This document shows, piece by piece, positions 1-64,000 of a stretch of DNA of 64,000 nt (positions within the stretch are counted from its first letter, which is position 1; the number at the start of each line of letters is the position of its first letter). Source of the stretch: Brachybacterium sacelli (GTDB lineage Bacteria; Actinomycetota; Actinomycetes; Actinomycetales; Dermabacteraceae); contig NZ_JAGIOD010000002.1 of the NCBI RefSeq assembly GCF_017876545.1, forward strand, positions 620,001-684,000, read 5' to 3'. The notes below the pieces were generated by a model. That model searched no databases. It saw only the letters and a program-made list of their open reading frames with translations, and was not told the origin of the DNA. A program made the translations under genes and the position numbers.

Positions 1-1
1 G

Positions 2-703
2 CACTCCGGCACCTGGACCTACGGGATGCCCGAGCTGCCGCTGGCGGACGGCACCCGTCAGCGCGAGCTGCTGGTCGGCGCCCGGGAGATCGCCGTCCCC
101 GGCTGCAACGCGACCGCGGTCTCCCTGGCCCTCGCCCCGCTCGTGCGCGCCGGGCTGCTCGATGCCACGCAGCTCAGCGCCGTGCTGCCCGTCGGCCCCT
201 CCGGTGCGGGCCGCTCACCCAAGCAGCACCTGCTGTTCAGCGAGATCTCCGGCGCCGCGTCCGCCTACGCGGTCGGCGGCACCCACCGCCACATCCCCGA
301 GGTGCTCCAGAACCTGCGTCGCGCCTCCGGCCGCGAGGACGTCCGCCTGAGCTTCACCCCCGTGCTGGTGCCCATGAGCCGCGGCATCCTCGCGGTCATC
401 ACCGCTCCGGTCAGCGACTCGGCCACCACCGCGGACCTGCTCGAGACCCTCCGCGCCGACTACGCCGAGGAGCACTTCGTCACCGTCCTCGAGGAGGGCG
501 TCTTCCCCTCGACCGGCGAGGTGGTCGGGGCGAACACCGTGCGCCTGGGCGCCGCGACGGACCGACGCAGCGGCCAGGCCACCGTGATCGCGGCGATCGA
601 CAACCTGGTCAAGGGAACCGCCGGAGCCGCGCTCCAGTCGCTGAACCTCGCGCTCGGGATCCCCGAGACCACCGGCCTCACCCGGACCGCGATCGCCCCC
701 TGA
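2..703 (+). CDS. argC: N-acetyl-gamma-glutamyl-phosphate reductase (5' end outside window)
   Basis: This is the third enzyme of arginine synthesis, the NADPH-dependent reduction of N-acetylglutamyl-5-phosphate to the semialdehyde. The reading frame is already open at base 2 and reads HSGTWTYGMPEL, so the N-terminal NAD(P)-binding domain lies outside the window. The catalytic cysteine is in the PGCNATA motif, with its codon at 104-106, and the GGTHRHIPE histidine motif follows near base 280. It ends 101 bp before argJ and opens an operon in the order argCJBDFRGH. The ATG at base 26 is internal to the protein and is not a start. Confidence 0.95.
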   Translation, partial: HSGTWTYGMPELPLADGTRQRELLVGAREIAVPGCNATAVSLALAPLVRAGLLDATQLSAVLPVGPSGAGRSPKQHLLFSEISGAASAYAVGGTHRHIPEVLQNLRRASGREDVRLSFTPVLVPMSRGILAVITAPVSDSATTADLLETLRADYAEEHFVTVLEEGVFPSTGEVVGANTVRLGAATDRRSGQATVIAAIDNLVKGTAGAALQSLNLALGIPETTGLTRTAIAP

Positions 704-804
704 CCCGCCGGCGACGATCTCGCCGATCCTGCTGAGCACAGCCCCTTGTCACCCTCCAGCCCACGGCCCCGCACCGTCGGCCCCGTCCCGCCCGAGGAGA
801 CCTC

Positions 805-1974
805 GTGTCGATCACCCGCCCCCGCGGCTTCCGTGCCGCCGGACTCGACGCCGGCATCAAGTCCGCCGACGCCCCGGACCTCGCCCTCGTCGTCAACGAC
901 GGCCCTCGCGACACCGCCGCTGCGGTGTTCACCGCCAACCGCGTGCAGGCCGCACCCGTCCTCTGGTCGCGCCGCGCCGTGGCCGACGGCCGGGCCCGCG
1001 CCGTGGTGCTCAACTCCGGCGGCGCCAACGCTTGCACCGGCCCCGACGGCTTCGCCGACACCCACCGCACCGCCGAGCACCTCGCCGGCGTCCTCGACGT
1101 CTCCGCGCAGGACGTCCTGGTCTGCTCTACCGGGCTGATCGGCGAGCGGCTGCCGATGGAGCCGCTGCTGACCGGCGCCACCGCCGCGGCCGTGCAGCTC
1201 GCAGCCGGCGCGGAGGCCGATACCGCTGCTGCCCGGGCGATCATGACCACCGACTCGGTGCCGAAGACCGCCGAGGCCACGACCGGATCCGGGGTCGTCG
1301 TCGGCGGCATCGCCAAGGGTGCCGGGATGCTCGCGCCCCAGCTCGCGACGATGCTCGTGGTGCTCACCACCGACGCGGACGTCGACGCCGAGATCGCGCG
1401 GACCGCGCTGCGCACCGCGACCTCCACCACCTTCGACCGGGTCGACTCCGACGCCTGCATGTCGACCAACGACACCGTGATCCTGCTGGCCTCCGGGGCC
1501 AGTGGCCTCACCGTGGGTGTCGAGGAACTCACCGAGGCGGTCCGCGCGGTCAGCGCGGACCTCGCCCGCCAGCTCGTGGCCGACGCCGAGGGCGCCGGCC
1601 ACGACGTCCACGTCGTGGTCCGCTCCGCGAGCACCGAGGACGCGGCCCTCGCCGTCGCCCGCGAGATCGCGCGCTCCAACCTGGTCAAGGCCGCGATCTT
1701 CGGCAACGACCCGAACTGGGGCCGGATCGTGGCGGCCGCCGGGTGTGTGAGCGAGGCCGACGCCCCCTTCGACCCCGCTGACCTCTCGGTGCACGTCAAC
1801 GGTGTGCAGGTGTGCCGTGAGGGCGGCGCCCACCGCGACCGCTCCGAGGTCGACATGACCCCCCGCGAGACCGTCATCGAGGTCGACCTCGGGGCCGGCT
1901 CGGCGACCGGGGACATCTGGACCAACGACCTCACCCACGACTACGTCGAAGAGAACAGCGCCTACTCCTCATGA
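805..1974 (+). CDS. argJ: Bifunctional ornithine acetyltransferase / N-acetylglutamate synthase
   Basis: It transfers acetyl from N-acetylornithine to glutamate, which recycles the acetyl group and gives the first and fifth steps of the cyclic arginine pathway. The 389-residue product has the self-cleavage motif KGAGM...ATML. Thr182 (codon 1348-1350) is the predicted nucleophile that becomes the N-terminus of the beta chain. The start is GTG, chosen because GAGGAG lies at 794-799. The stop overlaps the argB start as ATGA, so the two are probably translationally coupled. Whether the enzyme is truly bifunctional (uses acetyl-CoA) cannot be read from the sequence. Confidence 0.96.
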
Positions 1975-3003
1975 CCCCGCAGCCCGAGACCCCCGAGATT
2001 CCTGAGCCCCCCGTGATCTCCGAGCCGAGCCCGGCCGCCGGCGGCGCCGCGCAGTCGGCGACCGACGACGGCCCGCTGGTCGGCAAGAACCCCCTCGCCC
2101 AGCTCGACGCCGCCCGCACCGAGGCACGCGAGAAGTCCGAGGTGCTCATCGAGGCGATGCCCTGGATGCAGCGCTTCCGCGACAGGATCGTGGTGGTCAA
2201 GTACGGCGGCAACGCCATGGTGGACGAGGGGCTGCGGCGCCGCTTCGCGGCCGACATGGTCTTCATGCGCCTGGCCGGGATCCACGTCGTCGTCGTCCAT
2301 GGCGGCGGACCGCAGATCAGCTCGATGCTCGATCGTGTCGGCATCGACTCCACCTTTCAGGGCGGTCTGCGCGTCACCGACGCCGACACCATGGACGTGG
2401 TGCGCATGGTCCTGGTCGGGCAGGTGGGCCGCCAGCTCGTCGGCCTCATCAATCATCACGGCCCCTTCGCCGTCGGGATGTCGGGGGAGGACGCGCGACT
2501 GTTCACCGCGACCCGGCGCGGCACCGTCGTCGACGGCGAGGACGTCGACCTCGGGCACGTCGGCGCGGTCAGCGGGGTGCGCATCGATGCGATCAGCGAC
2601 CTGCTCGACAGCGGCCGCATCCCGGTGATCTCCTCGATCGCCCCCGAGGTCGACGCCGCCGGCGACCCCACCGGCGAGGTGCTCAACATCAACGCCGACC
2701 TCGCCGCCGCCGCGCTCGCGGAGGGGCTGGACGCCGAGAAGCTCGTGATGCTCACCGATGTCGAGGGCCTGTACCGCGACTGGCCCGACCGCGGCTCGCT
2801 GATCCCCGAGATCTCCGCCTCCGATCTGCGCTCCATGCTGCCCACCCTCACGAGCGGGATGATCCCGAAGGCGGAGGCCCTGCTCGGCGCTGTCGACGCC
2901 GGCGTGCGCACCGCCGCGATGATCGACGGGCGCATCGAGCACGCGGTGCTGCTGGAGGTCTTCACCACCAAGGGTGTCGGCACGATGGTCAGGAGGGACG
3001 ACT

Positions 3004-3011
<8 letters not shown>
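1971..3011 (+). CDS. argB: Acetylglutamate kinase with an N-terminal extension
   Basis: It phosphorylates N-acetylglutamate with ATP and is normally the arginine-feedback-controlled step. The amino-acid-kinase fold is clear: KYGGNAM with Lys77, [11 protein letters not shown] for phosphate and substrate binding, and the [12 protein letters not shown] and LTDVEGLY motifs. The product has 346 residues against about 290-300 for the family. The excess is a Pro/Glu/Ala-rich tract of about 45 residues before the [11 protein letters not shown] helix. There is no convincing internal start with a ribosome-binding site after this tract. The ATGA overlap with argJ supports the annotated start, so the extension looks real. 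Confidence 0.95.
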
Positions 3012-5889
<2,878 letters not shown>

Positions 5890-5963
5890 TCCCACCGACC
5901 CGGGCGCAGCCCGCGCCGCGCCCGCCCCGACCTCGCAACGACGTCAGAACCGACCTCTTCTAG

Positions 5964-8657
<2,694 letters not shown>

Positions 8658-8731
8658 GACGCCCGGCACGGGGCGTGACCGCTCCGGCATCGCTGTGCGG
8701 TCCGTGAGCCCCGAGGGCGGACCGGGTATCC

Positions 8732-8774
8732 CGGCGGCGGCCGGCGACCACCAGGAGTCCGCCGGCCGCCGCCG
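8732..8774 (+). terminator. Hairpin after the arginine operon
   Basis: A perfect 15-bp GC-rich inverted repeat (8732-8746 with 8760-8774) encloses a 13-nt loop 75 bp after argH. There is no T-tract, so it is a probable transcription barrier or mRNA-stabilising hairpin rather than a textbook intrinsic terminator. The 278-bp gap between argH and tyrS holds nothing else I can support. Confidence 0.55.
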
Positions 8775-8935
8775 CGGGTCATGGCGCCGTCAGAACCTGC
8801 GGGCGAGGATCTGTGACAATGGCGCACGACGCCGCATCTCCGCGTCCACGGTGCCGTGTCCGGACCGGCCGTCGGCCGCCGGCCACCCGCACCCTTCCAT
8901 CCGGCACGCCGTGCCCCACCGAGAGGAACCGATCG

Positions 8936-10204
8936 ATGCATTCCGTCCTGGACGAGCTCGCCTGGCGAGGACTCGTCGTGCAGACCACCGGGCGCGAGGC
9001 GCTCGGCAGCGCTCTGGCGGACGGACCGGTCAGCCTGTATTGCGGCTTCGACCCGACGGCCGCCTCCCTGCACGTCGGCCACCTGACCCAGGTGCTGACG
9101 ATGCGACGGCTCCAGCTCGCCGGCCACCATCCCTATGCCCTGGTGGGCGGTGCGACCGGGCTGATCGGTGATCCGCGCATGTCCGGGGAGCGCGTCCTGA
9201 ACGACGTCGAGATCGTCAACGGGTGGGTGGACAGCCTGCGCTCGCAGATCTCCCGCTTCCTCGATCTCGAGGGCGATCACGCAGTGACCATGGTCAACAA
9301 CCTCGACTGGATCGGGGAGATGAGCGCCCTCGATTTCCTGCGTGACATGGGCAAGCACTTCCGCATGGGCACCATGCTCGGCAAGGAGACCGTGGCCCGG
9401 CGGCTCCAGAGCGACGAGGGGATCAGCTACACCGAGTTCAGCTACCAGGTGCTCCAGGGCATCGACTACCTCGAGCTGCATCGGCGGTACGGGGTGAGCC
9501 TGCAGTACGGCGGGAACGACCAGTGGGGCAACCTCCTCGCGGGCGTCGACCTGATCCACAAGGTCGAGGGGCACGACGCCCACGCCCTGACCACCCCACT
9601 GGTGACCAAGGCCGACGGCAGCAAGTTCGGCAAGAGCGAGGGCGGCGCGATCTGGCTCGACGCCGAGCTCACCAGCCCCTACGCCTTCCACCAGTTCTGG
9701 CTCAACGCGGCCGATGCGGACGTCGTGAAGTACCTGCGGTACTTCACCTTCCGCACGCAGGAGGAGATCGCCGAGCTCGAGCAGGCCACGGAGGAGTCCT
9801 CGCACCTCCGCACGGCACAGCGCGCCCTGGCCGACGATCTCACCACGCTGGTCCATGGCGAGCAGGCGACGGCCCAGGCCACGGCCGCGGCAGCGGTCCT
9901 GTTCGGCCGAGGGGACGTGCGGGCGCTCGATGAGCAGACGGTCCGCTCCCTGGTCCGGGAGCTGCCCGGTGCCGAGCTGACGGCGACCACTGCGCTGGTG
10001 GATGCCTTCGTCGCCTCCGGAATCGCGCAGTCCAAAGGCGCTGCGCGCCGAGGTGCCGACGAGGGTGGGCTCTCCGTCAACGGCGAGAAGATCACCGCGG
10101 AGGACCTCACTCGGGAGCTGGGGGAGCTCGATGCGCTCCCCGGAGCGCATCTCCTCCTGCGCCGTGGCCGCAAGAACGCCGCGATGGTGCGCCTCGTCGG
10201 TTGA
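8936..10204 (+). CDS. tyrS: Tyrosyl-tRNA synthetase
   Basis: It charges tRNA-Tyr. The class-I core has YCGFDPTA, the HIGH-type HVGH (46-49), the tyrosine-binding YQVLQGIDY region and the KMSKS-type KFGKS (230-234). A C-terminal S4-like RNA-binding domain ends the 422-residue protein. The ATG at 8936 is chosen because of the upstream GAGAGGAA. The frame remains open to 8813, but that stretch is compositionally unlike the enzyme. A terminator follows within 20 bp. The cognate tRNA-Tyr is at 46329. Confidence 0.96.
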   Translation: MHSVLDELAWRGLVVQTTGREALGSALADGPVSLYCGFDPTAASLHVGHLTQVLTMRRLQLAGHHPYALVGGATGLIGDPRMSGERVLNDVEIVNGWVDSLRSQISRFLDLEGDHAVTMVNNLDWIGEMSALDFLRDMGKHFRMGTMLGKETVARRLQSDEGISYTEFSYQVLQGIDYLELHRRYGVSLQYGGNDQWGNLLAGVDLIHKVEGHDAHALTTPLVTKADGSKFGKSEGGAIWLDAELTSPYAFHQFWLNAADADVVKYLRYFTFRTQEEIAELEQATEESSHLRTAQRALADDLTTLVHGEQATAQATAAAAVLFGRGDVRALDEQTVRSLVRELPGAELTATTALVDAFVASGIAQSKGAARRGADEGGLSVNGEKITAEDLTRELGELDALPGAHLLLRRGRKNAAMVRLVG

Positions 10205-10221
10205 GGCACCGTCCCGCAGAT

Positions 10222-10262
10222 CGCCCCGGACTCTCCACGACGGAGGTTCCGGGGCGTTCTGC
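10222..10262 (+). terminator. Intrinsic terminator after tyrS
   Basis: A perfect 9-bp stem (CGCCCCGGA at 10222-10230, TCCGGGGCG at 10248-10256) has a further inner CTCC/GGAG pairing and is followed by TTCTGCTT. It lies 18 bp after the tyrS stop and should separate tyrS from the rRNA operon. Confidence 0.8.
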
Positions 10263-10640
10263 TTCCGGAGCCGGGCAAGCAAGCCAGGCAAGCACACCGG
10301 GCAAGCGGACCAGGGCCGATGGCCGGGCCCGACGACCGGGACCGCCGGCCGGGCGCGAAGACTTCGACCGCGGGCCGGGACCGCCGGCCGGGCCCGACGA
10401 CCGGGATCACCGACCGCCGAAAGCGACCCGGCACGCGAACCGTGGTCGCCGACCGGGCCCACGCAGCCGGCCGGGACCGCCGGGGAAGCCGCGGACTCGA
10501 ACTCCCGGCGGCGCAGACCTCCTCGACCGTGACGCCCCTCTCAGACGTGGATCACATCTGCATGAACGAGCGCTTTCCGAGACCCGGAAAAGGCACCATG
10601 ACCTGCAGACACAGCCCTCACTGAGGGTGAACACCGGGCG
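10263..10640 (+). repeat. GC-rich short-repeat tract upstream of the rRNA operon
   Basis: No convincing gene is present between tyrS and 16S. From about 10263 to 10470 the text is built from short degenerate repeats: GGCAAGC units, then three copies of a GGGACCGCCGGCC-type unit near 10336, 10376 and 10463. Several reading frames stay open here only because of base composition. From about 10480 to 10640 I see nothing. Function is unknown; it may be an upstream insulator of the rrn promoters or replication-slippage debris. Confidence 0.5.
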
Positions 10641-10651
10641 AATTCGCCGGT

Positions 10652-10680
10652 TTGCTCGTGGGCCGGGCGCCGCGTAATGT
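10652..10680 (+). promoter_or_regulatory. Candidate distal rrn promoter P1
   Basis: TTGCTC (10652-10657) and TAATGT (10675-10680) are separated by 17 nt, about 450 bp upstream of 16S. Multiple tandem promoters are common for actinobacterial rrn operons. A 10-bp direct repeat, AACGAGATGC, occurs downstream at 10761 and 10841. Confidence 0.45.
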
Positions 10681-10868
10681 CCTCTCTTGTCAGCAGCGAG
10701 GACGCAGACGCGAGAGGCCGAGAGGCTCCCCTGAGGAGCCGGCGGCCAGCAGCGGATGGGAACGAGATGCTGACCCGGACTCCCGAGCAATGGGGAGGAC
10801 GGCCGTGGACGGCCCACCGGGATGATCGCCCAGCGATCTGAACGAGATGCGGGACACGGACGGCGGAG

Positions 10869-10898
10869 TTGGACTTGGCCGCGAAGAACTGCTAGAGT
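10869..10898 (+). promoter_or_regulatory. Candidate proximal rrn promoter P2
   Basis: TTGGAC (10869-10874) and TAGAGT (10893-10898) have an 18-nt spacer and resemble sigma-A-type rrn promoters. Transcription would start near 10905 and give a leader of about 230 nt that contains the conserved antitermination-type element. Confidence 0.6.
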
Positions 10899-11008
10899 GG
10901 TGACTCGCGCCGGGACGACGAAGCACATGAAGTCGTCACCGGGTCACACCGGGCGGCGCATCCGAGCCTCTGACGCAGACCGCGATCGCGGGATGAGAAC
11001 GATGTGCG

Positions 11009-11067
11009 CGTGTTGCTTGATATCTCAATAGCGTGTCTGTTTGTTGATGCCATTATTTTGAATGGCA
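11009..11067 (+). promoter_or_regulatory. rrn leader element and hairpin
   Basis: The stretch around TATCTCAATAGCGTGT (11021-11036) matches the conserved leader sequence seen before 16S genes in Micrococcales. A related copy, TTGAGAACTACATAGTG, lies in the 16S-23S spacer at 12940. These are thought to act as boxA/nut-like antitermination signals. A perfect 7-bp hairpin, TGCCATT/AATGGCA (11048-11067), follows. The region is unusually AT-rich for this genome. Confidence 0.55.
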
Positions 11068-11133
11068 AATTTTAACGGATGATACAGCAGTTTATGCTGG
11101 TTGTTTGTTGTTTGCCGGGATTTTTTCTATGTT

Positions 11134-16076
<4,943 letters not shown>

Positions 16077-16182
16077 TTGTATTGTGTGCTGTGTTCGCGT
16101 CCACTGTGTGGTTCTGGAGAAACAACCCCGGGACGCCATCTCGTTTGGGGGTGGTGTTGGTGGGCTGGTTGTGTCTCGTCGT

Positions 16183-16300
16183 GTTACGGCGGTCATAGCG
16201 TCGAGGAAACGCCCGGTTCCATTCCGAACCCGGAAGCTAAGCTCGATTGCGCCGATGGTACTGCACTCGGGAGGGTGTGGGAGAGTAGGACGCCGCCGGA
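16183..16300 (+). rRNA. rrf: 5S ribosomal RNA
   Basis: It begins GTTACGGCGGTCATAGCG and includes the CCGAACCCGGAAGCTAAG loop typical of 5S. The 3' end GTAGGACGCCGCCGGA pairs with the 5' end. It is about 118 nt long and follows 23S after a 106-bp spacer that holds the 3' processing arm. Confidence 0.95.
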
Positions 16301-16310
16301 CATCTTCCAC

Positions 16311-16371
16311 GGGAGTGGGAGGCAGCTGGAGACCCTGGAGACAGGGTTTCGCGCCTCCCACTCCCCTTTTT
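16311..16371 (+). terminator. rRNA operon terminator
   Basis: A perfect 13-bp stem (GGGAGTGGGAGGC at 16311-16323 with GCCTCCCACTCCC at 16353-16365) is followed by CTTTTT. The loop contains a second perfect 6-bp hairpin, ACCCTG/CAGGGT, closed by a GAGA tetraloop (16332-16347). This is a strong intrinsic terminator. Confidence 0.95.
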
Positions 16372-16680
16372 CATGCCCTGATGCGGTCGCGTACGGCCGT
16401 GAAGTCCCATCGGGAACTAGAGGCTAGTTTGTGGGGCGCTGGCCCTCGTGCGGGAGACTGCTCCTCCCTGCCCCTCGAACCGGCTTGACGTACTGCCCGT
16501 CACCCCGGGACCTTCTCGGCGGGCCCTTCAGGTGGCCCGAGGGTAGACTGAGCGGTCGTGTGCGAGGCGGTATCGCCTGTTGCCCCGTACAACGGCGGTG
16601 ACGCCCTGTCGCCGCCGTCCACGCCAATGTCAGCGCCGGGAGCGGCTCCAAGAGCGCTCCCGTCGAGTCCCAGGAGAGCC
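16372..16680 (+). other. Gap before the polyprenyl synthase, with a candidate -10
   Basis: No gene is supported here. A TAGACT hexamer at 16544-16549 lies eight bases before an in-frame GTG at 16558, which could be a near-leaderless start for the downstream gene. No matching -35 is visible at the right distance. Confidence 0.4.
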
Positions 16681-17688
16681 ATGACGTCCTCGCTGCCGGC
16701 CGTCCCCGTCATCGACGAGGATCTGGCGACGCGCATCGCGGCCCGCCTCGAGTTCATCGAGGAGCGCCTGCGCGACTCCGTCGCGACCTCCGACGACATG
16801 GCCCGTTGGACCGCTCGTCACCTCATGGACGCCGGCGGCAAGCGCGTCCGACCGATGCTCGTCCTGCTCGCAGCTGCCTTCGGTGACCTCGAGGAGGACA
16901 CGGTCCTCGATGCCTCGGTCCTCGTGGAACTGACCCACCTGGCGAGTCTCTATCACGATGACGTCATGGACTCCGCCCCGACCCGACGGGGAACCGACAG
17001 CGCCCACGCGCTCTGGGGCAACAACGTCGCGATCCTCACCGGGGACTTCCTCTTCGCCCGGGCCAGCGCGCTGAGCGCGCGCATCGGTCCGGAGGCGGTC
17101 AGGCTGCACTCGGAGACCTTCGAGCGCCTCTGCCTCGGGCAGTTGCACGAGACCGTCGGCCCTGCCCCGCAGGACGACCCGTTCGAGCACTACATCTCCG
17201 TGCTCTCGGACAAGACCGCGTCCTTGCTCGCTCTCGCCGGAGAGCTCGGAGCGGTCCTGGCCAAGGCGCCCGCCGGAACGGGGGACATCATGCGCCGGTA
17301 CGGCGAGAAGGTGGGCGTGGCCTTCCAGCTCGCCGACGACGTGCTCGACCTCGGCAGTGATGAGGAAACCAGCGGGAAGACTCCCGGTATCGACCTGCGC
17401 GAAGGTGTGCCGACGATGCCCACCCTCCTCGTGCGCCGTCGGGCGGCCCAGGAGGGTGACGCCCGCAGTCTCGAGATCGTCGCCCGGCTGGACGGGGATC
17501 TCAGCAGTGACGCCGCCCTGGCGGAGCTGGTGGCGCTGTTGCAGGAGGATCCAGCGCTCGAGGACACCCGGGCACTCGCCCAGAGGACCGCGGACGAATC
17601 AGTGCAGATCCTCGAGGAACTCCCGGCCGGAGCGGTCCGTGATGCCCTGATCGAGTTCACCCGCACTCTCGTCGAACGCCGGCGGTAG
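16681..17688 (+). CDS. Trans-polyprenyl diphosphate synthase (quinone side chain)
   Basis: It is an all-trans long-chain prenyl diphosphate synthase and probably makes the menaquinone side chain. Both aspartate-rich magnesium-binding motifs are present: DDVMD (93-97) and DDVLD (219-223), together with GGKRVRPML for pyrophosphate binding. The ATG at 16681 with AGGAGAG just upstream gives 335 residues, a normal length. An in-frame GTG at 16558, eight bases after a TAGACT hexamer, could add a 41-residue low-complexity N-terminus on a leaderless transcript. Chain length cannot be predicted confidently. It stands alone between the rrn terminator and the surface-protein gene. Confidence 0.92.
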   Translation: MTSSLPAVPVIDEDLATRIAARLEFIEERLRDSVATSDDMARWTARHLMDAGGKRVRPMLVLLAAAFGDLEEDTVLDASVLVELTHLASLYHDDVMDSAPTRRGTDSAHALWGNNVAILTGDFLFARASALSARIGPEAVRLHSETFERLCLGQLHETVGPAPQDDPFEHYISVLSDKTASLLALAGELGAVLAKAPAGTGDIMRRYGEKVGVAFQLADDVLDLGSDEETSGKTPGIDLREGVPTMPTLLVRRRAAQEGDARSLEIVARLDGDLSSDAALAELVALLQEDPALEDTRALAQRTADESVQILEELPAGAVRDALIEFTRTLVERRR

Positions 17689-17902
17689 GCGTTCCCCGAG
17701 GTCAGCACGGTTTATCCGAGTTGACGGGGTCGGAGCCCGGACGGAGGGCGGAGTCCCGTGGCATAGACGGGTGTCTGCGAGTACCCTGGGACGGTCGTGC
17801 GCACGGCAGGGCCGACCCCGGGGGCGCACCCCGACGGGGATTCAGCGGGGTCATGGGGCGCGTGCGCACTGAGAAGAGAGTTCTTTGCGAGGGGTCACCA
17901 GC

Positions 17903-20900
17903 ATGTCTGTCACCAGCGGTGTGAAGCGGCGCCGACGACGGCCAACCGTCGTCTCGAGCGCCGTTCTTGCTGTGGTGGCCCTGGTCGTGACCGGCTTCGC
18001 GATCCACTACCCGGGCCTGTCGTCCTCGGACGTCGAGGTCTCCGACGGGGGCGTGTGGGTCTCCAGCGCTGACGACCGCCTCATGGGCCGCCTGAACGTC
18101 GACGCAGGTGAGCTCGATGCGCGGCTGTCGATGACCGGCGACGACCTGGACATCGTGCAGTCCGGCTACCACGTGATCGAGACGGGGCCGCGGGGGATGA
18201 CCCCGATCAACACGGCGTCCGTCCAGCGGGGAGGCCTGGTCGAGCTCCCCGAGAACACGGAGGTGAAGCTCGGCGGCGACCGCGTGGCCATTGCGAGCCC
18301 CGATGGCAAGGTCTGGATCCTCACGCCGGACGAAGCCGCCGCCTTCAGCGCCAGTGACACCGAGCCCACTTACGAAGCGGGCGGCAAGGCCCCGAAGATC
18401 GCCGTGTCCACCGAGGGCACGGTCTTCGTCCTGGACGGTGAGGAGCTGCTGCGCTTCCCCCGCACGGAGGACACCCTCGAGACCGAGCCGGACAAGCCGA
18501 TCGAGGTCGGCAATGTCAGCACCAAGCCCGAGCAGCTGCAGCTGACGACGGTGGGGGAGAAGCCGGTGATCCTCGACAAGGAGAACCGTCTGCTGCGGGT
18601 CGGCACCGACGTCAAGGAGTACAGCCTCGACGAGCACGGCGCCACCGACCTCGATGAGGCCCAGCTGCAGAAGCCCAGCCCCTCCTCGGAGGACTTCGTC
18701 GTCGCCACCGAGGACACGCTCTTCGTCGTGCCCTTCTCCGGCGGCGCACCGCAGAAGATCGCGGCCGGCGGCACGGGGAAGCCGGTCGCGCCCGCCCAGG
18801 CCAAGGGCTGCGCCTACGGGGCATGGAACCAGTCCGTGAAATACGTGCGCGCCTGCGAGGACAGCGAACCTGTCCAGGAGTCGATCCCGGAGGCGGACAG
18901 CGACGCCGACCTCACCTTCCGCGTCAACCATGATCTGGTCGTGCTCAACGACCAGGAGTTCGGTCTGTCCTGGAAGATCGCCGAGAACATGGAAGTCGTC
19001 AACGACTGGAACATCACCCAGGACATCCAGACGGACAAGACCAAGGAGAAGGAGAAGGAGACCCTCACCACCACGATCTCCAACACCGCCGCCAAGCGCG
19101 AGGAGGAGAATCGGGAACCGACCGCCAACGACGACGAGTTCGGCGTCAGACCCGGCGCGAGCGTGGTGCTCCCGGTGACCCGCAACGACACCGATCCCGA
19201 CGGGGACGTTCTGTCCGTCGCCCGGGAGGGGAGTCAGCCTGGCATCGGCACGGTGACACCGATCCAAGGTGGCACACAGATGCAGGTGGAGGTGGACGAG
19301 GACGCCTCCGGCAGTGCGAGCTTCACCTACAAGGCCGACGACGGGCGCGGCGGCACGGACACGGCCACCGTCTCCCTCGACGTGCGCGACGAAGGCGCGA
19401 ACAAACCGCCGCAGGCCGTGGAGGACGCGACCACCAAGGTGCAGGTCCGGTCCGGCGAGGACATCAGCTTCAACATCAAGCCGTACTGGGAGGATCCTGA
19501 CGGCGACGCGTTCTACCTCACCAACGCGAAGGCGGAGCCGGAGGACGTCGTCTCCTTCCAGCCCGACGGCCTGATCACGTTCAACGATGCCGGCATCGAG
19601 ACCGGCACCAAGCAGATCCAGGTGGAGTTCCGCGACGAGAACGGCGACACCGGTGAGGGCACCGTCGAGGTCGAGGCGGTGACCGACAGCGACCTCGCCC
19701 CGATCACCACGGCGGATCACGCCAGCATCGTCACCGGACGGACGACGACGGTCAAACCGCTGGCCAACGATCTGAACCCCAACGGGGGCGAGCTCGAACT
19801 GACCAACGTCTCCGAGCCCGAAGGCCTCGAGGTCGACGCGGTCCTGGATGCCGGCACCATCAGGGTGTCCGGCCAGAGCCCCGGCACCTACTACCTGGAG
19901 TACACGGTCGCCGCCAGCGGGGCCAGCTCCGCCTCGCTCGGGATCATCCGCGTCGACATCGTCGAGCCCGCCTCGGACGACCTCGCCCCGGTCGCGGTCG
20001 ACGATCTGGGCACGGTCACCACCGGGACCGACACCCTGATCGACCCGTTGGAGAACGACGTCGACCCCACCGGTGGTGTCCTGGTGGCGAACTCTGTCCA
20101 AGTGCCGGAGGACAGCGGCTTGAAGGCGACGGTCGTCGCCCACCACCTGGTGCGGGTGGAGGCCGAGCCCGGGGCCACGGTGTCCGAGGAGCCGGTCCCG
20201 TTGACCTACGAGGTCGCGAACTCCTCCGGGAGCACCAAGGGCACGATCCGGGTGATGCTGGCGAACACGGACACCCAGTTCGCCAACCCGATCGCCGTGC
20301 CCGATCGCGCCGTGGTGCGCGCCGGGGACATGGTCAGCATCGACGTCACCGAGAACGATGTCTCGCCGACGGACTCCGAGATGCACCTCGGGAAGATACT
20401 CGACCAGAGCGAGGCCGACACCGCGGGTCACGTCGAGTCGCACCAGGACCAGGTGCGCTTCCGGGCCGACGACGACGCCAGCGGCGAGGTGACCGTGACG
20501 TACCAGGTCGTCGACGAGACAGGGCGCGACGGAGCCGCGAGGGCGACCATCGAGATCGTCCCGCAGGACGCGGCGAACTCGCCGCCCAAACCCGAGAATC
20601 TCGAGGCCCGCACGGTCGCGGGCTCCACCGTGCGGATCCCTGTGCCGACCTCCGGCATCGACCCTGACGGGGACTCGGCGATGCTCACCGGCATCACCAG
20701 TCCCACGCCGCAGCTGGGTGAGGTCGTCAGCGCCAACGGGGAGTGGATCGAGTACAAGCCGTACGAGGATTCTTCCGGCACGGACAGGTTCCGCTACCAG
20801 GTCATGGACCGGTTCGGGGAGGTGGGAACCGCCGAGGTGCTGGTCGGGGTGGCGCAGCCCAATGAGATGAACCAGCCGCCCTATGCGGTCGACGACACCG

Positions 20901-23900
20901 TGGAGGTGCGGCCCGACCGCGAGATCCAGATCCCGGTGCTGGAGAACGACACCGATCCCGAGGGGTCACCCCTGAGCGTGGTGCGCGGCGACGTCGAGGC
21001 GATGACGGACATCGAGATCCCCGATCCCGAGGACGAGCAGATCGAGGGCGTGGTCACCGCGACCACGCCCGCGGAGCCAGGGACCCACTCCCTGCTCTAC
21101 AGCGCGAGCGACGGCCAGTTGAAGAGCTCTGCCTCGGTGACCATCAAGGTCGATCCCGAGGCGCCGCTGCGCAGCCCGATCGCCCGTGACGACTTCGTCC
21201 CCGCGCAGCAGGTGATGGATCCCCAGCGCGAGTACATCGACGTCGACGTGCTCGCCAACGACTCCGATCCCGACGGCAGCACCTCCGACCTCGAGGTCAC
21301 GCTGGAGGGCGACCCCGAAGGGGCCACCCTGCGCGGTGACGACACCGTGCGCGTGACACCGCAGGAAGAGCAGCAGCGCCTGCGATACGTCGTCGAGGAC
21401 GTGGACGGTCAGAAGTCCGCCGGGTACATCTGGGTGCCGGGCACCGCCGAGCAGGCCCCGAAGTGGGTGGGCGATCCCATCGAGGTCAAGGCCGGCTCCG
21501 AAGCGGAGATCGACCTGTCCGACTCGGACAACGTGCGGCTGCGCCCCGGGGCCGAGGGCGCCCAGATCACCGATCCATCGCTGGTGACGGCTGCGCACAC
21601 CGACGGCTCCGAGCTGGTCGTGGACGAGACGACGCTGCGGTACCATGCCGCTGACGACTTCACGGGTCGCGACAGCATCTCTGTCGAGGTCACAGACGGC
21701 GAGGTCGGTGACCCCGCCGCAGCGACCTCGACCCTGGCCATCCCGGTGGTCGTCACACCGGACGAGAACAATCAGCCGCCGACGCTGCAGGGCGCCGTGC
21801 TCGAGGCCGAGCAGGGCGAAGCCCAGGCGAGCGTGGACCTGGCCGCCACGGCCGAGGACCCCGAGGACGACGAACTGAGCTTCGAACTCGGGGACGTCCC
21901 CGAGGTCGAAGGGGTCGACGTGCGTCTCGAGGGCTCCCAGGTGATCGCCGAAGCGACTCCGCAAGCACCCAAGGGGACCGTCATGGACGTCCCGGTCTCG
22001 GTCAGCGACGGGACCAATCCACCGGTCACCTCGACCGTGGAGGTGACCGTCGTCGCCTCGTCCAAACCCTTGCTGGCCGCCGTGCTCGACACGGCGACGA
22101 TCGACGCCGGGGACACGCAGCAGGTCGACGTGCTCGCCAACGACTCGAATCCCTTCCCAGGTGGGAAGCGGACCGTCGAGGACGCCAGCGTCATCAACGG
22201 CGACGGCGAGGTCGACGTCGAAGGGGACCAGGTCAGGGTGACGCCGGACGAGGACTTCCACGGGATCCTCTCCGTCCAGTACTCCGTCCTGGACGACACC
22301 CGTGACCCGGACAGGATGGCGACGGGCGAGATCCACGTGACCGTCCGCGGAACACCCGAGAAGCCGTCTGCGCCCCGCGTCGGTGACGTCGGGGACGGTG
22401 TCGTCGAGCTCAACTTCACGGCGGGCGCCGACAACGGCGCCCCGATCTCCGAGTACGAGGTGACCTCGGCCAGCGGTCCCAGCGTTTCCCAGACCTGCCA
22501 ATCGACCTCGTGCACCATCGAGGGCCTGACGAACGACACCGAGTACACCTTCCAGGTCAAGGCGATCAACGCGGTCGGACCCTCCGACAATTCGGCGCCC
22601 TCGGCCGAGGCCCGCCCGGACGTGCGACCGGAGAAGCCGGATCCGCCGTCGGCTGAGCGCGGGGACTCCCAGCTGAACGTGTCCTGGAACGCTCCGGTCA
22701 ACCGGGGCTCTGCGATCCAGCGCTACGACCTGCAGATGCAGGACACCTCGACCGGGGAGATCCAGACGCAGGAACTCGAGGCGGCCTCCACGAGCACGGT
22801 CTGGACGGAGCTCACCAACGGCACCGATTATCGCTTCCGGGTGCGGGCGCACAATCTCGCCGAGAAGCCTTCGGAGTGGTCCGCATGGTCTCGGGCGGAG
22901 CATCCTGCCGGCAAGCCGGCAGCTCCCGCCGGTACGGCGACGGCCGAACGGATCAACGATCCGGTGGGCGGCGGCGTCACCGTCTCCTGGCCCGAGATGA
23001 CCTCGGCGGAGGCCAACGGAGAGCCGATCACGCAGTACATCGTCAAGTCCTCGTCCGGACACACGCAAACGGTCTCCGCCGGCAAGACCTCGGCGACCTT
23101 CCGCGGCCTCGATAAGAACTCGAAGCACACCTTCTCCTACCTGGGCGTGAACTCCGTCGGCAAGGGCGGTTCCTCCGGGGCCTCGAACGAGGTGGTGCCA
23201 TGGGCCGTGCCCTCCGCTCCGACGGGCGTGGAGGCGTCGCTGCCCGGCAAGGACCCGAACGGTCGCGCCAAGGTCTCGTGGGCCAAGGCCGACGGCAACG
23301 GCACCTCGATCAAGGACTACGTCATCACCTGGAGCGGCGGAGGGCGCGCGGTCGTCGACGCGTCGAAGACCTCCTACACCGCGACCGGACTGAAGAACGG
23401 GAAGTCCTACACCTTCAAGGTGCAGGCGAGGAACCGCTTCAAGGGCGGTGAGAGCGGCCTGTCGAACCCCTCGAACTCGGTGACCCCGTACACGAAACCG
23501 GCCAAGCCGACGGTGAACACCTCCTCGGGCAACTGCAAGGGAGCATCGGCGTGCCCGGTGACGCTCAAGGCCGACGCCTCCGGGTCGGACGGCGGCGGCG
23601 GGGGCAAGACCCTGCAGGTCAGAGTCGACGGCGGATCCTGGAAGAATGCCGGAGGCACGTCCTACTCGACGACGATCGACGCGAAGTCCGGATCGTCGCA
23701 CAAGATCGAGGCCCGGGTGAAGAACGGCAAGGGCCTGTACAGCGGTTCGGTGTCGAAGAGCAAGAAGGCCCAGACCTACACGCCGCCGAAGCCGAAGGTC
23801 GCCGGCGGGGGCCCGAAGTGGGGTACCAAGGGAGGCGCGAACAATGAATCGGGGTGCACATCGAACCGGTGCACCTTCTTCGATATCTCGTTCGAGAATC

Positions 23901-24097
23901 TCGAACCCGGCAAGTCGTACCACGTCGTCTACGGCAACGATGGGGATGCCGACTGGGCGAACTACGACATCGTCGCCGAGGCCGACGGCCGGGCGAGCTC
24001 CCCGTCGAAGCACTTCTACGGGTATTGGGAAGAGACCGGCAACCCCATGGTGGTCAAGGTCGACGGCAAGGACATCGGACACTATTACGCACCTTGA
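17903..24097 (+). CDS. Giant membrane-anchored Ig-like/fibronectin type III surface protein
   Basis: The 2064-residue protein has a short basic cytoplasmic N-terminus (KRRRRR) and one membrane segment at about 16-36; the rest should be outside. Residues about 37-400 resemble beta-propeller strands (VWVSS, NRLLRVG, FVVATEDTLFVV). About 11 tandem Ig/cadherin-like repeats of the Big_9 type follow (about 404-1482), each opening with a P-x-A-x-DD-type boundary and containing N-D-x-D-P-D/E loops. Four fibronectin type III domains span about 1487-1865. A C-terminal region contains a CTSNRC cysteine pair. There is no LPxTG signal. The ATG at 17903 follows GAGGGG; an in-frame TTG lies at 17885. It precedes the moxR-DUF58-transglutaminase-kinase series, as in the bifidobacterial pkb2-fn3-aaa-duf58-tgm cluster. 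The role (adhesion or envelope scaffold for secretion) is inferred. Confidence 0.9.
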   Translation: MSVTSGVKRRRRRPTVVSSAVLAVVALVVTGFAIHYPGLSSSDVEVSDGGVWVSSADDRLMGRLNVDAGELDARLSMTGDDLDIVQSGYHVIETGPRGMTPINTASVQRGGLVELPENTEVKLGGDRVAIASPDGKVWILTPDEAAAFSASDTEPTYEAGGKAPKIAVSTEGTVFVLDGEELLRFPRTEDTLETEPDKPIEVGNVSTKPEQLQLTTVGEKPVILDKENRLLRVGTDVKEYSLDEHGATDLDEAQLQKPSPSSEDFVVATEDTLFVVPFSGGAPQKIAAGGTGKPVAPAQAKGCAYGAWNQSVKYVRACEDSEPVQESIPEADSDADLTFRVNHDLVVLNDQEFGLSWKIAENMEVVNDWNITQDIQTDKTKEKEKETLTTTISNTAAKREEENREPTANDDEFGVRPGASVVLPVTRNDTDPDGDVLSVAREGSQPGIGTVTPIQGGTQMQVEVDEDASGSASFTYKADDGRGGTDTATVSLDVRDEGANKPPQAVEDATTKVQVRSGEDISFNIKPYWEDPDGDAFYLTNAKAEPEDVVSFQPDGLITFNDAGIETGTKQIQVEFRDENGDTGEGTVEVEAVTDSDLAPITTADHASIVTGRTTTVKPLANDLNPNGGELELTNVSEPEGLEVDAVLDAGTIRVSGQSPGTYYLEYTVAASGASSASLGIIRVDIVEPASDDLAPVAVDDLGTVTTGTDTLIDPLENDVDPTGGVLVANSVQVPEDSGLKATVVAHHLVRVEAEPGATVSEEPVPLTYEVANSSGSTKGTIRVMLANTDTQFANPIAVPDRAVVRAGDMVSIDVTENDVSPTDSEMHLGKILDQSEADTAGHVESHQDQVRFRADDDASGEVTVTYQVVDETGRDGAARATIEIVPQDAANSPPKPENLEARTVAGSTVRIPVPTSGIDPDGDSAMLTGITSPTPQLGEVVSANGEWIEYKPYEDSSGTDRFRYQVMDRFGEVGTAEVLVGVAQPNEMNQPPYAVDDTVEVRPDREIQIPVLENDTDPEGSPLSVVRGDVEAMTDIEIPDPEDEQIEGVVTATTPAEPGTHSLLYSASDGQLKSSASVTIKVDPEAPLRSPIARDDFVPAQQVMDPQREYIDVDVLANDSDPDGSTSDLEVTLEGDPEGATLRGDDTVRVTPQEEQQRLRYVVEDVDGQKSAGYIWVPGTAEQAPKWVGDPIEVKAGSEAEIDLSDSDNVRLRPGAEGAQITDPSLVTAAHTDGSELVVDETTLRYHAADDFTGRDSISVEVTDGEVGDPAAATSTLAIPVVVTPDENNQPPTLQGAVLEAEQGEAQASVDLAATAEDPEDDELSFELGDVPEVEGVDVRLEGSQVIAEATPQAPKGTVMDVPVSVSDGTNPPVTSTVEVTVVASSKPLLAAVLDTATIDAGDTQQVDVLANDSNPFPGGKRTVEDASVINGDGEVDVEGDQVRVTPDEDFHGILSVQYSVLDDTRDPDRMATGEIHVTVRGTPEKPSAPRVGDVGDGVVELNFTAGADNGAPISEYEVTSASGPSVSQTCQSTSCTIEGLTNDTEYTFQVKAINAVGPSDNSAPSAEARPDVRPEKPDPPSAERGDSQLNVSWNAPVNRGSAIQRYDLQMQDTSTGEIQTQELEAASTSTVWTELTNGTDYRFRVRAHNLAEKPSEWSAWSRAEHPAGKPAAPAGTATAERINDPVGGGVTVSWPEMTSAEANGEPITQYIVKSSSGHTQTVSAGKTSATFRGLDKNSKHTFSYLGVNSVGKGGSSGASNEVVPWAVPSAPTGVEASLPGKDPNGRAKVSWAKADGNGTSIKDYVITWSGGGRAVVDASKTSYTATGLKNGKSYTFKVQARNRFKGGESGLSNPSNSVTPYTKPAKPTVNTSSGNCKGASACPVTLKADASGSDGGGGGKTLQVRVDGGSWKNAGGTSYSTTIDAKSGSSHKIEARVKNGKGLYSGSVSKSKKAQTYTPPKPKVAGGGPKWGTKGGANNESGCTSNRCTFFDISFENLEPGKSYHVVYGNDGDADWANYDIVAEADGRASSPSKHFYGYWEETGNPMVVKVDGKDIGHYYAP

Positions 24098-24164
24098 TCG
24101 CGACCTCCTTCAGCCGCCGAACGACCACATTTCCTCCTCCTCCGACTGAAAGCAGAGCAGCACC

Positions 24165-25139
24165 GTGAGCATGACCCCTGAACAGGCCCGCTGGTTCGCC
24201 GACACCTTCGACAAACTCGTCCAGAGCGTGGGACAGGCCGTCCTGGGCAAGAACGAGGTGGTCCGCCTGGTGCTGACCGCCATGATGGCTCCCGGCCACG
24301 TCCTGCTCGAGGACGCGCCCGGCACCGGGAAGACGTCGCTGGCCCGCTCCATCGCCGCGACCGTGCAGGGCACCAGCACCCGCATCCAGTTCACCCCCGA
24401 CCTGCTGCCCTCGGACGTCACGGGCGTGACGATCTACGACCAGAACACCAAGGCCTTCGAGTTCCACAAGGGCCCCGTGTTCGCGAACATCGTGCTGGCC
24501 GACGAGATCAACCGCGCCTCGCCGAAGACCCAGTCCGCCATGCTCGAGGTCATGGAGGAGGGGCGGGTCACTGTCGACGGCGTGACCCACGAGGTCGGCA
24601 ACCCCTTCCTGGTGGTCGCCACCCAGAACCCCATCGAGCAGGCCGGCACCTACCGGCTCCCGGAAGCGCAGCTGGACCGCTTCCTCATGAAGACCTCGCT
24701 GGGCTACCCGGATCACGCCTCGAGCGTGCAGATCCTCCAGGGGTCCGCGCTGCGCGACCGTTCCAGCCAGCTCAGCCCGCGCATCTCCCTGCAGGCCGTC
24801 AACGACATGACCGAGCTGGCCTCGACCGTGCACGTGGACCCGGCCGTCCTCGAGTACGTCTCCCGCCTCATGGAGGAGACCCGCCTGGCCCCCGAGGTGC
24901 GCGTCGGCGTGTCCATCCGCGGCGCGCTCGCGCTCATGCGCGCGGTCAAGGTGTGGGCAGCGGTCAACGGTCGCCACTATGTCGTCCCCGACGACGTCAA
25001 GCATCTCGTCGAGCCCGTGTGGCTGCACCGCTTCGTGCTCGACCCCGAGGCCGAGTTCGCGGGCACCACCGCCCAGAGCGTCATGGCCAAGATCCTCAGT
25101 GAGGTGGCGCCTCCCCAGGCGCGTCAGCAGTCCGCATGA
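24165..25139 (+). CDS. MoxR-family AAA+ ATPase
   Basis: MoxR ATPases act as chaperones for the assembly or activation of partner complexes and are usually paired with DUF58/VWA proteins. The 324-residue product has Walker A APGTGKTS (Lys56), Walker B VLADEINRA (Asp113-Glu114), the sensor-1 VVATQNPIEQ and a MoxR-type C-terminal lid. The GTG start is tentative; an ATG two codons later is equally possible and the ribosome-binding site is weak. Its stop overlaps the DUF58 start as ATGA. Confidence 0.93.
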   Translation: MSMTPEQARWFADTFDKLVQSVGQAVLGKNEVVRLVLTAMMAPGHVLLEDAPGTGKTSLARSIAATVQGTSTRIQFTPDLLPSDVTGVTIYDQNTKAFEFHKGPVFANIVLADEINRASPKTQSAMLEVMEEGRVTVDGVTHEVGNPFLVVATQNPIEQAGTYRLPEAQLDRFLMKTSLGYPDHASSVQILQGSALRDRSSQLSPRISLQAVNDMTELASTVHVDPAVLEYVSRLMEETRLAPEVRVGVSIRGALALMRAVKVWAAVNGRHYVVPDDVKHLVEPVWLHRFVLDPEAEFAGTTAQSVMAKILSEVAPPQARQQSA

Positions 25140-26542
25140 ATCCCGAGACGTCCCTCCCCACCGACACCGCCGACGCCAAGGCCGAGGCGAAGAAGCGGCG
25201 CGCCGCCGCCAAGGCCGAGAAACGGGCGGAGGCGCGAGGTCGGCGCGGCCGGAGCCAGGACGGCGCGGATGGCTCGCCCGCGGACGGCGAGTCCTCGGCC
25301 GACGGGTCGGGTGGGGCCGCCCCGTCGCGCAGGACCGGTCTGGCCGGCTGGAGAGATCGCCTGGTCGGGCTGTGGATGCGGTACGTCCACCCGGTCCTGG
25401 ACGTGGTCTCGCCGATCGGCTGGTCGGTCCTCGCCGTCGCTGTGACCTGCTGGGTCCTCGGGCTCCTACTGCACCTGACGGAGCTGAACGTCGTCGCCCT
25501 GGTGCTCACCGTGCCCCTCGTGGTCGCCGGCCTGTTCGTGCTTGGCAGGTCCAACTACAAGGTCACCCTCGACCTGCAGACGCATCGCGTCGTGGTCGGC
25601 ACGCGTGCCGTGGGGCGGGTCGAGATCGCCAATCCCACCCAGCGGCCGATCCTGCCCTCTCGTATCGAACTCGCCGTCGGCTCCGCCACTGCCCAGTTCA
25701 TGGTGCCCCGCCTGGACGCCGACGCCGAGCACGAGGAGCTGTTCGCGGTCCCCACCAAGCGCCGCGCGGTCCTGGTCGTCGGCCCGGTGCGCTCGGTCCG
25801 CGACGATCCTCTCTCGCTCATGCGCCGCCAGGTGACGTGGGCGAAGGCGCAGGAGCTCTACGTGCACCCGCGCACCGTGCGCCTCGACGAGGCGGCCAGC
25901 GGCTTCCTCCGCGACCTCGAGGGGACCCCCTCCTCGGACCTCTCCAGCTCCGACATCGCCTTCCACGCCCTGCGCGACTATGCGCCCGGCGACGACCGGC
26001 GCCATGTCCACTGGCGCACCACCGCCCGCACCGGCAAGCTGATGGTCCGCCAGTTCGAGGAGACCCGCCGCTCCCACGTGGTGGTGGCGCTGGACAACCT
26101 GGCTGAGCACTACGCCAGCGACGAGGAGTTCGAGCTCGCCGTGTCCACCGCTGCCTCGATCTCCGCCCAGACCATGCGGGAGGAGAAGGAGCTGACCCCG
26201 TTCTCCTTCGACGAGCGCCAACGCACCGGCACGTTCCGCCAGCTGATGGACGACTACACCGTCGCGGAACCTCTCAAGGAGAAGATCTCCTTGCATGAAC
26301 TGGGCCAGAAGGCCACTGACCTGGCCGCCAACGCCTCCGCGGTGATGATGGTGGTCGGTTCCCACACCACGGCGCGGGAACTGAATTCCGCCGCCAACCA
26401 GCTTCCGATCGGGGTGATGGCCGTGGCGATCCGTTGCGTGGACGATGCAGAGGTGAAGCGCTCGGCGATCGGCAGCCTCGACGTGGTCACTCTCGGCTCG
26501 CTCGAGACCCTGGCCCGCGCACTGAGGGCGGTGGGACGATGA
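25136..26542 (+). CDS. DUF58 membrane protein, MoxR partner
   Basis: The 468-residue product starts with a Lys/Ala/Arg-rich cytoplasmic tract (about 10-60). Two membrane segments follow (about 93-137), then a soluble part with the DUF58 hallmark RDYAPGDDRRHVHW near residue 280. A VWA-like C-terminal half includes VVALDN. DUF58 proteins are the usual clients of MoxR. It overlaps both neighbours by 4 nt. The specific substrate is unknown. Confidence 0.88.
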   Translation: MNPETSLPTDTADAKAEAKKRRAAAKAEKRAEARGRRGRSQDGADGSPADGESSADGSGGAAPSRRTGLAGWRDRLVGLWMRYVHPVLDVVSPIGWSVLAVAVTCWVLGLLLHLTELNVVALVLTVPLVVAGLFVLGRSNYKVTLDLQTHRVVVGTRAVGRVEIANPTQRPILPSRIELAVGSATAQFMVPRLDADAEHEELFAVPTKRRAVLVVGPVRSVRDDPLSLMRRQVTWAKAQELYVHPRTVRLDEAASGFLRDLEGTPSSDLSSSDIAFHALRDYAPGDDRRHVHWRTTARTGKLMVRQFEETRRSHVVVALDNLAEHYASDEEFELAVSTAASISAQTMREEKELTPFSFDERQRTGTFRQLMDDYTVAEPLKEKISLHELGQKATDLAANASAVMMVVGSHTTARELNSAANQLPIGVMAVAIRCVDDAEVKRSAIGSLDVVTLGSLETLARALRAVGR

Positions 26543-29052
26543 CGTCGCCGAGCACCCGGGCCCAGCGCCCCACCTACTTCTCGAGCGTGCCCAACGGCCG
26601 CCGCGCGGTCGACATCGCCGTCCTGGCCGTCCTGTTCCTCCTGGCCCTGCTCGGCTTCCAGACCGTCTACGGCGGGATCCAATATCTCCTGACCGGGATC
26701 ATGGCGATGGTCTTCGGGATCCTCATCGCCCTGGTCGCGGCCCGCTTCCGTTGGGGGCCGCTGCGGATGACGCCGGCAGTGCTCCTGGTGTACTTCCTGT
26801 TCGGCTCGATGTTCGCAGCGCCGACGCGGGCGATCTGGGGCGTCGTGCCGAGCCTCGGCTCTCTGAAGGAGCTGCTGTTCGCACCGGTCACCAGCTGGAA
26901 AGCCGCGCTGACCGTCGCCCCGCCGGTCGGCTCCGCCCAGGGCGTGCTGGGGGTCGTCTGGATCGGCGTGCTGGTGCTGACCCTGCTGGGCACGACGGTG
27001 GTGCTGCGCACCCGTTTCTACGTACTCGCCTGGCTGTTCCCGATCGCGCTGGTGCTGCTCTCGGTCGTATTCGGCACTACCGACGTGTTCTGGCCGGTGC
27101 TGCGCGGCGTGCTGTTCGCGGTCGTCTCCGTGGGGTGGCTGACCTGGCGCTTCGAGGGTGCGCGCCTGGACAGCGCCCAGTCCACGATCATCTCCGACAC
27201 CGTGCGACCGGGCTCCTGGAAGAACCCGGTGCTGCGGCGGCGCGTGATCGGAGGAGCGGTGATCATGGCGCTGGCCGTCGGCCTCGCCGCCGGCGCCCAG
27301 TCGCTGCTCGACCCGCCCGAAGGCACAGTGCGCTACGCCCAGCGCAATCACGTCACCCCGCCTTTCGACCCCCACGACTACGTCTCCCCGCTGACGGAGT
27401 TTCGCGGCTATCTCAAGCATCAGCGTGAGGAGGAGCTGTTCACCATCACCGGCGTGGAGGGCGGGTCGAAGGTGCGTCTGGCCACGATGGACCAGTACAA
27501 CCTGCAGGTCTACGACGTCGCCGGGAGCCGTGACGAGGACAGCGCCTCCGGTGCCTTCCTGCCCACCGCCACCGGGGTGAACTTCCACGAGGCCGGGCCT
27601 GACCAGCGCACCTCGACGATCACGGTCGGTGCCTACTCGGGCGTCTGGATGCCCACGCTCGGTGAGCGCACAGATCGGATCGACATCGACGGGATGCCGA
27701 TAGATCGGGAGGGCGCGACCGCGGAGAACCTCTACCTCAACGAGAAGTCCCAGACCGCGGTGAACTCCTCCGGCGTCCAGCAGGGCGACACCTACGATCT
27801 GCGCTATGAGCCGTACACGCCGCTGACGACCGAGGAGATGAAGACGGCGCACTTCGCCGACATCGAGCTGCCACCGAACTCACGGATGGATCAGATGGCC
27901 GTGGCCGCGGAGGAATGGGCGGGAACCTCGGACTCCGACTACGAGCGGTTCGGCAACCTGGTGCGGGGCATCAAGGCGGAGGCGTATTACTCGAACGGGC
28001 TCGGGGAGGACGCCGCCTCCCTGCCGGGCCACGGGGCGAGCCGTCTGCTGGCGATGCTCGAGCCCATCGGGTTCGACGAGGAGAGGGACGACGCCCAGCC
28101 CTTCGGCAAGATCGGTGACGAGGAGCAGTTCGCCGCGCTGACGGCCGTGATGGCCCGGTCGATCGGCATCCCCGCACGGGTGGCGATGGGGTTCCAGGTC
28201 CCTGAAGGCCAGGACGGCACCGTCTCCGTCACCGGCGAGGATGTCACCGCCTGGGTCGAGGTGCCCTTCGAGGGACACGGCTGGGTGCGCTTCGACCCGG
28301 CGCCCGAGGAGGACGAGGAGCCCACGCAGCCCGAGCCCAAGGAGGTCGAGGAGCCGCTACCGCAGGTAGCGCAGCCGCCGCCCCCGCCCGCCGAGCCGCC
28401 GAGCCCGCCGCCGGGCGCGATGAGCGATGACTCCGACGACGACGAGGACGAGAACGACGAGTCGACCTCCTGGGTCGTCTACGCCGCCTACGGGATGCTC
28501 CCGATCGTGCTGGTGGTCCTCGCCGCCGTGGCGGTCGTCGTGGCCAAATCGGTCCGGCGTGACCGCCGCCGCACCCGAGGCGGGCTGCCGGACCGCGTCG
28601 ACGGCGGCTGGCAGGAGATCCTGGACCTGATGACAGACCTCGGGCGCAAGCCCGACCCGATCATGACCAGGGCCGAGACCGCCGCCCGATTGCACGCGGA
28701 CCTGCCCGAGCTGGGAGCTCTCACCCTTGCCGGTCGCGCCGATCGAGCCGTCTTCGGCCCGGACGACCTGTCCGAACCGGCGGTCGAGGAGTACTGGTCC
28801 CACGTCATGACGGCCCGTGATGACATGACGGCCGCGGTGCCGTGGCACCGGAATCTGCGGGCCGCGATCTCCCTGCGCTCCTTCCGCAGCCGGTCCCAGG
28901 ACCGCCGGGCGGATCAGAAGCGGGTGCGGGCGACCACTCGCGCCCGGGAGAAGGCCCAGCGCCGTGCCGAGGCGATGCGCCGTCGGCGGTCGTCGCTGCG
29001 CAGCATGCGGAAGAACAGAGCGAAGAAGTCGTCGAGGAAGGGCCCGTCCTGA
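26539..29052 (+). CDS. Transglutaminase-like membrane protein, catalytic residues missing
   Basis: The 837-residue TgpA-like protein has about six N-terminal membrane segments, an extracytoplasmic transglutaminase-like domain (about 430-600), a Pro-rich linker with an acidic stretch, another membrane helix near 655-675 and a basic cytoplasmic tail. The fold motif reads GDEEQFAALTAVMARSIGIPARV, where active enzymes have Cys at the position of Glu528. The usual HAWVEV histidine is Thr570 (VTAWVEV). Only the Asp of FDPAP remains. It is therefore a predicted pseudoenzyme and probably a structural or binding module. It overlaps DUF58 by 4 nt and the next gene by 1 nt. Confidence 0.88.
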   Translation: MTSPSTRAQRPTYFSSVPNGRRAVDIAVLAVLFLLALLGFQTVYGGIQYLLTGIMAMVFGILIALVAARFRWGPLRMTPAVLLVYFLFGSMFAAPTRAIWGVVPSLGSLKELLFAPVTSWKAALTVAPPVGSAQGVLGVVWIGVLVLTLLGTTVVLRTRFYVLAWLFPIALVLLSVVFGTTDVFWPVLRGVLFAVVSVGWLTWRFEGARLDSAQSTIISDTVRPGSWKNPVLRRRVIGGAVIMALAVGLAAGAQSLLDPPEGTVRYAQRNHVTPPFDPHDYVSPLTEFRGYLKHQREEELFTITGVEGGSKVRLATMDQYNLQVYDVAGSRDEDSASGAFLPTATGVNFHEAGPDQRTSTITVGAYSGVWMPTLGERTDRIDIDGMPIDREGATAENLYLNEKSQTAVNSSGVQQGDTYDLRYEPYTPLTTEEMKTAHFADIELPPNSRMDQMAVAAEEWAGTSDSDYERFGNLVRGIKAEAYYSNGLGEDAASLPGHGASRLLAMLEPIGFDEERDDAQPFGKIGDEEQFAALTAVMARSIGIPARVAMGFQVPEGQDGTVSVTGEDVTAWVEVPFEGHGWVRFDPAPEEDEEPTQPEPKEVEEPLPQVAQPPPPPAEPPSPPPGAMSDDSDDDEDENDESTSWVVYAAYGMLPIVLVVLAAVAVVVAKSVRRDRRRTRGGLPDRVDGGWQEILDLMTDLGRKPDPIMTRAETAARLHADLPELGALTLAGRADRAVFGPDDLSEPAVEEYWSHVMTARDDMTAAVPWHRNLRAAISLRSFRSRSQDRRADQKRVRATTRAREKAQRRAEAMRRRRSSLRSMRKNRAKKSSRKGPS

Positions 29053-31118
29053 TGAGCCAGACGCGATACTGCAGCACCTGCGGGACTCTGCTGACCGAAG
29101 GGGCCGCGATCTGCGGCGAGTGCGGTGCGCGCTACCAGGCCTCGCCCTACGAGCGCCGCGCCACCGATGCGCCCGGGGCCTGGTCCACGCAGCCGAAGGC
29201 CCGCCCCCGTGACCTCGGGAAGCAAGAGGAGGCGCCGGAGGAGGACGAGGGGATCGAACTGATCTCCCGCGAATCGCTGACACCGAAGGAGCCCGGGGCG
29301 ACGACTTTGCGGTCCCGGGAACAGTACGATCAGGTGATGGTCACTCAGCCACCGATGAACCAGAACGGTCCCGGAGCCTCCTCTGGCCAGCCCAGCGGTC
29401 CCGGGTCCCCGGTCTCGGCGCCCGCACCGGCACCGGCCCCCGGCGCCGCGGGACCCGTGACCGGGCCGGGCCGGGACATGGAGCCCCCGCTCGACGGCTG
29501 CACGCCGGCTTCGCCGCTCAAGCGCCTGGTGGCGGCGCTGATCGACGGGGTGATCGCGAGCCTGGTCACGATCCCGCTGATGATCGGCATCATCCTGCTG
29601 GTGACGCAGGATCCCAGTGCCGTGCTGCCGTACATCCTGATCGGCGTGGGAGTGGCCCTGCCGCTCGCGTACTCGATCCTGATGATCTGGTTGTCCGGCT
29701 CCAAGGGATTCACCCTCGGCAAGCTGATCATGGGGCTGCGGATCACGCGGTTCAGCGAGGGCGGGGGCATCGGATTCCTGCGCGCGCTGGGTCGCTGGGT
29801 GCTCTACGGGATCATCTCGTGGCTGATGGCGCTGTCGATCTTCATCGACCCGAAGAAGCTGCTGCGCGGCTTCCACGACCGGGCCATCGACTCCGTGGTG
29901 GTCGACATCAAGGCCGGCCGAAACCCGTTCTTGCCGCGCCGCGACGACTTCGAGCGTGCGAGCGACGAGCACTACCTGGGTTCCTCCTCGGTGGCCGTGA
30001 GCACCCACGAGAACCTCCTGGCCGAGCCGGGCTCGGCGTGGCGCGACGGTTCCGCAGGCTCTTCGACCGGGCAGCCGGCCGAAAGCGGTGCCTGGGGCTC
30101 TGACGCACCAGCCGGCGCGAGCCCGTACGCCCCCTCGGCCTCGAGCGGCTCCTCGGCCGCCGACGCGCCGATCAGCGCCTCGCCGTGGTCCTCGGCCCCG
30201 CCGGCCCCGGGCCAGGAATCCTCCGCGCCGGCGCCCCACGGTGCCGGCAGCGCCTGGGCACCTCCGCCGGTCGATCCCGCCGCCCAGCCCTCGTGGGACG
30301 CGCAGGCACCTGCGCAGGGTCAGCCCGAACAGCAGTGGGGCGAGGGTGCTCCGTCGGCCCAGCCGGAGCAGCAGTGGGGTCAGCAGGCCCCGGCGCCGGC
30401 GACGTCATGGGATCAGGGCCAGCAGGCTCCGCCTCCCGCCCCGTCCGCGGGGCAGGGCGACTGGGGCCCGTCATCGGCTTCCCCTCAGCCGCCCGCGCCC
30501 TCCTACGGCGAACCTTCCCAGCAGCCCTACCAGGGCCAGGCTCCGCAGCAGCCTGCGCCGTCCTACGGCGATCCGGCCCAGCAGTCGTACCAGGCTCCCG
30601 TTCCCGGAGCGGAGTCTGTCGCGGGTACCCCTGCCCCCGCCGTCGGCCCGAGCAGCGCTCCGAACGAGCTCACCGGCGATGCCTGGGGCGAGGTCGACGA
30701 TTCCGTGGACGAGCAGACGCGTCTGACGGTGCCCGAGGAATCGATCGAGGACCTCGAGCAGACGCGCGTCTCGGCGGTGACGCTGCCGTCCGTCAAGAAG
30801 CTGCGTCTGACCGCGGACGACGGTGCCGATCGGATGGTGGACAAGGCCGTGGTGATCGGTCGCAACCCCGCCTCCGACGGCCCGGAGGTGCTGTTCGTGC
30901 TCCAGGACGGGACCCGCTCGGTCTCCAAGACTCACCTGCGCATCGACGGCACCGGCGATGACGTCGTCGTCACCGATCTCGGCTCGACGAACGGCTCGAC
31001 CATCCTGCGCGCCGACGGGTCGCGCGAGAACCTGGTCCCGAACTCGCCGACGGTCCTGCCCACCGGAGCGCAGGTCACGTTGGGTGACCGGACTCTGTCC
31101 GTGGAGAGGGAGCAGTGA
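29052..31118 (+). CDS. Zinc-ribbon / RDD membrane / FHA protein
   Basis: The 688-residue protein begins with a four-Cys zinc ribbon (Cys7, Cys10, Cys21, Cys24). An RDD domain (about 143-295) has three membrane helices and the LKRLVAALIDG signature. A long Pro/Gln/Ala-rich linker (about 330-560) follows, then a C-terminal FHA domain (about 585-685) with VIGRNP, SKTHL and STNGS, all canonical for phosphothreonine binding. It shares a TGATG junction with the transglutaminase-like gene. It is probably a membrane docking partner for proteins phosphorylated by the kinase encoded at 35256. Confidence 0.88.
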   Translation: MSQTRYCSTCGTLLTEGAAICGECGARYQASPYERRATDAPGAWSTQPKARPRDLGKQEEAPEEDEGIELISRESLTPKEPGATTLRSREQYDQVMVTQPPMNQNGPGASSGQPSGPGSPVSAPAPAPAPGAAGPVTGPGRDMEPPLDGCTPASPLKRLVAALIDGVIASLVTIPLMIGIILLVTQDPSAVLPYILIGVGVALPLAYSILMIWLSGSKGFTLGKLIMGLRITRFSEGGGIGFLRALGRWVLYGIISWLMALSIFIDPKKLLRGFHDRAIDSVVVDIKAGRNPFLPRRDDFERASDEHYLGSSSVAVSTHENLLAEPGSAWRDGSAGSSTGQPAESGAWGSDAPAGASPYAPSASSGSSAADAPISASPWSSAPPAPGQESSAPAPHGAGSAWAPPPVDPAAQPSWDAQAPAQGQPEQQWGEGAPSAQPEQQWGQQAPAPATSWDQGQQAPPPAPSAGQGDWGPSSASPQPPAPSYGEPSQQPYQGQAPQQPAPSYGDPAQQSYQAPVPGAESVAGTPAPAVGPSSAPNELTGDAWGEVDDSVDEQTRLTVPEESIEDLEQTRVSAVTLPSVKKLRLTADDGADRMVDKAVVIGRNPASDGPEVLFVLQDGTRSVSKTHLRIDGTGDDVVVTDLGSTNGSTILRADGSRENLVPNSPTVLPTGAQVTLGDRTLSVEREQ

Positions 31119-31996
31119 TCGACCGGTCCCTGTCGGATCCTGATGCCCACGGAACGATCCGCGTCGTCTCTGCCTCCGCGACGCACGTCGGGCACGTGCG
31201 GGCGACGAATGAGGACAGCATCCTCGAGGCCGCACCGATCTATCTGGTCGCCGACGGCATGGGAGGGCACAACGCCGGCGAGGTGGCCAGTGCCATCGCG
31301 GTCGAGGAGTTCGAGAAGCTCACGATCCAGGAGAACGTCACCGTCGAGCAGCTCGGTGAGGCGCTGAGCAGCGCCGCGGACCGGATCGGTGAACTCGGGG
31401 GAGAATCCACCCTCGGTGCCGGCACCACCGTCGCCGTGGCCGCCACGATGGTCCTGGACGGCATCGGCTACTGGGTCGTGCTCAATCTCGGCGATTCACG
31501 CGTGTACCGCCTCTCGGACGAGATCTTCGAGCAGGTCAGCGTCGATCATTCGGTGGTCCAGGAACTCATGGATCGCGGCGAGCTCACCGTCGAGGAAGCG
31601 CGCGTGCACCCGTATCGGCACATGGTGACCCGGGCGCTCGGCGCCGGCCCGGAGTCCGATCCCGACTACTGGCTGATCCCCGCCGAAGTCGGCGACAGGA
31701 TGCTGATCTGCTCCGACGGGCTCACCGGAGAGGTCGACGACGCCACCATCGAACGCAAGCTCCGCGGCCCCGCCGACGTGCGCACCATCAGCGAGGACCT
31801 GGTGCGTCTGGCCCTGGACGGCGGCGGTCGCGACAACGTCAGCGTGGTCGTCGTCGAGGCGGTCGAGGTGATCGGTCTGTCCCTGGCCTCCGAGGACACC
31901 GCCGGCAGCAGCGCCGACTCCGCGGACGAGGAGTTCGAGGTCGACGAGGACACCCTGCCTCGGGCGATCACCGAGGGCGGGAGCGGCGGTCGATGA
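31115..31996 (+). CDS. PP2C-family protein serine/threonine phosphatase
   Basis: It removes phosphate from Ser/Thr residues and is expected to oppose the kinase at 35256. The 293-residue soluble protein has the metal-binding PP2C motifs VRATNEDS, VADGMGGHNAGE, NLGDSRVYRL, SDGLTGEVDD and GGGRDNVSVVVVE. Unlike many PstP-type enzymes it has no membrane segment. The GTG start overlaps the previous stop as GTGA, with GGAGAGGG upstream. Confidence 0.95.
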   Translation: MIDRSLSDPDAHGTIRVVSASATHVGHVRATNEDSILEAAPIYLVADGMGGHNAGEVASAIAVEEFEKLTIQENVTVEQLGEALSSAADRIGELGGESTLGAGTTVAVAATMVLDGIGYWVVLNLGDSRVYRLSDEIFEQVSVDHSVVQELMDRGELTVEEARVHPYRHMVTRALGAGPESDPDYWLIPAEVGDRMLICSDGLTGEVDDATIERKLRGPADVRTISEDLVRLALDGGGRDNVSVVVVEAVEVIGLSLASEDTAGSSADSADEEFEVDEDTLPRAITEGGSGGR

Positions 31997-34900
31997 GTGA
32001 GGAGACCGAGGCGGTCGGCCCCGCGCCCCTGCTCGGATTCGGCACCTGGACCCAGCAGGGCCCGGCGACGCTGGTCGTGCGCGAGGCGGGCTGGGCGGTC
32101 CTGGTCCCCGGGACGCGCAAGGAAGTGATCGAGGCCGCCTGGACGGTGCTCGGGAAGGTCCCTGCCGCCGAGGACCTCCTCGACACGATGGTCGAGGAAG
32201 CCGGGCTCGAGAGCGCCGACAAGCTGACCGCGTTCCTGTTCGCCGTCGTCGACGGCACCACCGCCACCGTCGGGGTGAAGGGCAAGACGCCCCTCGCCGT
32301 CTACACCGCGGAGGGCGCCCAGCTCGTCGCCGGAACCGATGAGGAGCCTTTCGTCCTTCGGCCCGTCGAGGGCCTGCGCCGCATCGCGTTCGGCGATCTC
32401 CCCGCCGAGGAGCCCGTCGGCGCGCCACGGGTCTCCTCGGGTATCGCCCGGGTGCGGGGTTTCGTACAGATGGCCGTCGATCCCGCTGACCTGGACGAGA
32501 CGGCACGCGCCGCGCTCGCCGAACAGGTCGCGAAGGACGGGAGATCGATCGAGGACCCGGAGGCCAAGAAGCGCCGCGCCGAGAAGCCGGCTCCCGCTCC
32601 CCGCCCGTCGACCGGGCCGTCATCGTCGAGCCCATCGTCCTCGAGCTCCGCGGCGTCCAAGCTGGCGACGGCGGGCAGGAAGTCGGGGGAGATGCCCCCT
32701 TCGGTCTCCCGCGGCGGGTCCTCCCGTGCCGCGACCCCGGAGCCGGCGTCCGACGGACCCAACATGTTCGACGGCCTGTTCGCGGAGGCGAAGCCCGCGG
32801 CCCCGGCCGCCCCCTCCGGCCCCGCGACGGGTGGGGCCGCGTCCCCGACCGCGAGCGAGGGGACCGCCCCCCAGCAAGCTGGGTCGACGGGAGAAGCGGC
32901 CGCGGACGGCGGCCAGGACCAGGCGACTGCCGAACCGCCGGCCGCCGCGTCGACGACGACGGCTGCGCCCTCCGCCGTGCCCGCTGCGCCGGCACCGCAG
33001 CCTGCCACGGAGGCCGTTCGCACAGAGAGACCCTCCGAGGCACCGTCCGCACCGAAGACGGAGACGCCGCGACGCCGCCTCGTGAGCACCTCGCTGTTCG
33101 ATCGCAAGCGACGCGGGGAGAAACCGGAGGGCGCGCCATCGGCTGAATCCGCGGCGTCCACTGTCGACGGGCCCGCGCCCGCGGCACGCCCCGAATCGAC
33201 CACGTCCGACGGACCGACCTCCGCGACCGAACCCACGGCGACGGCTGCCCCGGAGCCGACGAGCACGCCTGCCCCGGACGTCTCCGGCGCAGCAGCCCCG
33301 CAGCAGCCGGACTCCACCGCGCCCGCGGAGCCCGGTTCCACCGGTCAGGACGACACCAGCAGCCCGGCCGCCGAGGAGCCCAGCGCTCCGGCCGACGACG
33401 CCGGCGACAGCGGCCCTGGTGCGGGAGCGCCCGACTCGGCAGCCGGCGCGGAGACGCCCGTCCCGGAGACCTCGCAGGCATCGGGGCCCGCCGCTGCTGA
33501 GCAGCCTGCGGTCCCGGCTACGCCGGCACTCCCCGCAGCAGGATCACCCGCGTCCGCGGCGAGCCCTGTCCCGTCGGCCTCGGTCCCCACCCCTGAACCG
33601 CCCGAGGAGGAGGAGTTCGTCTCCTCGGACACGCAGGTCGCCCCGCTCGAGACGGAGTCGGATCCCGATACGGAGGCGGACGACGGAGCACCCGTCACCC
33701 AGATCGCCCCTATCGATGACGGCGAGAGCGAGCAGGACGAGCCCGAGGAGCCGATGCGCACCCCGGGCCCGCGTCCCGTCGCCGCTGCCGACCCCTCACC
33801 CACCGAGCTCGACAACACCGGTGCCTACGACGACCTGTTCGGCAAGACCGTCTTCCGACGGATCGAGGACGCCGCCGTGCGGCGCGCCGAGGAGGAGGAC
33901 GAGGGCGGCGAGGCGAGCACCTCCGACGAAGGCTCCGAGGCGCAGCCGGACCCCGAACCAATGCAGGAGGAGCCCGACACGGAGGACTCCGAGGCACCCG
34001 CGCCCCCCGAACCGGCATCGTCGTCCGCCGGCGGTGACTTCATCGATTGGGTTCCCGGCGTCGGCCGCCAGGCCCCGGAGATCGCCCAGACCGCGGCGCG
34101 CCGGGCCGCGGAGCCGCCACGTCCCGCACCCGCCTACCCGCAGGTCCACATGGCCGACCGGCCACCGGCGCCGCAGCCCGGGTCGCCGGGCGCCCCCGCA
34201 TCGGCCGGGAGCGCGGACTACGGACAGGTGTCTCCGGGCAGGCCCGACGGCCAGCTGTCCCCGAATCAGCAGTTCTATGGCCAGCAGCCCCATGGCCAGC
34301 ACCAGCCGAGCGAGCAGCACCCGGGTCAACAGCCCTACGGACAGCAACAGGCTCAGCAGCCCCCTGGTCAGCAACAGGGTCGGCGGTCGCCGGGGGGACA
34401 GCCCCACGGTCAGCCGATGACCAGTGGGTACGCCGGTCAGCAGGTCGGTGACCCGGGTCAGGCCGGGCCCACGCCGCAGCACGGCAACGCGCAGCTCGAT
34501 CCCGCATCGGCGGGGAACCGCCTCGGATACCCGCATGCGCAGCAGCCCGCGGCGCCAGGGAGCCCCTCCCCGCGACCGGGCCAGCAGGTCGGCGGTCAGT
34601 TCCCGGGCGCGCAGTCCCCCGGCGCAGGGGCTCCGCCACCCCAGGGCGCCGCCCCGCACCCCGTGGCACCCTTCGGCCCCCCGAGCCACTCGCGGCAGCC
34701 GGCCGGTGGCGACCCGCGCGGCAGCGGGCCTCCGGCCACCTCCGCCTCGCCGGCCACCTCCGCCCCGTCGGCCTCCAGCACCGGACAGCCCACCGGCGGC
34801 GCGGTGACCCTCTCCGGCCTGGTCTGCCCGAACGGCCACGCGAACTCCCCGGAACGCTCGGCGTGCCGAGCCTGCGGTGCTCCCTTGCAGGGAACGCCGC

Positions 34901-35259
34901 GCACCGTCGCCCGACCGCCCCTGGGGGCCATCGAGCTCTCCACCGGCGAACGGGTCGTGCTGGACCGCTCCGCGATCATCGGACGTCGGCCCCGTGCCTC
35001 CCGCGTCAGCGTGAACGACGTCCCGCAGCTGATCACCGTGCCGAGCCCGCAGCAGGACATCTCCCGCTCCCATCTCGAACTGCGACTGGAGGGATGGCAC
35101 GTCGTCGCTCTCGACCTGGGCACCACCAACGGCACCACGCTGTACCGCGAGGGCGCCGACCCGCTGCGCCTGCGCTCTCGTGAGGGCGTCGTCCTGCACG
35201 ACGGGGACCTCCTCGATCTCGGGGACGACGTCCGTCTGCGGATGAGGGAGCGTGCATGA
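31993..35259 (+). CDS. Large FHA-domain protein with a disordered central region
   Basis: Three parts can be seen in the 1088 residues. A conserved-looking globular N-terminus (about 1-185) matches no family I recognise. A central stretch of about 750 residues is rich in Ala, Pro, Glu, Ser and then Gln/Gly/Pro and looks disordered. A C-terminal zinc ribbon begins at Cys945 (CPNGH...CRACG) and is followed by a canonical FHA domain (IGRRP, SRSHLEL, TTNGT). It has no membrane segment. It overlaps the phosphatase and the kinase by 4 nt each. It probably scaffolds phosphorylated partners. Confidence 0.85.
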   Translation: MSEETEAVGPAPLLGFGTWTQQGPATLVVREAGWAVLVPGTRKEVIEAAWTVLGKVPAAEDLLDTMVEEAGLESADKLTAFLFAVVDGTTATVGVKGKTPLAVYTAEGAQLVAGTDEEPFVLRPVEGLRRIAFGDLPAEEPVGAPRVSSGIARVRGFVQMAVDPADLDETARAALAEQVAKDGRSIEDPEAKKRRAEKPAPAPRPSTGPSSSSPSSSSSAASKLATAGRKSGEMPPSVSRGGSSRAATPEPASDGPNMFDGLFAEAKPAAPAAPSGPATGGAASPTASEGTAPQQAGSTGEAAADGGQDQATAEPPAAASTTTAAPSAVPAAPAPQPATEAVRTERPSEAPSAPKTETPRRRLVSTSLFDRKRRGEKPEGAPSAESAASTVDGPAPAARPESTTSDGPTSATEPTATAAPEPTSTPAPDVSGAAAPQQPDSTAPAEPGSTGQDDTSSPAAEEPSAPADDAGDSGPGAGAPDSAAGAETPVPETSQASGPAAAEQPAVPATPALPAAGSPASAASPVPSASVPTPEPPEEEEFVSSDTQVAPLETESDPDTEADDGAPVTQIAPIDDGESEQDEPEEPMRTPGPRPVAAADPSPTELDNTGAYDDLFGKTVFRRIEDAAVRRAEEEDEGGEASTSDEGSEAQPDPEPMQEEPDTEDSEAPAPPEPASSSAGGDFIDWVPGVGRQAPEIAQTAARRAAEPPRPAPAYPQVHMADRPPAPQPGSPGAPASAGSADYGQVSPGRPDGQLSPNQQFYGQQPHGQHQPSEQHPGQQPYGQQQAQQPPGQQQGRRSPGGQPHGQPMTSGYAGQQVGDPGQAGPTPQHGNAQLDPASAGNRLGYPHAQQPAAPGSPSPRPGQQVGGQFPGAQSPGAGAPPPQGAAPHPVAPFGPPSHSRQPAGGDPRGSGPPATSASPATSAPSASSTGQPTGGAVTLSGLVCPNGHANSPERSACRACGAPLQGTPRTVARPPLGAIELSTGERVVLDRSAIIGRRPRASRVSVNDVPQLITVPSPQQDISRSHLELRLEGWHVVALDLGTTNGTTLYREGADPLRLRSREGVVLHDGDLLDLGDDVRLRMRERA

Positions 35260-36896
35260 GCAACCGGCCTCCCTCTCCGCCACCGCGCCTGCCCGGTTAC
35301 GAGTACGAGCAGATGCTGGGCTCGGGCGGCTTCGCGGACGTCTTCCTCTACCGGCAGGCGCGCCCGCAGCGTCGGGTCGCGATCAAGGTCCTGCTCTCGA
35401 ACGTGCTGGACGAGTCGGTGCGCCGGCAGTTCGACGCCGAGGCGAACGTGATGGCGCAGATGTCGACCCACCCGTCGATCGTCACCATCCATCAGGCGGA
35501 GGTCTCCGACGACCACCGGCCGTACATCGTCATGGAGTACTGCCCGCGCCCGAACTACGGGATGCGCTTCCGCAAGGAACGGATCACCGTGGCCGAGGCC
35601 CTGCGGGTCGGAGTCCAGATCGCCGGGTCGGTGGAGACCGCCCATCGCGCCGGCATCCTCCACCGTGACATCAAGCCCGCGAACATCCTGGTCACCGATT
35701 ACAGCAGACCCGCGCTGACCGATTTCGGCATCTCCATCGCCACCGCCAAGGGGCATGACGTCGAGGACTCCCAGGGCATGTCCATCCCCTGGTCGCCCCC
35801 GGAGTTCTTCGCCGACCCACCGCGCGCCGACGTGCGCAGCGACGTGTTCTCCCTGGCCGCGACCGTCTATTCGCTGCTCGCCGGGAAGACCCCGTTCGAG
35901 CGGCGCGGACAGCGCAACACCGCCTCCGATCTCATCCACCGCATCGCCGCGGAGCCGCTGGAGCCCCTGGACCGTCCCGACGTGCCCCCCGAGCTGAACC
36001 GGGTGCTGTCGATCGCGATGGCGAAGGACCCCTCGGGCCGCTACGACACCGCGCTCGCCTTCGGCCGTGGCCTGCAGCAGGTGGAGCTGGCGCTGTCTCT
36101 GCCGGTGACCCAGATGGACGTCCTCGACGACCGGGGCACGCCGGCTGCGCACAGCACCGATGACGACGAGATGGACATGCACACCCGGATCCGGAAGGTC
36201 GCCACGGTCGACCCGGATTCGGGAACCACCGCGCACGGCGGGCGTCGCCGGCTCGATCCGTTCGACGGTGTGGCCCCGGCGCTCGGTCCCGCCTCGTCCG
36301 CCGGATCCGCTCCGGCGAGCTCGGCGTCCTCGTCCCCCGGCGAGTCGACCCAGCTGCGTCCCGCCGGAGCGCCGGTGTCCTCGGGTCCCTCGCCGTTGGC
36401 ACCGCCGGGTGCCCGGCAGGAGGTGGAGGAGAAGCCGCGGACCCCGGCCTGGCCGTTCGTCGCCCTCGCCGGGGTGGTGATCGTCGTGATCGGTGTGGGC
36501 GCGACCCTCGGGGTGCGGTACTTCGTGGCCCCCGAGGACCAGGAGCGGGAGTCGATCTCGATCAACACCCCGGACGACCCGGTCGAGCCGCCGGGGAAGC
36601 CGACCGACATCGCGGTCGAGACCGTCGCCCCCGCGAAGGGCGGGGGCGTGACGGCGCGTGCGCGCGTGGAATGGGCGTACCCGCCGGATTTCGAGGACGG
36701 AGACCACTTCCGGGTGCACTGGAAGGACATGCCGGAGAACTACGAGAAGTTCGATGCGTGGCACGACGTGTTCGGCCGGAACTCGAAGGTGCTCGAGGTG
36801 CCCCCGGGCATCTCGACACCCTGCGTCGAGGTGGTCACCGTCGACGACAACGGCGGCGCGAGCGCTGCAGGGGAGGCCTGCCTGGAGAGCGGCTGA
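35256..36896 (+). CDS. Receptor-type serine/threonine protein kinase with an FN3-like ectodomain
   Basis: A Hanks-type kinase fills residues about 10-275: glycine loop GSGGFADV, Lys44 in VAIKVL, HRDIKPAN with Asp138 and DFG Asp156. The usual GTxxYMAPE is replaced by GMSIPWSPPE. A juxtamembrane linker leads to one membrane helix (about 398-423) and a roughly 120-residue extracellular beta-rich domain. That domain looks fibronectin-III-like (ARVEWAYPP, FRVHWKDMP) and is not PASTA. It ends a run of seven overlapping genes, directly after the FHA protein and near the phosphatase. It probably senses the envelope or the giant FN3 protein and phosphorylates FHA-binding partners. Confidence 0.93.
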   Translation: MSNRPPSPPPRLPGYEYEQMLGSGGFADVFLYRQARPQRRVAIKVLLSNVLDESVRRQFDAEANVMAQMSTHPSIVTIHQAEVSDDHRPYIVMEYCPRPNYGMRFRKERITVAEALRVGVQIAGSVETAHRAGILHRDIKPANILVTDYSRPALTDFGISIATAKGHDVEDSQGMSIPWSPPEFFADPPRADVRSDVFSLAATVYSLLAGKTPFERRGQRNTASDLIHRIAAEPLEPLDRPDVPPELNRVLSIAMAKDPSGRYDTALAFGRGLQQVELALSLPVTQMDVLDDRGTPAAHSTDDDEMDMHTRIRKVATVDPDSGTTAHGGRRRLDPFDGVAPALGPASSAGSAPASSASSSPGESTQLRPAGAPVSSGPSPLAPPGARQEVEEKPRTPAWPFVALAGVVIVVIGVGATLGVRYFVAPEDQERESISINTPDDPVEPPGKPTDIAVETVAPAKGGGVTARARVEWAYPPDFEDGDHFRVHWKDMPENYEKFDAWHDVFGRNSKVLEVPPGISTPCVEVVTVDDNGGASAAGEACLESG

Positions 36897-36974
36897 CCGG
36901 TAGCGTGCACGGAGAGAGGGTCGGGCAGCTCGCCGCGACCTGGTGAGCTGGGACGACAGAGGGGAAGGCAGACG

Positions 36975-37685
36975 ATGGCGTCGACGATTTCGGTCGAGTT
37001 CTGCGGTGAGTGGTTTCGTGTCGACGAGGGGGAGGAGCTGACGATCGGGCGCGAGGCCGATCTCAACGTCGACGAGGACAATCCCTTCCTGCACCGTCGT
37101 TTCCTCACGATCGTCCAGGTCGAGTCGATGTGGTGGCTGGCCAACATCGGCTCGAGGCTGTCGGCGACGATCACCGACGGCTCCGGATCCATGCAGGCCT
37201 GGCTGGCCCCGGGGGCCCGGATCCCGCTGGTCTTCGACGAGACCAAGGTCGTCTTCACCGCGGGGCCGACCACCTACGATCTCGCCGTCCATGCCGACTC
37301 CCCGGAGTTCGCCCGCACGGCCGGCCCCGACGACCCGGCGGGGGAGACCACGGTCGGCTCGGTCCAGCTCACCCCGAGCCAGAAGCTGCTGATCCTCGCC
37401 CTCGCCGAGCCGATGCTGACCCGAGAGGGTTCGGGGATGAGCTCGGTGCCGACGTCGGCCCAGGCCACCAAGCGGCTCGGCTGGCCGATGACGACGTTCA
37501 ACCGCAAGCTGGACAACGTCTGCGACAAGCTCGACCGACTCGGGGTGCGGGGGCTGCGCGGCGGCCCCGGCAAGCTGGCCAGCAACCGCCGTGCCCGTCT
37601 GGTCGAGCACGCGGTCTTCTCGCGGCTGGTCAGCTCGGAGGACCTGCCGCTGCTGGACCAGTCCCAGGAGGAGGACGACGACTGA
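36975..37685 (+). CDS. FHA-like / winged-helix protein, possible regulator
   Basis: The 236-residue soluble protein has a degenerate N-terminal FHA-like domain (LTIGREADLNV, then FLHRRFLTI; the NG turn is NIGSRL). The C-terminal region (about 125-205) looks like a helix-turn-helix or winged helix: LTPSQKLLILALAEPML, then SAQATKRLGWPMTTFNRKLDNVCDKL. The ATG follows GGGGAAGG. It lies between the kinase and the secretion ATPase. It is the only DNA-binding-like protein in the locus and so the best local candidate to bind the palindromes upstream of the WXG100 genes. That link is inference. Confidence 0.75.
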   Translation: MASTISVEFCGEWFRVDEGEELTIGREADLNVDEDNPFLHRRFLTIVQVESMWWLANIGSRLSATITDGSGSMQAWLAPGARIPLVFDETKVVFTAGPTTYDLAVHADSPEFARTAGPDDPAGETTVGSVQLTPSQKLLILALAEPMLTREGSGMSSVPTSAQATKRLGWPMTTFNRKLDNVCDKLDRLGVRGLRGGPGKLASNRRARLVEHAVFSRLVSSEDLPLLDQSQEEDDD

Positions 37686-37855
37686 TCTCGGAGGACGGAG
37701 ATCGCTCAGGATGGATCAGGACAGATGGAGATCGGCTGAGGAACCGTGAGTCCGGTGTCGAGGACCGACGACTGGACGGACAATGAGGCAACGGGCCGCC
37801 CGGACGGGGTGGCACGCGACGGCGGGCGAGGAGCCCGCCAGGGGGAGGACGACGG

Positions 37856-40800
37856 ATGCGCATCAAGCTCACGCTGCGCAGGCCCGAGGACCGGCTGACG
37901 GATCTCGAGGTCACGGCAGACGCCACGGCATCAGTGGCCGATGTGGCCAATGCGCTGTACCTGGCCGATCCGCTGCGCGATGACGTCGAGCCCCCCACGG
38001 GCCTGACCCTGCAGGTCCAGGACCCGGGTGCAGGCCCGGGCGCCAACGGCGTCCGGTCGGTGGACCGCGAGATCGACCTGATCCAGGCCGGTCTCCGGTC
38101 CGGCAGCGTGGTCTCGATCGCGCGCTCCTCGCAGGAGTTCGCCACGCGCTCCGAGTCCCGCGGGGCGGCCGTCGCGCTCATGAGGGTGCTCTCCGGTCCC
38201 GAGGCGGGGCGCGAGTTCCCGCTGCCCAGCGGCTCGAGCGTCGTCGGCCGCGAGGGCGATCTCGACATCCGCATCGCCGATCCGATGCTCTCGAAGCGCC
38301 ACGCCCGCATCAACGTCGGTGACTCGATCGAGATCGTCGACCTCGAATCCTCCAACGGTGTCGTCATCGGCGGGGAGCAGGTCCAGCGTGCCGTGATCGG
38401 TCCGGCCGACACCGTCCTGATCGGCCAGACCACCTTCTCCGTGATCGCCCTGCACCGCTTGGGCGGCACGGCGCCGAGCTCCCCGGTGGTCGAGTTCAAC
38501 CGGTCCCCGCGCGTGGTGCCCCGCTTCCCCTACCGGCCGCTGAAGTCCCCGACGCCGCCGAAGGAGCCGTCCCCGCAGTTCTTCCCGATCTTCATGCTGT
38601 TCGCCCCGATCCTCATGGGCGGCCTCATGTTCTCGATCACCCGCAGCCCCTTCTCGCTCATGTTCGTGTTCATGATGCCGATGATGGCCACGGCCGGGTA
38701 CCTCAACCGCAAGTTCCAGGCGAAGAAGCAGCTCGAGCAGCAGATCCGGAACTTCGAGGACGGCCTGGCCTCCCTCAAGCGGCGGGTCACCGCCGCGCAG
38801 GATCTCGAGCGTGCGGTACGCCTGGTCGAGACGCCGTCGGCGGCAGACACGGTCGATGCGGCCTTCCGGCTGGGGCGCCTGCTGTGGACGCACCGGCCCG
38901 AGCACAATGCCTTCGCCACCGTGCGTCTCGGCCTCGGGGTGGCGGAGTCCCGGGTGGGCATCGAGATGCCTGCGGAGAACGATGCGATCCCCAAGTATTA
39001 CGACATGCTCGATGACATGCATGAGGAGTACAAGATGATCGCGGGGGTGCCGATCGCCGCGGAGCTGCGCTCCGCGGGTAACATCGGTGTCGCCGGCGGC
39101 GGGGAGGAGGCCGACGGGGTGGCCCGCGGCATCGTCACCCAGATGTTCTCCCTGCACTCGCCGGCGGAGCTGGCGATCGCCGGGATCACCTCGCGCTCCA
39201 GCCGCAGCATGTGGGAGTGGCTGAAGTGGCTGCCCCACACCTCCAGCCCGCACTCCCCGCTGCCCGGCGACCACCTCGCCGACACCCCGGGCCGCTGCAC
39301 CTCGCTGCTCGCGCGGATCGAGGAGCTCATCGAGCAGCGAGCCGGCGATGCCCCGCCCGCTCTGCGCACGCCGATCACACCCGACGTCACCCAGGAGCCG
39401 GAGATCCCGCCGGAGCCGGTCACGCCGAACCTCGTGGTGGTGATCGAGGACGACGCCCCCGTCGACCGCGCGCGTCTGGTGCGCATCGCCGAGCGCGGGC
39501 CCGACGTCGGCGTGCACGTGATCTGGTGCGCCTCCAACGTCGCCGCCCTTCCCGCCGCGTGCCGCACCTACGTCGCCGTGGAGGAGGCCGTCGAGGGGGC
39601 GAGCGCCGGGCACGTGCGCCTGGGGGAGCGGTTCTACCCGGTCGCCGTCGAGACGGTCTCGGTCGAGGTGGCCGCCGGCGTCGCCCGGCACCTGTCCCCT
39701 GTGGTCGACGCGGGCGTGCCGATCGACGACGACTCGGACCTGCCCCGCGCGATCTCCTATCTCAAGCTCGGCGGTCTGCAGATCGCCGAGGACCCCAACT
39801 ACATCATCGAGCGGTGGAAGGAGAACAATTCCCTGACCCCGCGGGACGGCTCGGAGCCGCAGCGCCGCAAGCACGATGCGAACCTGCGCGGCCTGATCGG
39901 CCACAACGGCCAGGACTCCTTCCATCTCGACCTGCGCACCAACGGCCCGCACGCGCTGGTGGGCGGCACCACTGGTGCCGGCAAATCGGAGTTCCTCCAG
40001 GCCTGGGTGATGGGCATGGCCACGGCCCACAGCCCCGACCGGGTGACCTTCCTGTTCGTCGACTACAAGGGCGGCGCGGCCTTCGCCGACGCGATCGAAC
40101 TCCCCCACGCGGTCGGTCTGGTCACCGATCTCTCCCAGCACCTGGTGCGCCGCGCCCTGACCTCGCTGCGCGCCGAGCTGCACTACCGCGAGCACCTGCT
40201 GAACCGGAAGAAGGCCAAGGACCTGGTCTCGCTGGAGCGCACCGGCGACCCCGAGGCCCCGCCCAGCCTGATCATCATCGTCGACGAGTTCGCGGCGCTG
40301 GCCAAGGAGATCCCCGAGTTCGTCGACGGCGTCGTGGACGTCGCCGCCCGTGGTCGGTCCCTGGGGCTGCACCTGATCCTGGCGACCCAGCGGCCCGCCG
40401 GCGTCATCAAGGACAACCTGCGCGCGAACACCAATCTGCGCATCGCGCTGCGGATGGCCGACGAGGCGGATTCCAAGGACATCCTCGGCGACAAGATGGC
40501 CGCCCATTTCGACCCGGGCATCCCGGGGCGCGCGGCCGCGAAGACCGGGCCGGGACGCATCGCGACGTTCCAGACCGGATACGCGGGCGGCTGGACCACG
40601 GACGAGCCCGAGCGGGCCCGCATCGACATCGTCGAGAAGGACTTCGGCACCGGGGAGCAGTGGGACATCCCCGCCCCGCCCACCAAGGAGGTCAAGGACC
40701 CCGGGCCCAACGACATCAGCCGCGTGGTCCACACCGTCATCGGTGCGGCGGAGCAGGCCGGGGTCCCCGCCCCGCGCAAGCCGTGGCTGTCCGAGCTCGC

Positions 40801-42319
40801 CGACGCCTACGACCTCTCGCGCCTGCCCACCCGGCGCACCGACGAGGAGCTGCTGCTCGGCGTCATGGACGTCCCCGAGGACCAGGCTCAGCCCACCATC
40901 TCCTACTACCCGGACCGCGACGGGAACATGGCCGTCTACGGCACCGGCGGCTCGGGCAAGTCGACCACGCTGCGCACCATCGCGATCTCCGCGGCCTCGA
41001 CCGTGCGCGGCGGCCCCGTCCACGTCTACGGCCTGGACTTCGGCGCCTCGGGCCTGACGATGCTCGAGGACCTCCCGCACGTCGGCTCGATCGTCCCCGG
41101 CGACGACGAGGAGCGGGTGATCCGCCTGCTGCGCACCCTGCGCGAGCTGATCGACGACCGCGCCCGGGAGTTCGCCAAGGTCCGTGCCGGATCGGTGGCG
41201 GAGTACCGCGAGCTCTCCGGCGCGCCGGAGACCCCGCGCATCCTGCTGCTGGTCGACGGCATGGCAGCCTTCCGCGAGGCCTACGACTATTCGAACCTCA
41301 CCAAGTGGTTCACGGCCTTCGTGCAGATCGCGACCGACGGACGCCAGGTCGGTGTGCACGTGATCGTCACCGGCGACCGTCCCAGCGCGATCCCCACCTC
41401 GCTGGGCTCCTCGATCCAGCGACGCCTCATCCACCGCATGTCCAACGTCGACGACTACGCCGGTTTCGGTGAGCCCAAGGACGTGCTGGACGGCAACTCG
41501 CCGGCGGGGCGCGCGATCCTGGCCGGGCACGAGATGCAGGTGGCCGTGCACGGCGGCGACGCGAACGTCGCCATCCAGTCGCGGGAGGTGGCCAAGCTCG
41601 CCAAGGCCATGCGCCGTGCCGGGGTGCCCGAGGCCCCGGAGATCAGGCGTCTGCCGGAGCGGGTGGAGTTCTCGGAGCTGCGCCCCGTGGTCGAGGGACG
41701 GCCCACCCTGGGGCTGGCCGACGAGACACTCGCCGAGATCACCTACGAGCCCCGCGGCGCGTTCATGGTCTCCGGCCCGATGGGGTCGGGCCGCACCACG
41801 GCGCTGCTGACCATCGCCTCCGGTCTCAAGAAGATGGAGACCCCGATGCGCCTGGTGCGATTCTCCTCGCGCCGCACCCCGCTGACCGGGCTGCCGGTGT
41901 GGGACGTGGAGGGCTCGGATCCCGAGACCGTCCGCGAGCTCGCCGCGCAACTGCGCCAGACCATCGAGTCCGGCGCGGTCGGCGAAGGGCGACTGGCCCT
42001 GTTCATCGACGGCGTCGCCGACTTCACCGGCAGCGGCGTGGAGAACGACCTCGACAAGCTGATCCGGGCGAGCACCCGGGAAGGACAGTTCGTGGTCGGC
42101 GAGAACGAGTCGGCGTCGTGGTCGCAGGCCTACGTGCTCGCGCAGCCGTTCAAGGCCGGCCGGCGCGGTCTGCTGCTCCAGCCCAGCGACATGGACGGCG
42201 ATTCGCTGCTGGGGACGAGCTTGGGGAGGATCCGTCGGGCGGACTTCCCGGCCGGTCGCGGATTCCTCATCCACAGCGGGCGCGCAATGAAACTGCAGGT
42301 CGCACAGATCACGGGCTGA
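37856..42319 (+). CDS. EssC/EccC-type FHA-FtsK/SpoIIIE ATPase of a type VII-like secretion system
   Basis: The 1487-residue protein starts with about 95 residues resembling the ubiquitin-like YukD fold. An FHA domain (about 105-205; VVGREGDLDI, SKRHARI, ESSNG) and two membrane helices (about 240-282) follow. Three FtsK/SpoIIIE modules come next. Module 1 has canonical Walker A GGTTGAGKS (Lys710) and Walker B IIIVDEF (Asp810-Glu811). Module 2 has GTGGSGKS (Lys1035) but VDGM in place of DE. Module 3 has GPMGSGRTT with Arg1313 where Lys is usual. An active first module with degenerate later ones is the known pattern for EccC/EssC. An FHA-bearing N-terminus is closer to firmicute EssC than to mycobacterial EccC. 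Six WXG100-domain genes lie downstream. The ATG follows GGGGGAGG. Confidence 0.9.
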   Translation: MRIKLTLRRPEDRLTDLEVTADATASVADVANALYLADPLRDDVEPPTGLTLQVQDPGAGPGANGVRSVDREIDLIQAGLRSGSVVSIARSSQEFATRSESRGAAVALMRVLSGPEAGREFPLPSGSSVVGREGDLDIRIADPMLSKRHARINVGDSIEIVDLESSNGVVIGGEQVQRAVIGPADTVLIGQTTFSVIALHRLGGTAPSSPVVEFNRSPRVVPRFPYRPLKSPTPPKEPSPQFFPIFMLFAPILMGGLMFSITRSPFSLMFVFMMPMMATAGYLNRKFQAKKQLEQQIRNFEDGLASLKRRVTAAQDLERAVRLVETPSAADTVDAAFRLGRLLWTHRPEHNAFATVRLGLGVAESRVGIEMPAENDAIPKYYDMLDDMHEEYKMIAGVPIAAELRSAGNIGVAGGGEEADGVARGIVTQMFSLHSPAELAIAGITSRSSRSMWEWLKWLPHTSSPHSPLPGDHLADTPGRCTSLLARIEELIEQRAGDAPPALRTPITPDVTQEPEIPPEPVTPNLVVVIEDDAPVDRARLVRIAERGPDVGVHVIWCASNVAALPAACRTYVAVEEAVEGASAGHVRLGERFYPVAVETVSVEVAAGVARHLSPVVDAGVPIDDDSDLPRAISYLKLGGLQIAEDPNYIIERWKENNSLTPRDGSEPQRRKHDANLRGLIGHNGQDSFHLDLRTNGPHALVGGTTGAGKSEFLQAWVMGMATAHSPDRVTFLFVDYKGGAAFADAIELPHAVGLVTDLSQHLVRRALTSLRAELHYREHLLNRKKAKDLVSLERTGDPEAPPSLIIIVDEFAALAKEIPEFVDGVVDVAARGRSLGLHLILATQRPAGVIKDNLRANTNLRIALRMADEADSKDILGDKMAAHFDPGIPGRAAAKTGPGRIATFQTGYAGGWTTDEPERARIDIVEKDFGTGEQWDIPAPPTKEVKDPGPNDISRVVHTVIGAAEQAGVPAPRKPWLSELADAYDLSRLPTRRTDEELLLGVMDVPEDQAQPTISYYPDRDGNMAVYGTGGSGKSTTLRTIAISAASTVRGGPVHVYGLDFGASGLTMLEDLPHVGSIVPGDDEERVIRLLRTLRELIDDRAREFAKVRAGSVAEYRELSGAPETPRILLLVDGMAAFREAYDYSNLTKWFTAFVQIATDGRQVGVHVIVTGDRPSAIPTSLGSSIQRRLIHRMSNVDDYAGFGEPKDVLDGNSPAGRAILAGHEMQVAVHGGDANVAIQSREVAKLAKAMRRAGVPEAPEIRRLPERVEFSELRPVVEGRPTLGLADETLAEITYEPRGAFMVSGPMGSGRTTALLTIASGLKKMETPMRLVRFSSRRTPLTGLPVWDVEGSDPETVRELAAQLRQTIESGAVGEGRLALFIDGVADFTGSGVENDLDKLIRASTREGQFVVGENESASWSQAYVLAQPFKAGRRGLLLQPSDMDGDSLLGTSLGRIRRADFPAGRGFLIHSGRAMKLQVAQITG

Positions 42320-42404
42320 GGTCTCCGCACCCGCGCCGAGGCGTGCGGGCCCCGGGGATGCCATGCACGGGCGCCACCGTCAGGCCCCGGAGGGAGCGTC
42401 GTCC

Positions 42405-42452
42405 CCATGGGGACTCCTCCCCATGGTCCGTCCCGGCGGTTCGCTCTACAGT
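42405..42452 (+). promoter_or_regulatory. Palindromic operator and promoter, site 1
   Basis: A perfect dyad, CCATGGGGA-CTCC-TCCCCATGG, spans 42405-42426. A -10-like TACAGT at 42447-42452 begins 21 positions after the palindrome's last base. A second overlapping dyad, GTCCCCATGGGGAC, covers 42401-42414. The dyad replaces a normal -35, which suggests an activator or a repressor overlapping -35. It drives the WXG100 gene at 42532. The 212-bp gap holds nothing else. Confidence 0.75.
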
Positions 42453-42531
42453 GTGGATGTCGAACACGACGGATGGGCCGGTGCACCGGAACAGGGCGCG
42501 GGCGCGAGACACCAGGAAGGGGAACCCAGCC

Positions 42532-42801
42532 GTGAACGCCACGAAGGGTATGAATGTCGAGGAGGTCCGGCGCATGTCGGGCCAGCTGCGCGAGGCCGCC
42601 GAGGAGATCACCCGGATCGAGCAGGAGCTCACCTCGGGCCTGGAAGGGGTCGACTGGACCGGGCCCGACGCGGACCGCTTCCGCGGCCAGTGGTCCGGAG
42701 AGATGGTTCCCGCCCTGCAGCAGATCATGAACTCCGTCAACGAGCTGGGGGAGTCGGCGGATCGCAACGCCGCCGAGCAGGACGCGGCCTCCACCAACTG
42801 A
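42532..42801 (+). CDS. WXG100-family secreted protein 1
   Basis: The 89-residue helical-hairpin protein has the WXG turn as Trp42-Thr-Gly44 (DWTGPDADRF). It has the EsxA/EsxB size and heptad-like helices, with no signal peptide. The GTG start is preceded by AAGGGGAA. It lies 212 bp after the secretion ATPase and has its own operator-promoter. I see no YxxxD/E tail; the C-terminus reads AAEQDAASTN. It is a probable substrate or structural partner of the type VII-like ATPase. Confidence 0.9.
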   Translation: MNATKGMNVEEVRRMSGQLREAAEEITRIEQELTSGLEGVDWTGPDADRFRGQWSGEMVPALQQIMNSVNELGESADRNAAEQDAASTN

Positions 42802-42919
42802 GAATACCCCGCGCAGGTCTCGCGACGGCTCACGGAAGCCCGGACGGATGAACCGTTCGGGCTTCCACCGTCCCTGATATCTTTGTCGCCGTCACCGGTG
42901 GGAGGAACGGAGAGTTTTC

Positions 42920-43402
42920 ATGGCCAAGAGCATCTCGTATCCGAGTGCGGACTTCCCCGGTCCGCCTCGGATCTCTGTCGAGGTCCCGGACGACTGGGAG
43001 ACGTTGACGGTGCCCGGGGTGCAGCTGGCCGTCGCCCAGCCTCGCATCGAGGGGCAGTTCCGTGCGAACGTCGTCGTGACCGTGCAGCGCTTCGGCCCCG
43101 ACTTCACCCTCGAGGCGGCCAAAGAGGGCCTCGAGCAGCGCAAGGCGGCGCTGCCCGAGCTCGAGGAGCTCGGGACGGGGGACATCGACGTGGAGGGGAC
43201 CACGTGGATCGCCAGCGAGTACGGCTACACGCAGCCGGGCCGGCCCACCGTCGTGCAGGCCGCCCGGTACACGGTCCTCGACCGCGGTGGCGTGGCCATG
43301 GACGTGCTGGAGATCGTCGGCAGCTGCGGCGCGGAATCGGCCGAGGACGAGATCGAGGTGGTCCGCACCATCCAGGACTCGGTGAGCGTCGACCCGACCT
43401 GA
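42920..43402 (+). CDS. LpqN/DcrB-like protein of the secretion locus
   Basis: The 160-residue protein has no signal peptide and an alternating strand pattern (ISVEVPDDWETL, ANVVVTVQRF, TWIASEYGY, AARYTVLDRGGVAMDVLEIVGSC). This resembles the PsbP/Mog1-like fold of LpqN, LpqT and DUF1795/DcrB proteins. It sits between WXG100 genes, 118 bp after the first one, with a good ribosome-binding site (GGGAGGAACGGAGAG) and a terminator behind it. A cytosolic chaperone or accessory role for Esx proteins is a guess; family membership itself is only a fold-level resemblance. Confidence 0.7.
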   Translation: MAKSISYPSADFPGPPRISVEVPDDWETLTVPGVQLAVAQPRIEGQFRANVVVTVQRFGPDFTLEAAKEGLEQRKAALPELEELGTGDIDVEGTTWIASEYGYTQPGRPTVVQAARYTVLDRGGVAMDVLEIVGSCGAESAEDEIEVVRTIQDSVSVDPT

Positions 43403-43438
43403 CGACGCCCCCTCGCGCGGCACCTGCCTTCCTCCTCC

Positions 43439-43475
43439 GGCCCCGGACCTGTCTCAGCAGATCCGGGGCCGTCCG
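43439..43475 (+). terminator. Terminator after the LpqN-like gene
   Basis: A perfect 9-bp stem, GGCCCCGGA/TCCGGGGCC (43439-43447 with 43462-43470), lies 37 bp after the stop. The sequence after it is only weakly T-rich. Confidence 0.7.
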
Positions 43476-43523
43476 TGTCGGGGCGGGCTGGTCCGCAGGC
43501 GGTCGGGACGGGCAGAGGGCGGC

Positions 43524-43565
43524 GGTACGGGGAGTTCGGTACGGGGAGTTCAGCACGGGGAGTTC
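43524..43565 (+). repeat. Three tandem 14-bp repeats abutting operator site 2
   Basis: GGTACGGGGAGTTC occurs at 43524-43537 and 43538-43551, then as AGCACGGGGAGTTC at 43552-43565. Each unit contains the GGGGA half-site of the operator. The last unit forms the left half of the dyad. They look like extra or decayed half-sites for the same regulator. Confidence 0.8.
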
Positions 43566-43600
43566 TCCCCATCGACCCCCGTGAGGTCCGCGTCTAGGGT
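43553..43600 (+). promoter_or_regulatory. Palindromic operator and promoter, site 2
   Basis: The core GGGGA-GTTC-TCCCC (43557-43570) aligns with the 22-bp palindrome over 43553-43574, with mismatched outer bases. A TAGGGT hexamer at 43595-43600 begins 21 positions after the aligned palindrome end, as at the other three sites. It drives the first Esx pair. Confidence 0.7.
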
Positions 43601-43657
43601 TGGGTCATCACCTGGAGGATGGGTGGGGATGATGACAACCACGACATGGAGGACACC

Positions 43658-43918
43658 ATGAAGAAGGGTATGACGCCGGAGGCCGTCGAGCAGATGGGTA
43701 CTCAGATCACCGAGGCTGGTGAGCAGGCTCGTCAGATCTACACGCAGGTGCAGTCGCGTGTGTCCGAGCTGGATTGGACTGGTGAGGATCGCGATCAGTA
43801 CGTGAATGAGTTCGAGAGTGAGCTGGGTCAGCTGGTTGATCAGCTGGTGCAGCGGACGACGGAGTTCTCGGATCGTGCGTCGCAGAACGCGAACGCTCAG
43901 CGTGAGGCTTCTTCCTGA
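43658..43918 (+). CDS. WXG100-family protein, pair 1 member A
   Basis: The 86-residue Esx-like protein has the WXG turn at Trp40-Thr-Gly42 (DWTGEDRDQY). The ATG at 43658 is preceded by GGAGG, spacing seven; the upstream in-frame ATG at 43619 would overlap the promoter region. Codons favour GGT, CGT and GCT, unlike the C/G-ending neighbours, which points to very high expression. It forms a bicistron with the next gene across a 65-bp AT-rich gap. It is identical to the copy at 44752. Confidence 0.92.
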   Translation: MKKGMTPEAVEQMGTQITEAGEQARQIYTQVQSRVSELDWTGEDRDQYVNEFESELGQLVDQLVQRTTEFSDRASQNANAQREASS

Positions 43919-43983
43919 GTTCTCTCGGGAACTTTCTTCTCTTTCTCTGATTTCAGTTCTGTTTTTTCTTTAAGGGGTATGTG

Positions 43984-44253
43984 ATGGCTTTCAAGGGTAT
44001 GAATCCGGATGAGGGTCGTGAGGTCGCGACTGCGATCAATGATGCCGGCTCGCAGATTCTCGACGCGATCAACAATGTCACCAGTGCGGTGAACTCGGTC
44101 GAGTGGGTCGGTCCGGACTACGACTCGTACCAGGATGACTGGAACTCGTTCGTCTCCGGTCCGGTGTCGAACCTGGTCGATGGGTTCCAGCGTCGTTCGG
44201 AGCTGATGAACCAGCACGCTGAGGAGCAGGACACCACCTCGAATCAGCAGTGA
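43984..44253 (+). CDS. WXG100-family protein, pair 1 member B
   Basis: The 89-residue Esx-like protein has the turn Trp41-Val-Gly43 (EWVGPDYDSY). It resembles WXG100 protein 1 at its N-terminus (KGMN) and C-terminus (AEEQD). AAGGGG lies at 43972-43977, so the ATG at 43984 is preferred to the GTG at 43981. The preceding gap is pyrimidine- and T-rich, with a short AGTTC/GAACT hairpin at 43918-43933 that could tune the ratio of the two proteins. It is probably a heterodimer partner of member A. Confidence 0.92.
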   Translation: MAFKGMNPDEGREVATAINDAGSQILDAINNVTSAVNSVEWVGPDYDSYQDDWNSFVSGPVSNLVDGFQRRSELMNQHAEEQDTTSNQQ

Positions 44254-44273
44254 TCGCCTGACGTGGCGCGTTG

Positions 44274-44311
44274 AAGGCCCCGTTCCCCCGTTCGGTGGGG
44301 GACGGGGCCTT
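44274..44311 (+). terminator. Terminator after Esx pair 1
   Basis: A long hairpin pairs AAGGCCCCGT and CCCCC with GGGGG and ACGGGGCCTT, with one bulged T. It lies 20 bp after the stop and is duplicated exactly at 45368-45405. Confidence 0.9.
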
Positions 44312-44381
44312 CGCCGTGCCCGGGTCGGTCGCGGTCCGGCCGGTCGTGTCCGAGGTGTTCGGGGTCCGGTCGGCGGGGCCG

Positions 44382-44430
44382 GGTGCGGTCGCCGCGCCTG
44401 CCGGCAGGTGCGGTCGCCGCGCCTGCCGGC
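44382..44430 (+). repeat. Tandem 25-bp repeat, two copies
   Basis: A 25-bp GC-rich unit (GGTGCGGTCGCCGCGCC...) at 44382-44406 is repeated at 44407-44430, lacking only the last base. The same pair recurs at 45476-45524 in the duplicated copy. No coding role is seen. From 44450 to 44646 I find nothing that I can support. Confidence 0.85.
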
Positions 44431-44646
44431 GGTCGCCGGAGCGTGCGGGCAAGCCCCGGGCGCTACCGACGATGCTCACGCCCGTGTCGCCGCTGGTGCC
44501 TGTCCTCGTCGACCGGGCCTGCCGACCCGGTCCGATCGGTGCGTACGGAGGTGGATGGCAGGGGAGTCCTGCGCCGTCCACAGCCGCTCCCCGCGCCAGA
44601 AAAGGCAGCGACCTGCGTGAACACCTGAAAATCGAGGTGGGGAGGA

Positions 44647-44694
44647 CCATGGGGAGTTGTCCCCATGGTCACCGCGAGAAGGCCGGTCTAAGGT
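44647..44694 (+). promoter_or_regulatory. Palindromic operator and promoter, site 3
   Basis: A perfect dyad, CCATGGGGA-GTTG-TCCCCATGG, spans 44647-44668. TAAGGT at 44689-44694 begins 21 positions after the dyad end. The spacer between them differs from site 2, although the downstream genes are identical. It drives the second Esx pair. Confidence 0.8.
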
Positions 44695-44751
44695 TGAGTC
44701 ATCACCTGGAGGATGGGTGGGGATGATGACAACCACGACATGGAGGACACC

Positions 44752-45012
44752 ATGAAGAAGGGTATGACGCCGGAGGCCGTCGAGCAGATGGGTACTCAGA
44801 TCACCGAGGCTGGTGAGCAGGCTCGTCAGATCTACACGCAGGTGCAGTCGCGTGTGTCCGAGCTGGATTGGACTGGTGAGGATCGCGATCAGTACGTGAA
44901 TGAGTTCGAGAGTGAGCTGGGTCAGCTGGTTGATCAGCTGGTGCAGCGGACGACGGAGTTCTCGGATCGTGCGTCGCAGAACGCGAACGCTCAGCGTGAG
45001 GCTTCTTCCTGA
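44752..45012 (+). CDS. WXG100-family protein, pair 2 member A
   Basis: This 86-residue protein is identical at the DNA level to the gene at 43658, including its ribosome-binding site, with the WXG turn at Trp40-Gly42. Its own operator-promoter (site 3) has the perfect palindrome, so its expression level or timing could differ from copy 1. Confidence 0.92.
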   Translation: MKKGMTPEAVEQMGTQITEAGEQARQIYTQVQSRVSELDWTGEDRDQYVNEFESELGQLVDQLVQRTTEFSDRASQNANAQREASS

Positions 45013-45077
45013 GTTCTCTCGGGAACTTTCTTCTCTTTCTCTGATTTCAGTTCTGTTTTTTCTTTAAGGGGTATGTG

Positions 45078-45347
45078 ATGGCTTTCAAGGGTATGAATCC
45101 GGATGAGGGTCGTGAGGTCGCGACTGCGATCAATGATGCCGGCTCGCAGATTCTCGACGCGATCAACAATGTCACCAGTGCGGTGAACTCGGTCGAGTGG
45201 GTCGGTCCGGACTACGACTCGTACCAGGATGACTGGAACTCGTTCGTCTCCGGTCCGGTGTCGAACCTGGTCGATGGGTTCCAGCGTCGTTCGGAGCTGA
45301 TGAACCAGCACGCTGAGGAGCAGGACACCACCTCGAATCAGCAGTGA
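45078..45347 (+). CDS. WXG100-family protein, pair 2 member B
   Basis: This 89-residue protein is identical to the gene at 43984. It forms a second bicistronic Esx pair with the gene at 44752 and is followed by the duplicated terminator. Confidence 0.92.
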   Translation: MAFKGMNPDEGREVATAINDAGSQILDAINNVTSAVNSVEWVGPDYDSYQDDWNSFVSGPVSNLVDGFQRRSELMNQHAEEQDTTSNQQ

Positions 45348-45367
45348 TCGCTTGACGTGGCGCGTTG

Positions 45368-45405
45368 AAGGCCCCGTTCCCCCGTTCGGTGGGGGACGGG
45401 GCCTT
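45368..45405 (+). terminator. Terminator after Esx pair 2
   Basis: This is an exact copy of the hairpin at 44274-44311. Confidence 0.9.
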
Positions 45406-45588
45406 CGCCGTGCCCGGGTCGGTCGCGGTCCGGCCGGTCGTGTCCGAGGTGTTCGGGGTCCGGTCGGCGGGGCCGGGTGCGGTCGCCGCGCCTGCCGGCA
45501 GGTGCGGTCGCCGCGCCTGCCGGCGGTCGCCGGAGCGTGCGGGTAGATGCCGGGTGCGGCCCCGGACCCACCGTCGGCCGGGGCGATG

Positions 45589-46077
45589 TCAGCGGAAGTT
45601 GATGTACTGGAGCGCGACGTCGAGGTCCTTCGCCTTCAGCAGTGCGATCACGGACTGCAGATCGTCACGGCTCTTCGAGGAGACCCGCAGCTCGTCGCCC
45701 TGGATGCGCGCCTTGACCGACTTCGGGCCCTCATCGCGGATGATCTTGGAGATCTTCTTGGCGTCCTCGGTCGAGATCCCCTCCTTGAGGCCGGCCACCA
45801 GGCGCACCTCCTTCCCGGACTGCTTCGGGTCGCCGACCTCCAGCGCCTTCAGCGAGATCCCGCGACGGACGAGCTTGGACTGCAGCACGTCCAGCACCGC
45901 GAGCACCCTCTCCTCCGCATTGGCGGTCATCACGATCTCGTCGCCGCCGAGGTTGAGCGACGCTCCGGTGCCGCGGAAGTCGTAGCGCTGGCCCACCTCC
46001 TTGACGGCCTGGTTGACGGCGTTGTCGATCTCCTGGCGGTCGAGCTCGCTGACGATGTCGAACGATGAATCTGCCAC
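45589..46077 (-). CDS. yajQ: YajQ-family (DUF520) nucleotide-binding protein
   Basis: The 162-residue product has the family signature [19 protein letters not shown] and the internal [34 protein letters not shown] block. YajQ proteins bind cyclic di-GMP or nucleic acids in some bacteria; the actinobacterial role is uncertain. The GTG start on the minus strand follows GGAAGG. It is convergent with the second Esx pair and divergent from the tRNA cluster. Confidence 0.93.
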
Positions 46078-46237
46078 GGTGCGTCCTTCCCTCCTGCGGT
46101 CGCCCTCGCGGGCGACCCGTCCTCGTGGTCCGGCCCGACGGGTCCGGACCCTGTGTCACCGAGCCTGCCGGGCGGGCCCTGAGGACCGCCTCAACAGGCC
46201 CTGTGAGCTTCTTCATGCGCCACAGGGGGCCTCTGGG

Positions 46238-46267
46238 TTAGCGCCGTCGGCGGCACCCCGGTATGCT
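46238..46267 (+). promoter_or_regulatory. Candidate promoter of the tRNA cluster
   Basis: TTAGCG (46238-46243) and TATGCT (46262-46267) have an 18-nt spacer, 62 bp before tRNA-Tyr. This is assigned by eye only. Confidence 0.45.
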
Positions 46268-46328
46268 GTTCCGAGTCCGCTTCCGGCGGCATGCCGACCT
46301 CGGTCGGATGCCTGCAGGAGCGAACGAC

Positions 46329-46410
46329 GGCAGGTTACCCGAGCGGCCAAAGGGAGCTGACTGTAAATCAGCTGGCATTGCCTTCGTGGGTTCGAATCCC
46401 TCACCTGCCA
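46329..46410 (+). tRNA. tRNA-Tyr (GTA)
   Basis: The acceptor arms GGCAGGT and ACCTGCC pair exactly and the anticodon GTA is at 46363-46365. The T-loop is GTTCGAATC. The 82-nt length with an extended variable arm is typical of class II tRNA-Tyr. CCA is not encoded. Confidence 0.96.
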
Positions 46411-46495
46411 CGGCGGAGAGTCCTTGTGACTCGAAGCACCGGGGCTCACCCCCGAATTGCCTCGCGGCAAGGAGGCGGGTAAGGTTCACCGGGTT

Positions 46496-46568
46496 GCCCT
46501 GATAGCTCAGTCGGTAGAGCATCTCCATGGTAAGGAGAAGGTCAAGGGTTCGATTCCCTTTCAGGGCT
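46496..46568 (+). tRNA. tRNA-Thr (GGT)
   Basis: The acceptor arms GCCCTGA and TCAGGGC pair perfectly. The anticodon stem TCTCC/GGAGA encloses ATGGTAA, so the anticodon is GGT. CCA is not encoded. Confidence 0.95.
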
Positions 46569-46623
46569 CTGATGGATGCGGCGGCCCGGTTTCCTTCGAG
46601 ATCGGGCCGCTCTCATCGGTCAA

Positions 46624-46700
46624 GCCGGGGTAGCTCAGACGGTTAGAGCGCACGACTCATAATCGTGAGGTCGCGGGTTCGATCCCCGCCCTCGGTACCA
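46624..46700 (+). tRNA. tRNA-Met (CAT) with encoded CCA
   Basis: The acceptor GCCGGGG pairs with CCTCGGT using two G-U pairs. The anticodon loop in CGACTCATAATCG gives CAT. The T-arm is GCGGG/CCCGC. Unlike the two preceding tRNAs, the 3' CCA is encoded. A standard first acceptor pair suggests elongator rather than initiator tRNA, but CAT could also be a tRNA-Ile precursor. Confidence 0.92.
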
Positions 46701-46796
46701 CGCCGGTCCTACCGGAGTGCATGTTCCACATCCCCCGAGTACGGGGACCCACGAGGTGCGCCGCCGGGCGCGCCACCCGGACGAAAGAGGCGAACC

Positions 46797-46967
46797 GTGG
46801 CGAGCAAGAGCTCAGACGTGCGTCCCAAGATCACCATGGCTTGTGTCGACTGCAAGGCGCGCAACTACATCACCAAGAAGAACCGTCGCAACACCCCGGA
46901 TCGGCTCGAGCTGTCCAAGTTCTGCCCGACCTGCGGCAAGCAGACGGCACACCGCGAGACCCGCTGA
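46797..46967 (+). CDS. rpmG: 50S ribosomal protein L33, zinc-ribbon form
   Basis: This 56-residue ribosomal protein reads [25 protein letters not shown] and later FCPTCGKQ, so both CxxC pairs that bind zinc are present. The GTG start follows AAAGAGG. It is directly downstream of tRNA-Met and upstream of hadA, the usual actinobacterial order. A terminator follows. Confidence 0.96.
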
Positions 46968-46988
46968 CCGGGTCGCGCACATTCCACC

Positions 46989-47023
46989 AAAGGCCACGCG
47001 GGTACGTCCCGGGTGGCCTTTCG
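46989..47023 (+). terminator. Terminator after rpmG
   Basis: The stem AAAGGCCAC/GTGGCCTTT (46989-46997 with 47013-47021) has further GC pairing inside and ends in TTT, 21 bp after rpmG. Confidence 0.88.
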
Positions 47024-47168
47024 TGCATCCGGAACCCGTCATCGCCCCTCTCCGCCGGTCCCGCGCAGGACGACCCGGGTTCCGCGTCCCTGGTCCCGCG
47101 ACCGACGATGAGATCATCGCCAGGACAGCAACCGTCGGCCCAGCGGCCCAGTCCCCTCGGGAGAGTTC

Positions 47169-47618
47169 ATGACGACCACCCCTGACCCCGCCTTCGCAGG
47201 CCGCACCTACCCGGCCGGCCCCGTGCACACCGTCTCGGCCGCGAAGATCGCCGAGTTCGCCCGTGCCACCGGCGCCGGCTCGCCGCTGCACTCCGACGCG
47301 GACGCCGCGCGCGCCGCCGGTCACGCCGACGTGATCGCCCCGCCCACCTTCCTGGTCTCCCTCGCCCAGGCCACCGAAGCCCAGTACATCGAGGACCCCG
47401 AGGCCGGGATCGACTTCACCCGCGTCGTCCACGGCCAGGAGTCCTTCACCCTGCACCGGCCCGTCGCCGCCGGTGACCGCCTGGTCCCCAGGCTGAACGT
47501 CGAGTCCGTCCGCGCCGCCGGCGGCCACACGATGGTCACCACCCGCGTCGACATGACCGACGAGGCCGGTGCCGAGGTCGCGAGCGTGACGAGCCTGATC
47601 GTCGTCCGCGGCGACTGA
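47169..47618 (+). CDS. MaoC-like dehydratase subunit, HadA type
   Basis: The 149-residue single hot-dog protein is of the FAS1-dehydratase/HadA type (GSPLHSD, IAPPTFLVSL, VVHGQESFTLHRPV). In mycobacteria HadA is the stabilising subunit of the FAS-II hydroxyacyl-ACP dehydratase and pairs with HadB. This organism shows no sign of mycolate synthesis in the window, so the substrate is uncertain. It is 109 bp upstream of the hadB-like gene. Confidence 0.88.
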   Translation: MTTTPDPAFAGRTYPAGPVHTVSAAKIAEFARATGAGSPLHSDADAARAAGHADVIAPPTFLVSLAQATEAQYIEDPEAGIDFTRVVHGQESFTLHRPVAAGDRLVPRLNVESVRAAGGHTMVTTRVDMTDEAGAEVASVTSLIVVRGD

Positions 47619-47727
47619 CCCGCGCCCCCGTCCGACCCGTGCCCGCGACCGCACCCCCGTCGACGAGACCCGCCCGCGCCCGCCGCGGCCGCTGACCGGC
47701 CCGGCGACCCGACCCCCAGGAGCAGAG

Positions 47728-48204
47728 ATGACTGCCACGCCCGCCACCCCGCCCGGCCCGCTCGACCTCAGCGATCTCAGCGTCGGCCAGGAGCTCGCCC
47801 GCACCCGCCACGAGATCAGCCGCGACTCGCTGGTGCGCTATGCCGGGGCCTCCGGCGACTTCAATCCGATCCACTACAACGACATCCTCGCGACCGAGGC
47901 CGGGCTGCCCGGCGTCATCGCTCACGGGATGCTCACCATGGGCACAGCGATCACCGGTCTGCTGGAGCGCCTCGGCGACCCGACGCTCGTGCGGGAGTAC
48001 TCGGTGCGGTTCACCAACCCGATTCCCGTGCCCGCGACCGGCTCCGTGACTCTCGAGGTCATCGCCGTCGTGGGGGCGGTCGACAGCTCGGCCGGGACCG
48101 CGCGCGCGGACATCACCGCCGAGGTCGACGGCACCAAGGTCCTCGGCCGTGCCCGTGCCACGATCTCCACGCCCGCCGCCAACTCCGCCGGCACGCCGGC
48201 ATGA
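47728..48204 (+). CDS. MaoC-like dehydratase, HadB type
   Basis: This 158-residue R-specific hydratase fold has the catalytic pair in GDFNPIHYN (Asp44, His49). It is the likely catalytic partner of the HadA-like protein. An AGGAGCAGAG ribosome-binding site precedes the ATG. The stop overlaps the murB start as ATGA. Confidence 0.9.
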   Translation: MTATPATPPGPLDLSDLSVGQELARTRHEISRDSLVRYAGASGDFNPIHYNDILATEAGLPGVIAHGMLTMGTAITGLLERLGDPTLVREYSVRFTNPIPVPATGSVTLEVIAVVGAVDSSAGTARADITAEVDGTKVLGRARATISTPAANSAGTPA

Positions 48205-49328
48205 AACTCTCCGACCTCACCACGCTCCGCATCGGCGGCCCCGTCTCCCGTCTCGTCGAGGCCCGCACCGCCGACGAGGTGATCGAGGCGGTCCGCACCG
48301 CCGACGAGGCCGGCGAGCCGCTGCTCGTCCTCGGCGGGGGCTCGAACCTGATCGCCTCCGACGAGCCGTTCGAGGGCACCGTCGTGCTGCTGCGGGACCC
48401 GGAGGATCCGCCCCTGCTGGACGCCACCTGCGAGGTCGGTGCTTCCGGTGAGCCCGACGGCATCCCCGTCGACCCCGCCGAGCTCACGCCGCTGGACCCC
48501 ACCTGCGGCGGAGCGATCCTCGAGTACTTCGCCGGCGTGAGCTGGGACCGCGCGGTGCGCTACGCGATCGCCCGCGAGATGGTCGGCATCGAGGCGCTCT
48601 CGGGCATCCCCGGCACGGTCGGGGCGACCCCGATCCAGAACGTCGGCGCCTACGGACAGGAGGTCTCCGCGACCATCACCCGCGTGCGGACCTGGGACCG
48701 CGAGCGCAGCGCCGTGCGGACCTTCTTCGCCGCCGACTGCGACTTCTCCTACCGCGACAGCGTCTTCAAGCGGACGCGGTACTCCGGGTCGGTGCCCTCG
48801 GCCACGGGTCGCTACGTGGTCCTCTCCGTGACCTTCCAGCACACCCTCGGCAGCCTCTCCGCCCCGATCCGCTACGCGCAGCTCGCCGGCCACCTCGGCG
48901 TCGAGGTGGGTGAGCGTGCGCCCCTGCAGCAGGTGCGAGAGGCGGTGCTCGCCCTCCGCGCCTCCAAGGGCATGGTGCTCGATGCGGCCGACCACGACAC
49001 CTGGAGCGCGGGCTCGTTCTTCACCAATCCGATCCTGGAGGCCGAGCGGGCCGCCGCCCTGCCCGAGGGCGCGCCGCGATTCGACGCCGGGGACGGCCGC
49101 GTGAAGACCAGCGCGGCGTGGCTGATCAGTCATTCCGGCATCGAGCGCGGTCACGCGGTGGGGGAGCGGGCCGCGGTCTCGAGCAAGCATTCCCTGGCCC
49201 TGACCAACAGGGGCGGCGCCACCAGCGACGACCTCGTCTCCCTCGCGCGCGACGTGCAGAGCCGCGTCGAGCAGTCCTTCGGGGTCCATCTGGTCCCGGA
49301 ACCCGTACGCCTCGGCCTGGAGCTGTGA
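48201..49328 (+). CDS. murB: UDP-N-acetylenolpyruvoylglucosamine reductase
   Basis: It reduces UDP-GlcNAc-enolpyruvate to UDP-MurNAc in peptidoglycan synthesis. The FAD-binding GGGSNLIASDEPF motif, GIPGTVGATPIQNVGAYGQEV and the catalytic serine in WSAGSFFTNP (Ser272) are present. Its 375 residues are normal for actinobacteria. It is coupled to the hadB-like gene by a 4-nt overlap. Confidence 0.96.
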   Translation: MKLSDLTTLRIGGPVSRLVEARTADEVIEAVRTADEAGEPLLVLGGGSNLIASDEPFEGTVVLLRDPEDPPLLDATCEVGASGEPDGIPVDPAELTPLDPTCGGAILEYFAGVSWDRAVRYAIAREMVGIEALSGIPGTVGATPIQNVGAYGQEVSATITRVRTWDRERSAVRTFFAADCDFSYRDSVFKRTRYSGSVPSATGRYVVLSVTFQHTLGSLSAPIRYAQLAGHLGVEVGERAPLQQVREAVLALRASKGMVLDAADHDTWSAGSFFTNPILEAERAAALPEGAPRFDAGDGRVKTSAAWLISHSGIERGHAVGERAAVSSKHSLALTNRGGATSDDLVSLARDVQSRVEQSFGVHLVPEPVRLGLEL

Positions 49329-49390
49329 GCCCGGCCTAGGATGTGGGGGCGGCGCCCGCCGTCGCCCCGCCCGTCACCGCAGGAGGCCCC

Positions 49391-50659
49391 GTGAACGACC
49401 TCGACCGATCCCTCGCCGACATCGACCCGGACATCGCCGGTGTCCTCGATCGTGAGCTCGCCCGCCAGCAGCGCACGCTCGAGATGATCGCGAGCGAGAA
49501 CTTCGTCCCCCGCGCCGTGCTCCAGGCCCAGGGCTCCGTCCTGACCAACAAGTACGCCGAGGGTTATCCGGGTCGCCGCTACTACGGCGGCTGCGAAGAG
49601 GTCGACGTCGCCGAGGAGATCGCGATCCAGCGTGCGAAGGAGCTCTTCGGCGCCGAGCACGCCAACGTCCAGCCCCATTCGGGGGCCACGGCGAACGCCG
49701 CGGTCATGCACGCCCTCGCCCGTCCCGGCGACAAGCTGATGGGGCTCTCGCTCGCCCACGGCGGCCACCTCACCCACGGCATGAAGATCAACTTCTCCGG
49801 CCGCCTCTACGACATCGTCGCCTACGAGATCGACCCGGCCACCGGGTACATCGACATGGACCGCGTGCGGGAGCAGGCCGTGGCCGAGCAGCCCAAGGTG
49901 ATCGTCGCCGGCTGGTCCGCCTACTCCCGCCAGCTCGACTTCCCGGCCTTCCGCGCGATCGCCGACGAGGTCGGCGCTGCCCTCTGGGTCGACATGGCGC
50001 ACTTCGCGGGTCTGGTCGCGGCCGGTCTGCACCCCAGCCCCGTCCCCTACGCGGACGTCGTCTCCACCACCATCCACAAGACCATCGGCGGCCCCCGCTC
50101 CGGCATGATCCTGTGCACGCAGGAGTGGGCCAAGAAGATCGATTCCGCCGTGTTCCCGGGCCAGCAGGGCGGCCCGCTCATGCACGTCATCGCCGCCAAG
50201 GCCGTGGCCCTGAAGGTCGCCGCCTCCGAGGAGTTCACGGATCGTCAGGTCCGCACCCTCGAGGGTGCGAAGATCATCGCCGACCGGCTCCAGGCGGAGG
50301 ACACCACGGCGGCAGGCGTCAAGGTCCTCTCCGGCGGCACCGATGTGCACCTCGTGCTCGTGGATCTGACGGGCAGCGAGCTCGACGGTCAGCAGGCCGA
50401 GGACCGCCTCCATGAGGTCGGCATCACCGTCAACCGCAACGCGGTCCCCAACGACCCGCGTCCGCCGCGCGTCACCTCCGGTCTGCGCATCGGCACCCCG
50501 GCGCTGGCCACCCGTGGCTTCGGCGTGGCCGAGTTCACCGAGGTCGCCGACGTCATCGCCCTGGCCCTGACCGGCGGCGCCGACGTGGAGAGCCTGCGCG
50601 CCCGCACGGCGGCCCTCGCCGAGACGAAGCCGTTGTACGCCGACCTCCAGCAGTACTGA
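49391..50659 (+). CDS. glyA: Serine hydroxymethyltransferase
   Basis: This PLP enzyme interconverts serine and glycine and charges tetrahydrofolate with a one-carbon unit. The Schiff-base lysine is Lys230 in [22 protein letters not shown] and the [11 protein letters not shown] motif are intact. The GTG start at 49391 has AGGAGG at 49381-49386. An ATG-like extension to 49343 has no ribosome-binding site. No glycine riboswitch is visible in the 62-bp upstream gap. folD follows 86 bp downstream, so the pair serves one-carbon metabolism. Confidence 0.96.
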
Positions 50660-50745
50660 CGTCCCGGGAGGGCCCGCACCTCTCCGCCGGGCCCTTCCGT
50701 CGGTCGTCGCCCACCACCCCACGGACCCACGGACCAAGGAGCGCC

Positions 50746-51636
50746 ATGACGGCACAGATCCTCGACGGCAAGGCCACCGCGAAGGCGATCAAGGAGGAGC
50801 TGGCCGGTCGCGTCACGCGGCTCCTCGAGACCGGGCACGAGCGGCCGGGATTGGCCACCGTCCTGGTGGGCGAGGACCCCGGCAGCGCCGCCTATGTGCG
50901 CGGCAAGCACCGCGACAGCGAGCAGATCGGCCTGCACTCGATCCAGAAGCACCTCCCGGCCGACGCCTCGCAGGCCGAGGTCGAGGCCCTCGTGGACGAG
51001 CTGAACGAGGACCCCGCCTGCACCGGGTACATCGTCCAGCTGCCCCTGCCGGACCAGATCGACACCGATGCGATCCTGGAGCGGATCGACCCGGCCAAGG
51101 ACGCCGACGGCCTGCATCCGATGAACCTGGGCCGCCTGGTGCTCAACGCCTACACCCCGATCCACACCCCGCTGCCGTGCACCCCACGGGCGGTCATCGA
51201 GCTGGTCGAGCGTCACGGCCTGGACTTCCGGGGCAAGGACGTCGTGGTGGTCGGGCGCGGCATCACCGTCGGCCGCTCGATCGGCGCCCTGCTGACCCGT
51301 CGGGAGTACAACGCGACCGTCACCCTGTGCCACACCGGCACTGCCGACCTGCCCGCGCAGCTGCGTCGCGCCGACGTGATCGTCGCCGCCGCCGGCAGTG
51401 CTCACCTGGTGCGCCCCGAGGACGTCCGGCACGGTGCCGTCGTGCTCGATGTCGGCGTCTCGCGCCGCGAGGACCCCTCCGGCGGCAGGGCGAAGCTCAT
51501 CGGCGACGTCGACCCGGACGTCGCCGAGGTCGCTTCCTGGCTCAGCCCCAACCCCGGTGGCGTCGGTCCCATGACCCGTGCACTGCTGATGAAGAACGTC
51601 GTCGAGGCGGCCGAACGCGCCGCCGGGCAGGTCTGA
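50746..51636 (+). CDS. folD: Bifunctional methylenetetrahydrofolate dehydrogenase/cyclohydrolase
   Basis: It converts 5,10-methylene-THF to 10-formyl-THF. The 296-residue product shows the [14 protein letters not shown] active-site segment, [20 protein letters not shown] and the NADP-binding [14 protein letters not shown]. It is probably cotranscribed with glyA. The next gene's operator begins only 41 bp after its stop. Confidence 0.96.
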
Positions 51637-51676
51637 GGTCGACGCTGACGTCCCGCTCTGGCACGGCTCGGCAGGA

Positions 51677-51729
51677 CCTGGCCATGGGGAGTGCTCCCCA
51701 TGGCCAGGTCGGTGACCTCCTCCTAGCCT
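51677..51729 (+). promoter_or_regulatory. Palindromic operator and promoter, site 4
   Basis: This is the longest version of the dyad: 14-bp perfect arms at 51677-51690 and 51695-51708, containing CCATGGGGA-GTGC-TCCCCATGG at 51682-51703. TAGCCT at 51724-51729 begins 21 positions after the 22-bp core, as at the three other sites. It controls the WXG100-lipase fusion and links that gene to the secretion locus more than 6 kb upstream. Confidence 0.8.
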
Positions 51730-51787
51730 GATCCCGGCACCGTGAACGCACCGGGTCAGCCGGTGGGGGAGAAGGGACGAGGAGTTC

Positions 51788-53158
51788 ATGAGCGGGTTCC
51801 TGGGGATGGACACCGAGCAGGTCGACGGGCACGCGGACCTGCTGACCTCGCGAGCTCGTCGCCTGGAGTCCCTGCGCGCAGAGCTGACGGGAGCCGCGAC
51901 CGCGGTGGTCTGGGTCGGTCCGGATGCCGACGCGTTCCGCGAGCAGGCGTCCTCCGTGATGCGGCAGCTCGCCGAGTGGACAGGCCGCTGCGACAGCTCG
52001 TCGTCCGATCTGCTCGGTCACCGTGCTCAGCAGGACCAGGCGTCGGCGGCCGACGGCGGTGCGGGAGGTCTCATCGCCGGTGGTGGCGGGGCGGTGTTCG
52101 GCGGGGGTGCGATCAGCGGGGCGATCGCCTTCGGGGGCACCTCCTCGACCGCCGGTGGAGGCCTGCTCAACAGCGTCGGGCCCCGCCTCGGCGCGGCTCT
52201 GGGATCGCACGACGACCCGCATGATGACATCGGGCCGATCACGACCGATGACATCAGCCGTCCCGAGAATGCCACGGACCCGACGTCGATCGCCGAGATG
52301 ATGGACAACCTCGACGCGGTGGGGGAGGCGCAGAAGGAGGATGCGACGACCATCCGCGTCCAGCAGGTCCTCGGCGACGACGGGCAGACCCGCTACATCG
52401 TCTACGTCCCGGGCTCCCACGGGGCGATGGAGAACATCATCGGATCGGACGCCACCGGTAATCCGATGGACTGGAACCAGAACCCTGGTGCCCTCGGCGG
52501 ACAGGAGACGGACTCCTCCCAGGCCGTCATCGCCGCGATGGAGTCAGCGGGGATCCCCCACGGCGCGGATGTCTCCCTCGTCGCTCATTCCCAGGGCGGG
52601 ATCGTCGCCAACAACCTGGCTGCGGATCCCTCCGTGAACGGTGCTGCGGACGGGTGGAACGTCTCCAACGTCGTGAGTGTGGGCAGCCCGGTCGAGCTCG
52701 CCGATGTGCCCTCATCGACCAGCACGATCAACGTCGCGCACGAACCCGTGCACGAGCCGCCCTTGTCGCCGCTGCTCGCGGACGTCGGCGCACCGCTGCG
52801 CGGCGGACACCCGATCGGCGACGTCGTACCCACCCTCGACGGCGATCCCCATGATGAGGAGGGCACGCCCCCGAACCGGCATGAGGTCGGTCTCCCCGCG
52901 CCGTCGAGCAACCCCGCCGAGAACCACGACGTGCAGAACTACCGCGACAGCATCACCAGCGCCACGGGCGAGAGCCGAGCGGCGATCGAGGCGATGGAGA
53001 ACAATCCCTCGATGAGCGAGAACCTCCGAGAGGACAACGTCGTCGACACCGTCGACGTCTCCGTGAGCCGGGCGGACGGCACCTTCGAGGAGCAGAAGTC
53101 CCTCCCGGAGATCTTCTTGGACAAGGGATTCCACAACCCGACTCCTCTGATCCGGTGA
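51788..53158 (+). CDS. WXG100-domain / alpha-beta-hydrolase fusion, candidate type VII effector
   Basis: The 456-residue protein has an Esx-like N-terminal helical hairpin with the turn at Trp42-Val-Gly44 (VVWVGPDADAF), the same position as in WXG100 protein 1. A Gly/Ala-rich linker (about 90-140) may insert in or cross a membrane. A C-terminal lipase-like domain has the nucleophile elbow AHSQGG with Ser268, preceded by TRYIVYVPGSHG. The Asp and His of a triad are not assigned with certainty. There is no signal peptide, as expected for type VII export. No obvious immunity or chaperone gene follows; the next gene is xthA. It could be an antibacterial or host-directed lipase, or an envelope esterase. 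Confidence 0.82.
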   Translation: MSGFLGMDTEQVDGHADLLTSRARRLESLRAELTGAATAVVWVGPDADAFREQASSVMRQLAEWTGRCDSSSSDLLGHRAQQDQASAADGGAGGLIAGGGGAVFGGGAISGAIAFGGTSSTAGGGLLNSVGPRLGAALGSHDDPHDDIGPITTDDISRPENATDPTSIAEMMDNLDAVGEAQKEDATTIRVQQVLGDDGQTRYIVYVPGSHGAMENIIGSDATGNPMDWNQNPGALGGQETDSSQAVIAAMESAGIPHGADVSLVAHSQGGIVANNLAADPSVNGAADGWNVSNVVSVGSPVELADVPSSTSTINVAHEPVHEPPLSPLLADVGAPLRGGHPIGDVVPTLDGDPHDEEGTPPNRHEVGLPAPSSNPAENHDVQNYRDSITSATGESRAAIEAMENNPSMSENLREDNVVDTVDVSVSRADGTFEEQKSLPEIFLDKGFHNPTPLIR

Positions 53159-53231
53159 AGCCGGGATTGGCGCCCGACGGCGCGGCGACCAGGGGAATCC
53201 GCATGTCCGAGGGACCTGGGATACTCGAGGC

Positions 53232-54053
53232 ATGACTTTCACCCTCGCCACCATCAACGTCAACGGCATCCGTGCCGCCGCTCGCAAGGGCATGGGCGAC
53301 TGGCTCGCCTCCACCCCTGCGGACGTCGTCACGCTGCAGGAAGTCCGCGCGCCCGAGGAGCTCGTCCCCGGTCTGATCGGCGAGGACTGGTCCACGGCCA
53401 GCGAGGTCTCCCGGCTCAAAGGTCGCGCCGGTGTCTCGATCGCCGTGCGCTCGGCCCGCCAGGACGCCGACGTCGAGGGCGTCCGTCACGGCCTGCCCGG
53501 GCTCGAGGACGACGCGCACACCGGGCGCTGGATCGAGGTGGACCTCGCCGATCCCTTCGGCGACGGCCACGACCTCACCGTGATCTCCTGCTACATGCAC
53601 TCGGGCAACACCGAGAAGCCGCAGACCATGGTCGACAAGTACGCCTTCCTCGACACCATGATGGTCCACCTCGAACAGCTGCGGTCCGACGGCCGCCACG
53701 TGGTCCTGACCGGCGACATCAACATCGCCCACACCGAGTGGGACATCAAGAACTGGAAGGGCAACCGGAAGACCGCCGGGTTCCTGCCCGAGGAGCGCGC
53801 CTACCTGGACCGCCTCACCACCGACGCCGGTTTCATCGACGTCCACCGCGCCGTGCACGGCGACGGCCCCGGTCCGTACACCTGGTGGTCCCAGCGCGGC
53901 AAGGCCTTCGACAACGACTCGGGCTGGAGGATCGACTACCAGCTGGCCACGGAGGACCTCGCCGCCCGTGCGACCTCCGCCCAGGTCGATCGCGCCCCCA
54001 GCTACGACACCCGCTGGTCCGATCACGCACCGCTGGTGATCACCTACTCCTGA
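53232..54053 (+). CDS. xthA: Exodeoxyribonuclease III
   Basis: It is an AP endonuclease and 3'-5' exonuclease of base-excision repair. All exonuclease-endonuclease-phosphatase motifs are visible in the 273 residues: INVNGIRAA, VTLQEVRA, LTGDINIAH, WRIDYQLA and WSDHAPLVI. It has its own start 73 bp after the effector gene, with no functional link implied. Confidence 0.95.
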   Translation: MTFTLATINVNGIRAAARKGMGDWLASTPADVVTLQEVRAPEELVPGLIGEDWSTASEVSRLKGRAGVSIAVRSARQDADVEGVRHGLPGLEDDAHTGRWIEVDLADPFGDGHDLTVISCYMHSGNTEKPQTMVDKYAFLDTMMVHLEQLRSDGRHVVLTGDINIAHTEWDIKNWKGNRKTAGFLPEERAYLDRLTTDAGFIDVHRAVHGDGPGPYTWWSQRGKAFDNDSGWRIDYQLATEDLAARATSAQVDRAPSYDTRWSDHAPLVITYS

Positions 54054-54215
54054 CCGGTGCCCGCCCGGGGCGGTGCTACTGTCGTCCTCGTCAGGCGGGT
54101 TCCTCGAAGAGCCCTCGCCGGTGCTCTCACAAGGGGCACGAAGCCGCGGGTCGACCTGGGGCGAGACATATACGGACTGCACATCCGCGTTCCGCATACG
54201 TCTCGGAAGGACCCC

Positions 54216-55886
54216 ATGTCCATCGTCTCCACCCATGTCGCCCGCACCCTCGCCCAGCACGTCCAGCACGTGTTCGGACTCATGGGCAACGGCAACGCCT
54301 ACTTCCTCGATGCCCTGCTGCGCGGGACAGATGCCTCCTACACGGCCATCCGCCACGAGGCCGGGGCCGTGGTCGCGGCCGATGCGCATTTCCGCACCTC
54401 GGGACGCCTGGCCGCTGCGACGACCACCTACGGCGCCGGTTTCACGAACACGCTGACCGCTCTCGCGGAGGCCGCTCAGGCCCGCGTCCCGCTGGTCCTG
54501 GTCGTCGGCGACGAGCCGACCTCGGGCCCACGCCCCTGGGACGTCGATCAGATCGCGTTGAGCTCCGCGGTCGGCGTGCGCACCTACACCGTGGGACGGA
54601 TCGACGCCGCAGCGGCGACGGTGACCGCGATCGAGCACGCCCTCTCGTACCGGGTGCCCGTGGTCCTCGCGATCCCCTACGACGTCGCCCGGCTGGACAT
54701 CGGCCCCGTCCCCGAGGTCCCCGGCCCCGGGCGACCCGAGCCGATGGCACCGAGCGCCGACTTCACGCGCGCCGCGATCTCCCACCTTGCCGCGGATCTC
54801 TCCGCCGCCGAGCGCCCGCTGCTCCTGGCCGGACGCGGTGCCTGGCTGGCCGATGCCGGCCGGGCCCTCGGCGAGCTCGCCGCCGCGACGGGCGCCGTCA
54901 CAGCCACCACGGCGCTGGGTCGCGGCATCTTCCCCGAGGACCGCTACGACCTCGGCGTCGCCGGCGGCTTCGGCGCACCCGGAGCCATGGAGCTCGTGCG
55001 CGAGGCCGACGTGGCGCTGGTCGTCGGCGCCGATCTCAACCAGTTCACCCTGCGCTTCGGCGAGCTGTTCCACCCCGTCACCACCGTGTGGCAGGTGGAC
55101 ACCGCGCCCGCGGCGACCCACGCCCGGGTGGGCGGATTCGTGCGGGCCGACGCCCGGCTGAGCGTCGAGGCGATCACCCGCGCTCTGTCGCAGAACCGGG
55201 ATCAGAGCGTGAACCAGGGGGCCACGGTCCCGTGGCGGGAGACCATCGACGCCCCCGGGCTGCGAACCCACGCGGTCGGCCCCGAGCTCGCCGCGGACGG
55301 CCGTCTGGACCCGCGGGCCGCCGCCGCCCGCCTCGCCGAGCTGCTGCCCGAGGACCGCGTCGTCGTCTCCGACGGCGGTCACTTCATCGCGTGGGCCAAC
55401 AAGTACTGGCCGATCACCGACCCTCACCGGATGGCGATGGTCGGGACCGCGTTCCAGTCGATCGGCCTGGGCTGGCCCAGCGTTCCGGGCGCCGCTCGCG
55501 CCAATCCCACCTCCACGATCGTGCTGACCACCGGCGACGGGGGAGGGGTCATGGCTTTGGCAGACCTCGAGTCGGCCGTCCGCTCAGCCGCCGGACGCGG
55601 TGTCGCGGTGATCTGGAACGACGCCGCCTACGGCGCCGAGGTGAACCTGTACGGGCGGAAGGGCCTGGTGCAAGACCCCATGCTGATCCCCGAGATGGAC
55701 TTCGCCGCTCTCGGGACGGCGGCCGGGGCCGAGGGGGTCGTGGTGCGTTCCCTCGCGGACCTCGACAGGGTGGCGTCCTGGGCGCGCGAAGCTCCTGAGG
55801 ATCGTCGCTACCTGGTGCTCGATCTGCGCATCTCCGGCACCGTCATCGCCCCGTACCAGGAAGAGGTCATCCGGGTGAACTCCTGA
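54216..55886 (+). CDS. Thiamine-diphosphate-dependent enzyme, acetolactate synthase-like
   Basis: The 556-residue protein has the three-domain TPP-enzyme layout. Glu48 in RHEAGA activates the cofactor, a central domain follows, and the C-terminal TPP/Mg motif is GDGGGVMAL...NDAAYG. It is related to acetolactate synthase large subunits and benzoylformate decarboxylases, but no regulatory subunit gene is adjacent, so the substrate is unknown. The ATG at 54216 follows GGAAGG; the open frame upstream is not protein-like. Confidence 0.88.
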   Translation: MSIVSTHVARTLAQHVQHVFGLMGNGNAYFLDALLRGTDASYTAIRHEAGAVVAADAHFRTSGRLAAATTTYGAGFTNTLTALAEAAQARVPLVLVVGDEPTSGPRPWDVDQIALSSAVGVRTYTVGRIDAAAATVTAIEHALSYRVPVVLAIPYDVARLDIGPVPEVPGPGRPEPMAPSADFTRAAISHLAADLSAAERPLLLAGRGAWLADAGRALGELAAATGAVTATTALGRGIFPEDRYDLGVAGGFGAPGAMELVREADVALVVGADLNQFTLRFGELFHPVTTVWQVDTAPAATHARVGGFVRADARLSVEAITRALSQNRDQSVNQGATVPWRETIDAPGLRTHAVGPELAADGRLDPRAAAARLAELLPEDRVVVSDGGHFIAWANKYWPITDPHRMAMVGTAFQSIGLGWPSVPGAARANPTSTIVLTTGDGGGVMALADLESAVRSAAGRGVAVIWNDAAYGAEVNLYGRKGLVQDPMLIPEMDFAALGTAAGAEGVVVRSLADLDRVASWAREAPEDRRYLVLDLRISGTVIAPYQEEVIRVNS

Positions 55887-55900
55887 CCCGGCCCCGGCCG

Positions 55901-55958
55901 AGTAATGCCGCCGGAGGACCGATGATCGAGCGATCATCGGTCCTCCGGCGGCATTACT
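55901..55958. terminator. 58-bp perfect palindrome between convergent genes
   Basis: Two perfectly complementary 28-bp arms (55901-55928 and 55931-55958) flank a two-base AG. It sits between the TPP-enzyme gene and sdhB, which converge, so a bidirectional terminator is likely. There is no T-tract. Its perfection is unusual. Confidence 0.8.
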
Positions 55959-55982
55959 GCGGAGGCGACGTGGAGCGGGCGC

Positions 55983-56753
55983 TCAGACGCGGCCGCGGAT
56001 CACGGCCTGCTTCACCTCGGCGATCGCCTTGGTCACCTGGATGCCTCGCGGGCACGCCTCGGTGCAGTTGAAGGTGGTGCGGCAGCGCCACACCCCCTCC
56101 TTGGAGTTCAGGATCTCCAGCCGCTGCTCGCCGGCGTCGTCGCGGGAATCGAAGATGAAGCGGTGGGCGTTGACGATCGCGGCCGGGCCGAAGTACTGGC
56201 CGTCGGTCCAGAACACCGGGCAGGACGAGGTGCACGCCGCGCACAGGATGCACTTGGTGGTGTCGTCGAAGCGCTCGCGCTCCTCGGCGGACTGCAGACG
56301 CTCCCGGCTCGGCTCCTGTCCCTGGGCGACCAGGAACGGCATGACCTCCTTGTAGGAGTCGAAGAACGGCTCCATGTCGACGATCAGGTCCTTCTCGACC
56401 GGCAGGCCCTTGATGGGCTCGACGGTGACGGGCTTGTCGATGTCGAGGTCCTTGAGCAGCGTCTTGCAGGCCAGACGGTTGCGGCCGTTGATCCGCATGG
56501 CGTCGGAGCCGCACACGCCGTGGGCGCAGGAGCGGCGGAAGGTCAGCGACCCGTCCAGATGCCACTTGATCTCGTGCATGGCGTCGAGCACACGGTCGGT
56601 GCCGTGCATGGTGACGGTGAAGTCCTCCCAGTGGGAGCCCTTGTCGTCCTCCGGGTTGAAGCGCGCGATGCGCAACGTCACCTGGAACGAGGGGATCTCC
56701 TCCGCGCTGGACTGCGGGGACTCGGCCTGGGGCTTCTCGGCGACGGCAGTCAT
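55983..56753 (-). CDS. sdhB: Succinate dehydrogenase iron-sulfur subunit
   Basis: The 256-residue protein carries the 2Fe-2S ligands in SCAHGVCGSDAM...LAC, and the cysteine groups for the 4Fe-4S and 3Fe-4S clusters in CILCAACTSSCPVF and CRTTFNCTEACPRGI. It passes electrons from FAD to quinone. It shares a TGATG junction with sdhA and is the last gene of sdhCDAB. Confidence 0.97.
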   Translation of the reverse strand: MTAVAEKPQAESPQSSAEEIPSFQVTLRIARFNPEDDKGSHWEDFTVTMHGTDRVLDAMHEIKWHLDGSLTFRRSCAHGVCGSDAMRINGRNRLACKTLLKDLDIDKPVTVEPIKGLPVEKDLIVDMEPFFDSYKEVMPFLVAQGQEPSRERLQSAEERERFDDTTKCILCAACTSSCPVFWTDGQYFGPAAIVNAHRFIFDSRDDAGEQRLEILNSKEGVWRCRTTFNCTEACPRGIQVTKAIAEVKQAVIRGRV

Positions 56754-58528
56754 CAGAACGTACGCTCCTTCGGCTCGTAGCGGGTGATCACGACGGGTTT
56801 GGTGCCCAGACGGACCGTGGTGCCCTCGGAACCCTCCTCACCCTCCAGGGTGCGGTAGGCCATGGTGTGCTCGAGGTAGTTGACGTCATCGCGCTTGTCG
56901 TGGTCCTCGCGGAAGTGGCCGCCGCGGGACTCCTTGCGGTGCAGCGCTCCCAGCGTCACGATCTCGGCGAGATCGAGCAGGAACCCGAGCTCGACGGCCT
57001 CCATGAGGTCGAGGTTGTACCGCATGCCCTTGTCCTGGATGGCGACGGTCTCGTAGCGCTTCTTGAGCGCCTCGATCTCGGCCAGGGCGATACGGCAGGT
57101 CTCGTCGGTGCGGAACACCTGGACATTGGCGTCCATGGTCTCCTGCAGCTCGCGGCGGATGTCGGCGATGCGGTCCTCGGTGGCGGGACGATCGCGAAGG
57201 CGCTGCAGCAGCTCGACCGTCGGGGACTCGACTCCCGCCGGAAGGTCGGCCAGTTCCACCCTGGAGGCATGCTCCGCGGCGGCGATGCCCGCGCGTCGGC
57301 CGAACACGTTGATGTCCAGCAGCGAGTTGGTGCCCAGGCGGTTGCCGCCGTGCACGGACACGCAGGCGGTCTCGCCGGCGGCGTACAGGCCGGGCACGAC
57401 GTCGGTCGCGTTGCGCAGCACCTCACCGCGGATGTTGGTGGGGATGCCGCCCATGCCGTAGTGCGCGGTGGGGAACACCGGCACCGGCTCGGTGTACGGC
57501 TCCACCCCGAGATAGGTGCGGGCGAACTCGGTGATGTCCGGGAGCTTCGCATCGATGTGCGCCGGCTCCAGGTGGGTGAGGTCCAGCAGGACGTAGTCCT
57601 TCTTCGGGCCGCAGCCGCGCCCCTCGCGCACCTCGTTGGCCATCGCGCGGGCGACGACGTCTCGCGGCGCGAGATCCTTGAGCGTGGGGGCGTAGCGCTC
57701 CATGAAGCGCTCCATGTCGCTGTTGCGCAGGATCCCGCCCTCGCCGCGGGCGGCCTCCGACAGCAGGATGCCCAGGCCCGCCAGGCCCGTCGGGTGGAAC
57801 TGGAAGAACTCCATGTCCTCGAGCGGGATCCCCCGGCGGAAGGCCATCGCGGGGCCGTCGCCGGTGAGGGTGTGGGCGTTCGAGGTGGTCTTGAACATCT
57901 TGCCGAAACCACCGGAGGCGAACACCACGGACTTCGCACGGAAGACGTGGATCTCGCCGGTGGCCAGCTCGTAGGTGACCACACCGGAGGCGCGCACGCC
58001 CTCGTCGGAGCGCGGGTCGCCGGTCATCAGCACGTCGAGCACGTAATACTCGTTGAAGAACTCCACGTTCTGCTTGACGCAGTTCTGGTAGAGGGTCTGC
58101 AGGATCATGTGACCGGTGCGGTCGGCCGCGTAGCAGGAGCGGCGCACGGGCGCCTCGCCGTGCTCACGGGTGTGACCGCCGAAGCGGCGCTGGTCGATGC
58201 GCCCCTCGGGCGTGCGGTTGAAGGGCAGGCCCATCTTCTCCAGGTCGAGCACCGCGTCGATGGCCTCCTTGGCCATGACCTCCGCGGCGTCCTGGTCGAC
58301 CAGGTAGTCACCACCCTTGACGGTGTCGTACGTGTGCCACTCCCAGTTGTCGTCCTCGACGTTGGCCAGGGCGGCGCACATCCCGCCCTGGGCCGCGCCC
58401 GTGTGGGAGCGCGTGGGGTAGAGCTTGGTGACGACCGCGGTGCGGGCGCGGCCGGAGGATTCCAGCGCCGCGCGCATGCCGGCGCCGCCGGCACCGATGA
58501 TGACCACGTCGTAGGTATGGGTCTGCAT
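56753..58528 (-). CDS. sdhA: Succinate dehydrogenase flavoprotein subunit
   Basis: The 591-residue catalytic subunit has the FAD-binding VVIIGAGGAGMRAAL and His42 in RSHTGAAQGG for covalent FAD attachment. The active-site segments FHPTGL, HYGMGGIPT and HGGNRLGTNSLLD are present. It oxidises succinate to fumarate at the membrane. The start is the ATG at 58528 beginning MQTHTYDVV; the open frame beyond it is not homologous in appearance. Confidence 0.97.
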   Translation of the reverse strand: MQTHTYDVVIIGAGGAGMRAALESSGRARTAVVTKLYPTRSHTGAAQGGMCAALANVEDDNWEWHTYDTVKGGDYLVDQDAAEVMAKEAIDAVLDLEKMGLPFNRTPEGRIDQRRFGGHTREHGEAPVRRSCYAADRTGHMILQTLYQNCVKQNVEFFNEYYVLDVLMTGDPRSDEGVRASGVVTYELATGEIHVFRAKSVVFASGGFGKMFKTTSNAHTLTGDGPAMAFRRGIPLEDMEFFQFHPTGLAGLGILLSEAARGEGGILRNSDMERFMERYAPTLKDLAPRDVVARAMANEVREGRGCGPKKDYVLLDLTHLEPAHIDAKLPDITEFARTYLGVEPYTEPVPVFPTAHYGMGGIPTNIRGEVLRNATDVVPGLYAAGETACVSVHGGNRLGTNSLLDINVFGRRAGIAAAEHASRVELADLPAGVESPTVELLQRLRDRPATEDRIADIRRELQETMDANVQVFRTDETCRIALAEIEALKKRYETVAIQDKGMRYNLDLMEAVELGFLLDLAEIVTLGALHRKESRGGHFREDHDKRDDVNYLEHTMAYRTLEGEEGSEGTTVRLGTKPVVITRYEPKERTF

Positions 58529-58608
58529 GTCTGGTGACTGCTCCGTTTCGGGGTCGACCGGGAAGGACGTTTCGAGTGGGGCCGAGGCTCCGGTGCTCGC
58601 GAGGGACC

Positions 58609-59067
58609 TCAGCCCTCGCAGAAGGAGGGCAGCAGGCTCGGCTCGGCGCCGACGGGGCACGGATCGAAGGTGAAGATCACGAGCGTGCCCAGGACGATGG
58701 TGACGACCACCGCGAAGTACAGCAGACCCTTGAGGGTCAGGCGCAGCTTCGGATTGCGTGCGTAGTCGTTGACGATCGTGCGGACGCCGTTGCCGCCGTG
58801 GATCAGACCGAGCCAGAGCATGAGCAGGTCCCAGACCTGCCAGAACGGGGAGGCCCACTTGCCGCCGACGAAGGCGAAGTCGATGCCCTTGACGCCTTCG
58901 CCGAGCCACAGGTTCACGAACAGGTGGCCGAAGACGAGGATCACGAGCAGGACGCCGGAGATGCGCATGAAGAGCCACGACAGCATCTCGGAGTTGATGC
59001 CCCGCTGGCCGGTGCGGCGGTAGCGGGTGCTGGGGTCAGGGATCGAGGGGGCGGACTGTGCGCTCAT
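58609..59067 (-). CDS. sdhD: Succinate dehydrogenase hydrophobic membrane anchor subunit
   Basis: The 152-residue protein has three membrane helices (about 34-55, 76-95 and 115-135) and the RISGVLLVILVFGHLFVNL haem/quinone helix. The ATG at 59067 follows GGAG at suitable spacing. A GTG at 59073 overlapping the sdhC stop is an alternative. It anchors SdhAB and contributes the quinone site. Confidence 0.93.
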   Translation of the reverse strand: MSAQSAPSIPDPSTRYRRTGQRGINSEMLSWLFMRISGVLLVILVFGHLFVNLWLGEGVKGIDFAFVGGKWASPFWQVWDLLMLWLGLIHGGNGVRTIVNDYARNPKLRLTLKGLLYFAVVVTIVLGTLVIFTFDPCPVGAEPSLLPSFCEG

Positions 59068-59069
59068 GA

Positions 59070-59447
59070 TCACGCTCCGAACATGTGCATGAGGTGGCGG
59101 GGGACGAAGCCGAGCATCAGGACCACCCAGAGGACCACGACGCCCCAGAACAGGCCACGCTGCCGGGCGGTGCCCTGGGACCAGAAGTCCACCAGGATGA
59201 TGCGCAGGCCGTTGAGGGCGTGGAAGAGGATCGCGCCGACCAGGCCGACCTCACCGAGGCCGAACACGATGGTCTTGTAGTGCCCGATCACCTCGTTGTA
59301 CGCCTCGGGCGAGACCCGCACCAGTGCGGTGTCCAGGACATGCACGAGGAGGAACAGGAAGATGAGCATTCCCGAGATGCGGTGGGCGACCCAGGACCAC
59401 ATGCCCTCGCGACCGCGATAGAGCGTCCCGGATTGGGCTGATGCCAC
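59070..59447 (-). CDS. sdhC: Succinate dehydrogenase cytochrome b556 subunit
   Basis: The 125-residue protein has the conserved WSWVAHRISGMLIFLFLLVHVLDTALV with a haem-ligand histidine and three membrane helices. The GTG start with GGAGGAACTCC directly upstream is preferred. The longer frame to 59579 is Arg/Pro-rich and not SdhC-like. It is the first gene of sdhCDAB, divergent from the guanylyltransferase gene across a 276-bp gap in which I found no clear sdh promoter. Confidence 0.93.
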   Translation of the reverse strand: MASAQSGTLYRGREGMWSWVAHRISGMLIFLFLLVHVLDTALVRVSPEAYNEVIGHYKTIVFGLGEVGLVGAILFHALNGLRIILVDFWSQGTARQRGLFWGVVVLWVVLMLGFVPRHLMHMFGA

Positions 59448-59723
59448 GGAGTTCCTCCAGAAGCGACGGGGTGGCGCCGGAAGCGGGATGCGCCGCCGCA
59501 GAGGTGGGGCGCGCGGGCCGCGGGGTGGGCCCGGACGGCCTTCGCGGCGCTCGAGGCGCCTGGCGGGCACCCATTTCACGACACGGCGACATCATCATCG
59601 CCCCCGACAGGGGCGGATCCAGCGTAGCACCATGACGTGCACGTTCTGTGCATCTCGCGGCGCCGGCGACCCGCTCGGACGTCTCTGCCGCGGTGCTGTG
59701 CGAGGCCCGGATACGCTGGCCAT

Positions 59724-60965
59724 ATGCCCCAGGCTCCCTTCGTCCCCGTGATCCCGGCAGGCGGCGCCGGCGCCCGACTGTGGCCGCTCTCACGCCGTGC
59801 GCATCCGAAGTTCCTGCTCGACCTCACCGGCTCCGGGGCGTCCCTGCTCCAGCAGACCCTGGCCCGCCTCGGCCCCCTCGCCGACCGGGCCCCGATCGTG
59901 GTCACCGGTGTCGAGCACGTCGAGGCGGTCACCGCCCAGGTCCAGTCCCCGGTCGCTGACGCCGTCCCCGCTCCCGGCACCGCCACCTCCGCCGCCACCA
60001 CCGATCCTCGAGCGAGGATCCTCGCCGAGCCCTCACCGCGCAGCTCCATGCCGGCGATCGCCCTGGCCGCCGCACTCGTGGAGCGGGAGGAGCCCGACGC
60101 CGTGATCGGCTCCTTCGCCGCCGACCACCTGATCGGCGACCAGGACGCCTTCGCCGGCGCCGTCACCGCCGCCCGCCGTGCCGCCGAGCTCGGCTATCTG
60201 GTCACCCTCGGCATCGAGCCCACGCGCCCGGCGACCGGATTCGGCTACATCGAGCAGGGGGCGGCGAAGACGCTCGCGGGTTCGACCGCCGCCGACAGAC
60301 GCGGCGCCGAGGCCGCGCTGCGGGCCGTCGGCGCCCGCCCGGTGGCCCGCTTCGTCGAGAAGCCCGACCGTGCGCGGGCCGAGCGGTTCCTGGCCGCGGG
60401 GACCTTCTCCTGGAACGCAGGCATCTTCGTGGTCCGGGCCCGCGTGCTGCTCGACGAGCTCGCCGCCCAGATCCCCGGCCTGGCCCGCGGGGTCCGGGAC
60501 ATCGCCGCCGCCCATGGCACGGCCGAATACGACGACGTGCTGGAGAGGACCTGGCCCCGCCTGACCAGCATCGCCATCGACCACGCCCTCGCTGAACCGC
60601 TCGCGGCAGCCGGAAAGGTCGCGCTGGTGCCCGCCGACTTCGCCTGGGACGACGTCGGCGACTTCGCCGCGCTCGCCCGCCAGCTGCGGGAGGCACCTGC
60701 TGCCGGGACCGGTGCGGGCGGCGGCCCCGCTGCGGGCGACGGCCGCGGCGATGTCCAGGTGCTGGGCGCGGCGGACGTCGGCGCTCTCTCCTCCACGGCG
60801 ACGGTGTACGGTGCGACCGATCGCCACATCGCCCTGGTCGGGGTGGAGGGCCTCAGCATCGTCGATACCGAGGACGTCCTGCTGGTCCTCGCCGACGAGC
60901 GGGCCCAGGAGCTCTCCCGCCTCGTCGCCGGACTCGACGAGCAGGGGCTCGGTCACCTGCGCTGA
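59724..60965 (+). CDS. manC: Mannose-1-phosphate guanylyltransferase
   Basis: It makes GDP-mannose for glycans and glycolipids. The nucleotidyl-transferase signature PVIPAGGAGARLWPLSRRAHPKF is at the N-terminus, and FVEKPDRARAERFLAAGTFSWNAGIF is characteristic. It has 413 residues with no C-terminal isomerase domain. A TACGCT hexamer at 59712-59717 is placed so that transcription would begin at or next to the ATG, so a leaderless mRNA is likely. No ribosome-binding site is visible. Confidence 0.93.
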   Translation: MPQAPFVPVIPAGGAGARLWPLSRRAHPKFLLDLTGSGASLLQQTLARLGPLADRAPIVVTGVEHVEAVTAQVQSPVADAVPAPGTATSAATTDPRARILAEPSPRSSMPAIALAAALVEREEPDAVIGSFAADHLIGDQDAFAGAVTAARRAAELGYLVTLGIEPTRPATGFGYIEQGAAKTLAGSTAADRRGAEAALRAVGARPVARFVEKPDRARAERFLAAGTFSWNAGIFVVRARVLLDELAAQIPGLARGVRDIAAAHGTAEYDDVLERTWPRLTSIAIDHALAEPLAAAGKVALVPADFAWDDVGDFAALARQLREAPAAGTGAGGGPAAGDGRGDVQVLGAADVGALSSTATVYGATDRHIALVGVEGLSIVDTEDVLLVLADERAQELSRLVAGLDEQGLGHLR

Positions 60966-61049
60966 CGCCGGTGTCCCGACCTGCCGCGTGTGACGCTCGC
61001 GCGGCGGATCCGACGGGACCGCGAGGAGACGGTCGAGGGGAGCGGACAG

Positions 61050-62291
61050 GTGGAGCAGACGCAACAGGTGCTGTTGGGGAGCGCGCAGCAGCGGTCGATG
61101 CTGGGGCCCGACGGCCTGATCGCACGCACGATCACGGAGACGACGGACCGGATGCGCGAGGTGCGCCGTCATCTCCACCGCCATCCCGAGCTCTCGCATC
61201 AGGAGCACTCCACGACGGACTTCGTCCTCGCCCAGCTCGAGGACCTCGGCCTCGCCCCACGACGGCTCGCGCACACCGGCGCGATCTGCGACATCCCCGG
61301 ATCCGATCCGACGCTCGCCCCGATCGCGCTGCGCGCCGACATGGACGCGCTGGGGATCCCCGAGCTGTCCACCGTCGCCTTCCGCTCCACCGTCGAGGGC
61401 GTCTCCCACGCCTGCGGCCACGACGTCCACATGAGCGCGGTGCTCGGCGCCGCCACCGCGCTGGTCCGGGTGGCCGGGGCCGGCGCGCTGCAGCGCGGGG
61501 TGCGACTCGTGTTCCAGCCCTCCGAGGAGATGCACCCCTGCGGCGCCCTCGAGCTGATCGGCCAGGGGGTGCTGGACGGGGTGGACTCGATCCTCGCCCT
61601 GCACTGCGACCCCGGTGTCGACGTCGGCCACGTCGGGCTGAAGGTCGGCCCGATCACCTCGGCCACCGACCCGGTGCGGATCCAGGTGCGCGGCAACGGC
61701 GGGCACACCTCCCGGCCCCACCTCACCCAGGACCTGGTGTACGCGCTGGGCTCCATCGTGACCCAGCTGCCTGCGGCGCTGACCCGACGCATGGACCCGC
61801 GCTCCGGGGTGAACCTCACCTGGGGCAGCATCCACGCCGGCTCGGCCTTCAACGCGATCCCCAGCAGCGGCACCCTCGAGGGGACGCTGCGCTGCCTGGA
61901 CCACGACGCCTGGGACCGCGCCGAAGAGCTGCTGGAGACCGTGCTGGCGGACCTGGTGCGCCCGTGGGACGTCGAGGCGCGGGTGACCCACGACCGCGGC
62001 GTGCCCCCGGTCTCCAACGCCGCCTCCAGCGTGGACGTGCTCACCGCCGCGGTGACCAGCGTGCTGGGCCGCGAGTACCTCGATCCGACCGCTCAGTCCC
62101 TGGGCGGGGAGGACTTCGCCTGGTACCTCGAGAAGGTGCCCGGCGCCCTGGCGCGGCTCGGCACCCGCACCCCGGGCGGCCGCACCTACGACCTCCACAT
62201 GGGGGATCTGATGATCGACGAGCGGGCCATCGGCATCGGGGCGTCGGTCCTCGCGAGCGCCTGCGTCCAGCGGGACCTCGTCGCCACCTGA
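61050..62291 (+). CDS. M20-family metallo-amidohydrolase
   Basis: It belongs to the M20D (HipO/AbgB/N-acyl-amino-acid amidohydrolase) group. The metal-binding motifs RADMDAL, ACGHDVHM, QPSEEMHPCGA and the C-terminal GGEDFAWYLEKVPG are present, with the GNGGHTSRP dimerisation segment between them. The GTG at 61050 follows GAGGGGAG; an in-frame GTG at 60990 lacks a ribosome-binding site and would add 20 residues. The substrate is unknown. It is 84 bp after manC. Confidence 0.9.
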   Translation: MEQTQQVLLGSAQQRSMLGPDGLIARTITETTDRMREVRRHLHRHPELSHQEHSTTDFVLAQLEDLGLAPRRLAHTGAICDIPGSDPTLAPIALRADMDALGIPELSTVAFRSTVEGVSHACGHDVHMSAVLGAATALVRVAGAGALQRGVRLVFQPSEEMHPCGALELIGQGVLDGVDSILALHCDPGVDVGHVGLKVGPITSATDPVRIQVRGNGGHTSRPHLTQDLVYALGSIVTQLPAALTRRMDPRSGVNLTWGSIHAGSAFNAIPSSGTLEGTLRCLDHDAWDRAEELLETVLADLVRPWDVEARVTHDRGVPPVSNAASSVDVLTAAVTSVLGREYLDPTAQSLGGEDFAWYLEKVPGALARLGTRTPGGRTYDLHMGDLMIDERAIGIGASVLASACVQRDLVAT

Positions 62292-62398
62292 GACCGGCCC
62301 CGATCGCCGCGGCGACCCGCCGGTCTCGTATCCGCGTCGATTTCATAACGGTTCATACACAGTGCGTAGGACGGGCTCGTACGGCGTCACCGCGGGGC

Positions 62399-62416
62399 TA
62401 TGTTCCTTCCGGAACA
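62399..62416 (+). promoter_or_regulatory. Candidate promoter with an overlapping palindrome
   Basis: TATGTT (62399-62404) could be a -10. It overlaps the perfect dyad TGTTCC-TTCC-GGAACA (62401-62416), 67 bp before the lipoprotein gene. A direct repeat of TTCATA lies upstream at 62342 and 62352. It may be a repressor site for the nucleoside transporter; this is assigned by eye. Confidence 0.4.
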
Positions 62417-62482
62417 CGACAGAGCTGTCGCCCGAGACGACGCGGGGCCCGATCGGTCCCGACACTGCTGCGGAGGAACCCG

Positions 62483-63592
62483 ATGAAGAGCATGACGCGC
62501 GCGCTCGCCCTGGCCGGGGCCGGCGTCCTCACCCTCGCCGCCTGCGGCACCGCCCCCGAGGAGAGCGCCGGGGGCCGCGGAGCCAGTGACGGCGGCAGCG
62601 ACTACAAGGCCTGCATGGTCTCCGACGCCGGCGGCTGGGACGACAAGTCCTTCAACGAGTCCAGCCACAACGGTCTGCTGGCCGCCGAGGAGAACCTCGG
62701 CATCGAGACGGCCGAGGCCGAGTCGACCAGCTCCTCGGACTTCGCCCCGAACATCAACAACATGGTCACCGAGGGCTGCGACCTCGTCATCACGGTCGGG
62801 TTCCTGCTGGCCCCGGCCACCGGCGCCGCCGCCCGGGCCAACGAGGACACCGACTTCGCGATCGTCGACTCCACCGCGCAGGACACCGACGGCAACCCGA
62901 TCGAGGTCGAGAACGTCAAGCCGATCGAGTTCAACACGGCCGAGGCCGCCTTCCTGGCCGGCTACCTCGCCGCGGGCATGACCGAGACCGGCAAGGTGGC
63001 CACCTACGGCGGCGTCAACATCCCGACCGTCACCATCTTCATGGACGGCTACGTCGACGGCGTCGCCTACTACAACGAGACCAAGGACGCCGACGTGCAG
63101 GTGCTCGGTTGGAACAAGGAGACCCAGGAGGGCTCCATCGTGGGCACTTTCGAGGACCAGTCCAAGGGCAAGGCGGTCTCCGACGAGTTCTACACCGCCG
63201 GCGCGGACATCATCATGCCGGTCGCCGGCCCCGTGGGCGCCGGCACCCTCGCCTCCGCCAAAGAGGGCGAGGACCGCACGGTGATCTGGGTCGACGCCGA
63301 CGGCTACGAGACCAACTCCAGCGACGAGGCGGCCCAGTCGGTCATCCTCACCTCCGTCATGAAGGAGATGACCACCGCGGTCGAGGACGTCATCACCGGG
63401 GCCTCCGAGGACGAGTTCGACGCGACCCCGTACGTCGGCACCCTCGAGAACGGTGGCGTGGGCCTGGCCCCGTTCCACGACTTCGAGAACGACGTCCCCG
63501 CCGAGCTGGTCACCGAGCTCGACACGCTCAAGGAGGACATCGTCGCCGGCGAGGTGGTCGTCGAGTCCTCGGCGTCCCCCGAGGGCTCCTGA
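62483..63592 (+). CDS. BMP/PnrA-family nucleoside-binding lipoprotein
   Basis: The 369-residue substrate-binding protein belongs to a nucleoside ABC transporter. The signal peptide ends in lipobox LAAC with Cys21 as the lipidated residue. The family motifs ACMVSDAGGWDDKSFNESSHNGL, YGGVNIPTVTIFMDGYVDGV and VIWVDADGYETN fit BmpA/PnrA proteins that bind purine nucleosides. The ATG follows GGAGGAA. The ATPase gene of the system starts 109 bp downstream. Confidence 0.94.
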   Translation: MKSMTRALALAGAGVLTLAACGTAPEESAGGRGASDGGSDYKACMVSDAGGWDDKSFNESSHNGLLAAEENLGIETAEAESTSSSDFAPNINNMVTEGCDLVITVGFLLAPATGAAARANEDTDFAIVDSTAQDTDGNPIEVENVKPIEFNTAEAAFLAGYLAAGMTETGKVATYGGVNIPTVTIFMDGYVDGVAYYNETKDADVQVLGWNKETQEGSIVGTFEDQSKGKAVSDEFYTAGADIIMPVAGPVGAGTLASAKEGEDRTVIWVDADGYETNSSDEAAQSVILTSVMKEMTTAVEDVITGASEDEFDATPYVGTLENGGVGLAPFHDFENDVPAELVTELDTLKEDIVAGEVVVESSASPEGS

Positions 63593-63605
63593 TCCGCTGA
63601 GACCC

Positions 63606-63650
63606 CGAGGCGGTCCCGGCCCCCACCCGGGCGGGGCCGCCTCGTCTGAC
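63606..63650 (+). terminator. Attenuating hairpin between lipoprotein and ATPase genes
   Basis: CGAGGCGG/CCGCCTCG (63606-63613 with 63637-63644) with inner CCCG/CGGG pairing is followed by TCTGAC. Within a transporter operon such hairpins often keep the binding protein more abundant than the membrane parts. Confidence 0.65.
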
Positions 63651-63701
63651 AGGCCGGCCGACGATCTCGGCCGACGCCGACGGACCACGGAAGCGAGAGA
63701 C

Positions 63702-64000
63702 GTGAAGCTCGAACTGCGCGGGATCACGAAGACCTTCGGGACCTTCGTGGCCAACGACGCCATCGACCTCGTCGTCGAACCCGGGGAGATCCACTCCCTG
63801 CTGGGGGAGAACGGGGCGGGGAAGTCGACCCTCATGAACGTCCTGTACGGGCTGTACCGCCCCGACGGCGGCGAGATCGTGATCGACGGCTCACCGGTGG
63901 TGTTCTCCGACCCCGGCGAGGCGATGGCCGCCGGCATCGGCATGGTCCATCAGCACTTCATGCTGGTGCCCGTGTTCACCGTCGCCGAGAACATGGTGCT
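63702..64000 (+). CDS. Nucleoside ABC transporter ATP-binding protein (3' end outside window)
   Basis: The first 99 codons show Walker A LLGENGAGKSTLMNVLYGL and the Q-loop region GMVHQHFMLVPVFTVAENMVL, typical of the double-ATPase YufO/NupO family. The GTG start follows AAGCGAGAGA. It is truncated by the window end, and permease genes are expected next. Confidence 0.93.
   Translation, partial: MKLELRGITKTFGTFVANDAIDLVVEPGEIHSLLGENGAGKSTLMNVLYGLYRPDGGEIVIDGSPVVFSDPGEAMAAGIGMVHQHFMLVPVFTVAENMV

Follow-up and report, generated by a model that had tools for sequence, protein, structure and literature searches.

A palindromic site at fixed spacing to type VII secretion promoters in Brachybacterium sacelli and its order: a candidate activator operator

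A palindromic DNA site precedes the WXG100 genes of a type VII-like secretion locus in Brachybacterium sacelli, stands at a fixed distance from their predicted -10 elements and recurs in other genomes of the genus and the order. The dyad, which is fused to weak type VII promoters, is probably, as judged from sequence comparison, the site of one dimeric activator, a candidate of class II. Literature searches turned up no account of this site, in agreement with the initial annotation of this DNA, which knew of no described regulator with such a site.

The operator and the type VII-like locus

The window, that is, the whole stretch of 64,000 nucleotides analysed, contains CCATGGGGA-N4-TCCCCATGG in exact form at 42405-42426, 44647-44668 and 51682-51703, and a fourth copy with three mismatches to the 22-mer at 43553-43574. 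These are all the dyad matches at three or fewer mismatches, where shuffled sequences give an expectation of 0.03. In all four cases a -10-like hexamer (TACAGT 42447, TAGGGT 43595, TAAGGT 44689, TAGCCT 51724) begins 24 nt past the last C of CCCC, which is position 21 after the 22-mer; both the four places and the fixed spacing to a TANNNT hexamer, as first proposed, are borne out. Besides these four, no window site at up to four mismatches has a -10 at 24/25 nt. The features are as follows.

17885..24097, + strand: 2070-aa Ig/fn3 protein, first gene of the core cluster (family scan)
24165..37685, + strand: core cluster with MoxR-type ATPase, DUF58, zinc-ribbon/RDD/FHA, PP2C and Ser/Thr kinase (family scan; one scanned gene without a match)
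37856..42319, + strand: EccC-type FtsK/SpoIIIE ATPase with FHA domain (PF01580, E 5e-50)
42405..42426, + strand: operator 1, an exact copy of the 22-bp dyad lying between the eccC-type gene and WXG100 gene 1
42424..42429, + strand: weak -35-like TGGTCC, overlapping the edge of operator 1 (sequence)
42447..42452, + strand: predicted -10 TACAGT, 24 nt after CCCC
42532..42801, + strand: WXG100-type gene 1, GTG start, 89 aa (TIGR03930, E 6e-8, below cut-off; alignment)
42920..43402, + strand: 160-aa protein (blastp 36-40% to genes of L058, L064 and L074)
43529..43551, + strand: upstream of operator 2, a tandem pair of additional half-sites GGGGAGTTC at 43529 and 43543, with a spacing of 14 nt
43553..43574, + strand: operator 2, 22-mer with three mismatches; its 18-mer (43555-43572) with one
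43572..43577, + strand: weak -35-like TCGACC of operator 2 (sequence)
43595..43600, + strand: predicted -10 TAGGGT of operator 2
43619..43918, + strand: WXG100 gene 2a (PF06013, E 1e-4, below cut-off; alignment)
43984..44253, + strand: WXG100-type gene 2b (alignment only)
44647..44668, + strand: operator 3, exact
44666..44671, + strand: weak -35-like TGGTCA of operator 3 (sequence)
44689..44694, + strand: predicted -10 TAAGGT of operator 3
44713..45012, + strand: WXG100 gene 3a, part of a cassette nearly identical to the one at 43.6 kb (98.6% over 897 bp)
45075..45347, + strand: WXG100-type gene 3b, copy of 43981-44253
51682..51703, + strand: operator 4, exact
51701..51706, + strand: weak -35-like TGGCCA of operator 4 (sequence)
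51724..51729, + strand: predicted -10 TAGCCT of operator 4
51788..53158, + strand: 456-aa protein with WXG100-type N-terminus (alignment; no WXG100 family match)

Each WXG100 transcription unit recognised in the window has a dyad ahead, the units being 42532-42801, 43619-43918 with 43984-44253, 44713-45012 with 45075-45347, and 51788-53158. The locus has the EccC-type ATPase of an actinobacterial type VII system (PF01580, 37856-42319) and WXG100 substrates (42532-42801 and 43619-43918), although the WXG100 family matches in the window score below the curated cut-offs, and 43984-44253 and 51788-53158 are assigned by alignment and not by a family match. A W-x-G and an N-terminal pattern are common to eight proteins in the alignment. 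The eight core genes scanned, which are those outside 26434-29052 and 31993-35259, gave no EccB, EccD or mycosin family, and no operator at up to four mismatches with a -10 at 24/25 lies ahead of the 2070-aa Ig/fn3 gene. The 160-aa protein gave no match in the family scan; its relatives sit near operators in other genera.

Recurrence in genome, genus and order

The dyad core occurs at 25 places in the host genome, against one for the reversed control. TANNNT lies at 24 nt in 11 of them and at 25, 26 and 28 nt in one each. Of these 14 promoter-like sites, eight lead WXG100-type genes and six lead lipoprotein, membrane or unassigned genes. Many unrelated genome-wide matches, the outcome that the initial annotation had set against its own proposal, were not found, yet the other 11 of the 25 cores have no -10 at 24-28. 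The proposed small type VII regulon stands as a type VII regulon, but it is not limited to WXG100 units, as is seen from these six genes and from the distant genome G117, where TANNNT stands at 24/25 in seven of the 12 sites and no WXG100 gene was recognised directly behind any of the 12.

The site is not a local feature either, since the 18-mer ATGGGGA-SWWS-TCCCCAT is found in 36 of 38 Brachybacterium genomes (267 sites; reversed control 0) and in 80 of the 297 genomes of the order, 63 of them among the 278 that lie outside the genus (reversed control in one genome). Outside the order it occurs in seven of 385 genomes, near background. In five further genomes, all of the same genus and one of them (G002) with its eccC locus already examined earlier, 40 sites have TANNNT at 24 (30 sites), 25 (one) or 26 nt (three), or lack it (six); 21 of the 31 sites at 24/25 precede WXG100-type genes, and so does one of the six without a -10 (L558). 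Furthermore, 23 of 27 testable named eccC loci have a site within 120 bp after eccC (18 exact, five with one to three mismatches), and all 23 have the -10 at 24. Some sites in the loci chosen by eccC have an altered left half; because most operators were fetched by exact match to the 18-mer, conservation of left against right is not judgeable within it.

Counted over distinct bacterial places, which stem from related genomes and are not independent, TANNNT lies at 24/25 in 119 of 162, and control offsets give 0-3; an earlier subset gave 89 of 123, with control offset pairs at a mean of 1.0 and a maximum of 4. Among the matches listed, 91 places on viral contigs with the same 18-mer are background: seven have the spacing versus 8-13 at control offsets, without a peak. 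In addition, a site stands ahead of the first core-operon gene in L528 (two mismatches), L065, L052, L172 and L165, three of these five having TANNNT at 25 and the other two, L065 and L052, none at 24/25, and an Arthrobacter plasmid bears a type VII system whose core operon is preceded by one imperfect site. The site is not indispensable, because the genus genomes G007 and G033 keep eccC, TANNNT and a WXG100-type gene without it.

Readings of the dyad

Class II promoters, such as those of CRP, LuxR and lambda cI, have a dyad that abuts a poor -35 or lies immediately upstream of it, in fixed phase to the -10, and the activator site is centred at -41.5 to -42.5. The dyad described here is likewise in fixed phase and touches a weak directional -35-like element, T-S-G-H-C, whose first base is the last one of the operator and which is spaced 17-18 nt from the -10. 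The directional G at position 20 is present on 89% of 65 and 96% of 23 promoter sides versus 51% of 154 other sides. The initial annotation saw no ordinary -35, which is right in so far as the element is only a weak one and wrong in that it exists and overlaps the operator edge. TTGACA is matched at 2-4 of its six positions, one of them fixed by the operator, at 61 of 65 sites, and so poor a -35 is as expected of an activator-dependent promoter. With a transcription start 7 nt beyond the -10, the centre of the dyad would fall at -43.5 or -44.5, slightly upstream of the class II position. Leaderless starts would be marked by start codons 7-8 nt beyond the -10, and such start codons form only a small group (nine instances among 127 promoters examined).

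A candidate dimeric activator would bind the 18-mer directly upstream of and touching the -35 in a class II-like manner, contact sigma region 4 or the alpha subunit and so help RNA polymerase to use a weak promoter. In Brachybacterium this switch would govern substrates and effectors and leave the core operon without direct control, and in some other genera its site also precedes the core operon. A class II-type activator, as first proposed, is likely the best reading, and a repressor over the -35 is its main rival.

Such a repressor would keep the T7SS genes off until an inducer frees an ordinary promoter. It is possible because the site covers the weak -35 that overlaps the dyad's right edge, and binding of the repressor would compete with sigma region 4, since the dyad shares its last base with the directional -35-like element 17 or 18 nt from the -10; the retention of TANNNT in G007 and G033 without the operator also agrees with it. 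However, the position of repressor sites is normally variable, whereas this dyad is phase-locked in the majority of places, and the -35 is poor, as an activator-dependent promoter would have it; a repressor is considered rather unlikely.

It is much less probable that the block serves an alternative sigma factor as its extended -35, rather than a separate regulator as its binding site. The fixed distance to the -10 would fit, and three loci (L049, L069 and the G216 locus) share a gene family which on reading looks sigma-like, with a similar-looking gene at L169:6192-6764; against this, the block has dyad symmetry about a centre near -43.5 and is followed by a separate -35-like element at the normal 17-18 nt, and the -10 is of the ordinary TANNNT type.

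As to the protein which binds the site, the candidate activator was sought in the GerE, Crp and XRE families, and none of them gave a candidate with a distribution matching that of the site. The dyad has the 7-2-7 form of NarL/LuxR (GerE) operators, TGGGGAS-WW-STCCCCA, and its geometry is like that of NarL/DevR-type sites, but the distribution of the site is matched by none of the GerE proteins compared (92 proteins in eight genomes: 4 of 19 from G096, 15 of 16 from G253, 13 of 14 from G122 and all from the other five). L046 was rejected; it fits in G000, G074 and G117 but is present in only two of 19 sampled genus genomes. L042 is disfavoured by its presence in the site-free G007 and G033, its helix region being nearly identical in G033. 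Crp proteins gave one strong match (E<=1e-15, matches of E 1e-8 or worse being left out) in each of ten genomes, the site-free G007, G033 and G096 included. Among the XRE proteins (50 of 98 HTH_3 matches, six genomes) none was co-distributed with the site, and the only type noticed in all six was rejected, as it is present in site-free G033 too. Among the matches listed, neither reading nor a home-made GerE profile revealed an HTH family that recurs near eccC or the operators, and no HTH gene was recognised within the type VII cluster of the Arthrobacter plasmid.

The DevR/DosR-like response regulator L047 (C2:1180583-1181185) deserves separate mention, since the sites of its family, GerE, are of 7-2-7 form and carry GGG at the same place, the register of the dyad matches that of the OsdR site AGGGCCGATCGGCCCT, and L047 adjoins a sensor-kinase-like gene (by reading). 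It is nevertheless very improbable as the regulator: at E<=1e-40 it is found in 187 of the 297 order genomes, including the operator-free G007 and G033, with a recognition-helix region in G033 identical to that in G000, and at the same threshold it has no match in several operator-bearing genomes (G073, G208, G216, G253). Finally, that the repeat is a terminator or other non-regulatory DNA structure hardly merits consideration in spite of the many copies just after eccC, because it keeps a fixed distance to the -10 downstream of it, whereas its distance from the upstream stop varies (about 8-109 nt for eccC), and many copies follow other upstream genes.

Known systems and significance

DegU is a GerE-type response regulator. 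DegU~P is reported to be absolutely needed for the Yuk/Ess T7SS of Bacillus subtilis to operate (PMC3701619), but that system belongs to the Bacillota. In Streptomyces, PAS-LuxR regulators (PimM) with a LuxR-type HTH have the palindrome CTVGGGAWWTCCCBAG, which likewise has a central WW and lies in the -35 region of the targets (PMC9774167); its GGG blocks are 4 nt apart, however, whereas the GGGG blocks here are 6 nt apart, and its targets are those of secondary metabolism. OsdR has the 7-2-7 palindrome AGGGCCG-AT-CGGCCCT (PMC5069765), and the NarL-type OsdR/DevR(DosR) sites share with the present one this geometry and GGG at half-site positions 2-4, but their inner half-site is CCG in place of GAS, and the DevR-like protein here departs from the distribution of the site. 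In mycobacteria, WhiB6 controls ESX-1 substrates apart from the structural genes (PMC6343904), and this is similar to the separate substrate control suggested for Brachybacterium; unlike WhiB6, which is encoded beside esx-1, no recurrent HTH family was recognised beside the loci among the matches listed.

To our knowledge, type VII secretion control outside mycobacteria and the Bacillota has hardly been described. Perhaps, and this is put forward tentatively, a single dedicated master activator of a group new to this site acts through one invariant promoter-fused operator across the order and coordinates the machine, the WXG100 carriers and scattered effectors; in some lineages, such as Brachybacterium, the machine operon would have been freed from it, so that only the substrates are switched. 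A short, exact, promoter-fused operator common to many genera is a handle on the system from sequence alone; it predicts member genes, including unlinked effectors without family assignment, and it offers a bait for the regulator and then for the signal that switches the type VII system on.

Operators in the window and in the whole genome

Four copies of a 22-bp palindrome are found in the window upstream of type VII secretion genes, and in all four (4/4) a -10 hexamer begins 24 nt past the last C of CCCC:

42405-42426, operator 1, hexamer TACAGT
43553-43574, operator 2 (imperfect), hexamer TAGGGT
44647-44668, operator 3, hexamer TAAGGT
51682-51703, operator 4, hexamer TAGCCT

The pattern CCATGGGGA-N4-TCCCCATGG with at most three mismatches has 4 matches in the window vs 0.03 expected, and the operator coordinates and hexamer spacings of the initial annotation proved exact when the window was rechecked. 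Ahead of operator 2, at 43529-43551, the half-operator GGGGAGTTC occurs twice in tandem at a 14-nt interval, and a WXG100 pair cassette is present twice (43554-44449 and 44648-45543, 98.6% identity in an 897-bp alignment starting at the operators). An operator pair 16 nt apart is located downstream of eccC in Brachybacterium sp. FME24 (locus L396). The window also carries an rRNA operon and three tRNA genes (11134-16301 and 46329-46697).

The window is C2:620001-684000 of the 4.87-Mb genome G000, in which GGGGA-N4-TCCCC occurs at 25 places vs 1 for the pattern read backwards; the 21 places outside the window were fetched for inspection. On one side of these 25 places TANNNT stands at exactly 24 nt in 11, at 25, 26 and 28 nt in one each, and at none of these distances in 11. 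The first gene behind the 14 promoter-like sites is of the WXG100 type in eight, namely the four in the window and loci L006 (assigned by alignment alone), L007, L010 and L022. The other six first genes encode an LppM-domain lipoprotein-like protein, a DUF4352 protein, a membrane-like protein of 105 aa, a protein of 169 aa that has a CshA/Big_9 surface protein after it, and, in two cases, a protein with no assigned family. The effectors of L006, L007 and L010 are each trailed by a partner gene, and the partners constitute a single family with 25-45% identity.

Distribution of the site and the genes behind it

Within the genus, ATGGGGAN4TCCCCAT occurs in 36 of 38 genomes, with 267 sites in total vs 0 for the reversed control. 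The order sample gave the 18-mer in 80/297 genomes (63/278 outside the genus; reversed control in one genome) and the phylum sample in 11/396, four within the order and 7/385 outside it (reversed control in two); from these counts, therefore, the site belongs to this order. The small type VII regulon proposed in the initial annotation is real, has an operator fused to its promoters and occurs widely in the order.

In many genera the site is upstream of WXG100-type genes, often with TANNNT at 24 or 25; in L058, L064, L073 and L074 the hexamer at 24 is TTGAGT. The nearest named eccC records are from Brachybacterium, and among 27 testable named eccC loci (L401, with no downstream DNA, is left out) 23 have the site within 120 bp after eccC, 18 exactly and 5 with one to three mismatches, all 23 with TANNNT at 24. 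The four loci without it are from B. alimentarium, Cellulomonas (two) and one record titled Mycobacterium; in B. alimentarium a decayed copy, GGGA-N4-TCCC, stands equally far behind eccC. L106 and L094, from the genus members G007 and G033, keep eccC, TANNNT and a WXG100-type gene with the operator absent, possibly a natural loss of the switch. Of the 12 sites in genome G117, 7 are followed by TANNNT at 24/25; behind them, genes for a MoxR-type ATPase and for lipoprotein- or membrane-like proteins were recognised, and no WXG100 gene. The 18-mer also lies upstream of a flgB-like flagellar gene, named by reading, in three loci of one other genus (L066, L085, L086), without TANNNT at 24/25, and directly upstream of an mraZ-like gene in genome G108 (L054:4963), without the usual -10.

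Spacing, anatomy and probable mode of action

The phase between operator and hexamer is strict. Of 123 distinct places, 89 have TANNNT at 24/25 to one side or both (other offset pairs, mean 1.0 and maximum 4); with later loci added the count is 119/162 (eight control pairs, 0-3). On viral contigs with the same 18-mer, 7 among the 91 places listed have it (control pairs, 8-13). A further test covered every site, 40 in all, of five additional Brachybacterium genomes (G002, G003, G008, G009, G010): TANNNT stands at 24 in 30, at 25 in one and at 26 in three, and six have none; 21 of the 31 at 24/25 are upstream of WXG100-type genes (16 by motif search, 5 by reading), as is L558, one of the six.

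The four bases in the centre are constrained: among 238 half-sites, 233 carry G or C at position 8 and 174 carry A/T in the central pair, so the core is ATGGGGA-SWWS-TCCCCAT. At some sites of several Brachybacterium species (L391, L392, L399, L387, L389) the distal half reads ATGGGTA or GTGGGTA with the promoter-proximal TCCCCAT intact; the proximal half seems, from such sequences, to be under tighter constraint. On the promoter side, position 20 lies two bases past the dyad; it is occupied by G in 89% of the 65 cases with offset 24 and in 96% of the 23 with offset 25, vs 51% of 154 sides lacking a -10. T18, G20 and C22 form a weak TTGACA-like -35 that overlaps the dyad by one base, has a spacer of 17 or 18 nt to the -10, and keeps its place relative to the operator when the -10 shifts by one. 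The earlier statement that no ordinary -35 is present is therefore only partly right: there is a weak -35, and it touches the operator.

In class II activation the activator adjoins sigma region 4. If transcription starts 7 nt after the -10, the dyad would be centred at -43.5 or -44.5. Among 127 promoters examined, viral contigs included, there are 9 instances of a start codon 7-8 nt past the hexamer; in this frame they would be leaderless starts, which hint weakly at it. A repressor covering the -35 is the main rival. Activation is likely from the strict phase, the weak -35 and the dyad symmetry, by which a dimeric activator would sit beside sigma region 4.

Candidate regulators and the reach of the proposed switch

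Searches of the open-licence literature found no published account of this site. The motif is similar to PimM sites (PMC9774167) and, in register, to OsdR/DevR sites (PMC5069765), but is neither. DegU~P (PMC3701619) and WhiB6 (PMC6343904) show that the T7SS and its substrates, respectively, can be under dedicated control.

A regulator was sought as a family member present with the site and absent without it (site-free genomes G007, G033 and G096). G000 has 25 GerE proteins, and 92 from eight genomes were compared, only 4 of 19 from G096. The best GerE candidate, L046, was ruled out by its distribution in the genus (two sampled Brachybacterium genomes), and the DevR-like L047 also occurs, with the same recognition-helix region, in genomes without the site. 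Crp has one strong match in every genome compared, the site-free ones included; none of the XRE proteins fits among the 50 of 98 compared, and no HTH family was recognised as recurring beside the loci. L046:955-2849 holds, adjoining a secreted-protein-like gene, a response regulator and sensor-kinase-like pair that occurs in several distant genera as well as in two of the Brachybacterium genomes sampled. Sigma-factor-like genes, recognised by reading, lie no more than several kb from the operator in at least four loci (L049, L069:8467-9000, L127:16341-16913, L169:6192-6764).

The large gene opening the core operon, homologous to window 17885-24097 by clustering (L052, L065) or reading (L528, L172, L165), has the site upstream in L528 (two mismatches), L065, L052, L172 and L165; TANNNT is at 25 in L528, L172 and L165, and at neither 24 nor 25 in L065 and L052. 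Because the core-operon site occurs in these other genera but not before the core operon in the window, we infer that the switch in Brachybacterium acts on the substrates and not directly on the secretion machine.
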